A DNA stretch of 64,000 nt, taken from Paraphysoderma sedebokerense. Its lineage: Eukaryota > Blastocladiomycota > Physodermatomycetes > Physodermatales > Physodermataceae. The notes below the pieces were generated by a model. That model did not search any database. It saw only the letters and a program-made list of their open reading frames with translations, and had not been told where the DNA came from. The stretch's first letter is position 1. Every line of letters begins with the position of its first letter. A program made the translations under genes and the position numbers. Where the stretch lies: contig JAHLJZ010000002.1 in NCBI GenBank assembly GCA_025602915.1, positions 186,001 through 250,000 of the forward strand, in the 5' to 3' direction. Positions 1-64,000 of the stretch are shown here, one piece after another.

Positions 1-61
1 AGGTTTAATGCGGAAGTCCTGACAAGCCTCGGTCAAATATAATGCTACAATACGGCTACAG

Positions 62-3000
62 AAACGACCTCCATTCGCGGTGGAGGTTCGACTTTTGGAG
101 CTCCCTTGTACAACCAGTGGATGTCGGTATATAACGGCCTCCAAAAATGGAACGGGTCTGCCCAAGTTCAATATCGAACAACAGGAACATCAGTTGGAAA
201 GGCTTTGTATGTAGCTTATATATAAGGGGGAGATGACACACTTATGAAAATCTAACTGAGCTTCGTATTATCTACATCCACCAAGGCTTCTGAACAAAAC
301 ATCAATGTTCGCAGAAGGGTTAGTGCCAAGACAGCTTTCTCTCTCGAGCCCATTTCACCGCATATTTTAATTCGTTTCTTTTATCGTTCAGTGATAGCGA
401 ATGGACTCCAGAAGAGTTAAACTCTTTCAGTAACCAAGATATTATCAAGATACCCGCTGTAGCTGGGGCTGTCGTCCTGGGCTACAACATTCCGGAGATG
501 GCTAATCTACCTGACGTCTATTTAAACTTTTCCCGTGAAATCGCTGCTGATATTTTTCTTGGAAAAGTAACAAGATGGAATGATCCTGCTTTGCAAGCAC
601 TTAACCCTGCTGTTCAGGTATCTATATTAGTTTGAACTGCTAGGCGGTTGATTGATTTTTGACTCCGTCGCTGAAGATGCCGAATCAAACCATCAATATC
701 GTTGTCAGAAGGGACAGAGGTCCCACTTCCTACAAGTTTACCGCTGCTTTGTCTAAGTTCAGCGACGAATTTAGAACTAGAATCGGTGAGTTCGTTGTTT
801 CTAGCACCGCGACATCAGCTTTACTAATTTCACTCTCGTAGGGCCGTCATCGCTGCCTTCTTGGGTCGTCGTAAGTAGTTCCGTGCTCATTGGAGGTGTT
901 GTTATCTGCTAACTATTTTGATTTTACTGAACATAGCAACATTACAATGCTACCGGAAATGGTGGAGTTGCGTAAGTCTTCCGACGCCTTGATTCCTTCT
1001 TTTCATGTACCGAGACTCAAAGCGTAAAATATCTAGACGAGCGGTTTATGGATTTGAGTACTCCATTGGTTATATGGGAGTTGCGTCCGCCGAAGAGAAC
1101 AACCTTCCGTATGTTCATCATTTCACTCATCATGATTAAATCAAACAAAATGTTTAACGGAATTTGACGAAACAGTTATGCAACGTTAATCAACCGTACA
1201 GGAAAATATGTTCGAGCAAATTACCAGAATGCTGAACCTGCTTTCTCAAATTTATCCACTTCTGCTGTAGCTGCACTTGGAAATTTGACTGGTGACCTCG
1301 ATCTCCATGATGCTGATGGCGACAACACATATCCTATCGTTGGTATAACTTATTACTTGTTGTACAGAACAGTGGCACAAGACCAATGTGAACTGGCAAG
1401 GTTTGTCTCGTACGTCCAATTGTATCCAACGCTAAACAGCTGATTTAAAATTCATGTAGACAAACGGCCCGATACTTACATTGGACTTATACTTCACCGG
1501 TAAGAATAAGATGCTCGATAAATTCTGCAATGCCTTTATAACTAACTAATGCTTAATACAGGCTGCCGTTGACATTGCTCAGAAAATGTCCTATATCCCA
1601 ATGAGTGGAATTCTTCTCGACCGTGTTCTTGGCGCTCTTAAAAAAATAGCTTGCAAAACTCCGGAAAAAAATGTGACATTGTTTGGACAATGTAAGGTAT
1701 TCTTTGCTTTGTGTACTTCCTGTACAATTTACTGACTACCCTTATTTGCAGCCGTCTGCGATGTAAGTGTAGTCTGGAGGATAACGGCAATTCTTGGGTA
1801 CTAACGATTTAAAAATAGGATGGGTGCAAATACGGATCATGCAAATACAATTTTAGTTTCCAGCCGGCAACGGAAGTTTGTCAGTGTGAATTAGGATTCA
1901 AGAACAGACAGTTCCAGAACTGTTCCGAAGAAGTTGTGGCAGTCATCATGGACACCAACAATCCAATCGCCCTGTTCATTTTAATCCTCACTACATTATT
2001 GATATTCGTCACCATAGTCATAGCTGGGTTGGTGATCAAATATCGTAATAATCACGTCATTAAAGGTCAGTTTTCCAGTTTTCTGCTGGCAGGAACCTCC
2101 GTATACTGATAAGAACAAATTCAGCCGCGTCGCCACTATTTTGCATTTTGTCACTTGTCGGAGTTTTACTCGCTTATGTAGATGTTTACTTGTATATTGG
2201 TCAGCCAACGGATGTGGTATGTGCATTTCGACCAGTGACTGTCAGTTTTGCCTCCGCCATTTTCTTCGGCACCATGCTGCCAAAGACATTCAGTAAGTAC
2301 AGTGTATTCTAATGGTGAAATTGTTGTTGGAAGACTAATAACAATCCTGTGACTGTAGGGATTTATAAAGTTTTCCGAAGAATTCGCGCTTTGCGATCCA
2401 GCATTAATAATCGTCGTCTTCTGCTTCAAAGTGGAGCCATTATATCGCTTAATCTTCTATTTATAATTATTTGGTATTCTATAGATGTGCCGAGAGTTCT
2501 TGTCATTCCTAGAGTCGATGAAAAGAAATTCGTGTGCGCGTCAAGAAACACGCAAGTTGACATGGCATTCAACGATATCATGCTTATATATCATGGTCTC
2601 TTGATTGCGGCTACTACGTTCCTTGCGTTCAAAGTTCGAGTGGCTCGAGATGTCTTCAATGAAGCCGTCAGCATAGGTGTGTCAGTTTACGGTAAGATTT
2701 ATTGTGACACATCTCATTATTTCAAAGTGGGAAGAAAACTAAATCATTCATTCTTAGGCGTGACTACCGTGGCAATCTTCTTTGTTCCGGTCAGCTTTAT
2801 CTCCTCAATCAACACACAGACATTCTTTCTTCTGCGCACTCTAGCTTCTATCATTTGTGCGACAACTGTCTTAGGCGCTTTATTCGTTCCGAAAATCAAT
2901 GCAATTCTCCGACCAACTCAATTACAAAGCAAACCTTCTGAAATGGCATTTTCTACTGCCCCATCTAAGAAAGGGTCACAAATTGCTTCCAGTGCGCTGT

Positions 3001-3625
3001 CTCCGCAGACAGCCTTACAGACTGAGGTATGCCTAGATTAACTTTGGCTCCAGAATGACCGAAATTGCCTAACACTTTTAGCAGTATTATGTCAATGATT
3101 TCTATTTCAAGAAAAACGGATTATTCGCTGTATGGAAACCTGTCAAGCTTTCGATGATTCCTTTCAAAGAATCACCAGGATGCGGTTTCCTGTTGTTCCA
3201 TGACTCGTCTGATACGTCAGAGGCAAGCATTTTTGTTGACCTTGTGTTAAAGGTTCGCCACCAGTATTTCTGACAAAATGATCTTGTCCCAGACCTTCCA
3301 AACACTGAGAATTCAAGATACAAAGCTTATATGTGACGAAAGCATAAGAAGTTCTGGTCAGTCAGTTGAAAAGTCCTCCGGTGAAAATAGCGACACCGGG
3401 CAGCCGTCAAACAGTGCATCTGTCAACGTACCCCGCGTTGTCAGATTGCAATTTGCCGACGGTTATTATGATTTGGAAGGAAAGTCGCCTATGGCAATGG
3501 CGACGCTCCTTAACCTTTATGCGAGCTCGCCTTCTGTATTAACGAAAGGTCCGAAGCCATCCGATGTGATGTCGAGCTTTGCAAATCTCCGTGTTAGTGA
3601 ACACGGCACCAAACACTACGGCTGA
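62..3625 (+). CDS. PstS-like/EGF-like/class C 7TM receptor, paralog 1 (5' end outside window)
   Basis: Putative plasma-membrane receptor with an extracellular phosphate-binding-protein fold and a G-protein-coupled core. Exons: 62-206, 286-318, 392-617, 677-785, 842-870, 937-971, 1037-1108, 1176-1400, 1460-1499, 1562-1691, 1752-1762 (11-nt microexon), 1819-2065, 2125-2292, 2359-2691, 2758-3026, 3085-3222, 3293-3625; all phases agree and give about 846 residues. The signal-peptide exon seen in the paralogs must lie just left of base 1. PstS hallmarks are GGGSTFGAP, an aspartate in AEGDSEW and VVRRDRGPT. Six cysteines (two of them CQC) form an EGF-like hinge before TM1. Class C signatures are the TM3-side Cys (VVCAFRP), RIYKVF after TM3, the loop-2 Cys (KKFVCAS) and FVPKI in TM7. 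Intron 17 (3223-3292) starts with GC instead of GT. The ligand is inferred, not shown. Confidence 0.93.
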
Positions 3626-5078
3626 AAGCAACTTTCCATTAGCTGATATTAATTTATTTTTTCAATCCAGTTGCTTTTGTGACTAATTTAGTTTACTATT
3701 TTGGTTGACAATATATGATATCCTTCGGTTTGGTATGTTTCCGGCAACAGGGGATATGTTGCTGAAGTTTCTATCCATGATTACGTAAATAAAAGAATTA
3801 AACATAGATTGAATACTCACCCCTTCGGCAATTGTGTTATGAACTGCAGCATAGGCACAGAATCAATCAAAAGTCTGCACATGAACGTTCATGCAGGGAG
3901 TTTACTTATGGGAGTTTACTTATCTCCTTTGAATAGGTCACTACTCAAAAAAACGAATTAATAATGAGAACTAATATGAAGATTATAAATGTACTATTTT
4001 TAAATGAAAGGCGAAATCTCGTCCTTAGTGAAGAAATAACATATCTGCGCTCCAGACCACGAACAACGACATTTCAATGCAACTCCGCGATAACAAGATG
4101 TCGTCATAACACATTGATGAGGGGTTCTTGGTATAGCAATACTGTCTTGCGAATTTTTATTTTAGTAACTTAATGTTTTGGTGTTCTGTTCAGCTAGAAT
4201 TTATAGATTTCGCTCTAAAAACTATGCAATTCTTTCACAGCAGACTATTTCAGAAATGTATAAATTATGTTAACGGTGTAACTGTATACTCATCTACATT
4301 CGAATAAATAGAATCTCATTTCGACGGTTTCTCGAAGAGTCGACAGAAGGGAGACAGCATCGGCTGTCATTGTGTTATACGCGAATGTCGATATTGACAA
4401 CTGACAGATTGACAACAAATGCAAAAAATGGCTGGGATTCTGGAGATCGAAGATCGAATATAAGTGTAATAATCTGGATCGAAACAGAATTTTCCAAACA
4501 GGGCGCAGCTGAGTTTCAACAAATTTGCATCAATTTTCAGATTTGTGAATGGAATGGGTCTTGAAAGGGCATCAGATCTAATACGACATAATGATCAAAG
4601 CTTCAGCGCCAGCTTTGTTTTAACGCAGAAATGTTGTGAAATAGAAGCTGCAGGAGACTCCCTCAGCATTTTATATATTCACTTTTTGTGTACATGCCTA
4701 TGTCTTACGGTATTCATGGTCAGTTCGATAGGAGTTTGTTGCTATGGCTTTGTCACGTCATATTTCTCATGTTCTAGATTCTAAACACCCATCAAAGTAG
4801 TATTATATAAAGCATTACTTATATTTACCAGTCTTAGCACCTCATTTCTTTCTAAGTGATGTAAGTAATGACGTGATTGTTAGTATAATACTTCGTCGCA
4901 GATGGAATTAAATTCGCGAAACCGATATTGTAGACTTTCGATAACGGAATAATCTGACAGCTAGAGGAAACCCCATAAATAGCAATCAATGACACTAAAT
5001 TTACCGTGGCTGGCGACTTAAATAGAAGACGGCAATTTATATAGCACCTGGATATTGCAGGACAAAATAGTCGCAACA
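3626..5078. other. Intergenic region between receptor paralogs 1 and 2
   Basis: About 1.45 kb, AT-rich, without a convincing gene; the small open frames here lack splice or homology support. It should contain the 3' end of paralog 1 (AATAAA-like words near 3787 and 4303) and the promoter of paralog 2, including the shared ATGACGTGATTG word at 4868. Confidence 0.7.
4868..4879 (+). promoter_or_regulatory. Shared ATGACGTGATTG promoter word, paralog 2
   Basis: A 12-bp word 211 bp upstream of the paralog 2 start codon. It recurs exactly upstream of paralogs 3 and 4. It contains the CRE/ATF-like core TGACGT, and a GTA..TAC stretch follows it. Its role as a transcription-factor site is inferred from recurrence only. 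Confidence 0.5.
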
Positions 5079-8000
5079 ATGCAGCACTTTTTTGGGATCC
5101 TTTTCATTTTCAGTACATTAGCAAATGCGCTGACACAAGGTGAATGGGCAAATCAAATTTAAATTCTTTATGCCGATAGATTTTAGACTACTCTTTCTAA
5201 TATTTTGTACGCCTATATGAAAGCAACGCCCCAAACAACAGTGATCAGAGCAGGAGGTTCGACATTTGGTGCGCCAATGTTCAACCAGTTGATGTCTACG
5301 TACAACGGCCTACCAAAATGGCCTGGGTCTGCTCAAATACAATATCGAATGACCGGAACAACTTTGGGAAAGACTATGTATGTAGTGCAGTATAGGCGCA
5401 TGTCCGTTTAACAGCGACTAACGCGTTAAGTATTTATATTCTTAAAGGTTGTTGAACAAGACATTCATGTTCCTCGAAGGGTCAGTACGGCCAACAAGGT
5501 TCCTCTTCAACTCCAATATAACCTCACATTAACTTTCTGTTCCCCTTTTAGTGATAGCGAATGGACTTCTGAAGAGTTGACCGCTTTCAGCACTCAAGAT
5601 ATAATCAAGATACCCGCTCTGGCAGGTGCTGTGGTGCTAGCTTATAATATGCCGGAGATGGCAGATTTGCCAAACATTTATTTAAACTTTTCTCGCGAAA
5701 TAACCGCTGACATCTTTCTGGGAAAAGTAACCAAATGGAATGATCCTGCTTTACAAGCACTTAACCCCGCCATTCAGGTATAGATACATTTCGCAATGGT
5801 TTCCGGGCGTTTAATTGACTTTAAATTTTGCTGCTGAAGATGCCGAATCAAACGATCTATATCGTCGTCAGGAGAGACAGAGGTCCCACGACTTACAAGT
5901 TTACTGCCGCTTTGTGTAAATTCAGCGATGAGTTTAGAACCAGAATAGGTAAGCCAAGCGAAATTATCAGGACCGTGTCACTTCAGCTAATTCTTATTAT
6001 CTTTCAGGACCCTCATCTCTGCCTTCTTGGGTCGTAGTATGTATTTAGATCCAGTCAGTTTCAGCTATTATTTATCTAATATATTTTTTTTATTGCAAAT
6101 AGCAACATTACAATGCCACTGGTAATGGAGGAGTCGCGTAAGTTCCAAGTTCCATTGATTGCTAGCTTTGGTACATAAAACTGTTTCTCAGAGTTAACAC
6201 AATACGAACCCATACAGACGAGCGGTGTTTGGCTTTGAATATTCTATCGGTTATATGGCAGTCGGCAAAGCCGCAGAAAACAATCTTCCGTTTGTAGTAT
6301 TTTCTTTTTTATGCGATTTATTTTCACAGAGAAATTAACTGTTGCAATAATAGCTATGTCACTCTGATCAATCGCGCCGGAAAACATGTTCGAGCTAGTT
6401 ACCAGAATGCCGAATCTCCTCTACGAAGTCTATCAGCGTCTGCCGTGGCTGGTCTCGGAAATTTAACTGCCGAAGTTGATCTCCATGATGCTGATGGGGA
6501 AAACACCTACCCTATTGTTGGAATTTCTTATTACTTATTATACCGTACAGTTGAGCAAGATCGATGTGAACTCGCAAGGTTGTACTCCTCTTCCGAACTC
6601 TTTACCTTCATTTGTTAACTAAAGCAATGCTGCTGATTTCAAAATCCTTCAGACAAGCTGCGCGATATTTACATTGGACATATACGTCAGAGGTACGAGC
6701 GTAGCTGCGGTTCCGAGGTTGAATATGAAGACTTATTAGAATTTGTCAACAGGCCGCGGCTGACATCGCACATCATCTCTCGTATATCCCGATGCGAGGG
6801 ATCCTTCTTGATCGCGCTGTTGAAGCACTAAAATCACTATCGTGCAAAACTCCAGAGAAAAATGTGACTCTGTGGGGTCAATGTATGTAACTTTTCCGTT
6901 CTTCGTTTGACCCCTCTCATATATGCGTTTTCTCACTCAATATACTTAATAACCTCTGTCGTAGCCGTTTGTGACGTAAGTGTTGTATAAACAAATGTTT
7001 CAGTGAGCTTTCAGTGACATTCATGATAACTTCAACCGTATATGACAGGCGGGATGTATTTTTGGCTCATGCAGATTCAATTTTAGCTTTCAACCTGCAA
7101 CGGAAGGCTGCAAGTGCGATTTGGGATTCAAAAACCAAGAATTTCTGAACTGCTCCGAGGAAGTCGAAACTATGATCATGGACACCACGAAACCCCTTGC
7201 TCTGTTCATGGTGATTCTCACCTCACTAATGATAGCCGTTACAACTGTCGTAGCTGGGCTGGTTATAAAATTCCGCAATAACCATATCATTAAAGGTGAT
7301 ACATATCATATTTAATTTAGCCACCGCCCTCTACGTATTGACAGAACTTCTTTCAGCTGCATCACCTTTATTTTGTACCCTGGCCTTATCTGGGGTGTTG
7401 CTTACATACCTAGATGTGTATTTATACATAGGACAACCGTCCGATGCTGTATGCGCCTTCAGACCCGTTATCATCAGTTTTGCCTCGTCTATATTCTTTG
7501 GTACCATGCTACCCAAGACGTTCAGTGAGTATAGCGTTCCGGGTATACTTAACCACTTAATCATCACGACTGATCATCTTCGAATATAGGAATATATAAA
7601 GTCTTCCGAAGAATACGAGCTTTTCGCTCCAGTATTAACAATCGTCGTCTTTTACTTCAAAGCAGTGCTATTATTTTCTTGAACCTTCTGCTCATTATCA
7701 TATGGTTTTCAATAGATATACCAAAACCTCGTTTAATCTCTGGGACCGAAGAAAAAACTTTTATTTGCGCTTCAGACAACCCGACCGTTAACATGGCTTT
7801 TAATGATATTATGCTTGTTTATCATGGTCTTTTAGTCGCAGCTACTACGTTCCTTGCGTTCAAAGTTCGAGTGGCTCAAGGTGTTTTCAATGAAGCCGTC
7901 AGCATTGGTGTGTCGGTTTACGGTAATTACGAGTTCCCTGCAGCTTATGTATTCATGCTTGAACGACAATTTGATTGAAATTTTCATTATAGGAGTGACT

Positions 8001-8855
8001 ACCGTGGCAATTTTCTTTGTTCCGGTCAGTTTCATATCTTCAATTAACACCCAAACATTCTTCCTCCTTCGAACCCTGGCTTCCATTATCTGTGCAACAA
8101 CCGTTTTATTTGCTTTATTCGTTCCGAAAATTATTGCGATTCTTCGGCCAGTAAATTTACAAGGCAAGCCATCCGAAATGGCTTTATCGACTTCAACTTC
8201 AAAGAAAGCTTCCCAACTTGGCCATAACTCAATATCTGTGCAGACAGTAGCTCAGTCTGAGGTATGTCCATGTTAACCATTAGCTTCTCAACAAGCAAAA
8301 CTATCCTAATATTCTTTCAGTACTATGTCTGCCATTTTAACTTTAAGAAAAACGGATTATTCTCGGTATGGAAGTCTGTTGCGATTTCAGTGTTTGGGTT
8401 CACGGAGTCTCCAGGATCAGGATTTCTGCTGTTCCACGACTCGTCCGATACCTCGGAGGCAAGTTCCTTCAACTTGAATAATTCTTTTATCGAAAAAGAA
8501 AGTACTAATGAAATATTAATTCAATACAAAGACATTTCAAACATTGAGAATTCAAGATACAAAGCTGATTTTTGAAGGAAACCTCAGAAACTCTAGTCAT
8601 TCGACAGAAAAGCCTTTGGGCGCAAATAGTGAGACAGGACAACTATCAAACGGAGAATCAATGAGTGTACCATGCATTGCAAGATTGATTTTCGCCGATG
8701 GGTACTACGATTTGGAAGGGAAGTCGCCAGTTGCAATGGCAACATTGTTAAAAGTATTCGCCGTTTCGCCTGCGCTTTCCACGAGAGGTCCAAAGCTTTC
8801 CGACGTTACAAGTAACTCTAATGTGCGCAACGGCAGTACGGCCCCAAAAATTTAA
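5079..8855 (+). CDS. PstS-like/EGF-like/class C 7TM receptor, paralog 2
   Basis: Complete gene, 18 exons, 867 residues: 5079-5139, 5224-5377, 5448-5480, 5552-5777, 5840-5948, 6008-6036, 6103-6137, 6218-6289, 6354-6578, 6653-6692, 6753-6882, 6965-6975, 7049-7295, 7357-7524, 7590-7922, 7993-8261, 8321-8458, 8532-8855. Residues 1-20 are a signal peptide ending NALTQ. About 22-370 is the PstS-like domain, with STFGAP near the start, Asp84 in GDSEW and Arg169-Arg170 before DRGPT. About 373-410 is the six-cysteine EGF-like hinge. TM1 is about 424-448 and the remaining six helices run to about residue 690. The cytoplasmic tail ends with a conserved DGYYDLEGKSP segment. Class C signatures are AVCAFRP, RIYKVF, FICAS and FVPKI. 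Intron 17 (8459-8531) has a GC donor. The architecture implies ligand-gated G-protein signalling; ligand and coupling are inferred. Confidence 0.94.
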
Positions 8856-10494
8856 TGTTTCAGAAAATTGGTCTTTCTGATCTTCATTCTTTCGCTTTCC
8901 GTAATAGTGTGCAATTATTCGTCTGTATTGTTCGGTTCTGAATATCAGTTTTAAGTTTAATTATAAAGTATTCAGATACAAAAATAAGGAGTTATAGTTC
9001 GAGTAAATAATAGTGAATCATAAGCATGAATTTTAAATACGACAATAAATTGTAGCAATCATACCTCAGTCCTTTTTTCATCGTGCCTTATCGTACTCTG
9101 CAATATTTCAATAAATATCAAACTCAATCGTGTATATGCATTCCCAACAGATGTGTCCATTATTAAAAAAATTTTCATAGACTCAGGCAGCAAACTCTAC
9201 ATCCGGACCTCGCATCTGACAAATACGTGCTACTTTGTGCTCTGAATGGAAACCAGCGTGCTTTCAAAACATAAAACCTTGTGTCTTGCCATAACTTTGA
9301 ATGAAGATTGATATAATATCTTTAGGAGCATTGCGAATGATGTATGATATTGATTCGCCATGTGCGATCCACTGTCGCATATGGAATGGCATTGCGAGGC
9401 GGGTGCGAGAGCAGGGGCACGCGTCTAGGCGCTGCATCGCTCTGGCCTGCTCTGGCCTGAATGGGAGGCCTGTCTGGGGGACTCTACAAGCAACATTTGT
9501 GGACCCGCGAGTAATTATTACTGCGTCTCATTAGTCTCACTGTATCTGCGCAGAACCTTCTATTCTCGATGGACTGCGATGACCGGGATGACTTCTACAG
9601 CAGAAGCGAATGTACTTGCTGTCAAGTGTCACACGTATGTCGTCGATAATAGTGCGCTTGTAGGCGGGAGTCTCGAACTCAAGACATTGGGATCGAAAAT
9701 TTGTTGACATAATATTCTGAGCATTGAATCAATACCGGACGAAATACGAATAGGACTCAAGATACAAAACGATGAAAGGCTAAGAGTATGACGTATATTG
9801 CTCCTTGAGGCACTTGAAAGTTTTATTCACGGTAAATAACAGAAATATGTGATACAACGAGCTGTCTTCCGCAAGGATGTACTTTTTATCATCGAGAACG
9901 GTCCAATAGTGGTCCAAGTGTAATTTGTATATTGAATGTATGAACTATGTTTTGAGCTTGCCTAAGTACAAGTGACTGGCAACAGACGACTATACTACCA
10001 GACAAGTCACCAGTATCCAGTAGATAAAGACATGATGGGACTCTAAAAATGATTTTTCGAATGCAGTCGCAGGATTATGTGCAGCTTCTGCATAGGATTA
10101 AAAAGCTGGCGTAACGTGTTTAAAAGCGAATCCCCGTTGTCTGCCCTTCTTCTTTCTGCCTTTGTAAGTATTAGTCATGGTCGGTCTCTCCTTCCCGAAG
10201 GATGACGTGATTGCCAGTACAATTGAGATACATTCTAGAACTTGTACTTCGCAAGTGGCAATTGGAGTTGCCGATAGCAAAACCCTTGACGCACCTATCA
10301 ATCTTGATGTACGTATTAAATTTTCCGATTGTGGCGGGATTTTTCCCCTTGAACTATTGTCGTTTCGAGTCTCCTGGCGTGGAGGAGAAAAACTCATAAA
10401 TAGTAGCAGGACTGTTCCATGCGCGGTGTGCCCATTTTAAATTAATTGATAATTATCACTGTCATTGCATCCTGAAGACACTCAAGTGGCAATA
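8856..10494. other. Intergenic region between receptor paralogs 2 and 3
   Basis: About 1.6 kb with no supported gene. A GC-richer patch lies at about 9395-9480. The 3' part contains the shared promoter word at 10202. Small open frames at 9301-9534 and 10098-10440 show no family resemblance and are not called. Confidence 0.65.
10202..10213 (+). promoter_or_regulatory. Shared ATGACGTGATTG promoter word, paralog 3
   Basis: Exact copy of the 12-bp word found upstream of paralogs 2 and 4, here 293 bp before the start codon. The following bases (CCAGTACAATTGAG) partly resemble those after the other two copies. Confidence 0.48.
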
Positions 10495-13400
10495 ATGCGG
10501 ACCTTTTTCGGTATCATTCTTGCTTTCAGTGTCTTAACGACTGTGTTATCACAGGGTACGAAGGGTAATAATCTATTTTCTGCTCTATTACCTGTGATAA
10601 TTGGTGGTGAATGAGACTAATGGATCAATACTTTATAGCCCAAACGACTATTATTCGTGCAGGAGGTTCAAGCTTTGGCGGGGCTTTGTACGGCCAGTGG
10701 ACTTCAGCCTACAACGGCCTTCCAAAATGGAGTGGGTCGGCCCAAATGCATTATCGAAGCAGCGACAGTACCATTGGAAACCAAATGTATGGCGTAACTT
10801 TACTTTGTGACGGAAATCAACTTTTAATCAATTAGTTAATCTGAGCGAATCTGGTTATTTCCTTCATGCCTTAGGTTTCTGAACGGAACATTTATGTTCT
10901 CGGGAAGGTCAGTGCCAGCGCTAAGAATTATTGTAGGATTTTTGGGGCCCCTTAAATAACACGTTGATTATGAGCAGTGATAGCGAATGGTCCGCAATTA
11001 ACTCCAGTTTGATTAACCCTGAAAGTATCATTAAGATACCAGCCGTGGCCGGAGCTATTGTACTCGCTTACAACATTCCAGAGCTGGCTGATTTCCGCGA
11101 TGTCTATTTAAACGTGTCTCGTGAAATTGCCGCTGACATTTTCCTTGGGAAAGTGACGAAATGGAATGATCCTGTTCTGCAAGCATTAAATCCTACAATC
11201 CAGGTATAGCTGCAAATAGATAGTGTCGTCTGAGCGGTTATACTGACAAAATGGGCCACAGATGCCGAATGAAACAATCAACATTGTCGTCAGACGTGAT
11301 CGTAGCTCAACCACATACAAGTTCACAGACGCCTTGTCTAAGTTTAGCAGCGAATTTAGAACGCAAATCGGTAATTAAAATTTAATCTTACAAGATAAAT
11401 TGATTTGCGCTAAAGTTTACTTTTGTAGGGGCTTCTTCGCTACCCCCTTGGATCATCGTAAGTGATTGCTTTTGAATTTGTAAGTGGAATATATATTCAC
11501 ATCTTTGATCAAGCAACATTACAATGCCTCTGGTAATGGAGGAGTTGCGTAAGTATTCTTTCTGGACGTTATTTGTGCATAAGATTAGGACTAAATGCTA
11601 AACCCATAACAGACGGGCAATTCATGGTTTTGACTACTCCATTGGTTACGTGGGAGTAGCATCGGCCTACGAGAATCATGTCCCGTAAGTAATATTGTTG
11701 ACATCTGTCAAACTATTATGTTGACGATTCAACTATACTAGTTACGCAACTTTCATCAACCGTGCCGGCAAATATGTTCGAGCAAATTACCAAAATATCG
11801 ATTCTACCATCTCAAACCTCTCCGCATCGACTGTGGCTTCTCTCGGCACTCTGAATGGTGACCTCGACTTGAATGATATAAGCGGAGCAGATACTTATCC
11901 TATCGTTGGTATGACATATTATATGCTGAACAGAACGGTTGAACAAGACAAATGTGAACTCTCAAGGTTTGACACATCCTTAGAATCTTTGGTTTTAAGC
12001 GCTGCTACTGATGAGAAAATCATGCAGACAAATGGCCCGGTATCTATATTGGACCTATACATCACAGGTAAGAAATACCAAAATCACCAGTGAATACATC
12101 ATCATTGACGTAATTGTGATACAGACAGCCGCTGATATCGCTCATCATCTTTCGTTTTCTGTAATGCATGGTAAACTTCTCGAGGCCGTCCTCGAATCTT
12201 TAAAATCACTGTCCTGTAGAACTCCAGAGAAAAACGTAACTCTGTGGGCACAATGTAAGCAAATATTTCTATTGTGATTCACTCACTGTCCAAAATACTA
12301 ATCAGCTCATTGTGACAGCTGTTTGCGATGTAAGTGCTTTGTACTCAACTGTCCAAAAGCTTAAGAATAATTAAGAATTTTGGAACAGAATGGTTGTGAA
12401 CACGGATCATGTAGATTCGACTTCGGTTTTCAACCGGCAACGGAGGTTTGCAAATGCGAATTGGGGTTCAAAAACCAAAAGTTACAAAATTGTTCTGAAG
12501 AAGTTGTGGCTGTCATCATGGACGCCACCAATCCTCTCGCTTTATTTATCCTGATTCTTACGTCAATTTTGATCGTCATCACCCTTGCCATCATTGGGTT
12601 TGTTATCAAATATCGTAACAATCATATCATCAAAGGTGAGTCTGTCAGGAGAATTGACCTGCCCGTTTCAAATGCGTAATTAACCTAAATAAATCCATTT
12701 AGCTGCATCGCCACTATTCTGTATCCTGTCCCTTTTTGGAGTTTTATTCGCCTACGTAGATGTTTACTTGTATATCGGACAACCGACGGATGCTGTATGC
12801 GCATTTCGACCGGTAACCGTCAGTTTTGCTTCTGCCATTTTCTTCGGTACTATGTTGCCAAAGACTTTCAGTGAGTACAACTCTCTATTTCTCTGAATCC
12901 TACTAGCAAAGTGGCTAACTCGCTCTTCTAGGAATTTATAAAGTGTTCCGTAGAATCCGCGCGTTGCGCTCTAGTATCAGCAATCGTCGCCTTCTGCTTC
13001 AAAGTGGTGTTATTGTTGCCATAAACGTTTTATTTATAATTATTTGGTATTCTATAGATGTGCCGAGAGTCCTTGCCATTCCTGGGGCAGACGAGAAAAA
13101 GTTCATTTGCGCTTCAAAGAACACAACTGTCGATATGGCGTTCAACGACATTATGCTTATATATCACGGTCTTTTAATTGCAGCTACGACTTTCCTTGCG
13201 GTTAAGGTACGAGTCGCCCGAGATGTTTTCAATGAAGCTGTTAGCATAGGCGTGTCTGTTTACGGTAAGCTTTATTTCGTCACACCTCATTGTTTCAAAA
13301 ATAATCAGAAAAACTAAATCGTTCATTCTTAGGCGTGACTACCGTGGCAATCTTCTTTGTTCCTGTCAGCTTTATCTCCTCAATCAACACACAGACATTC

Positions 13401-14188
13401 TTCCTTCTTCGAACCCTGGCTTCTATTATTTGTGCGACAACTGTCCTAGGTGCTTTGTTTGTACCCAAGATTATTGCCATTCTTAGACCTGCTCAATTAA
13501 ATGGCAAACCGTCGGACGTGGCTTCATCAACCTCACCTTCTAAGAGACCATCACAAATTGCATCTAGTGTCATGTCGGTGCAGACAGTTATACAAGCCGA
13601 GGTAAATACATGTCTACCAGCTAAGCTGATAGCGTTTGACTAATAGTGTATCAGTATTATTTCTGCGAATTCTACTTGAAGAAGAATGGTCTATTTGCGG
13701 TATGGAAGCCTGTGAAGATAACAATGGTACCACTCAAAGATACGCCAGGATCAGGTTTACTTTCGTTCCACGACTCATCGGACTCATCGATTGTAAGTAT
13801 TTTCGTGAGTGTGCGTTCCACCTTCAGTAACGAAAATATTAACCGATTACCCTTTACACAGATCTTTCAAACATTGAGAATCCAGGATACCAAGTTAATC
13901 TGCGATGAGAGCTTAAGAAGTTCTGGTCATTCGGCTGGAAACTCCTCTGGTGGAAATAGCGAGAACGGACAAAACCCGAATGGTAATCCTTCCAATGGAG
14001 CGCCAAACTTTGCCAGGTTAATGTTTGCCGATGGTTATTACGATTTGGAAGGAAAATCATCCATGGCAATGGCAACTTTACTTAAATTGTATGCGGTTCC
14101 GCCTGCTGTTCTCACTAAAGGACGAAAACAATCCGAAATGACCAGTACAATACAAAAAGCGGAAGCTGGAAAGGAAAATTTTTATTAA
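10495..14188 (+). CDS. PstS-like/EGF-like/class C 7TM receptor, paralog 3 (diverged binding site)
   Basis: Complete gene, 18 exons, 866 residues: 10495-10555, 10639-10786, 10875-10907, 10978-11203, 11262-11370, 11429-11457, 11514-11548, 11613-11684, 11742-11966, 12028-12067, 12125-12254, 12319-12329, 12389-12635, 12703-12870, 12932-13264, 13333-13601, 13655-13792, 13862-14188. It begins with a signal peptide (MRTFFGIILAFSVL). The 7TM core and tail match the paralogs closely, with AVCAFRP, FICAS and FVPKI. The binding domain is the most divergent of the four: GGAL replaces GAPL after the first loop, SSDST replaces TTGTS/TTGSS, and RRDRSST replaces RRDRGPT. The aspartate in SDSEW is kept. This suggests a shifted ligand preference rather than decay, since every exon is open and in phase. 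Intron 17 uses a normal GT donor. Confidence 0.94.
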
Positions 14189-15756
14189 TCTCCCTCTTTT
14201 GTTTCTGTTAAGTTTGCAATTACGTTTTAAGATTTATTCCCTTTTTTTCAAATTTCATGTTGTTTTGTTTTTCGTACGATATTATTTGTTTTAGTTGTTT
14301 GGTAAGTATCAAGCAATATGTGCGATGTTGCTAACGGGAGGTTGAATGAATAATTAAGTATACCAATAAAAACGTATTTTGCTACATCACGGCAATTCCT
14401 TGAGTCCCCAGTGCTCTTATTAGAATCCCAGTCCACCATTAGCTGGGACTTACAATAAGTACACCTTTCAGAAATTTACATTGGAATTTCCCCTCAAATA
14501 GTTGTAACTATTCTCATATATAGTGTGTTAGGTTCTGTAGATATTAAACTCCTGTTTTCTTTTTGTCGCAATCTTTTAGTTGCTTCTGTAACAACAGTGT
14601 ATGTCTTTCCTCTCTGATGACTGCATATTGTTCTAAACAATTCTTCCGCTTTCGTCCAATTTCTACATTCAGATACATTGACATTAACATCAACTATTTC
14701 AAGATATCTGCTTGTCAGCAAAAGTCAAGGATTACGGAGGACTGGAGGAGGAGTATAACGAGTGTATAACGGCTGACAAACCGCATGCGTTTGGCATGTC
14801 GATGGTGTGCATTTCCTGGGGATACAGAAATATCAGGTGATAATCGGGAGAAATTGTTACTCCACCACTTTGTGTGGTGATGTTATCGTTTGAGAAGTTT
14901 CTGTCTCGATCACTGGCAATGAGCTCAAAGACTACTCAGAATTGTGAGCGAGAACAGAATGCGAGTAATATAGGTCGAATACTGGTCGAGTCTCATGTGC
15001 CGTGCCGTATGCTTGTCGCGAATTTATCTGTCACGACTCACGAGTCTGGAACCCGCAACCAAATGGATCGGAAGTAAGACGAAATTATCTCGATCGGAAA
15101 TTTCAACCAGAGATTTGAAATTTTAAATTGCAAAAAAATGATTGCTCAATGAACTATGGCTGACTGTTATTGATATCAATAAGTGAACTAATTACTGACT
15201 GTGAATTTGGTATATCTGCGAGATGTTATAACCAGATGGGCACAAGTCAAGTAAAACTACTGTTTTCATTCTGCTACATTTGTATAGAAAATAATAAGCA
15301 AGAGTTATACAATAAACAAGTAACATTTTACGACCATTTTATTAGCATTATTTGATGCCATTTACCGTTCTTTTATACCCACATACGTGAACTTAAAATT
15401 TCCCTCCCGCAGTAGACTTCGACTGGATATCTTAACTACATATCTGCCCACCCAGTGTAACGTCCATGTTGACTTCATATTACTAACGGCAGATAAAATT
15501 GTTAATGGTCTCGAATCTGCAGTCTGCTTAGCAATGTTCCTTCTCTCCGGTCTCGATGCCTTATATTAGTGTTTCCAGTCGTATGACGTGATTGTTCGTA
15601 TAGTACAATGTCGCGTTCAGAATCAGACTCGCGATGTCGAGAAATGAGACCATAGAAAAAATAGTTGGCACGGGAGAGAGAAATTCTTAAATATGGCTTC
15701 GCCCGTCAATTTTAATTTTGCGCGCACTCTAACAAACTGCTCAAAATTTGGCGAAA
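14189..15756. other. Intergenic region between receptor paralogs 3 and 4
   Basis: About 1.57 kb with no supported gene. It holds the 3' end of paralog 3 and the promoter of paralog 4, with the shared word at 15583. The short open frames on both strands have no recognisable domain. Confidence 0.65.
15583..15594 (+). promoter_or_regulatory. Shared ATGACGTGATTG promoter word, paralog 4
   Basis: Exact copy of the word, 174 bp upstream of the paralog 4 start codon. As at paralog 2, it is followed by TT, then a GTA..TAC stretch and GTCGC, so the similarity reaches about 35 bp. Confidence 0.5.
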
Positions 15757-18700
15757 ATGTTGGTGGACGCAGAGGTCGCAACATTAAGGAAGGTTCTGAC
15801 GGCTATCCTTATTTTCAGCACTTTGACGAATGCATTGGCTCAAGGTAAATGTAATAATCATTTTAAGAAAACGAATGGATTATTTTGGCGTGGTGATCCT
15901 AATAGTGTGCAAATATACAAGCAACGACACAGAGTACTGTCATCCGTTCCGGAGGTTCGACGTTTGGAGCTCCGTTGTACAACCAATGGATGTCCGTCTA
16001 TAACGGCCTTCAGAAATGGAGTGGCTCTGCTCAAATTCAGTATCGAACAACAGGAAGTTCTGCTGGCAGAAATATGTATGTGACTTCAAGTCTCCAGTAT
16101 AGGCCATCAGCCATTCAAATGTTTTCGCTCATTTATCTAATAAATCTTCACACGAAGGCTTCTGAATAAAACAGCCATGTTCGCGGAAGGGTCAGTGTCA
16201 CAGGCAGGCTTTTGTTTCGACTCGTCTCAGCAAATATTAAAGCTTGTTTCTTGTACCGTGCAGTGATAGCGAATGGACTACCGAAGAGTTAAACTCCTTC
16301 AGCACACAAGACGTCATCAAGATACCAGCTGTAGCCGGTGCCGTCGTGCTGGCCTACAACATTCCGGAGATGGCAGATTTGCCAAACGTATTTTTAAACT
16401 TATCTCGTCAAATCGTGGCAGACATTTATCTTGGGAAAGTAACAAGATGGAATGATCCCGTTTTGCAAACTCTGAACCCAGCCATTAAGGTTTTTAAAGT
16501 GTTCATAATAATTTACGTATGGTCTACTGATGTTTAACCTCGTTAATATAGATGCCGAATCAAACAATCAACATCGTCGTTAGAAGAGACCGGGGCCCTA
16601 CTACGTACAAATTTACTGCCGCTTTATCTAAATTCAGCGACGAATTTAGAACTAGAATTGGTAGCTTGAATTTAGATTCATGCATAACCGCACAGCCTCA
16701 TTTTAATGTAATCTTCTTCTTTCAGGGCCGTCATCACTGCCTTCTTGGGTCATCGTAAGTGATTTGTACTTACTTCAATTATTATTGTCCACGCATGATT
16801 GACTTAATTGAACTTAGCAAAATTACAACGCAACTGGCAACGGAGGAGTCGCGTGAGTTGTTTTTAATCTGCCTGATGTGACATGTACTGTGCACTCAAA
16901 AATATCATCACATACAGACGAGCAGTGTTTGGATTTGAATATTCCATCGGTTATATGGGCGTAGCTTCGGCTGCCGAGAACAACCTTCCGTATGCATCAT
17001 TTCATTCCTAACCAAATGATCTACTGCCACATAACGTTAACCAATTGACACCGACAGTTACGCAACACTAATTAACCGTGCCGGAAATTATGTTCGGGCG
17101 TACTATCAGAATACCGAATCATCTTTCACTAATTTATCTCCGTCTGCTGTTAATATCCTTGGGAATTTAACCGGCGACCTCGATCTTCATGACTCGGACG
17201 GGGTGAATGCCTATCCTATAGTTGGAATGACCTACTACTTGTTGTACCGAACAGTTGAGCAAGAAAGATGCGACCTCGCAAGGTACGCTCATTTAAATTT
17301 ATATTACAACAGGAGCGTTGCTGATATTTGAATCATAGACAGACTGCCCGATATTTACATTGGACATATACTTCACCGGTAAGAGCACCTAAAGATCATA
17401 GTCAATAAGACTCTTATGATTGATCAAACCTTGCGATAGGCTGCTGTTGACATCGCGCGGCAAATGTCGTATATCCCGATGAATGGTATTCTTCTTGAAC
17501 GTGTTCTTGCTGCTTTAAAAACTGTGTCATGTAAAACCCTGGACCGAAATGTAACTTTGTGGGGACAATGTAAGTTAACCTTTCCTTTGAGTTAGCCTAT
17601 ATTTGGTTTACTCACCAGCCCATGTTTCAGCCGTCTGCGATGTAAGTGCGGTATAGATAATTGCCAGCGATTCAAGAGAGTTCTAACGATTTGTGATCAG
17701 GACGGATGTAAGTACGGATCATGCAGATTCAACTTTAGCTTTCAACCATCGTCGGAGGTTTGTCAATGCCAGTTGGGATTCAAGAACAAAAATCAACAAA
17801 ACTGTTCTGAAGAAGTTGTCGCAATTATTATGGACAGCACCAATCCTCTAGCTTTGTTTATTCTGATCATTAATTCGTTGCTTATAATCGCAACGATTGT
17901 TGTTGCTGCGTTGGTTATCAAACACCGTAAAAATCACATTATTAAAGGTAGCACATCTGTTTTGCTTTTTCGTGATCAAAAGTCCTATACTGACTCGAAC
18001 TGGTTTAGCGGCTTCGCCTTTATTCTGCATCTTATCTCTGTTGGGCGTCTTGCTTGCGTATCTGGATGTGTACTTCTATGTCGGACAACCAACCGATGCT
18101 GTTTGTGCACTTCGACCCGTGAGCGTCAGTTTTGCTTCCGCTATCTTCTTTGGTACAATGCTGCCAAAAACTTTTAGTACGTCTAATTTCTTAATCAGCA
18201 ACCAGTGAATAGTTATGTTAATCCATTTCAATATAGGAATCTATAAAGTTTTCCGAAGAATTCGAGCGTTGAAATCCAGCATTAACAACCGTCGTCTTTT
18301 GCTCCAAAGCAGTCTAATTATATTTATAAACCTCTTGATAATTATAATCTGGTATTCCATTGATGTACCCAGAGTGCTTGCCATTCCTGGAGTCGACGAA
18401 AAGAAATTCATTTGCGCGTCGAAAAACACGACAATTGATATGGTCTTTGGAAATATCATGCTTGTATATCACGGTCTATTAATCGCAGCGACAACTTTCC
18501 TTGCCATAAAAGTTCGAGTAGCCCGAGATGTCTTCAATGAAGCTGTTAGCATTGGTGTGTCGGTTTACGGTAACTTTCAATTTCTTATTTCTCATCCATT
18601 CATGGTTCAACGACAGTATGACTAAGACTCTGATCATAGGAGTGACGACTGTCGCAATCTTCTTTGTTCCCGTCAGCTTTATCCCCTCAATTGATACGCA

Positions 18701-19527
18701 GACTTTCTTCCTCCTTCGAACCCTGGCTTCTATCATATGTGCGACAACTGTCTTGGGTGCTTTATTCGTACCCAAGATCATAGCAATTCTTCGACCGACT
18801 CAATTACAGAGCAAACCAACTGAAATGGGATTTTCTACTGCCCCGTCTAAAAAAGGGTCACAGAAAGGGTCACAGAACCTATCAAGTGCAGTATCTGCGC
18901 CGGCGATCATGCAGACGGAGGTATGTCCCGCTTTACAAGCTCAACGAAATGTTCGCGCATACGTTTCTGACATCCCACTAGTATTATATCACAGATTTCT
19001 TCTTGAAGAAAAACGGATTATTCTCTGTCTGGAGACCTGTAAAAATTGCGATGATCTCTCTTAAAGATTCCCCAGGATCAGGGTTTCTTTTGTTTCAGGA
19101 CTCTTTGGACCCCTCAATTGTACGTGTCTTTGCTTTGTAGTCATCGTTGTGGGTGTTTTAACGAATATTTCATATACAGATTTTCAACACCTTGAGAATC
19201 CAAGACACCAAACTAATTTTTGATGACAGATTAAAAAGTTCAGGCAATTCTTTTGGAAATTCTTCAGCCGGAAACAACGACGCCGGCCAAACACCCAATG
19301 TCACATCAACCATATCGACTCAAAATATAGCCAGATTAATGTTTGCGGATGGCTATTACGATTTGGAAGGGAAGTCACCAGCGGCAATGGCAACTTTAAT
19401 TAAATCGTACGCGGCTTCACCCGCTGCCTCAACGAAAGGACAAAAGCATTTCGAACTGACAAGTGTTGCGAACGTGCGCCCACCGAGTACCATGCCGAGA
19501 CCGGATGTGAAGGGAAGTTTTTTCTAA
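15757..19527 (+). CDS. PstS-like/EGF-like/class C 7TM receptor, paralog 4
   Basis: Complete gene, 18 exons, 888 residues: 15757-15844, 15922-16075, 16158-16190, 16264-16489, 16552-16660, 16726-16754, 16818-16852, 16918-16989, 17058-17282, 17339-17378, 17440-17569, 17631-17641, 17701-17947, 18009-18176, 18237-18569, 18640-18920, 18982-19119, 19180-19527. The N-terminus is nine residues longer than in paralogs 2 and 3, ahead of the hydrophobic signal core. The PstS-like domain has GGSTFGAP, TTGSS, AEGDSEW and VVRRDRGPT, the best match to the bacterial phosphate site among the four. The EGF-like hinge cysteines, AVCALRP, FICAS and FVPKI are all present. The tail has a four-residue repeat (KGSQ) insertion near the end of exon 16. 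Only 245 bp separate its stop from the aph1 start on the same strand. Confidence 0.94.
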
Positions 19528-19772
19528 TCGTTGCTGCCCATTTTGAAGTCTATTCAGTCCCAATGCACTCTGTACTGGTTCTTTCGATCGTCCTCCGTTC
19601 AGTATTTGATATCCCTTATTTGTTTGTGAAAGCAATATGTGATGTGTTGTAGAGTAATTATTACCAAAGAAATTAATAAATCGGATTATCACGGTCACAC
19701 GCCTAAGTTATCGAGCTTCCGTTCAGTCCAAGTTCATCAACTATCAATTATAATTTGACTGCACCTCTCATA

Positions 19773-21026
19773 ATGAGCCTCTTGACCTTCTTCGGATGTG
19801 CATTTACAGCTTACGGGCCGTCCATAGTGATATTTCTGTCGTATATTCGGAAGCATGCCCAACTAAGTCTTCTCGCTCTCGCTAGGTTTGTCCATACCTA
19901 AAATTGACATTGATGCTTAGACCCGCATCAAACCTCCAACACTCTTTCCATTGCGAATTCTTGATTAACATGTAATCCTGCAATAATAAGTGCATTTTTC
20001 TCTCTCGTCTCATTACTCTTAACAGCACTGTTATGGTACATAATAACGCCGCTTCGCTCAACCCATGCGTTTACTCTTCTGTATACGGTGTTATTTCAGG
20101 AACTAGTCCGATACGCAGGATTCAGATTAATCAAGAGAACAGAGGGTCCCTTGATCATGGTTTCAAACAATCCGGCGAATCCTTTGAATAAAAGTAGTTT
20201 TGCCTTTGGTGAGTGGAAGTATTGTTCGGTTCAAATGGTTGTTTAGTTCATTCGAAAGCCGGCAACCCACGGTTGCAATCATTTATGTGTCTTTTATCAT
20301 CTGATTAGCGAAGGAATTGCATGTTATTCCCTTTTTAAGCAAGCATATGAGTTGTCGTTAAACAATTTGTATTTTGGCTGATAGCTCTCTAACTGACTGA
20401 ATCTGCCTAATCCTTCAACAACAGTATTCGGTCTCGGCTTCGGGTTGATGCTTGGAGTTATCTCGTATATCACAGTCTTAGTGGAATCTATAGGACCTGG
20501 AGTCTTGGTGTCGAAAGGTTGTCCAAACGTATCTTATTATCTGGTTACCGGTAAGTTTTGTTTCGAATGCAAATCCGGCCGCAAGTTTCCCTGCGTCAAT
20601 AACATAGTTCCAATCGTCTGTTTAGCTATTCTCACCTCCCTCTCAATTCTTCACCAAGTTTTGTGGACTGTACTTGCATTCGCCGGATACTTCAATCAGC
20701 AGAAACCACTGATATCCTATGTGTGGTTATCACATTTTGGAGTTACTTATTCCGTAAGTAAACAGTTTTGCTCTTGTCCTCCTTGAACCTTTTGAGAAGA
20801 TGGCGTGAATGATTAACATAAACATCTATTTTGGATCTGTATAAAGAATCTTCTCAACACGGTTGGAACTGATATTAGTTGTCTATACCCTATCTTCGTG
20901 TCCATTTTTGTCCTCGGCGTCTCGGGCGTCTTGGTCGTTACAACAGTGGGGAATATTCATCATCCTCAACGGGAAAGCACGTCAATTATAAACGAGAATG
21001 TGCCAGTTTTTGGACGACATGGTTAA
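19773..21026 (+). CDS. APH1: Gamma-secretase subunit Aph-1
   Basis: Multi-pass scaffold subunit of the gamma-secretase intramembrane protease (with presenilin, nicastrin and Pen-2) in endomembranes. Exons 19773-19885, 19991-20208, 20425-20550, 20626-20753 and 20847-21026 give 254 residues, close to the usual 250-265. Family marks are the N-terminal FFGCAFTAYGP, AFFSLVSLLL in helix 2, the helix-4 glycine motif GLGFGLMLG (GxxxGxxxG), GPGVL, and the two helix histidines in SILHQVLW and WLSHFG. The second exon starts at 19991 after AATAATAAG; a later acceptor at 20026 would break the frame. Partner subunits are not in this window. Dikarya generally lack gamma-secretase, so this supports an early-diverging lineage. 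Confidence 0.92.
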
Positions 21027-21183
21027 CGACGAAAGTGAATTACAAAAAAGCCAAGGCACCATCAAATGTAGGAGTAAAATGTGGAAATTGTAGATAATGG
21101 ACAGGTGTAGGCAAGAAGCCATATCATAAAATATATTTATTGTGATCAAGTTCGGTAATGTATCACTGATGATGCTCCGCAGT

Positions 21184-24100
21184 TCATCGGTTAATGTCCG
21201 CTTTCCACAGAGCAATTTCTTTGTATTTCTGCTTGGTTTTAAGTTGATTGATTAAAACCTGAGTAGTTTGCAGTCAATTGAATGGAATGTTAGCCGAGCG
21301 GTTAATACAATTTTGGTTAGGTATTCGGATCCTAAAGTCGAAAAGGAACGTACCTTAAGCATCTGCACACATCCTTTACTCACCACTTTCATTATATCAC
21401 CATTTGTATCGCCAACTGTTCCTTGATCTTGCACTTGTTCGTCCCGGCTGCTGTGTATTTCACTGTCGTTGACGATCCTCTCAGCTCGTCTGACCACTTG
21501 ACTTAATTTTTCGTCCGAGGAGAAATAAAATTCGTGTATATCCGTTATAAATGTCGAAGGAGGATGATTCAGAATGTAGAGAATGGACTTTATAGTAACG
21601 GATCAATGTTTTAGAATGTACGAAACAATTCAGCGTCAATAAGATTAGAAGACGTCGAATCGGAGGAAAGAAAACGTTACCTTTAAGGACAATATATAAG
21701 CTTTTTCATTGTACATTTTACTATGATCGTAACCTTCCATTGTTCCAACAAACTTATTATATCCTGCTTCGTTGTAATACGGTTCTTTGACTAAAATCAA
21801 TGCTTGCGCAGAAATGAGGAACTAAAACAGCAAATCAATATAAAATTCGTTTTAGCGTGAGAAAAGATTATAATACCTGAAGAATTGACGAGTCCGCAGA
21901 CCATGATTCAGATTGTTTACCATGCCAAGTATTCAGTAGCGAAAGGCAAACTAAACACAATAGACAGGAGATAAATAAGTGATCTTCAACTGCCTGGCGA
22001 AACACGGTACAAACCATTTCCATCTTCATATAAATTTGGATTTAGCTTGCCACCACTCCAACTGCGAAATTTCACGTCAGGTGGACTCTGCGGGTAGTCG
22101 CTTCCTAATGAAATATCAAACATAAAAAGTCCGTTTTCGTAGGGTGTATCGTAAGGACCGGCAACCAGGGCACGGAAAAGGTGAAGATGAGTCGAGTAAG
22201 TTTGAACTTTTATGCCATCTTTAGACAGACATATATTGGGCGAAAAGTCAATACTTCCCATTTATAACAAAGATTGAAAGGGCAATGAGATGAAGAACAT
22301 TTACCCGGAAGATTGTTGAGCAATTTATATTCTTGCTGCAATCTTTTTAGAAAGTTCTTTGGAGGGGACTATAATTCAGAAAAGGGACGTCAAAAACGAG
22401 TCAGAGTCTAATATGTGTGACACTTGAGAGTTACGTACCGTGAATTCATCCTCCGCAATCAAGTCCGGTGGAGCTTCGTCCAAAATATCAAAACCTCTCC
22501 AATTGAAAACAGACTCGTGTTCCTTCAATTCCAGTTTACCTGGCTTATAAGGTGACGACGGGGGCGTTATTCGTTCTGCCTCCAAAACTTTTGCAATCTC
22601 TCTTGAGGTTTTGGCTGGTGTCTCCAATTTTGACGACTTTGGCTTCGATTTTCCATCGATTTCGCCTTCAGAATCATCGGAAACAGTTTCCCAGCTACTA
22701 TCTTCTTCGTCGTGAATTTCACGTCCCAGTGGTTTCGACCTGTCTTTCGCTTGTTTTTTCTGACCATCACTTTTCTTTTCTCCTTCCTCCTCTTCCTCTT
22801 CGTCTTCTTCGTCATCGAAAATTTCATCCTCCTCATCGGTACTCCATGCATCATCACCTTCTCCCTCTCCTTCTTTTAAATCGTTCTCGTCGACAACCAT
22901 GAATTCATTCGGCCTGATTAATGCTTCGTCGCCACTCGCAAATTGTATAACACAGAATCCGTCAAGGGTGGTCCCAACTATTTCCCCAATCCAATTTAAA
23001 TTGGAAACCGAATTTGTGTCCATGACGGATGATGCAAGTGGTAGAGAGGGTAGCAATATTCGATCTAGAATAGGCGGATTGTAAGACGGATGCTCGTCGA
23101 GTTCGTAGAGAGAGTGTAGCGTAGGGGTTTCCTGTTAACCCATAATATAGTATGATAAGTCACAATATGCTAAGCTACAAAGTAAGTAACATTTTTGGCA
23201 ACAGCGCACCTGTAATCCGTCCAAATCTTCACCGTCGTTAAACCACCGAACAAGAGCTGTTCTTTCCACATGATCTATTTTCTGTATCACTCCGACTTTT
23301 TCGTCTCGGTCTGCATTCTCGGCGACGTCTGTAGATTTGTGAATTACGTATTCCGTAGGCAGCATCATCGAATCGTCGACCACAACAGGAGCGTATAATC
23401 TGTTTGAAGCTAGGCCAGATGTTATGGTACCATCTTGCCATAACACGCTAACAACAGTTGATGTATTGACGACACGGTACTATTGAATCAAAGCAAAATA
23501 AGGAACAGCGAAGTCATGAACAAAAAATAAAACTTGATAAAAATCAATATTACCAGAATTCCATCATCCGGTGTTGCAAATATATTTCGATCTGAGCGAA
23601 ACAAGCAACATGAATAAAACAATGGAGTTAAAAAAGAATTCATAATGTTTGTAAACAGACCTGTCTTGCCGGTGCAATACATCACCATATCACCTAATCT
23701 GATAGTCGCGTGTTCAAATTTGCTCTTCAGCGGTTTTAAACGATCTTTGTCTTTTAACAAGTCTACATGAATACAAGGCCTAGTTGCATCGACCTGACCA
23801 TCGTCGCCGGGAGAAGCCTATCATCGACGAGACCGATATATATGTTGGCGTCAGTTTACTTTGATGCTTGACTTAGCGGATAGGAAGAGGAGATTAACGT
23901 ACTGCAGGATTGAAAACTGTCCAATGCACGTCAGCGGCTGCAGGGAAAACTTGAGTGATGTGCCCGACACCATCTCCAACTTCTCTTGATTCAGTCAACC
24001 ATTCGATGTCTTTGAACGTTGGAAATCGAGAATGAACTTTAATTTTCTACGAAGAGTTAGGTGATAGTATGAACCGACAGGAGAATTGGATTGAGTAGAT

Positions 24101-25167
24101 TTCAATTGAATAGATATTAGTTTTTAGGGCGGAGTATGAATGAGAAGGACGAGAGAAAGCAAAGCTTTTATACCATCCCGGGGTAGAACCGATTGGGCAC
24201 AAACATGTTCCTTTTGGAGAAATCATCCTGCTCCAGGATGTCTATATAGAGACAATCTTCTCTCCATCGACATGTGGTGCCATTTTCAAACCTGATTTCG
24301 ATCCTATTGTTAATTGGTTAGTACTGATACTAAGCGATTGGCCAGGCACACAGAAATGACCTCAGTCGGAACTATTGACGGAATGTTAGCGTCACTGAAG
24401 GATGCATACACAACCATCACAAAAGTATATATTCTTCTGCAATGCAAAATACAACTTACTTCGTCTACGCTCCCTATCCAGTTACCCATTACGACGAGTT
24501 CACCTAGTAAAAAAATCGAAAAACCCGCCAAAGCAGTTAGTACCGCATGACATACCACAGCGCCAATTTATTTGGAAGGCGATAATTGAACTTACCGTCA
24601 TCAAAATACGGTTCTTTCAGATTTTTCGTATCTACTTTTTCCACAATTTCTTTGTGATCGTTTACCTTCTGCAAATTCGCGAGAATGATAGCATCCGTCA
24701 CAATTCCGCACATTCTCCTGTCATCCGGATTAAGAACGACATGACCAGGCAATAAACTTCTATCTAGTAGTAGCAAATCATTTTGATGATAAATTGTAGG
24801 ATCGAGGGTTAAATTTGTTAGCCAATGGACCTCGACATGAAAAGGTGCGATCTATAGAATCAATTGTAACGTTCAACGATCAGTCCTGTATTACATAATT
24901 TTTCCATTGCATTTCGCAATAACAACAGAAATTTACAGGCGCTTCATCTTTTTCATCTTCGCTGTCGCTGTCGTCGTCTTCTTCATGTGAAGTGCGAGTT
25001 ACTAGACCGACAAGTGTCGGATCAGACGCAAGGCCTACTACGTCGTCCGAAAAAAACTAACCGTAAAAGTAAAGAGAGCATTAGCTGTGAAGAAATTGTT
25101 ATTACTAAAAGTAAAATTTCTATGTCAATACCTTGGGGTCCTCAAGTTTTTTCTTGTTTACAGACAT
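21184..25167 (-). CDS. UBE2O: UBE2O-type E2/E3 hybrid ubiquitin-conjugating enzyme
   Basis: Large E2 that also selects substrates; the family includes animal UBE2O and plant PHO2/UBC24. Exons from the 5' end: 25167-25132, 25056-24937, 24851-24596, 24503-24460, 24371-24361 (inferred 11-nt microexon), 24303-24174, 24046-23903, 23817-23661, 23591-23554, 23479-23210, 23131-22439, 22368-22305, 22218-22015, 21950-21877, 21821-21681, 21587-21354, 21258-21184, about 896 residues. The N-terminal half has SH3-like repeats ([16 protein letters not shown]). A long acidic stretch follows (22740-22860). The C-terminal UBC fold has [24 protein letters not shown] and the catalytic cysteine in [11 protein letters not shown], then [10 protein letters not shown]. 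The join between 24303 and 24460 is uncertain: the flanking exons are out of phase unless the small exon is used. Confidence 0.9.
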
Positions 25168-25951
25168 TTTAGAGATACAGCCCGTTTTCTGGATACGCCC
25201 AAAAATCGAAACCAAAGTCCTTAAAACTTCGCACACGTGCGACATCTGTACAAACGAAACCTTGAATGGATATTTACTGTTGCTGCACTTTCAAATAATT
25301 CACATAACTTTCCTTTATTTGATCAATCGGTATTGCTAGGTATCCGATAGCTTGCAGAGTTGCACTCATGGGATTTCTTTGTATCATCCATGTATACCTT
25401 TGCGGACATAATATCTCTAAAATTATTCGTTAATGCCGTGCACGCTTTATTTGCGACTTTATCAGAAGTGTAAGTGCCCAAGAAGCCATTCACAAATTTG
25501 TATATATTAGAGCTTCCAAATGTCCGCATTTATGTAATACTGGAATTAAGTTGAATAGAGAAACATTGTCGATATTTCTAAAATACGGCATCCAAGCTTG
25601 AGTTGTTCTTCAATTGACAGTCTCTCTCGAGACTAATCAACAATTTATATCACTCCGTATACACATGAAACAATTTATATCATCTTGGAAAAACAACATC
25701 ACTCTTGACTCCAACAGCTGGTTGGCAATTGCGTTCAAAATTAACGTATTTGTTTATAGTAACTCCAGAAGGTGGAGTTACTTAATGTAACGCGCGACAT
25801 TATGCAAGAAGCAAAAATAGCATAACACGAAATTTCTGGATTACCTCAAAAAAATCTGTCAGTACTTAGATTATCCATATAAGGCGGCGAACGATATCCT
25901 CTTGCCCCCTCTTCATTTTTCTTTTAATATCGTCGTGAGAAACAGAAGAAA
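25168..25951. other. Intergenic region, divergent promoter
   Basis: About 0.8 kb between the divergent UBE2O-type gene and the F-box gene. It is AT-rich and no gene, RNA or repeat is recognised. It should carry both promoters. Confidence 0.7.
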
Positions 25952-27607
25952 ATGAGCAAGAAAGTTCAAATTGAAGACTTCCCCCACGAGATACTCAGGG
26001 CCATTTCAAAATTCATTCCTGGGGAAGAAAGGGAACACACAATTCGTCGATGCCTGCCAGTGTCTGGGGGCTTCTTTACGGCCTTCGCTCCATTAAGATA
26101 TGAGTCAATAAACTTGCAATTTTGGGAGTATGGCGATGACGATGACGATGATGAATATTTGTGCGATGACCCAGCTATCAAAATTTTGACTATTCTCCAT
26201 GAATCCGTCGGCGGACCTCGCCCTTACCATTTATGGGTCAAGTCATTCAATCTGCGGTGTACTCCGAGAACGTCGGGCCTCCTTTATGAAAACAACATTA
26301 TTCATCTTCTTTGGAAAGTTATTCCGAAATTACAAAACTTAACCGAATTAGATATCAATATTCGGTCCAGATCAGATGAAACGACTTGCGGGATTAACAT
26401 GTTAACCTTCAGCACGCATTTGCTAGTGAAATCCTTAATCGCTCTTCCACTGTTGAAACAAGCGAAAACATCCTCGATTGACATTGGAATAATAGATGAA
26501 TGTCTGAATCAGCACTCCGACGACACTTACAAATCTTTTAAAATAGAGAGCCTATGCGTGGAGGGAATTCACTCCCCTTGTCATGATTCCAACGGTTTGC
26601 TAAGATTACTTGCAAAATGCCCTGATTTGAAGGAAATTCAATTGTCTAAAAGGACACATTCTGAGATGCACGTTGAAACCGACATCAATACGTGGAAAAG
26701 TCTCCTCAGCTTTCATTGCCTGTCAGGTATAACGCTAAAACATTTCAAATTTCGGCATCTCTCTCAATCAACTCTGCAACACTTCTCTCTAAATGAATCA
26801 ATAACATCACTCAGTTTATCAAATGTTGCAGATTGTTCACATCAAATTTTGGGGTATATGTTAACTGCCCTTCCCAATCTCGCACATCTCTCGCTTTTTC
26901 AAATTAACTCCAGCAGAGAAGACGCCGAGATGTGGGGCCAAGTTATGCACAAATTGAAGACATTCTCATACATTGATTGCAAAATTGACGAAATCAACAA
27001 AATATGCAATTTTCTTAACCATCCGAATTCCCTATTGGACCAATTGACGCTTAACAGCGCTGACATTGACGATTCTGTCCTCGCTGCATTTTATGGTCAT
27101 CCCAAACTTTCGGCAATGAAATTATTTAATTGCCCCCAAATTTCTGACTCTGCTCTGCTGAGATGCCTCCAATCAATTCCGTCGGTTGTTGGGTTCTCGA
27201 CATGGTCTGGCAATAGCGATTTGCTGCAATCAATTGTTGAATCTTGTAGCCATATTCGAATACTTTCAATTTACTACGGACATCTCGATTTGGAGATGAC
27301 GTCGCCGAGTAAACTAATGCGTAGCTTTTATAAGCCCTTTCTTACAAACCGCATCGAGCAAAGCCTGCCGACACCTCATGTAAAGGTGTTTGCTCCGTTG
27401 CAGCAGCTTATAGACATGATATTTGGTGCGGAATGGTGGTATGAAGAGAACATGGAATGGCAGAGAGAGCAAGTGGTTGCCTTTTTCGATGAACTCGAGA
27501 AGGACGCATCTTTTGCTGGTAGGGTTGTGGTCAATCGGACGTATGACCCATTCAAGACCTACTCCTGTGTTGTTTCATCAAAGATTGAATTTTTGAACTA
27601 TGATTAA
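25952..27607 (+). CDS. F-box/LRR-like protein
   Basis: Single-exon gene of 551 residues. The N-terminus (IEDFPHEILRAISKFIP, residues about 7-23, continuing to about 55) fits an F-box that would bind Skp1 in an SCF ubiquitin ligase. The rest shows irregular leucine-rich repeats of the F-box/RNI type (NLTELDI, CPDLKEIQLS, LPNLAHLSLF, LSAMKLFNCPQISDSALL). An acidic run of aspartates lies at about residues 62-67. No intron is needed, unlike its neighbours. The substrate cannot be told from sequence. The start is supported by the F-box beginning directly after it. Confidence 0.8.
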   Translation: MSKKVQIEDFPHEILRAISKFIPGEEREHTIRRCLPVSGGFFTAFAPLRYESINLQFWEYGDDDDDDEYLCDDPAIKILTILHESVGGPRPYHLWVKSFNLRCTPRTSGLLYENNIIHLLWKVIPKLQNLTELDINIRSRSDETTCGINMLTFSTHLLVKSLIALPLLKQAKTSSIDIGIIDECLNQHSDDTYKSFKIESLCVEGIHSPCHDSNGLLRLLAKCPDLKEIQLSKRTHSEMHVETDINTWKSLLSFHCLSGITLKHFKFRHLSQSTLQHFSLNESITSLSLSNVADCSHQILGYMLTALPNLAHLSLFQINSSREDAEMWGQVMHKLKTFSYIDCKIDEINKICNFLNHPNSLLDQLTLNSADIDDSVLAAFYGHPKLSAMKLFNCPQISDSALLRCLQSIPSVVGFSTWSGNSDLLQSIVESCSHIRILSIYYGHLDLEMTSPSKLMRSFYKPFLTNRIEQSLPTPHVKVFAPLQQLIDMIFGAEWWYEENMEWQREQVVAFFDELEKDASFAGRVVVNRTYDPFKTYSCVVSSKIEFLNYD

Positions 27608-27917
27608 CACCTGTAATTTTTCAGTTACAGCCAATTTTCCGTGACGCGGAAATTAATAAATTGATGTAAAAGATATATCCGTTGCTAGAAAAAAGATTTA
27701 ACAATGAGGTCAATGAGAGATTGAAGCTTTTAACTAGTCTATCGGTGATTACCACTAATATCATTATCACAGGTTGGTAGGGATAAATGTTCAAAAATTG
27801 AACGGCAATTTCACATTATGACAACCATTATCACCAATAGCACGCTAAAACTAAAAGCTGCATTTCTATTGATCTATCCTATAGCTAATAGAAAACGAAA
27901 CATACAACAGTTCATCT

Positions 27918-29501
27918 CTATCGCATACCGCCAAGTCCACTCATTGCCCCATCCTTTTGACCAGGCAATCCCATTCCTCCACTTCCACTCACCCAGACTA
28001 CATTCACACCGGGTCTCTTCAAATTAAGCTCTTCCACCAATTGTTCGCATTCTTTCAAAAAACTCTCAGTAAAAGGGTTACCCGCAATTTCTAGTTGCTT
28101 GAGGTCGGGGAAGTAGCCTGAAGCCAGCAGTGAAATGAAATCTCCAAAGAGAGGTAACGTGAGGGTAGTCGCAGTCTTTAGAACGCAAAATTGTATTAGT
28201 TATTTCCAGCCGATTAAAGTAATGGGGACGAACATTGCATCACAATAAACCCGGAAAGTAAGAGAAATGAGACAACTCACCAGATCCAGTCTTTCGAGTT
28301 CAATTCCGTTTTCACCATTTTTGTCCGCAACCTCTGTATCTTTACCGATATTTTCCGTCAAACGGTCATCATCTATAAACCTGTTCCCCGCCAGCCCCAA
28401 TTCCCTTAACCCAATAATCCCCAAATCATTTACCACCAGACCGACATTCAAATCCAACCGACAATCAGACAAATTAAGAGACTTTATATTTAACCATTTC
28501 ACAAAAGGAATCAACCAATTCAATCCAAAATTAGACAATGGATTAGAACGAAGAGAGATATTAAGTGCCGTTTCTCTCGTTGTTGTGATGTCAGACATTC
28601 GGGAACCGGAAAACGAAAACGAAGAATCGTGACTGATGTTACAAGAATTCAATAATAGATCTGTAACCGCTGGATGGGAATAAATATGGTTCAAAATTGT
28701 CCAGAAAGTAGAAACAGAAATTCTAGTTTCCGATAGATCTAACTTCTGTAGAGACTTGTTCTTTGATAAAACCGTTTCTAGAGAACCGCAAATATCATCA
28801 TTGATCGACTCATTTTCCGAAACGTCAAGAAACTGTAAAGAGCAATCCGAACTACATAGATAAGGTTCCAAAATATCGAATGCGGCAGAAGTTAGACCCG
28901 TCCGACGGAGTTTTAAAGTAGTGACTCGGCTGGGTTGAATCGTCGATCGAATCTGTGTAGTAACTGGACCAAGATTTTCGGAAAGGAACCCACAAACCAA
29001 CTCTTTCAATCCGTCATCTTTAATATCATTTCTGGACAGCACTAACTCTTTTAACGGAAAATACCCGGCAACCAATTTTCTTAACCAAGGCCCGACATGT
29101 TCATCGAGTCCTTTATTCTCTAAATCCCATTTCTCTATACCGACATCTTGATTAGATGATTCATTCTCTAGATATTCAATCTGAGAGAGCAATCCATCTA
29201 CCACTGATTTTATCCCTTCAGCTCCAAACTTGTCATCGCCGACACATAATTCTTTGATTCCTCGGTTCTTTTCCAACCCAGTTTTCAGGGCACTTAAACA
29301 TTCCTGATCCAAGCTGTGACCTGAAGCATATAATATACGGAGATGAGTATTATTTTTTAATGCCAAAAATAAGGAGGCAAGAAGGGAAGGAGGATAAGTC
29401 GCAAAGGAGAGGAGATAGAGTGTCGTTAAGGTTGGAGAGTTGGCATTGAGTAAAGCGATTTTTTGAGTCAGATTGGCCGACGGAGGTTGACCCCACACCA
29501 T
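27918..29501 (-). CDS. Leucine-rich repeat (RNI-type) protein
   Basis: Two exons, 29501-28281 and 28175-27918, give 492 residues; the intron is GT-AG and in phase. Successive repeats read LRILYASGHSLDQECLSAL, IKELCVGDDKFGAEGI, LKELVLSRNDIKDDGL, LQFLDVSENESINDD and LRELGLAGNRFIDDDRL, the ribonuclease-inhibitor type. The C-terminus is glycine- and methionine-rich. There is no signal peptide or membrane segment. Such proteins bind partners; none is identifiable here. It is convergent with the upstream F-box/LRR gene, but the two are different LRR types. Confidence 0.82.
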
Positions 29502-29882
29502 CTTGAATAATTTAAATAATGGGTTTGCAAGAGAGGGTATTTAAGTATTCTTTTTCACACTATTTTTCAATCTAACAAAACGATGGATTGAATGAACTTA
29601 GAAGTTTTAAAAGGAAAGTGATCACGTGCAAATGACAGACAGCCGGTATTTTGTTCTTCTCCGTAAATTACAACCATTAACGCTTCGTCCAAGCCATAAT
29701 AGATATTTCCATGTACATAAGTAAACAGATATTTTTTATGTTACACTAATCCTAAAACAGGGTGAATGTCTCACAAACCACAAATTAACTAATCCCCAAG
29801 TAAAAACGCAAGCAATGAAGTGCCAACGGATATCAGAAATGAGGAAAAAGCTAGCCACATATGTAACATCATTCGCTTTAAT
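29502..29882. other. Short intergenic region
   Basis: About 380 bp between the LRR gene and the 3' end of the PI 4-kinase gene, both on the - strand. It should hold the LRR gene promoter and the kinase terminator. Nothing else is seen. Confidence 0.7.
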
Positions 29883-32756
<2,874 letters not shown>

Positions 32757-33262
32757 CTTGAGTCACGTGATATTAATTAATTTACGCACAATACGGCGGA
32801 ATAGTAAATCGTACACCAGTGCCTTTCAATTATTCTATAGAGTCTTTACTACTGTCGACATATCCTGTTGTGTAGTCTACATTTTGGATCATCATTCAAT
32901 CATTTTTCTTATCCATTTTCGTTAATTGGTGGAACGCGTTCCCTCTTGAAATTTTAGCATTCGGCAGCATCCGCTACATGTTGATTGACAAATCTATCAC
33001 TGTAGAGATATAGATACGAAGATAAGCTGAAGTTAGGAGTAAAAAAATGGATAATGCCGAGGAAACCGGAAAGGCTGATTGTAACTTTCTGTCTGTCGAG
33101 GGGACGATAAGGTCTCAGAACAATTGTTGCTCGACCGTACATTAAAATTCTCTTGGCGTATGTAAATTAGATTGCAATTTCTTATACCCATTTAGAGCGT
33201 CCAAGAATTCGAAGCTTTTATCTAAAATCAATGCATAATTACATTTGTAACCGTCACCGACA
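32757..33262. other. Intergenic region, divergent promoter
   Basis: About 0.5 kb between the PI 4-kinase and Nudix genes, which point away from each other. No gene or repeat is recognised. Confidence 0.7.
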
Positions 33263-34325
33263 ATGTACATAGCCACTAAATTCACCAGACTCCCGGAATC
33301 AGCTAAATTGATACGCCTACATCAATCTTTTACCTCTTGTCGAAATCGGCCGTCTCGACATTCGGTTGCCACCATACAATGCAGAAGAAATAATACTGCT
33401 GCAGCTGTTCAATCATTCTCCTCATCCGAACCACTATCCTTGACAGACTTCATTTCCTCACCGTTATCAACGACAACGCTGACTCATCTCTCGCGATTAC
33501 TATCAAGCTCTTCGCAATCCAAGCAAATTAAATACAAATTCAATGGCGACAATGGTAAACCTAAGCGAGAAGCTGCTATCGTATTGCCTATCATTGAGGA
33601 TGCGAGTACAGGAAAACCCGGCGTTTTGTTTACCATAAGGAGCCAGAAACTTAGGAACCATAGAGGTGAAGTCAGGTAAGTACCACAACCTCGGAATGAT
33701 ACAACCTTTTTTTCTGTCAATTTATTAATCTTGGGGGTTTTGTATTCAAAGTTTTCCAGGCGGTCTTCAAGATTCGACAGACACATCAATAGAACATACG
33801 GCTATCCGTGAACTCTTTGAGGAACTTCCGTCCCTTCTAACCACCCTCCAAAACCCTTTCGACTCTTCGTCGCTATCGCCATCCTCTTCAGCCACTAACG
33901 TCCAGCGGTTCCAAAATTTAGGTCTGCTCACACCAATCCCTGACAAGACTTTCACCATTCGTGTACATCCGATCGTGACTTACATAGGTAGTGTGGACGT
34001 CTCAAAACTGGAGTTCAATCCAGACGAAGTAAGCGGCGTCTTTGCACTACCATTTTCGTATCTTCTTGATCCAACAAAACGAGATTTCAACAGGAAAGAG
34101 GTAGAAAGGGAATCGCAGTTCAAAGGCGCAGAAAAACAAGTGAGAAGGTTTGGAAGGTACAAATTGGACAACGATGTTAGTTTGTTTGGCGAGATATGGA
34201 ACGAAAATCAGTTGAAAAATGGAGAAAATAAGCTAGAGAGACCAGAAATATGGGGATTGACATTTTTCGTCTTGAACGAATTTTTGAGTGTCGCCTTTGG
34301 AGCAGATTATGTCCGCACAGCTTAA
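33263..34325 (+). CDS. Nudix hydrolase, CoA-diphosphatase type (NUDT8/PCD1-like)
   Basis: Expected to cleave CoA and related nucleotide diphosphates. Two exons, 33263-33675 and 33752-34325, give 328 residues. The signature LRNHRGEV (exon 1) plus SFPGGLQDS...AIRELFEEL (exon 2) is the CoA-type motif joined to the Nudix box; the intron cuts exactly between them. Catalytic RE..EE residues are kept. The glycine normally after EE is replaced by Pro, and an Asp stands in the first acidic position, which is common in the CoA subgroup. The Arg/Ser-rich N-terminus lacking acids suggests a mitochondrial presequence. A further variable insert of serines lies between the box and the last helix. Confidence 0.9.
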
Positions 34326-34448
34326 AAATATTGTGCTTGTACAGAAAGTTACAAATAGAACTGTCGTTTATTTATTGCTTACAATTGATTTACTAAATTA
34401 AAACTACAATTATGAAAGTATTTAAAGAGGGAAAGAGGAAATCCCAAT

Positions 34449-36671
34449 TTAGTGCTCGTGCTCATCATCGGCAGTCTTCATTTCCAACAACTCCTCTTTG
34501 GTAGGCCAAGCTTCAAAGTTATCTTCATCAACAAATTCTTCGATATCACCGGCTTTGAATCTTTCCATTTCCTCTGCCGTCAATAAACAACTATTCAATG
34601 CCTCTTTAATTCCCTCATGATCCAAGTTACTTCCAATAAACACAATTTCTTGTCTACGATCTCCATTTTCCCCTTCAAAATCATTTTCAATGGAAGCCAC
34701 GACGGCTTTATCTTCTGGCCACAGGGATTTTGGTTGCTCAGCGTACCAAAGATCGCCGGGGACCATTTGCATAATGAGTCCAGCTTGAGACCATTCACCG
34801 TAAATATCATTTCGAGAGGCGAGCCAAAAGAAACCTTTTGAACGAAGTAAATTCTTGAAAACACTAGCGGATTTGTGTTCTTCAAAGTTATCAGGAGGAG
34901 ATTGCTCATCTGTTGATACTTTTCCTTTTTTAGTTTCACCCATTTCAACATCCTCTTCCTCGTTTTGATCACTTTCATTTCCATCTTCGGTTTCGCTTGC
35001 ATCTTCCATTTCTTCATCCTCGTCTTGGACGCTTTCAGTATCGGCCAAGTTCTCGACCAACAAGAACTTATCAAAAAGTAGCTCCCCTAATCGTCCGGGA
35101 TGAAAAGGGTTTCTGGCGCGATACACAAAACTAGTGACACCGTATTCGGCACTTTCACTTTTGCCTTCATTTTCTTCACTTAAACTTTTTAACCAACCGA
35201 CAGATGTAGCTGCTTCTTCTAACTTGAATAAACCAGTGTTCAAGATCTTCTTTAAATCGACTTTAGAGTACGAAGTTTCAATGATTTTAGCGGAAGGATT
35301 TAATGTCTGGATCACTACTTTGATTTCCGCGATGGTACCGGAAGGAACTAGATCGGTTTTATTGAGGAGAATTACGTTGGCGAATTCGAGTTGATCAATC
35401 ATAAGATCAGAGATGGTACGTTCGTCGGTTTCATCCACGGATTTGTACCGATCTTGGAGAAACTCTGGGATGATAAAAAGAATGTGAACCTGTTAGAATC
35501 TTTAAATCATTGCATAGTTCATTGACTTGGCAATCCAGCCTAAGCAAAATCCAACAAACCTGTTGTCTTGAACGTGTTAAAGAAATTATAAGCATCCACC
35601 ACAGTAACGCAAGTATCTAATCGAGCAATTTCACTCAATGATTCAATCTTTACTCCATTGACGATGACTTCTTTTTCACCAGATTCAAGCGGGAATGTAA
35701 ACTAAAAACGTCGCGTCAGTTTTGGGTTCTGCTACGTTTTATGCAGCGCGTAAATAAACCCGCGGATTTATCGCACACTGAGAGATGTACAGCTTATATT
35801 TTGAAGCAGTCGAATAAAATTTTCAACTTACAGTTTCAGCAACTTGCATTGGTTCACTAATTCCAGTGGACTCAATGATCAGGTAATCGAAGTCTCCAGA
35901 TTTCGCAAACTCAGCAATTTGTTCCAATAAATCTATTTACCATACGTGATACGAGACAAAACCATATAAAAATGCATATCGCCAAATACAGTTAGCGCAA
36001 TCAATCAAATTAAATTAGCAGATACAATTGAGATCATGACTTTACCTTCACGCAAGGTACAGCAGATACACCCATTTTGCATTTCGACCAATTTTTCTTC
36101 TTTTTGAATCAAGGCATTATTCTTGATTAGAGCGGCATCAATGTTTAATTCTGCCATGTCATTCTAAATATGAAACAATTTGATCATCAGTAATTCCGAA
36201 TATGGACATTTTATCTCCGATTTCTCATTCAACACCAGGGAACCTCCAGCCAGAGACTCTGCCCGGAATGGTGAAAGTTGGAAATTCAAGGAAACAATAC
36301 CGAAGGGAAAACTGAAAAAACCAACAATATCAAGGTACTTACCACAATGACTGCGCATTTTAAGTTGTCTTTGTTCGTAAGAATATGAGAAAGCAGAGTC
36401 GTTTTACCAGAACCTGAGCAGAACGTCCCAGGAGAACGAAGGTTAACACAAGATTCATGAAAAACAGAGTCACAACAACAAACATTAGAATAATCATCAT
36501 TCATGGATACACTCAGCAGAAACAAACAAGAGACCAATCAAGAGATTGAAGGAAAGAAAGGAAACAATGTAGACAACTTGACATACCAAGGAACCCGGAC
36601 AGTAAAGTGACTGGTAACTGTTTAATTCCAGTCTCACCGGCAGATTGAACAATTTTAACAGCAGGACTCAT
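34449..36671 (-). CDS. CobW/COG0523 metal-chaperone GTPase
   Basis: GTP-dependent metallochaperone family that includes the zinc transferase ZNG1/CBWD. Exons 36671-36587, 36413-36343, 36163-36046, 35932-35832, 35701-35560 and 35464-34449 give 510 residues. Motifs in order: [14 protein letters not shown] (Walker A, split by intron 1), the metal-binding CxCC motif in [17 protein letters not shown], and NKTDLV for guanine recognition. The CobW C-terminal domain contains FHPGRL and KGFFWLASR. An acidic insert of about 40 residues precedes it, and the extreme C-terminus is Glu/Asp/His-rich (DDEHEH), which may bind metal. Assignment to ZNG1 rather than another COG0523 member is not certain. Confidence 0.92.
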
Positions 36672-37293
36672 CTTCAACAGTATTGATATATTATAGAATT
36701 ATTGTCTCGAGAAAAAAAGTTTATAGTCGACCGTAGAAATTCGAGTAGAAAAGTAAACACGATGAAGGACAAAAAAAAAGGAGCGGAGAGAGGGACTCGG
36801 GTTTTAACCAGACAGGTACTCCCTCCAGGGTCCTGAGCCATGCGAGCTCCCTCGTGACTGCCTCGTGGCTATTTGCGTCCGATCTGATGTGATAAAACTG
36901 CCTTCCACGTGGCTTTCTGAAACTGAAAATAGACGACAGTTAGACGACCCATATTGTCAAATGATGTTATAGAGTTGTTTGTTGTATCATGAACATGAAT
37001 CAGTTTCATTGGAGTCGTTGCGACATTTCTTATCGGGCTTAAAGTGTCGAACAGTCCCTAAGCGGCACGTTCGGGTGGGACCGTGGGGTGCTGGGGAGGT
37101 AAGTGGCTGCCATCGGTGCAGGAATTGGCCGGTGATTTAGCGAAGGAATTGATTCTCCTATAATTCACGAATAATATCTATTGAAACCATCAAAGTAATC
37201 TGTAACCTAGACTTATGCATTGCGTCTCGAAACATTGAATGCCAAGCTCCAAATCTTAACCGCAACTTTACGCGTCTCTTTTAGTTGCCGCTT
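36672..37293. other. Intergenic region upstream of the selenocysteine tRNA
   Basis: About 0.6 kb, locally GC-richer (36800-37130), with no open frame of note. It contains the CobW-gene promoter on the left and presumably the upstream elements of the tRNA gene on the right. Confidence 0.6.
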
Positions 37294-37299
37294 TATAAT
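37294..37299 (+). promoter_or_regulatory. TATA box of the tRNA-Sec gene
   Basis: TATAAT starts 30 bp before the tRNA 5' end. Animal tRNA-Sec genes are known to use an upstream TATA box for RNA polymerase III, unlike ordinary tRNA genes. The position fits that arrangement. No proximal sequence element could be recognised by eye. Confidence 0.5.
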
Positions 37300-37323
37300 C
37301 CAAGAACTGACGACGCTTCCTCT

Positions 37324-37410
37324 GCAGAACTGAAATTGACTGGTGTCGATAATGGACTTCAAATCCATTGGCGATTAGGTTCGCAGAGGTTCGATTCCTC
37401 CTGGTCTGCG
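37324..37410 (+). tRNA. Selenocysteine tRNA, anticodon UCA
   Basis: Reads UGA codons as selenocysteine. An 87-nt gene folds in the eukaryotic tRNA-Sec 9/4 form. The acceptor is 37324-37332 with 37401-37409, seven of nine pairs, with a T.T at pair 8 as in animal tRNA-Sec and one A.G. The D arm has six pairs (37335-37340/37345-37350) around loop TGGT. A six-pair anticodon stem encloses loop CTTCAAA (37357-37363), identical to the human loop. The variable arm is GCGA/TCGC. A single A precedes a four-pair T stem (GAGG/CCTC) with loop TTCGATT. The discriminator is G. An ordinary tRNA would have a 7/5 form and a short D stem, so a plain suppressor tRNA is unlikely. No CCA is encoded. There is no intron. 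Confidence 0.93.
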
Positions 37411-37698
37411 TTTATTTATTGCTATCCACTTCATGATGCCCACAATTTTTGATGTAAACTTTGGGAATCGACGAATTGTTGTATGAGAGCTGACAAAAGT
37501 AAGTCTGTGAAGAAGATATCGAGAGTTATTGTAACGGGTTCGCCAGATTCTGGGTAGATTTATTATTGCTTAAAGCATAGATTCTCTCTTAAAACATTAC
37601 ACACCCAAGATAAATATATTTTAAACTGCAAGGATTTATGTGTATCCGTGAAAACGAATGCCAACAGAAACATGGTATAGCATGAAACTTTCCGATTT
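37411..37698. other. Spacer between tRNA-Sec and the F-BAR gene 3' end
   Basis: About 290 bp. A run of five T at about 37445 could end polymerase III transcription of the tRNA. Otherwise nothing is recognised. Confidence 0.5.
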
Positions 37699-40600
37699 TT
37701 AATTCTCTCCGATACCAACCAAATATTTGCCAGCCGTCGTCAACTTCTGATACTCCACTTTCTCAATTTTAACTCCAGTAGATTCATCACCGTTCACACT
37801 CACATCCATACCACTCACAATCCCGGCACATTCCCATCGGAGTAGTAATCCAGTCACCGTTCCACTTCCAACAACACCTTGAGTCTCGTCGTGGCTCACT
37901 TTGACTAAAATTCTCTGAAACTCGTCATTTTCATCACCGTCGCTAGCGATTTGATCGAATTTCCATAAAATTTTTGTACCGTCGGGTGACAACGCTCCAT
38001 CGTGGTTCGATTTCATATCATTCACTGCTCTATCGTACGCCAATAAAAACGAAACATCGTTTACGGGTTTCGGCTTTAAATTAAACGACGGATTGTACTT
38101 GTACATGATCATTGTTTGGGTAGAATTACTAGTGGATTTGGAAAGTAAGTGCGAAAGGATAGGTAAGTTCGATAGGTTGACAGTAGGATCAACATTCGGG
38201 ATGGAATATTTGAAAAGGGGTATGGAGGATTGAGATGATGAAGAAGAGGCCAAAGATGCAAGGTCTAACAAGTAGTCCTTAGACGACGTGGTTGTCGAAG
38301 AAAAGGCGGTATTCTGAGAGACGTAATTAGTATTTGGTATAATTTTTTCGACGTTTAGGAGACTTTTTAGTGCGAGTTTGAGTCGCTGAGAAGTTAGAGA
38401 TGGATTAAGCGGGGTCTGAAATGATATTGATATCTCCCCAGTAACTAGACACCTGTCAACTTCGGTCGCGGATTTCAACATCACATTCACAGTCTCGGCC
38501 ACGATGATTCGGACGGGGGGTAAAGTCAATACAGTTGGCGCAGGAGGGAGGGAAAAAGAGGGAGCTAAAGTGGACGGAGACGGTAAAGATCCAGATGCTG
38601 ACGATGCCCGCGGTCGTGCGGGAAGCTTTGGAGGCGGCTGTGAGGCAGATCGAGCCGGTGCCGCAGCACTACCTGATGGTAGCGTATCAAATAAATCAAC
38701 AATATCGTTTGGTTTGCGTGTGGGTGATGTATCGGCGGACTTTGAGGTCGGGGCACTCTCCATTTGTGACAAAAATAAATCATCCGATTTTGAGAAAGTT
38801 GTCGAAGGGTCAGATTTAGCTGAAGAGGGGTCCGAGGTAGGTACCGTTGGTGATTCCAATATTAGTTGATTCGCTAAACTCGATCTGAAATTTGGATTCC
38901 CGAAACCATTTGCGCTGATAGGTGTGTTTGATGAAGTTGTTGATGGATCAATGTAGGTCAATGCCTTATTCGTTCGTCTATTTTGCGAGCGACCGCGCGG
39001 GGGCTATAATTGCTAACGTGAGCTGTCTTTATGTAATAGGAGTGCAAGAATATCTAGGGATACTCACTGGACCAATTGAACTCGATATTGCCGTCATGGC
39101 TCTCTGTAATGTTTCAGCATTTGTTTCCACTACAGCTTCCTTTTTAATCTCCACTTTAAACCGCGGAGGAGATGAAGATCTAGAAAAAAATAGATAAGAC
39201 ATTTATTACAACGTTCAATGTGAGATGAAGGGTTAAGACGACATACCGTGACCCGTTTCCATCATCTTCCTCATCAGAATCAAATTTTTCTGGATTTGCT
39301 TCCATGCCCGTGATTTTGTCGGCGTCTGCCGGCCGCACGGAGAAGCCTTCTTCATCCGTTACAGCGGGAGCCGGTTGATCCTAGAACATGGATTTTCAGC
39401 CATCCCGACTAGTGAAAAGAGGTCAAGAACAGATAACACATACCTGACCGTCGGATTTCAGAGGTGCGGCGTTCTGGTCGACAGGCCCGTTGGGTGTCTC
39501 TGAAGATTCGGGCCTGACATATTAAAGTATCTAAGGATAAGTAGATGACAGAAGAGAGAAAGAAATGATAGACCACATACAATTTAGATATCGAGGCAAT
39601 GTTGGTCAACGACTTGTTGCGTTTCATGGAAAAAAGCGAGGAAGCACGTTTATTAAGCGACATCGACCGTCGAACTGCAGTTGAGAGCAGTTAAGACGTT
39701 GGTTAATTCAGTAATTTTGATTATAAAAGAAAAATGTGTGTCTATTACCTTTCGGTGCTTTTAAACTTTTATTATCCGCTGCTTCCACAACAGCCGGAGC
39801 TTCTACCACTCCTTTCGTATCGCAGAATCGTTTGATTTCTGCCTCGACATCGAATTCCGACGTCGAGCCAATTATCTGGGATGCCAGTTCAGTTTCGGAA
39901 TTCAATAATAAATGCGTAGTTGCTCCGAAAGATGTCAGAGTTGTTTTGAGGGTTTCCAGGCGTGATTTCTCCAGACTTTGAAAACGCTGAACGCAAACAG
40001 AATGGGGTGTAATGTCAATGCTATGTGAACACTGTCATTTGATAGTATGAACTGCCTTACATCGAAACTTGCAGTCGCTTCTGCTTCCCATAATGCTTTT
40101 TTGCTTTTGAAATTATCAAGAGCGTGCATTTTCTTCTTACCTATCAGACGAATGCAATGTATGTAAGCATAACGCCCAAGCTATAAAGCACATTCATTAG
40201 AAGTATACTTACTCTCGTTAGTGGGTTTACGTCTATGCGTTACTCCGTTGGTCTGACATCGCATTTAAACCGTCAGTTATGTCAGCCAGAAAACTGAAAT
40301 GACGAGTACTCACTTCAGCTGGTTGCTCTCCTTCCGCATTATTCTCTACATTGCTCCCAGTTGGAGTGTTGACCTATAATAGCATTAATAAGGCTTACTT
40401 CTGAGGCAAATACAAGCGTGATGCAAGAAAGCAGCATTACCTTATTATTCATCTTGATCGCCTCTTCGTATGCCTTTGCGGCCTTGGAGCACTTCTTCTC
40501 GAGCTGAGCGAAGGAGACATTAATCCAAAATATGATGAAAGAAAAACACTTAATCAGGCATACCTTTTTCATTTCCTTCCACTCTTCATCTCCCAAAGCA

Positions 40601-41210
40601 TCTCGCAGTGGCTTTTCCACTTCCGCGGACATCGAATTTGCCCATTTCGCCCTCCCTTCCGCCGACAAGACTATAAAACTTAAAACGGATTTCCAGCTAT
40701 CAAACAAAAGACTAGTAAAAAGATTGTAATCATCGTCAGAACATCATCCCTCACTATGAAACAAATGTAAGGCCGAAAGATAGCGTACCCTAGGGTATCT
40801 GGACTCGATATTTTATTCGTTTGGACGAATTTGAGAATATCCTTTGAATATTTATCTTCAATTACAGCCCTACATAGTGTAAAAATGGTTCAACCGAGCG
40901 AGTTATAGCAGAGCATTTGTCAACATCTGCAATATTAATATCGTAAGGGAGAGTTTGAAAAGTGGAACACACAATTCCTTAAAAAATTCGGCAACCTCGT
41001 CCAATATAGTCTTTCCATTCGTCAAACGTTTGACAACAGTCTCTAAAGACTGAACGGGTGTCTCCGTATTCTATACGACATAATATAATAAATTAAAAAG
41101 GATGAGTCATAGTCTGACATTGAGGGTTGCCCAAAATGTAAACAAATCCAACAAGATGAGGAGATGGAAGGCCGTTATCTTACCACAAAGGTAGCCGAAA
41201 AGTCAGTCAT
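37699..41210 (-). CDS. SYP1: FCHO/Syp1-type F-BAR and mu-homology-domain endocytic protein
   Basis: Early factor of clathrin endocytosis that bends membrane and recruits adaptors. Supported exons: 41069-40973, 40869-40789, 40711-40564, 40503-40441, 40373-40314, 40252-40213, 40140-40061, 39986-39749, 39674-39581, 39513-39444, 39380-39247, 39179-39068 and 39003-37699, about 850 residues. F-BAR helices include EVAEFFKEL, AVIEDKYSKDILKFV and SWKSVLSFIVLSAEGRAKWA. The middle is Ser/Pro-rich with DLFDTLP. The C-terminal ~280 residues look like a muHD (VNVMLKSATEVDRCLVTGEI, ILWKFDQI, GTVTGLLLRWECAG). The proposed first exon, 41210-41184, begins MTDFSATF as in F-BAR proteins, but its GTG|GTAAG donor does not match the phase of the next exon, so the true 5' end is open. 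Confidence 0.85.
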
Positions 41211-41805
41211 AATAGCGACATCTACAGTTTTGTAGTTCTATCTGTATGGGATCTATCTTCCGTCTGAATGTGTGGATATAAGTTATAGATGAGACTCTTT
41301 CCTGTTATGTCCCTCGACTGAAATTTCTAAATGCACGCGAAATCCAAGAAGGAACGAACCGACATCCGTCAATCGACTCCTTTCAAAAGAATCATGTAGT
41401 GGGCAGTTTTATATCAAATACATGATAAATAGTTATCATGTGGCAGCGTGGAATAGCCGTAGTGAAGACTAGGAAATTTCTCATGGCAGGATATACTTTT
41501 ATTGAGACATCCTTAACACTTCTCCTATCGTCGTCCATCTCTGCATGTCTGCTCCTGAGATTAGAATATATTACGAAGTTCCAAATCCCAGTCATAAAAA
41601 TATATGAGGTAATCATAGTGAATGGCAGCAGCCGCCGTTTATGTTATTGTCCTTAATAAATTTAGATTTTAGAGTGGAAGGAACAGCTGCAAAGTTCCCC
41701 GCCATTTTCGTAAATTTTGAATGCGCCAAAAATTTGAACTTTCAATCACAAAAAAAAACCATCTCGTCATTAATCGTTCATTCTGAAGGGAGATAAAGAA
41801 ATAAA
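41211..41805. other. Intergenic region, divergent promoter
   Basis: About 0.6 kb between the F-BAR gene and the CX9C gene, which are transcribed away from each other. A poly-A run lies just before the CX9C 5' end (about 41751-41758). No gene is recognised. Confidence 0.7.
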
Positions 41806-42537
41806 ATGACATCGTCTAACACTGATCCAGAAAAGAATGATTCATTCTTAGATTCGTTCATATCTAAAGCCAAACAATCGACTTCGTCTGTTCTCGGTAA
41901 TCTCCCGACATCATCAAAGACATACGAACCGAGCACACCGAATTCTCCTTCACAATCCTCAACATCCAGTACATCTTCCATACCGATTCAAGATGATTCC
42001 AAAGATAATAAATCAACTTCCAAATCGACATTACCACCATCTGATCAATCGGCATCACAACCGCCATCATCGTTGAGAAGACCAAGTACGCCATTGAGTG
42101 TGTCACCGGAAGACGACGATGATATGATGACTGTGCAAGAAATAGCGTTGAGTAATTGCTCGAATTTACATCTAGAGTTGAAGAAATGTTTGAGTTCCGG
42201 ATCCTGGTGGGATAAGGCTTCGTTATGTCAAACGCAGTCGGAAAGATTTTGGAAGTGTTACCAAGACTATAAGGTTCGTCAAAAAAGAATCGTTACCAAT
42301 TCAAGATGGCAGACAAGCCATAGATCCCTAGTTATGATTACTGATGCATGTTTTTTCTAGTCTACCTTAATACAGTTGGGTTATAAATCTCCGCGAGCAG
42401 CAAAATGGCAAAAGCAAAGAATGATTGTCGAAGCTGAACGGATTGTCAATAAAATGTGGGAAATGGAAGAAAGGAATGATCTGTTAGATCCACTGTCCAG
42501 ATCTAGTAATGTTGATGTTGATTCTAGTAGTAGTTAG
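41806..42537 (+). CDS. Twin CX9C protein (Emi1/DUF3128-like)
   Basis: Two exons, 41806-42273 and 42361-42537, give 214 residues. The first ~110 residues are Ser/Thr/Pro-rich and probably disordered. The core has two CX9C pairs: CSNLHLELKKC and CQTQSERFWKC, linked by LSSGSWWDKASL and followed by a conserved-looking GYKSPRAAKW. Twin CX9C helices are usually oxidised in the mitochondrial intermembrane space by Mia40; the spacing also suits the Emi1/DUF3128 family. No further role can be read from the sequence. Confidence 0.8.
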
Positions 42538-42784
42538 TATTTATATAATTAGTGTAGATTACTAATAACAAAGTCTTCAATTAATCATAAGGTGACCAAA
42601 GGTCAGATGCAATGTTCTAGATAAATTGCACATTTATAATAACATGGAAACTACAAAACACTATTTACAGATGCCATTCCTACTTCCCCAGACAATGCAG
42701 CTTCTAAAGTGTTATCACTTCTCCCTTAACCGCTTTTCTCATCCTGATGTCCCTGGCCCATAGCTCGACAAGTTGACTCTGAAC

Positions 42785-43779
42785 CTAAACTCGACTCATC
42801 TCCATGTCCAACTTTTTCTTCATCGGTGGATTCATTATAATTTCATCCGGATTAGAGAAAATTCTATCTCTCAACCTATGAAACCCGTATGAAACGATAT
42901 ACAGTACGATACTCACAATCATGAGTGCAGGGTACATAAATTTAGCTTCGGGCCTCGAAACGTCCAGGAATGGATAGACGAAGTCGTTTGAACTACAATA
43001 ACACAAAATCGAATTCAACGTCAGCTCATACAACATGGACAACCCAAATTTACCCAACTGAGACCGAGGAAAGCTTTGAAATAAATATCAAGTAATAACG
43101 GATCAGGACTTACTATGAATTATAAATCCAACTCCAACCAACGTAGATCCCCATGATAAGCACATCGATCACCAATCCCCACCAATTTAAAATCATTCTA
43201 CCCAAGAAAAACTCGGTCACAACAACCAGGAATTCAATGCCATGTTGAGAAATCGAGGTCCATGCGTCAATCGAAGATTTGTAACCTTGGGCCAAGAATA
43301 ACCAGTACACGGTTGGAACCATGAGATGAAAAACGGCGATATTGCAGTACAGGATTTGTTGCAAGGTAATGGCAAATGTAGAGGGTGGTAAAGGGGTGTA
43401 CAATTGTCGATAAGAGTTGAAAATTGCGAGCTATTTCGAATGTTAACAATTAAGTTAAAGAGTGTTCTGTATTCCCAAGTTGAAAAGAATCTGGAACAAG
43501 AAGACTTACAGCCAAGTACACACATAACCCAAAGTATGTCAAATTAGTGAAAAAGAAGAAATATTTGAAGTAAGGCGGTTTAATGTAATACGCAAATGTA
43601 ACCAATAACACAATCAACTGATACAGTAACCAAAATGACCGAGCGGCCAGTAACTTTTTCGGTGTGACCAGGAAAGAATAGACAAAGTTGGTCGGGATAG
43701 TAGTACCACGGAGAAACCGATTAGTGGGTTGGACTGTTGTGAGTGTATCAGCGGATGAAATAATAGACGAGGATGGCAT
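42785..43779 (-). CDS. AIG1/ADTRP (FAR-17a)-like multi-pass membrane protein
   Basis: Exons 43779-43510, 43430-43114 and 42992-42785 give 264 residues with about six membrane segments. AIG1 and ADTRP are threonine hydrolases of fatty-acid esters of hydroxy fatty acids. Matching points are a threonine in FFFFTNLTYFGL, a histidine in SQHGIEFL, and GIYVGWSWIYN leading into DFVYPFLD, as in the WVYPFL of AIG1. The second intron must skip 43113-42993; reading it through would break the frame. The tail is short and basic (NPPMKKKLDME). Family placement rests on spaced motifs, so the enzymatic role is tentative. Confidence 0.72.
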
Positions 43780-44803
43780 GATGTATAGTGAATATCAGGG
43801 GAAGAAGTTCGGTAATTGACGATGAATAGCTTGATATGTAGTTAATCAATGTGTGATTGCGTGAGTGAATGAATATCCACTATATAAACGATGTGAATCG
43901 AAAAGAAACGACTCGATATTCAGCACTATCGTCTCAACTATTTTAAATCTTCTAATTTCCCTGCGTCGTTAATAAATCTGTCCGTCCGTTCGTTCGTCAG
44001 CTGCGTACAATTTCTTCCGGTTTCAACAAGGGTCAGTAATTACTAATCGATTCTTGCAACCGTTTCCTCCAAAGGGCAAAGACAACAAGACGAATCTCAA
44101 AAACGAATCAAATGGTGGTCGGTAATACCCGAAATGGCGACAAATCTTGCGGACTCGAGAAGTCACACCGGATCAATAATAGAGTGGTGGTATGATCAAC
44201 GGCACAACCTGATGCCGCTGATGCCTGATTAAATGCCTGTAATGCCGCTGCCATATTATGCTTCTCACGGCGCGAGTCTTCGACACGGGGGCAATCAATG
44301 ACGGCAAAACTGGCAGGACCGCATGAAGATGAGGCGGGAAACCGGATTAACGCATCGCATCAGGGATTCAGGTTACATCAGGGCCGCAACCACGGGATCG
44401 ATTGGAGCAAGATAAATTGAATCAAATTAAATGTTCAAGGATATGATAGACCTATTACATCTAAATGATATATCTGTTCTGGAAAGCGTTTGATTTCTTT
44501 GACGAATGAATCGGAAACTTGGAGGTTACCATTGACAGGGGAAATTGAATAAGAGATTTGAAGAAAAAAAATCGAATCAAGTCTATTAAAACCTTTATAC
44601 AAATTACTAATTTTTCGTTGTCATAGCACAGATATCGACGTACAAGAAAGAATGCCACCAGAAAAAATAAAGTATCGAAAAAAAAAGAGTTGACCATTAA
44701 GATGACAAAGAAATAAAACTATATATTTAAACTTTTAAACCAATCCACTCATCCCATTGAATTCCATATTTTTTTTGGACTTTCCAAATTTAACCAACTC
44801 TAT
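43780..44803. other. Intergenic region
   Basis: About 1 kb between the AIG1-like gene promoter and the ABCA gene 3' end. A stretch at 44195-44260 repeats ATGCC/GCCGCTG words. The 78-codon frame at 44461-44697 is AT-driven. No gene is recognised. Confidence 0.65.
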
Positions 44804-47800
44804 TTAACCCAAACTACCTTCCGCGTCAGTTTCACTGATAATTTTCAAAAACACATCTTCCATGCTAGTCTGACTCAACCCCCAATCATCAATTCCATGC
44901 AACATTTTGTGTTGTTCGATTTCTTCGAATAACTTGGGAATCAACCCGGGGGTAGTCTCGAATTCATAAGAACATTGTGTATCGAATGCGTCTACGACTT
45001 TCCATCCTTCCGGGAGGAGTGATTGAATGTAGCTGTTTATCGTGGAGAAGAACAAATAGTTCAGATCACGTTAATTGACGAATCAACATAAGGAGCAAAG
45101 TAAAGATACATACGTTGATGCTTTTGAATTGTTCTCTGCTTTACATGTAAATGTAATTCTAAATCCAGATCCATACAATTGTTTCAATCGTAATTGATCA
45201 CCAATACAACGAAGTGAACCTTTCGCCATAATTGCAATACCTAATCACCAATATAACGTCAATACAAATCAACCAGCGTTGATGAAATTTCAAAAAAAGT
45301 AACGTACGTTGACATAACACTTCCACTTCCTCCATAGAATGAGAAACCAGAACAATAGTTCTGCCTTGTCTGGCTTTGTTGATAATATTCCAAATCAATC
45401 TTCTCACTTCAGGATCGAGACCTAAATAAAAGAAAAACCCATAAATATAACCGAATATAACCCAAAATACAAAAGAAATAAACATTACCAGTTGTAGGTT
45501 CATCCAAAAACACGACTTTAGGATTCCCAATCAAACTAATAGCGATACTCAATCTTCTCTTTTCACCGCCACTCAACCCTTTCGATAACCGATTTTCGAA
45601 CGGTTCCAATGAAACGGCACGTAAACATTCTAATTTCACTTTTTGCTCGTCTTCTTGCTTTACACCCTTAAGACGAGAGTAAAAGAGTAGATGTTCGCCG
45701 ACGGTTAAATCGTCCCAGAGGATATCATGCTGTAGTGGAGTGGATAATCAGATTTACGCCGATTTTAGGGTAGAGTAATAACGGGAAAAGATCAAGGATG
45801 AAACAGAAAAGAAGTTAACAAATGGGTCGGATGATTTTAGAGAAAAAGGAAAACAGTCCAAATACCTGTGGACAAACACCCGTAATTCTATACACATCGT
45901 CCCTTTGAGTTGAAATATCGTATCCACCCAATTTAGCAACACCCGATGTCGCTTCATACAAACCAGTCAAAATACTGATCAGTGTAGTTTTTCCTGTACA
46001 TATTAAATCGCGTTATTTCAAAATCTCCATGATTGACATACGAGAAGTGATGAAAAGAAGTAACGTACCAGCACCGTTAGGTCTATATTCAGATAAAGCA
46101 CAAAAAAAAAATTACAATCCAGACGTCAATGAGAATACAGATACTACGTTTCAAAAGAACAAAGTGATCAACATACCCTAACAATCCAAACACAGAATTC
46201 GCCTCAACCGCAAACGTAGCATCTTTACAAGCGACTTTACCGGTATCATAAACTTTTCTCATATGACGAATAATCAACGGACAATTTTCTCCATCAAATT
46301 CATTGGCATCAACACGTGCACGTTCGGCTCGAACGTCGTCATCTTCGAGAGTCAATTCGGAGGGATCAACGGTAATTACCACCTGATTTATATGGATCGT
46401 TTTTGTTATTGTAAGTAAAAAGACATGAAAAAATAGAAAAATCAAAAACAGATTGTTAGAATCTGTCAACACGCAGCGGAGTTACAAAACGGCAGCGAAA
46501 AAAACATACGTCTTTCACGTCCTTTTTAGCTTCATCTTTTACTTCATCATTCTTTTTCACGTATTTATTGTACAACTCAGAAACAGGGAAATGCCAAGGT
46601 TTTCTCACTCCGTACTCTGATTTAACCACGGCGTTCAAGTATCCACTGATCAACAAGAACACAAACGTTTCGATAAGCAGACAAATGACAGACGTAAAAA
46701 CTTCATCGCCGGGAACGACATTGGCGATGGTGTATGGACGGAGACGACGGGAGAAGGAAGCTTGGTTGATTTTGTTTAGGGCACTGTAGGAAGAAAAGGG
46801 TTCAAGGTTATCAATGAATACCGAGGTTCGGAAGCAGTGAGTATTGGTGAAATTATACAAACCGGTAAAACGCAAAAGGTGGCCAAAACAAGTAAACGAC
46901 AGGCGGTTTATCAGTGAACAATGCTTCTAATGCCAAATTGACAATGACACCGAGTAACACCACCAGAAAAGTAATGACCAAGGCAGTACGAGATTTGGAG
47001 AAGAGAGTGGCAAAGAAGAAAGAGAGTGCGATTTGAGCATGTCCCCAAAAGAAGAAAAGTAGGATGTAGACACCTATAATAAGTACAGGATAAATGTGTT
47101 GTGTTAATTCATAGTCATAGAGTCCGAGGGTTATCAAACGAACTGAAAGAAAGATGGTACCAGGGTCAGTCAAGGTGAAAAATTCCATTCTGAATCCTAA
47201 ACCAGTGATAATGAACACAACTGTAGCGAGGATGTGTAACAAATAGAAATGGAGATAATGGGTCAAGTAGTATGCGAATGGTTTGAGACCGTTCTGTAAT
47301 ATTAAAAAGGATGATGTTAGCACACTATAATTTAAAGGGTCAGTAACGGCAAAGAGTGAACAACTCACCATATTCATCATGATCAATATCCTATCTTCCT
47401 TTTCTTTTACAAGTGTAATCACAAAGATAGGCAAAAGGAAAGAAACACCAAATGGATACAAGATTCGTCCAACGAAAGAACCAATAGGTAATGTCAATTT
47501 TGTGTTGACCAAGCTTGGCATCGCACGCAATCCTTGGGTGATCGTAACATTTGCACCAGTACGTTGAGCTGTTGAGAATAGAAGCGGCAAGGTATTAAAA
47601 CAATGACCAAGGGCAGACTCCGATACTTGAAGTGACCAGAATAGAGACAATACCGATAGCGTTATCCAACATTCCCTGTAAAATCAACCGTCTGAACCCT
47701 TGGCTAGGGAAACTGGCTGCCAATGCCAATCTTCGATCGGTTCCAACTTGCATGGTATATTTAAATTCTCTCGTAGGGATTGCGAACTTTTCAAATAATA

Positions 47801-49561
47801 TGGCACCGAAAGGAATTTCAGTGATCACAGCTGCTACATCGGTGAGGTATTTGATTCTGTCGAGTGGGTCGGGATCAGTTGTTAAAAGGACTCGTTTGTT
47901 GACTTGCGAGAGTTTGTCCAAAGTTCTAGAAAGACGGCCAACGTTAAGCTACAAGGGCGACTGGATGAGAAAGGGATAAAGAAGCTAATTACTGTTGAAT
48001 ACGGCGGTAGAAATCGTCATCAACAGATTTTTCGGAAGCCCCTTCTTTTTCCAGCACCTTTTCAAAGAAAGGAACGCTTTGGAAACCATCCAATGAAAAG
48101 TTGTATCTTTTAGCGGGTTCGGTCTCTCCGGTATTTTCTGTCAATTGTAATTTCAACGCGAATTTGGTAGGGATGGAACCTAACAATCCGTCACGACCAG
48201 GTTCGTTGGAAGCATTAAAAGTAAAGAATTGTGAAAGGGGAAGAGCATTAGTTCTGTTCTTCCAACCGAGAGCGTTGGCATCCGTAAGGGATGACGGTTC
48301 GTAGAGGATTGCCCAAGGCTGCGTCTGGGCGTTGATGATGGAAACCAAACTCAATGGATTGGTTGAAGAAACGTTGAGCCAGCCTCCTTTGGGATCAGGA
48401 CGGAATGTTCTACGTGGAAGATAGAATATCAAATGAGCGACATATTCAAGGAATCGATGGGTAACCGTCAACATACGAGTCTTTCAACAAGTTCGGATTC
48501 CTGAGGGGACCAGGAGGAACACCTTCCAAAGGATCCTTCTCAAACGGTTCCTGGTATTGGTAGTTATCGTTCAGCCAGTTGACACAACTACCGAGACCGC
48601 CTGCGACAGGTGGGCCACCGCCAGTGTTTTCAGTCGGAAGGACAAAGAAATTAGCCTGCTTCACCTCGCCAGTTTGATTAGCGTTGCGATAGAGTGAGCC
48701 CGGTCGAGTTGGTAATAAGGAGGCGTTGGTGATTGGGAGATTGGTTGTAGTATTTAATGCAGTGACATTGGAACAGTAGAGTAATTCTGCATAGTTATCA
48801 CGGGAATGAATGGAGTCATGTTATTCATTACTTCAAGAACGTGCTATTGTTGGTGTCCAGATAAATCAAAGATATGTACCTTGAATTTCGGCTTGACTTT
48901 GAATCAAGTTTGTCAATACAATTCCCAAAATACCAGCGATGGCAACCATCATAAAGGGACATAACCCGATACAACAAACATTCACGAATATTTGGCGTTT
49001 CTGATACGAAGCGGTTTTTCGAACCTAAATATGATTAAAGTAACCAAGTTTTTCCACCAAAATTTAGAAATAAAGTGCTTGAGTGTAAATTAAGGAACTT
49101 GGAATGTGACTTACCAAAGCTCGCAATGGATAACTTTCTCTTTCGGAAGGACGTAATTCTTCAGCTTTGCGAAGATTTGCCGGGGTACCATTGACCTTTT
49201 TTCCGTTTTCAGCGGGTTCTCCATTTTTCATTTCACTCATTTCGATATTCACAACCCCAGACTTTGGTTGGTTTTCCTGCACCCGATCTAATATTGATAT
49301 TATATGTGAATTTGTGTTCATTGGCGCAATTCTTATCAGAATGGTAGCTCATCCACCACGAGGTAACGTATAAAGTAAAAAGTATTTACCGGCGATAGTG
49401 CCAGGGGGCGAGGAAGCAATTTTGTCGACTTTTTCTGGAGTCGAAGGTTTTTCAATCATTTTGTCGTCGGGAGAAGATACGAGGTCGGGGTTATCCGAGT
49501 CGAGCGAGGGAGGAGACCGAGACGCCAGATCTGAAGAGGATGGAGAATGAGGATTACTCAT
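44804..49561 (-). CDS. ABC transporter, subfamily A, single nucleotide-binding domain
   Basis: Lipid-type exporter of the ABCA family in half-size form. Exons: 49561-49390, 49287-49115, 49024-48880, 48786-48477, 48409-47993, 47925-47627, 47568-47369, 47293-47161, 47073-46863, 46783-46510, 46382-46177, 46082-46069 (14-nt microexon), 45993-45866, 45729-45489, 45421-45308, 45240-45114, 45032-44804; 1130 residues, all in phase. One transmembrane helix (exon 3) is followed by a large extracytosolic loop (NCS- and NTT-type glycosylation sites) and then a cluster of helices. The ATPase has GPNGAGKTT (Walker A spread over three exons), the signature LSGGEKRRLS and VVFLDEPTTGLDPE (Walker B). The C-terminal SQTSMEDVFLKI is an ABCA hallmark. 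The N-terminal 100 residues are disordered. Confidence 0.93.
46069..46082 (-). other. 14-nt microexon encoding the Walker A core of the ABCA gene
   Basis: Flanked by an AG acceptor (TATAG) and a GTACGT donor, this exon supplies PNGAG of GPNGAGKTT. Removing it would destroy the P-loop, and including it keeps the frame on both sides. Confidence 0.88.
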
Positions 49562-50683
49562 GCAAAATGCAGAAACAGGATGGGATTGATTGTTCCTCGG
49601 GAATTCAAATCAATGTCGAGGATGAGGATGAGAGGGATGGAGGAATGTCTTTTGCATTCAAGATGGAGACGGAATGCGCTTTAGTCATCATGCATTATTA
49701 GCATCATTTGCAGTCATTATGCTTATTCAGTTGGATATCACATACAAAATAGAAATGCTAGGATTGAGATCCTCGGGAGAGATACTGCAGTCTATGTACA
49801 ATCTAATATCATCCTCATCAGTTGTCACTAATCATACCATGACTGTGTGGTTTATCCCTGGCTCAGAGATGTCGAAGTTGTCGCTTTTCACATGTGCATC
49901 GTCTATTCATACTCTGCGTGCCTGATACCCAAAGTGAGCAGAATCAAACGGGAGGTCGATGTGCGATTGACTCCTCTGTCGCACAATGCCGCCAATCGCC
50001 ATTCTATTACTACACACATTCTGTGCATTATTATTATATCCATGTTATCTATTGATGTGGAATGCCTCGTCGCCCTCAGTTCACTGGGAATTTCGCCGTT
50101 CACTGGAATCTGGCCTCTGGGTGATTTGGATCGGTCATCGGACAAACACAGTGAACCAACGGTGAACCACCTGTGAACCAGAACGCGTTTGGATTGCTGA
50201 GAAGTTCCCTCTCTCTCTCAGCTAGCTTAGTAGCCTTTTAGTTCCCCTTGGTTTCCCTTTCTCATTCCCTGCAATGCTGTTTCCCTCACTGTCTATACCT
50301 AGCTAGATATATAACGTATATAAAATGTATACTTACTCTACTACCTAACCTATACTACGGGATGGATACAGCCAAACTCAAATCTTGTCCGTTCGTGGAA
50401 GTGACCAGCAGCATAGCAGTCCATAGAGTCTTTGGACGGAATCTCCATGGCCACCCGTTATATGATGATTGTACTCTCTATTTGCAGACATTTGTATGTT
50501 CAATGGTGCATGTATTATGATGATAAACCGGTCTGAATAGACGACAGAATCCCCACGTACCAGGCAGCGTGTGAACGGGTGAACGTGTGAATCCATTCCC
50601 TTCCCAAACTTTTTCATCCATTCCACCACATCCACCATAGATACACATTCTTGTTATCATCCATAATACATAGTCCATACGCA
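49562..50683. other. Intergenic region, divergent promoter
   Basis: About 1.1 kb between the ABCA gene and the PHO88-like gene. Open frames on both strands have no domain or codon pattern of a gene. CT-rich stretches at 50200-50275 may belong to the PHO88-like promoter. Confidence 0.65.
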
Positions 50684-51941
50684 ATGGCACAACCTCAATC
50701 CCCCGGTCTCGGCCCTGTAATGTCCCCTCTCTTGCTCCGCAGTCAGACTTGATTTCCGCCCTGCTAACTCTGTCCCTTTGATCTTGTATGAAAACAGCTG
50801 GCCAATATCGCCTTTGTCATGATCACTATCAATGTCGTATGTAATCCACCTCGCTACCCCTCCGTTCTTTTTATTACACTCCCTGGATAGCATCGTGGGA
50901 TCCGTGGCCTTATCTTAAGAATGCGGACTGACTAAATTTCCTTTCCTCTTTGTTGTCCCTGCGTGGTCGCTCAATCTCATCCAGGCAAATAAACTCAAAT
51001 TGATGGACGAAGAGAATGTAAAGTATGTTGCTGCTCGATTTATCCTTGACACTTCCTCCTCAACCACAGCCTGTACTCCCTGTGATCCAGACACCCAAAA
51101 CACATCCGCTTCATGAAATAATTACTGATCTAGTTTCCCACGTTTCATTTACATTTTATTTCCTCCAAATCAGTATCGTCCGAGCTATATACGCCGCTTC
51201 GCAGATCATTACTTTAGCTGTCTTGTTCTTTGTAAGGACAAAGATAAACTCAAAGAATGGTACAAGTCTTAGTGTAACTACTGCTTAAGTGACATAAAAA
51301 ACTAATTCAACTCTTTGAATGTTAGATGAGACCACTTTGACATATACACCACCAAAGCAGTTTGGTGCTCCAGAGTAAGTACAGCGTAGCTCTTTCATCT
51401 GACATGCACTCAATGCCATTTTCTGTCGTAACTAAACCAATGATACCTTGATTTTTGCAGACCCGAACCAGTCACAACCACCAATCATAAATATGATCTG
51501 GCCGAGCTGTCAAAGTCCTTTAACCAGACTCTTATTCAAGTTGGCATTCTTGGATTCCTTCATGTGAAGTTTGGATACATTCAGCCACTTTTATTGCAAG
51601 CTGTGTTGCCGTTGAAGAATTTATTCTCCAGTCCGTTGGTTCAGATTTATGTGCTTGGCAAGGATGACAAAGCTCAGGGATTGAAGAGACCATGGATTGC
51701 ACCTAGCCCATTTGCAGGCCTTACGTATGTCCTTGTTCCTACTGTTTCATTTTGCCAAGATTGCAAACATGGACCGACACATGATGTGTTCTGTTGTCGC
51801 TCGACAGCCTTTCGTAATTGTATGACTGATACAAAAACTCTTCCTGTCACTAGACCTCCTGCCGCCCAAGAGACTACCCCTGAACCTACCGAAGACACGA
51901 CCGACAAGAAGGACAAGAAGGATACCAAGAAAGACAAGTGA
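50684..51941 (+). CDS. PHO88: PHO88/SND3 family ER membrane protein
   Basis: Yeast Pho88 was named for a role in phosphate transport and is also Snd3, an ER-targeting factor. Seven exons, 50684-50716, 50798-50836, 50985-51022, 51174-51259, 51326-51374, 51461-51724 and 51854-51941, give 198 residues (yeast 188). The first helix is LANIAFVMITIN and the second is IVRAIYAASQIITLAVLFFV. LTYTPP, TTTNHKYDLAELSKS, GILGFLHVKFGYIQPLLLQ and LKRPWIAPSPFAG follow the yeast order. The C-terminus is rich in Lys and Asp (DKKDKKDTKKDK), as in homologs. The four small 5' exons are each supported by splice signals and phase. Confidence 0.93.
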
Positions 51942-52922
51942 GAATAGACCGCTTATCAGACTTTTTTTGATAAATTTGAATGAATTATTAATAATATTAA
52001 TCGGAAAAAATCATGTTGGTCGGGAATCGTAACATAAAGTTAATGTAACATAGCAATTTCTTTGAAAAGAGTGATTAATATATTGACTTGCATGTCTATC
52101 CTGGTACTGAAATTCGCTTGCTATTGATTGGTGGTAATGTCTGACTTTGGCATTAGAGTTTGGTACATTCGAGAGTACCAATTTTCGATTGACTTGCAAG
52201 AATATTTGCTGAAGAATCAGCCTGCCAGAGTCAATATACTATCATTCCTGGCAAAAGTGCAAAACAATTTGCATGCTCCATTATATAACACTAAATAATA
52301 AAACTAAAATGTCTATCACGATGTAATTTCTCCAACAGAAACCCATATAAAAATATCATTATATAATTCTAATAAATGAAACGGTAAATCTATAGTGTTA
52401 CGTTTTCTTCTATCCAGAAGACCCGGTATCGGTTGCCGACTGCGGTAGTTTCGTCTATCCTTCGAATATCCTTGCGACGGTCGTCCAAATATCATAATCA
52501 AATCAGCCGGTACACAGAAACCCCAAGATGTATGAAACTTCGGAAACACATTACCTGTTTCAAGTTGCGTATGTCGAATCACTGTTAAAATTGTATCGTG
52601 CTGTGCATAGTGAACTGGGACAATGAAATTTCCCGAAACCCGGTGCTTTCGTAGTTGATTTTTTTTTAGCGCGTGCAGGGGATGCGCAGTTACTCCCGGT
52701 TTTAGTGTGATTGTTTGTTGTGTTGAGTCTAAAAATAGTGAGTTTTCTGCTGACAAAAATTCTGTAATGAGTTTATTTAAAAGATAGTCCTGGAAAAGTG
52801 CAACAAGTTGATTTTTTGGTTTCCTTTCTCATCGAGACTCTTTGTTAAACGATTTCTAGTGGTGTCGCTAGAGATACCCAACGCTATTAAAAAATAATCA
52901 TACAGCTAGAGCTATAGAAACG
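51942..52922. other. Region between the PHO88-like and monooxygenase genes
   Basis: About 1 kb, AT-rich. The only sizeable frame is the 146-codon one on the - strand listed separately. The 3' part should carry the monooxygenase promoter. Confidence 0.6.
52316..52756 (-). CDS. Hypothetical protein, weak call
   Basis: An uninterrupted 146-codon frame with mixed composition and no low-complexity bias, ending before the PHO88-like 3' side. I do not recognise the protein. It has no signal peptide, and possible donor-like GTAATG sites inside it mean it could be an exon of something larger or simply chance. Kept only because it is the longest unexplained frame in a 1 kb gap. Confidence 0.22.
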   Translation of the reverse strand: MSAENSLFLDSTQQTITLKPGVTAHPLHALKKNQLRKHRVSGNFIVPVHYAQHDTILTVIRHTQLETGNVFPKFHTSWGFCVPADLIMIFGRPSQGYSKDRRNYRSRQPIPGLLDRRKRNTIDLPFHLLELYNDIFIWVSVGEITS

Positions 52923-54764
52923 ATGAAATCGATATTTTTTATTTTGATTATAGCATCGGCTATTAGCATTATTCATGCAAAGAAATATAGAATCATGATA
53001 TTCGGTGGCGGACCAGGTACGGTTTTCTTCGCCTTAATTTGATTACACCGTAGATTCGGTCCGAGGGATTCTTTTTCTTTTTGTTTTTGAGTTTTGCCCT
53101 GCTAGCGCTCACAAGCCTTTGTTTCTCTGATCGTTTAAACAGCTGGTCTTGAAACTGCCCGAAAATTTTTAACACTACGTGAAACAAACCTGAAGATTAA
53201 AATATCCAAAGTGACAATCATCGAAAAGAGAAGAACGCCTACACGGACGCAAGTGATCAGTTTGAAGAATAAATCAGGTTACAGTAGTATCGTCCGTTTT
53301 CCGCAACACATACAAGACCAATTATTCAACTCAGAGGATGCACATGGATGCTTCTTTGCTATGCGAGGCGGAAACGGTAATTGTGTCGTGGCTCAAGTTG
53401 ATGGAAATGATGTGATCGCTAAAACTGAAGGCGGCGGGGAAGAAAAATTAAATCTTAATCTCTACGCGGGTGCTGTCAAGATCAACAAACTTGAAGAGAT
53501 ATTACGAGATGAAGTTGGAAATTTAGGCGGCGAAATTATTTATACTAAAGATTCATTCGTTCAAGAAGACGGGAGTATCTATGTGGATGGTAAAGTTATT
53601 AAAACAAAAGAGTTTGATCTCCTGGTATGCGCCGATGGCAGTAACAGTGTTTGCAGGTAATTTTCTGATCATTTCTTCTCATTAGCTTTCCAATTAATCT
53701 TAGAAATTATTTTCTTGGATTATACTAACTTTTCTATGACTACAGAAAAACTCTATTCAAAGACACAAACCAAGTGATCATGGGTGATGAGACAAAAGTT
53801 CATTCATACACATTTATCAATGTTATTCCCGCTGAAAAAGTTCCTGATCCCGTAAAACAACTTAAAGTGAAATGGTATACGACCGGATCAACATCCAATA
53901 GTTTGGCACCGAACCGCCAAATTCGCTCCGTAATCAAGAATCCTCACAGGATGAGTTTTAGACACGGTTGCTTGACTTCGAAGCAAGGTGCTATCTATGT
54001 CGGTACTCAAATTTCAGCCAATGAATGGAACAAGTATCAAAGTTTCTTCAACCGACCAGTAAGAGAATGGATTGATAAGTCGGATATGGGGCCTGCAAAA
54101 GATTTGAAGAACGAACTGAGAACACAATTTCGATACTGTAGTTATGGCGACGAAGAGGATATCGAGGAGCTGGTGAATCAAAGTCATTTAACTGCTGTAC
54201 CTGTAAGAATTTGGCATCAGCAAGAAAAAGGATTTGCCAGGGTTCTCAATACTGGACTTGGAAAAGTCTTACCGGTCGTCCTTATTGGTGGTAAGTATCT
54301 CTAACTTTCGCATCTGGAGTCGCTTCTACGGTTCTACCGCATCTTGCTTAGATATAAATCCTAACTCATCTGATGCAGATTCCGCCGCTGGAGTTCACTA
54401 TTTCTCGGGCACCGGGATCAATATCGCTTTCTCTGGAGTTGATATCCTGATATCAAACTTTATCAATGGTTTCTCTTCAAAAGCGCCTATCGAATCCTTA
54501 TTCACTTCGTCACCGAAAACATTTGTCAACGGATACAATATGGGATATTTTTCAATGCTAAATCCGACTGGTAGCGGTAAGATGAAGGGACAAACAGATG
54601 GATTGTGGTTAAGCAGAAATTTTGTAACGATTGATCCAGAGTATTCGTGTAACGAAAGTAAGCAAGAGCTGAAATCGAGATTGAGCAATGATTTCGACGA
54701 AAGGTTTTTGAACACTTGTAGCCACGAAGCATTATGCTATATAAGTTGGCAACCAAAGTTTTAG
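52923..54764 (+). CDS. Secreted/ER-type FAD-dependent monooxygenase-like protein
   Basis: Exons 52923-53016, 53143-53656, 53746-54290 and 54379-54764 give 512 residues. Residues 1-19 (MKSIFFILIIASAISIIHA) are a signal peptide, so the enzyme enters the secretory pathway. The dinucleotide-binding motif is IFGGGPAGLETA, split by intron 1. LLVCADGSNSVCR is the DG motif of aromatic-hydroxylase-type flavoproteins. VVLIGDSAAGVHYFSGTGIN is the GD motif that contacts FAD ribityl. The C-terminal third has paired cysteines, which fits oxidising compartments. The substrate is unknown. There is no NAD(P)H motif beyond the family's usual fold. Confidence 0.83.
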
Positions 54765-55355
54765 AGATATTGGAAGACTTAGAATAAAGAATGATTAGTT
54801 CTATTTAGGTCCCAATCTAACTGGTAGATTTATGTATCCATGCACTCATGATTCTGTGTAGCTCATAAAATATCGCCGTCTGACTTCATAGTATCTCGGT
54901 CTTTGTTGTAATTTGGCATCCACTTAGACCTCAATGATGAGGTTCACACAACCACAATTTCAATACAGACAATGCACAACCGCTGGCCACTCCACTTCAG
55001 GTTGTACATGAAAAGCTTGGTACTGTTACAGAGTCTATGCATATTTCGTTGCGATGTCCCAATTCCCAAAGTCAATATATGCACGGTGGTCAAAATCTGT
55101 CCAGCCAGACGATCCATCAGTTGGATAACTTGGATTCGAAATTGCGACGAAACACGTGACGAGCTGAGATCAGCAGACAATGTCTCCATTGTACGGGGTT
55201 TTCGGCCGATCCCTTTCAATTCCTCGCTCATTCTCGTCAGTAACTTACCAAGCTTGTTAAACCCCCAAATTTCGTCACTACCAAGAAACTATATAGCTTC
55301 ACCTAAAGTGCCCACTGTAGTGCCTTCTGACTTTTAATTCCGGCAATCGAAGATC
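54765..55355. repeat. Left flank of tandem duplication unit 1
   Basis: Non-coding flank that is repeated, with changes, upstream of the second coiled-coil gene. Shared stretches include the CATGAAAAGCTTGGTACTGT word at 55007 and 56835, and the GTCTCCATTGTACGGGGTTT word at 55182 and 56995. Start and end of the repeat are approximate. Confidence 0.75.
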
Positions 55356-55976
55356 ATGTTGCATTATTGGACATCAATTCGTCGCCTCCCTCCTCGTTTT
55401 CTGCCATTCCCTTCTGGTACTGTCCAAAAACGAAATATAGGTGCCAAACCTAGCATCAGACTTTCCGTATTTCGTTCTTCTGCATCTGTTGCCTCTGGAG
55501 GGAACTCAACCGACATTGCGTCCCAAAGAGCCGCAAAGCAATCATGGCAATTTAAAATACTCCAAGACACACTTAAACCGGCAATTAGTGTCCTGACCGT
55601 CGCATGTGTTTGGTTGATCTACTATAATTCAATGATCACAACTAACAATGAAAATATGAAAAACTACAACGAATCTCTTGCAAAAGTTGAAGCAAAATTA
55701 GAGGGTAAAATAGAACAGGCCAAGAAAGACTTGGAGTCAAAAATGGACGTCAACAAAAAGGAATTGGTGGGTAAACTCGATAAATTGGAGGCAAAGATGG
55801 ACGTCAACAAAAAGGAAATGGAGGGTAGACTCGATATATTGGAGTCAAAAATGGACGAGAACAGAAAGGAAATGGAGGGTAAACTCGATAGATTGGAGGC
55901 AAAGATGGAACAGAAGCTAGACGCATTAATTGCTAAAGTAGACAAGTTAGGGGAAAGGCGAGGCTGGTTCTGGTGA
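55356..55976 (+). CDS. Mitochondrial-type coiled-coil membrane protein, copy 1
   Basis: Single exon, 206 residues, family not recognised by name. The N-terminus is Arg/Ser-rich without acids (RRLPPRFLPF, QKRNIGAKPS), as in mitochondrial presequences. A hydrophobic segment, SVLTVACVWLIYY, lies at about residues 80-92. The remainder is a long coiled coil made of near-repeats of KLDKLEAKMD with the spacer VNKKEMEG. It ends in the motif KLGERRGWFW. The copy at 57200 is shorter in the repeat region. The shape (presequence, one helix, coiled coil) resembles inner-membrane organising proteins, but the function is unknown. Confidence 0.75.
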   Translation: MLHYWTSIRRLPPRFLPFPSGTVQKRNIGAKPSIRLSVFRSSASVASGGNSTDIASQRAAKQSWQFKILQDTLKPAISVLTVACVWLIYYNSMITTNNENMKNYNESLAKVEAKLEGKIEQAKKDLESKMDVNKKELVGKLDKLEAKMDVNKKEMEGRLDILESKMDENRKEMEGKLDRLEAKMEQKLDALIAKVDKLGERRGWFW

Positions 55977-57199
55977 TTCATCATCCTTTACAGTATGCTA
56001 CGGTCGGCACAGTTGGACGACTAAGAACGTCATAAGTTATATATATTGAGTGTGAATATCATCTGAACTATTGGTTATTGGACATAGGAGGAATAGTTGA
56101 ACATGCTTGCCATATTCTTATTTGTAGTTTAAAGCGCAGATGCTCGATTTCATCAATATAAACTAACTTAAATTCCATGTAATTATTTCCATGAAAGTAT
56201 TGTTGAAAGCGAAAGACGATAGAGTTCAGAAGGAGGGACCGCATAGCAAGAACAGTGTTGGCCGCGAATGGTATCCGCCTCACTTATATTTTGTTAGAAC
56301 TTTACATAGTCTCTTGCTATTAAAGAAAAGTTACAAAACCATACAAGAAACACAGCCTGCAGTTTAGTACCAAGATGACAGATTATCATTTCACCCTTGA
56401 GTTATTTCTCCGCAATTTCGCCAATTTCCATGTCACTTTTAACCACAAGAGTCAATTCTAACGTTAAAGATAGGAAGACCAATAAAAGAATTCACATGGA
56501 GATGATTTGGTGTTCCCAACTCATCAGAAAAAGCATTTGATGTAAACGCGCCGATACACTGTCATTAGTTATATATCGAGTGAGATATAAAAGTGACTGA
56601 GGGGACTATCAAATGGCAAAAGTAGTAATATTCAAACTGTCGATTTTTGCATCGATACACTCATGATTCTCTGTAGATCATAAAACATTCGCTGTCTGAC
56701 TTCATAGTATTTCTGCCTTTTTGTATTTTGGCATTCACTTCGACCTTAATCATCTGGTTCACAAATCACACATCCACTTCAATACAGATTAAGGCAATAC
56801 ACAACCACTGCCCACTCCACTGTAGGTTGCACATGAAAAGCTTGGTACTGTTACAGAGTCTATGAATCTTTTGTTGCAATTTCCAGCGTCAACATACGCA
56901 GTACGCACCGTGGACAAATTCTGTCCAACCGGACTAGCCATCAGTTAGATATCGAGATCGCGAAGAAACACGTGACCAGCTGGTCATCAGACAATGTCTC
57001 CATTGTACGGGGTTTTCGGTTGATCCCTTTCAATTCCTCGCCTGTTCCCACTCTGCAAAACTGCGAATGTATCACTAGCTTTTCAGACTTGCCAAACCCT
57101 GAATCAGTCTCAGATTCCTAATTCGCCAGTACTCATTCGCGAGAAATCAGCATCATCTATACTCCTGAATTGTGATTGGGCGTCTTCTGAGTCACACAA
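55977..57199. repeat. Spacer between coiled-coil copies; end of unit 1 and left flank of unit 2
   Basis: Contains the right flank of unit 1 (up to about 56580) and the left flank of unit 2 (from about 56650). The right flank recurs after copy 2, for example GTTCAGAAGGAG at 56223 and 57978. Between them the ACTGAGGGGACTATCAA word marks the unit border and recurs near 58370. No other gene. Confidence 0.72.
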
Positions 57200-57733
57200 A
57201 TGCGGAGGTTGGGGCGTCTTTTTACTGCGACGCATTCCCTCACTCGCAGCATTGTGGCATTAAGTCACAATGCACCAATCCGGACCATCGACTCATCAAT
57301 CGTTCGTCCGTCATTATCTCCTGATTCAGCAGAAAACTCAACCGACGACAATACCCACACAAAAGCAAACAACTCCATCGAATTTACAAAAATTGTTAAA
57401 GAACTTACTCCTGCCTTCGGCCTCTTCACAGTCTTAATTACTGGCTTGACCTTCGTCAATTCAATGATCACAACTAACAATGAAAATATGAAAAACTACA
57501 GCGAATCTCTTGAAAAAGTTGAAGCAAAATTAGAGGGTAAAATAGTACAGTCTAAGAAAGAGTTGGAAGTGAAATTGGATAAATTGGAGGCAAAGATGGA
57601 GGGTAAACTCGATAGATTGGAGGCAAAGATGGAGGGTAAACTCGATAGATTGGAGGCAAAGATGGAAAAAAAGCTAGACACATTAGGTGCCAAACTGGAC
57701 AAGTTAGGGGAAAGGCGAGGCTGGTTGTGGTGA
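57200..57733 (+). CDS. Mitochondrial-type coiled-coil membrane protein, copy 2
   Basis: Single exon, 177 residues, a paralog of the gene at 55356. It has a basic, Ser/Arg-rich N-terminus (MRRLGRLFTATHSLTRS), then a hydrophobic segment (PAFGLFTVLITGLTFVNSM) that runs straight into the shared NNENMKNY block. The coiled coil holds three adjacent KMEGKLDRLEA-type units, without the VNKKE spacers of copy 1, and ends KLGERRGWLW. The DNA of the shared block is nearly identical between copies, while the N-terminal third has diverged strongly. Confidence 0.75.
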   Translation: MRRLGRLFTATHSLTRSIVALSHNAPIRTIDSSIVRPSLSPDSAENSTDDNTHTKANNSIEFTKIVKELTPAFGLFTVLITGLTFVNSMITTNNENMKNYSESLEKVEAKLEGKIVQSKKELEVKLDKLEAKMEGKLDRLEAKMEGKLDRLEAKMEKKLDTLGAKLDKLGERRGWLW

Positions 57734-58390
57734 TTGTTTATCTTTTACGGTATGCTAGTATCTGCCAAGTTGGACGACTAAGAACTTTATAAGTTGGATT
57801 TATCGAGGGTGAATATCATCTGAAATATCGGTTATTGGACGCAGGAGGAATAGAGTCATCCTTGTCATATGTTGAGTTGTAGTCTAAAGCGCAGATGCTC
57901 GATTTCATTAATTTAAGCTAAATTAATTTCCATGTAGTGATTTCCATGATGGTTTTGTTGAAGCGAAAGACGATAGAGTTCAGAAGGAGTGACCACATAT
58001 CAAAATCAGTCCTGGCCGCGAATGGTATCGGCGGCCTCACTTATGTTTTGTTAATAATCTACAAATTCTCTTGCTATTAAAAAGTCCATGCAAGAAGCAC
58101 ATCCCGCGATTTAGTATCAAGAATCCAAGATGTCAGATTATTATTTCACCTAAGTTGTGTCTCAGCCATTTCGCCACTTTGAAACTTTCCATGCCACTCT
58201 CACCCTGCACGGCACTCAATTCTTACGTTAAAGATAGGACGACCAATAGAAGCATTTACATGGAGATGATTTGATGTTCAAAACTACATGAAAAAAAGCA
58301 TCTGATGTAAACGCGCCGATGCACGGTAGGGTGTCACAAATCCAGCGAGATACAAAAATGACTGAGGGCAGAGGGGACTATCAACTAGCA
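57734..58390. repeat. Right flank of duplication unit 2
   Basis: Non-coding flank homologous to the region after copy 1, ending near the ACTGAGGG word at about 58361 that marks the unit border. No gene. Confidence 0.65.
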
Positions 58391-58410
58391 TTGAAGTTCC
58401 CCATTCGTCA

Positions 58411-59090
58411 TTACGCATTAGCTTTAAGCGTAAGTTTCAATAGTTTTGAAGTGTGATAGGGTGTCTTCCTGTGTTTTCTGTGAGCGGTTGGTGCATCTGT
58501 GGACATCGACGCATCGTCTCGCTCACAGTTTTGTTGAATTAAGTCACAATGCTCCATTTCGTTTTTGACATGTTCGTTCTTTGTTTTAATCATTAATCTG
58601 ATAAAGTTCAAGCCAGCAAGCATCAAGCCTTCGATCCTTCGTCTGACATTATTCACTGCTTCTGAAGAAAACGCAAACGACGGTGAATCTCACGTCACAG
58701 TATTAAGTGTGTCTTTGGACTTCTTAAGATTTGGAGATTGAGTTTATTGAATTGAGTTACTATGGGATTTACAGTTGTTTGCTTTTTCTCCGGTAGTAGG
58801 GAATAATGTCAGACGAAGGATCGAAGGCTTGATGCTTGCTGGCTTGACCTAATCAATCTAATGATTACAACAACTAACCAACATGTCAAAAAGGAATATA
58901 GAATTCATGCAAGTAGGATAGGGGAAGTTGAAGCAAAGTTACAAGGTAAAGAGAACAGGCTAAGAAAGAGTTGGAAGTGACAGATAGATCGGAGGCAAAA
59001 GATCATTGATTTGGAGGTAAGGATGGAAGAGAAGCTAGATATATTAGGTGTCAAATCAGAAACAATTAATGCTGCAATAAAGTTTTTCTA
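58411..59090. pseudogene. Decayed, inverted third copy of the coiled-coil gene
   Basis: Two pieces of the coiled-coil gene face each other. The - strand of about 58660-58530 reads GLNFIRLMIKTKNEHVKNEME, like GLTFVNSMITTNNENMKNY of copy 2. The + strand from about 58840 to 59090 repeats the same block and goes on through a degraded coiled coil with several stops and frame changes (GAGGCAAAAGATCATTGATTTGGAG). The pieces flank a 47-bp perfect inverted repeat. No intact product is possible. The origin is a duplication with inversion of the neighbouring units. Confidence 0.75.
58608..58847. repeat. 47-bp perfect inverted repeat (arms 58608-58654 and 58801-58847)
   Basis: The arms are exact reverse complements around a 146-bp spacer. 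They contain coding sequence of the coiled-coil family and extend, imperfectly, on the outer side (AATCATTA in both). It could fold as a hairpin of 47 bp. Confidence 0.92.
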
Positions 59091-59588
59091 ATCTTTACAT
59101 ATTTCGATTATATCTGAATCCTCTGTGATTTCAAACCCAAGAAGGTATGCTGGGCGCGTGCCAGATATACTTGTAGCGGTTGGAGAAATTGAGGTAATAG
59201 ATGATCGGCGCACAAAACCCTCTATTTCTCAATTTAAAATACAATTCTATGGCTCAACAAGAAATGGTGATTATCGCATCAGGACATAACGTAAGGATGA
59301 GCTAAAGTGGCGAGAATGATTTTGGACATTTGGGAATCCAGAGCTTTAGATTAAAAGAATATGAAAGAAAATAAATTCATAAAAGAATTAAATCTTCTCA
59401 ATATGAGATTGATTCCAATTAAAAGAATTGTAGTGTTCAAAACATCGACAACCGCTGTAAACCTCGTTGACGTCCGCCAGGGTACAACTGACGGCCACCC
59501 AGCCAAGTCATCAATAAGACCTCATCGCTGACTCGCAGTATCGCGGGTAATAGGACAAAGTTTGAATTACAACTATAAACAATTTATC

Positions 59589-60061
59589 ATGGCGCTTTCA
59601 ATCGGCGGTCTACTCTATGTCATGTTATTGCTTCTGAATGCCATGGCTGTTTTGCATGAAGAACGATTTCTGGCACGAAGTACGTTTGAGTTCTTCTTGC
59701 AAACTTTCTGAGAATGTTGAAAATGGTTGAAATCTAATCTCTTCTTCTTTACTGTGTTTTACTGTGTAGTTGGATGGGGGCCACAATCCGTTACTGGTTA
59801 TAATGATTTTCAGTCCCAGAATTCTGTGAAAATGAAGTTAATTAACCTGATGTCCGCAGTGAGGACGTTGATGCGAAGTAATTATTATTTTACTTTTAGA
59901 TATATCCTATTCGTTATCTTCATATATTACTTGTACTAATCGATTGTGCAACAATTTTTTGTTTTTTTATGCTCTTTTTCTTATTAACTTCGATGTAATA
60001 CGCAGTTCCTTTGATCGCTCTCAACACTGTCGTCATTGTTTACGAGTTGATATTAGGATAA
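59589..60061 (+). CDS. YOS1: Yos1/IER3IP1-like ER-Golgi transport protein
   Basis: Small ER/COPII-vesicle membrane protein needed for ER to Golgi transport. Three exons, 59589-59679, 59770-59877 and 60006-60061, give 84 residues (human IER3IP1 82). The N-terminal helix is followed by the diagnostic AVLHEERFLAR-IGWG, then KLINLMSAVRTLMRIPLIALN and a second helix ending in LILG. All three exons are too short to stand out alone, but the joins are in phase. Confidence 0.93.
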
Positions 60062-60257
60062 AACGATTTCCTTAGGCAAGAATATTAAGCAATCCCGGAA
60101 CCTAAACCTCTATGTAAATAGCCGATGGTTAAAATATATCTATTTTTCCTTTGAGTAGTCGTTTACTTTTTAATTGTACAGCCATCCGCGAATGAATCCA
60201 AATCTGTTTACGGTTTTATTGCTGCAGTTTCAATTATAATACAAAACGGTTTTCTAT

Positions 60258-62823
60258 TTACAATTTTAATCTTTTCATCCATAATCTAACGACATCGTCA
60301 ATACTCTCCTTTCTCTCAAATTTACCTTTGTTAATATGATACACCTTTTGCGAGACCTTCTGAATGAACCACCGGTCGTGAGATACCACGACTACAGCAC
60401 CTTCAAACCCATGAATCGCTTCCACCAACGCCTCTATTGACGCCATGTCCAAATGATTAGTAGGTTCATCTAAAACTAGTAGCTGTGGCCTAGTGACTAA
60501 TGTTCTGGCGAGGCCAAACTTTGCGAGCTGTCCTCCACTCAGAGTGGTTATTGGCTGATGTGTTACAGAGCCGATTCCGAATCCACCAAGATAATTCATA
60601 ACTTCCTGATCGGGTAGGGAGGAAACGATAGATTTGATAATTTGAAAGGGAGTGGTTGAGGTTCCTTTTTCTAGATTAATTATTTCATCGTCGAGAAGTT
60701 GCTGAGAGAAGTACCCAATTTTAAGGTTAGGCGGTGTAAGATTTATCGATCCCTGACTTGGTCGAAGATTTCCGGTTATGAGTTTGACGAGTGTTGACTT
60801 GCCTACGTTTCACGATTGTGAGCAAACCAAGCAGTGGAGACGGGACTTAATCAGACCACATACCAGACCCGTTTTTACCAACTATGCCAATTCGATCATT
60901 GATTCCTATGCTGAGTGTGACATCTTTCAATATGTAATCAGCCGTATTTTCGTATTTGAATGATACTCTTTCAACTTGAACCAAATCCCCCAGGGTTCGA
61001 TGCATGGTCGGTGATGGAAAATTAAATTTGACAGGCGGTTCTGGTTTCTCTAGGATTAACTCTGGGCGATACGTTGAGTGGTATCCGGCCCAGTATGAAA
61101 TTTTAAACTTCTTCCCTGTTTCTGAACGATTCGGTCCTATTTTCTCCATTTGCTGTAAAGAAAGGTTCCAATAAATCATGATCAGAATGTCGCCGAGCCG
61201 GGTAAGGCGGAAGCAATGTTCATACTTTTTTCCTCGATGCAACAATCCCTAATTTCTTATCATCTCCGGTACTTTTCGCCGTTTGAATGGCCTTTTGGAT
61301 AGTTCCCTCGTATTGTTTCTTTTTCATTTCTATCCGCTCCACTTGCTTTTCTTTCTTCAATCGCGTTTCTTCTCTAATGCGCTCAAACTCGCTGTAATTA
61401 CCACTGAAGTAAGCCAATTGGTTATCTTTCAGTAAGATAATCTCGGTCGAAACGTCATCCAGAAATTGCCGGTCATGAGAGATGGTGATGACGGTTTGAG
61501 GCAGAGACTTGATGTAAGACTGAAGCCATAATATAGCCGGTAGATCCAAGTGATTAGCTGAAATTCAGTAAAGAGTCAGCATCCTCTCCAATTGAAATTG
61601 CGGAACAAGTGAAGGATAGTATACTCGGTTCGTCCAGAAACAGTATATCGCAGCCCATAAACAGGCTCTTCGCCAAGATCAATCGAACCCGCCAACCTCC
61701 AGATAATGAAGATACCGGCGACTCTTGCATTTCGGATGTGAAACCCAAACCGGATAAAATCTTTACCGCAGTTTGATTTCGTTCATGTTCGTCATACTAA
61801 ACAAACATCAGTGAATAATTGTAAGTCGTTGACGGCGCAAGGGACAACTAACCTCCCCCATTTTTAAATAATACTCTTCAAGTAAGCTGTTCGCCTTAGC
61901 CAAATTTTCCGTGGTGACTTTACCCGGATTCTTTGCAAGCCTGGGGTATGAACAAATTGGTTAGAAACTCTGAATCGACAAGAAAGAGGTTAAGAGTGTC
62001 TAACGCACTTTTTCGCTTCCTTCGCTTCTTTCTCCTTCTGCAAAGCTATCTTTCGAGCATCGTGGCCTCGCTTTCCAGATCGATGTGTGGCAGTGTAATT
62101 TGACTCTTGGGCGGTCAGGACAGCTTCAGTTGCCAATATCTCATGCAGCACTTTGTTTAGTTTACCAGGATTGTCGAGAGCTCCTTCCAGCGCTAATATG
62201 AGGAGAAACAGCAAGATTAGCACACTTTTAATTACATTTACAGAACTGGATTTTGCACTCCTTCTAAATACAGAAGCAACGACGAATGTAGATGCCAACC
62301 TTCCACTCGCTCGCACAGAGTCAGGTATTCGTCATCCGAATCCAACAGTGTTTGTAGAACGGATGCGTCTTCTTCCCCTTCCTCGTTTAGTTGTTGGTCC
62401 AAGTACAAGACTCGAATGTTCTTCGGGAATCCGATTAAATCACCTTTAGCGATAGTCCTCAGTAGGGCTGAATTGATCGAAAGCAAACAACATCAAGAGT
62501 CAGCATTGTAGAAACCAATCTGAGTCATCAATAATAAAGAATAGACATACTAGATTTCCCAGTTCCATTCCTGCCAATAAATCCATAGTGCACGCCGTTT
62601 CGAAATATGAGTTTCGCATCACTCAGCAACTCGACATCATTCACCGCTAGCGTCACTTGGTCAAGGAATACCTGATAAGAGATATTAGATTGAATTACGA
62701 CTTAACCAAGTATTACAAACAGCTTACATCTTTGGAATCTGTTTCGATGGTTGCATCATGAAATCTGGTTACAATTGAAGTTGCAACAATCTTGGGAGCT
62801 TGAGAATTTGGTCTGGAGGACAT
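60258..62823 (-). CDS. ABC-F family ATPase (Gcn20/ABCF type)
   Basis: Soluble twin-ATPase that acts on ribosomes or translation factors; it has no membrane segments. Exons 62823-62728, 62671-62551, 62467-62300, 62192-62009, 61940-61853, 61796-61625, 61557-61226, 61152-60864 and 60802-60258 give 664 residues. NBD1 has IGRNGTGKST, LSGGWRVRLILAKSLF and LFLDEPTNHLDL, then SHDRQFLDD. The linker is charged (KKEKQVERIEMKKKQ). NBD2 has VGKNGSGKSTL, LSGGQLAKFGLARTL, LVLDEPTNHLDM and SHDRWFI. Both Walker A motifs and the first DEPTNHLD are cut by introns. I cannot decide between Gcn20/ABCF3 and other eukaryotic ABC-F groups. Confidence 0.92.
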
Positions 62824-64000
62824 GATTTTGGAAGCTAAAAGAAACGATGTTTTTTCAAAAATAATGGTTTATGCAGTAAAATGAAATGGTTTTTACGAAT
62901 ATCTAGTATCTATGGCAATAGTAATTATCCGAGTTCGACTCAGTGACTCACTCAACCCCACTTAATTAATCCCGAGTTGCTGGTAACGTTACGCCATGTT
63001 ACTAACTACATTATGTACGATGGCAAATGCAACCGCTCTACCTTGATTACAAGACACATAAAATCAAATGAATGACCCTGTATAAAACATACGCAATACG
63101 GGTGATGATGGAATAATAGCGGAGTGAAATCATACCATGGCTGAGTACAAACTGGTCAATTGATTATACTATTTCCAACTTTAGTGAAACTTAACTTTCC
63201 ACTATCATTGCATGAGCATCTCACATATCTATTGCCACAAAACCTTTCAATTCATAAACCATGCGGACTTTCAGAATTTGTTTCAGACTATATGCATTAA
63301 TGATTAAGCTTTCATTGTAATCCAATTATCAGGTTAATAATAAATTTGTTTCGAAGCCATTTACAAAGTTCCCGCTCTGTTGGGTACCATTAAGATTTCT
63401 TTATCCAAAGTGCATTTTCTAGAAGCTCTGGGTCCGAATCGCATCCAAAATTCGAGTTTACTACAAAAATGCTAAGGGTTATTATGTGCGCCTATTGATG
63501 TACTACTTCTGAGTGAAAGTATTTATGAAGCACTGTAACGTTGATTGTATCCTAAATACTGGACACGTTTGCCACCGCTTTTCATCACGATACAAACATG
63601 TCGAGATGGTCTATATAAATTTTCAAATTCTAAGGCAGATTCTATCTTGACATGGTACTTGTCGGAGTGCTATCATGGCGCACGATATTATGAGCCAATC
63701 CTGTTTCGAATATGTATATATTATATTCGGGAAGGAAGAAAATTCTAACACTGCTAAACAGTGAGTTTATATCGACTGCAATATCATAAAAGTGTAAACA
63801 GAAGAGTCAAGCCGTTTGCTTCATTGCTCAATTGAAAAGTCGTCTATATCGTACACGGTTTTGTACGATTCCGTGATAAATGTTTAAACGGACAGCTGAA
63901 GGTTTCTTTCTGTATCAATGCCCTAGTTTTCTTGATTTAAGATATATGACACCTTCGGCCGCAAAATTTAATGTTGACTCAGCATTGTTGTATTCCAGCC
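62824..64000. other. Intergenic region at window end
   Basis: About 1.2 kb upstream of the ABC-F gene, AT-rich, with no recognisable gene, RNA or repeat. The 67-codon frame at 63545-63748 has no family resemblance. Confidence 0.65.

Follow-up and report, generated by a model that had tools for sequence, protein, structure and literature searches.

A Paraphysoderma sedebokerense receptor family with PstS-like ectodomains on class C seven-helix cores, and a possible route to phosphate sensing

The alga-infecting fungus Paraphysoderma sedebokerense encodes six members of a receptor family in which a PstS-type (type II periplasmic) binding domain, a cysteine-rich hinge, a class C seven-helix (7TM) core, and a conserved tail follow one another. 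Four of the genes adjoin one another in the window (the whole stretch of 64,000 nucleotides that was analyzed). Computation established how the genes are built, how their domains are ordered and folded, that most phosphate-contact residues are retained, and that G-alpha genes are present. In our judgment the binding domain probably acts as the ligand sensor of a phosphate-driven receptor.

The gene array

A preliminary description of this DNA placed four consecutive genes of the family at 62..19527. Spliced alignment, using gene 4 as the query, bears this out: all four lie on the + strand and have 18 exons each. The location stands, except for its start: exon 2 begins at base 62, and gene 1 begins upstream of the window, with exon 1 (signal peptide) at -88..-19 (contig C2:185912-185981). 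The features are:

62..3625, + strand: gene 1, exons 2-18 (spliced alignment, intron check, Pfam on product)
5079..8855, + strand: gene 2, 18 exons, one of its introns (8459-8531) GC-AG (spliced alignment; NCBI partial model P0004 covers the 7TM half)
10495..14188, + strand: gene 3, 18 exons, phosphate-site motif Ser-Ser-Thr (spliced alignment, intron check, Pfam)
15757..19527, + strand: gene 4, 18 exons, 888 aa (spliced alignment; equals NCBI BKA69DRAFT_1121083)
15757..15844, + strand: gene 4, exon of the putative signal peptide (hydrophobic N-terminus before the PstS domain in translation; helix at residues 2-28 in the model)
15933..17562, + strand: gene 4, PstS-like (type II periplasmic binding) domain, residues 34-378, exons 2-11
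17636..17805, + strand: gene 4, six-cysteine EGF-like hinge, residues 383-419 (cysteine spacing)
17845..18791, + strand: gene 4, seven-helix class C core, residues 433-684
18912..19410, + strand: gene 4, conserved cytoplasmic tail domain, residues about 725-850 (38 invariant columns)

Intron position and phase are common to all four array genes at 16 of 17 introns; intron 1 is equal in phase throughout, and its shift in position is due only to the alignment of the signal peptides. The introns are GT-AG, except for the GC-AG intron taken in gene 2, across whose junction the P0004 protein is identical. Genes 1-4 each have a single open frame of 867-888 aa with one terminal stop, and pairwise identity among them is 68-77%. 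Our splice model of gene 4 agrees with the NCBI protein at 888 of 888 residues. Values of dN/dS are 0.11-0.15 over the whole coding sequence (six of six gene pairs) and 0.10-0.22 in the PstS part; on these values and the profile E-values given below, chance was rejected as an explanation.

Fused genes, split models, and contamination

The fusion of ectodomain and 7TM core had to be weighed against the possibility of separate genes, and the evidence falls on both sides. Public models are split for three of the six genes: those of gene 1 and the C1 paralog cover just the ectodomain, and that of gene 2 just the 7TM part. These models (P0008, P0004, and P0005) could indicate secreted PstS-like proteins lying side by side with separate 7TM receptors and fused only on paper. 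We consider such an artefact very improbable and rejected it because the NCBI gene 4 model is itself fused (and identical to our splice), because the homolog P0002 (868 residues, intron-free, C30-type, on a 2757-base contig) runs through ectodomain, hinge, 7TM core, and tail in a single frame, and because the same domain order recurs at all six loci. The P0008 model also speaks against it: its protein is the same as ours through exon 12, and it then stops by reading into intron 12, where no gene ends. We read the split models as probable annotation errors. P0002 is identical to our own splice of the C30 gene at 824 of 838 residues, counted from the start of the PstS domain. For C1, three frame slips were needed to align the 3' half, which may be mis-spliced in our analysis or may have decayed. 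Less probable still is that the DNA is a bacterial contaminant, or that it was recently acquired from bacteria and its product continues to serve as an importer subunit. The nearest stand-alone relatives of the ectodomain are indeed PstS proteins (29-35% identity), but the PstS part of each gene contains nine introns, the 849,863-base contig has eukaryotic neighbors (e.g., Aph-1 and muniscin), and all five genomic PBP_like_2 matches fall within the receptor family (in a search of exon-level sensitivity that missed C1). Contamination was rejected on the introns and the contig size.

The ectodomain and its phosphate site

The ectodomain, described earlier as a PstS-type binding domain, gives decisive matches to a PstS-like profile and to solved structures of PstS. 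Pfam found both PBP_like_2 and 7tm_3 on the four products scanned (genes 1, 3, and 4 and P0002), and among solved structures PstS is the best relative for the ectodomain, by sequence and by fold (structure prediction used 42 of the 46 proteins found). A type I Venus flytrap domain (ANF_receptor, PF01094) had no match in genes 1, 3, and 4 at E≤1. Class C receptors do not require a type I ectodomain, and other sensor domains are known among them.

Most of the phosphate site is retained (E. coli numbering is used throughout). Asp56 (Asp93 in gene 4), Arg135, Asp137, Thr141, Phe11, and Asn177 are kept in all six family genes; position 10 is Thr or Ser in all six, and position 38 is Ser or Thr in five, with Ala in C1. 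The SGT loop has changed: Ser139-Gly140 is Ser-Gly in 33 of 33 stand-alone PstS homologs compared, whereas within the family C1 alone has kept it; genes 1, 2, and 4 have Gly-Pro at these positions, and gene 3 and C30 have Ser-Ser. These loop changes, like the Ala at position 38 of C1, count against the phosphate reading; proline removes the backbone NH at a phosphate-binding position. The PhoX equivalents of positions 10, 38, 56, 135, 140, 141, and 177 bind phosphate, and in E. coli the Asp separates phosphate from other tetrahedral oxyanions (PMC5439949); the offset of 24 between PhoX and E. coli numbering is one that we infer.

Hinge, core, and tail

The six cysteines of the hinge have the same spacing in all six family genes, so that the cysteine pattern of the proposed EGF-like hinge stands, whereas a profile match over the cut-off is lacking. 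When the hinges of gene 4 and C30 were scanned by themselves, neither reached the Pfam EGF cut-off; the best match was EGF_PEAR1L on C30 (E 0.011; 16.1 bits, where the cut-off is 37.5), and gene 4 had none. The EGF motif C-x-C-x2-[GP]-[FYW]-x(4-8)-C occurs in five of the six genes. We name the hinge EGF-like only, because it carries this motif in five genes but matches no curated profile over its cut-off. Among 20,000 shuffles of gene 4, the EGF motif arose four times and the six-cysteine spacing never, although the latter pattern was written after the sequences were seen. In the predicted structure, pLDDT is under 50 at residues 380-425.

The seven-helix core is of the class C fold, as had been claimed. 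The 7tm_3 profile scores over its cut-off in gene 1 (E 1.4e-48), gene 3 (2.7e-49), gene 4 (2.1e-46), and P0002 (9.4e-49); for the gene 2 fragment P0004, PF00003 is listed in the homolog search, and class C receptors are the best solved relatives of the core. The TM3 cysteine, KTxRI after TM3, FNEA in ICL3, and PK in TM7 align with mGlu2; we take the TM3 cysteine, FNEA, and the PK stretch to be class C signatures. Each of the six gene sequences has a loop-2 (ECL2) cysteine, a candidate partner for the TM3 cysteine; in the alignment it stands three columns off that of mGlu2. G-alpha matches over the cut-off were found on six contigs of the genome, two of them with equal scores.

The tail is conserved as well, with 38 invariant columns over the six genes (the C1 row comes from the frame-slipped model), and within this genome it occurs only in the six PstS-type genes. 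In the model it consists of beta strands, then helices. No Pfam family matched at E≤10 in the three of six tails scanned, and comparison with solved structures returned a single row, CENP-X, at E 0.15. A PH domain was suggested by the strand-strand-helix order and set aside; nothing supports it, though the whole-receptor fold search barely tests the tail.

Proposed mechanism and ligand

In the mechanism that we propose, inorganic phosphate, or a phosphorus oxyanion close to it, would enter the cleft between the two lobes and be held by Thr/Ser10, Ser/Thr38, Asp56, Arg135, Thr141, and Asn177. The lobes would then close, and the EGF-like hinge, stapled by its cysteines, would relay the closure to the 7TM core. 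The core would activate a heterotrimeric G protein by way of the loops that class C receptors ordinarily use, and a downstream partner may be recruited or tuned by the private tail domain. Lobe closure, coupling, dimerization, the role of the tail, and the identity of the ligand are what we infer here. Phosphate is our best guess, perhaps retuned between copies, because the Asp, the Arg, and the second Asp are kept in all six genes but Ser-Gly is altered in most copies. The retained binding residues appear to favor direct phosphate sensing, and the retained Asp56 would disfavor sulfate.

A more specific proposal can be made only tentatively: that the family senses inorganic phosphate directly via a captured PstS site, that its two subtypes, Gly-Pro (genes 1, 2, and 4) and Ser-Ser/Ser-Gly (gene 3, C30, and C1), differ in the phosphorus ligand or the concentration to which they are tuned, and that the private cytoplasmic domain provides an output of its own. 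It is also conceivable, if rather unlikely, that the PstS fold was kept while the ligand changed, to another phosphorus compound (phosphonate, organophosphate, or a polyphosphate end) or to another anion, with differences between the tandem copies. The Gly-Pro and Ser-Ser loops, set against Ser-Gly in every stand-alone homolog compared, would fit such a change, as would the separation of the site types into two branches when the ectodomains are placed in a quick tree (SH-aLRT 87 and 91) and the divergence of gene 3, whose ectodomain is ≤66% identical to any other row while its core reaches 87%. There is also a SAR11 PstS with a changed pocket, reported as possibly binding larger phosphorus compounds (PMC12421899). 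Against a changed ligand stand Asp56, Arg135, Asp137, and Thr141, kept in six of six genes, which a phosphate site needs and which would not be expected of a sulfate or sugar site. We think it improbable that the PstS domain binds no small ligand and is instead an adhesion or dimerization module (e.g., for host-wall recognition by the parasite's swarmers). Gly-Pro in three of the four tandem copies and the 8-11 N-glycosylation sequons that each of genes 1-4 has within its first 420 residues are in keeping with such a module, but the charged contacts are conserved despite a synonymous distance between copies of about 1.0-1.5 per site in the PstS part, over which a dead pocket should drift.

The trees, read as they stand, may reflect one fusion or several, and both remain compatible with them. 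In the 7TM tree (which leaves out L006, a repeat of L005), 11 of 15 inner branches are open. The quick ectodomain tree leaves out P0007 and P0044; P0046 forms a very long branch in it, and the data do not reject a clade that unites P0046 and the six genes (p-AU 0.67).

We know of no established kind of direct extracellular phosphate receptor coupled to G proteins in eukaryotes, and none appeared in the literature searched, judged by titles and the starts of abstracts; binding, signaling, or expression data for these receptors were not found either. If these receptors do sense phosphate directly, we know of no direct phosphate GPCR before them. The fold and most contacts are those of the best-studied phosphate-binding protein, which makes the question testable, and Gly-Pro, Ser-Ser, and Ser-Gly form a natural series of site variants within one genome. 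More generally, class C cores accept a further kind of bacterial binding domain. P. sedebokerense is described as attacking farmed microalgae; a role of phosphate in that attack is speculation.

Comparison with known systems

The preliminary description knew of no named receptor family with this layout, which is too strong, given that SPPG_06488 and the class C receptors of gut fungi were already in print. For SPPG_06488, a class C receptor of Spizellomyces punctatus (also a zoosporic fungus), a PBP_like_2 domain (PF12849) is listed N-terminal to the 7TM core (Krishnan et al. 2012, PMC3251606). The available part of that paper reports it as a domain match, without ligand, site residues, hinge, or tail, and our comparison is by description; the protein was not named in our homolog searches, each of which scored only the 8000 candidates with most shared words. 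Anaerobic gut fungal class C receptors likewise carry type II (SBP) rather than type I (ANF) domains, and a few have EGF-like domains (PMC5168858); however, the type II domains are described as resembling sugar-uptake binding proteins, not PstS, and the EGF-like receptors are described with pectin-lyase-fold domains.

Bacterial PstS/PhoX proteins share the sensor fold and most phosphate-contact residues, but here the domain is joined to a eukaryotic 7TM core instead of an ABC importer, and Ser-Gly is altered in five of six genes. Animal receptors of the mGlyR/GPR179 type also combine a small-ligand sensor, an EGF-like stalk, and a class C core (PMC12716839); their sensor is a Cache domain, not PstS, and the likeness of the stalk is one of architecture only. 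In the metagenomic kinase-PstS fusions P0006 and P0007, PBP_like_2 is again joined to a signaling domain, but the output is a protein kinase, and P0007 has lost site residues. The layout was thus foreshadowed by SPPG_06488; what is new here is the receptor family, the site analysis, the hinge, and the private tail.

Gene models and conservation

The genome (27.3 Mb in 195 contigs, with the window at C2:186001-250000) was searched with our own splice-aware aligner, using hand-spliced gene 4 as the query. Positions of genes 1 to 4 are those of the window.

Members of the receptor family
Gene 1: 62-3625, with one further exon upstream (-88..-19); 18 exons; spliced alignment
Gene 2: 5079-8855; 18 exons; spliced alignment
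Gene 3: 10495-14188; 18 exons; spliced alignment
Gene 4: 15757-19527; 18 exons; spliced alignment, query gene
C30: C30:135015-138705; family member on another contig, first exon not resolved
C1: C1:429494 onward; family member on another contig

The preliminary description proposed four tandem genes, each combining a signal peptide with a PstS-type domain, a six-cysteine hinge, a class C 7TM core and a tail, and this arrangement is real. All four 18-exon models encode a protein with a single, terminal stop, and 16 of 17 introns share position and phase; intron 1 also keeps its phase, its position shifting only through the alignment of the signal peptides. The gene 4 protein is identical to BKA69DRAFT_1121083, recovered in the homologue search. 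The copies are well diverged (pairwise protein identity 68-77%, dS 1.2-1.5) and under purifying selection (whole-CDS dN/dS 0.11-0.15 in all six pairs). No further copy adjoins the array among the genome-search matches. The 3' half of the C1 model contains three frame slips, so we do not claim that gene as intact. Incidentally, gene 2 has a GC-AG intron (window 8459-8531) where the matching intron of genes 3 and 4 is GT-AG; the NCBI model P0004 shares the gene 2 junction.

The tail, described earlier as conserved, is borne out as such: 38 columns are invariant across the six family tails (the C1 row coming from the frame-slipped model), all six share a FADGYYDLEGKS stretch at the end, and all 12 genomic exon matches to the gene 4 tail at E<=1 fall in the six family genes. 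No profile names the tail domain.

Transcript structure

Public models divide the family differently. Those of gene 4 and C30 are fused (the latter, P0003, without 60 residues of our C30 model); those of gene 1 (P0008) and C1 (P0005) are ectodomain only, and that of gene 2 (P0004) is 7TM only. The C-terminal residues of P0008 are read from intron 12. The 868-aa protein P0002 derives from a 2757-base contig, with the source label 'lgn', that is too small for 17 introns and is therefore taken as cDNA. It carries both Pfam domains (PBP_like_2 and 7tm_3). Counted from the beginning of its PstS domain, 824 of 838 residues agree with our C30 splice, and the alignment over this part has no internal gaps.

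The putative phosphate site

In PhoX, the phosphate ligands are Ser34, Ser62, Asp80, Arg159, Gly164, Thr165 and Asn201, and the E. coli equivalent of the Asp distinguishes phosphate from other tetrahedral oxyanions (PMC5439949). We placed these residues at E. coli PstS 10, 38, 56, 135, 140, 141 and 177 by an offset of 24, which is our own inference. Ser139 was reportedly also found to contact phosphate by Luecke and Quiocho in 1990.

Asp56, Arg135, Asp137, Thr141, Phe11 and Asn177 are identical in all six family genes. Position 10 is Thr or Ser throughout; at position 38, C1 has Ala and the other five genes have Ser or Thr. At positions 139-140, all 33 stand-alone, presumably prokaryotic, PstS-type homologues (P0009-P0041) have Ser-Gly. 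Among the family genes C1 has Ser-Gly there too, genes 1, 2 and 4 have Gly-Pro, and gene 3 and C30 have Ser-Ser. The charge pattern of a phosphate site is thus kept and one loop altered in most family copies, a combination that speaks for a phosphorus ligand and equally for retuning. A phosphate receptor is our best guess at function, somewhat favored, and is not a result.

In a quick tree, the six ectodomains form a single clade (SH-aLRT 100), within which genes 1, 2 and 4 (87) stand apart from gene 3, C30 and C1 (91), a split that parallels Gly-Pro versus Ser-Ser or Ser-Gly at the site. The gene 3 and gene 1 cores are 87% identical. For this pair of genes, the PstS part gives a dN of 0.227 and a dS of 1.05, and the core a dN of 0.068 and a dS of 1.02; therefore the ectodomain has changed faster, and the core has not been recently copied. 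Differing ligands would explain this, as would looser constraint.

Genomic setting

PBP_like_2 matched five loci (genes 1 to 4 and C30) and missed C1, so profile counts are lower bounds: at least 50 exon-level matches to 7tm_3 on 19 contigs, 16 to ANF_receptor, one to SBP_bac_1 and 25 exon matches to G-alpha. Given the ANF_receptor and PBP_like_2 matches, type I and PstS-type sensors coexist in this genome. Two class C receptor matches (C17:15284-15715 and 38619-39050) have equal scores, as do G-alpha matches at C54:22032-22598 and C103:29009-29575; these pairs suggest duplicated or doubly assembled stretches.

Neighbors of the array in the window
about 19774-20750 (+): Aph-1-like gene (gamma-secretase subunit), directly after the array; Pfam Aph-1 E 2.1e-48 from a hand-joined, partial translation
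37702-39003 (-): open frame, muniscin mu-homology domain
34452-35492 (-): open frame, CobW domain
30421-31545 (-): open frame, PI3/PI4-kinase domain

Relatives and precedents

Paraphysoderma sedebokerense (Blastocladiomycota) is reported to be a pathogen of microalgae, Haematococcus among them. A distant protein from an ENA-sourced contig (P0046, 1149 residues) also joins PBP_like_2 (1.5e-16) to 7tm_3 (5e-29); it keeps Ser38, Asp56, Arg135, Asp137 and an intact Ser-Gly-Thr, and residues 10-11, where the model start differs, are not kept. P0044 was set aside as a possible relative, with 7tm_3 as its sole Pfam domain. P0006 and P0007 join a serine/threonine protein kinase to a C-terminal PBP_like_2; the phosphate site is kept in P0006 and not in P0007, and both are possible phosphate-sensing kinases.

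The phrase "phosphate-sensing GPCR" was not found in the open-access literature searched, and subscription papers could hold more; "phosphate-sensing receptor" appeared in one kidney-disease paper. By title and opening of abstract, no open-access study of a PstS-type receptor was found beyond Krishnan et al. (2012), also the sole paper in the open-access literature searched to mention SPPG_06488. In a social-amoeba survey, PBP_like_2 is named in the abbreviation list. The architecture is partly foreshadowed in print: Krishnan et al. (2012; PMC3251606) list PBP_like_2 in SPPG_06488 of Spizellomyces punctatus.
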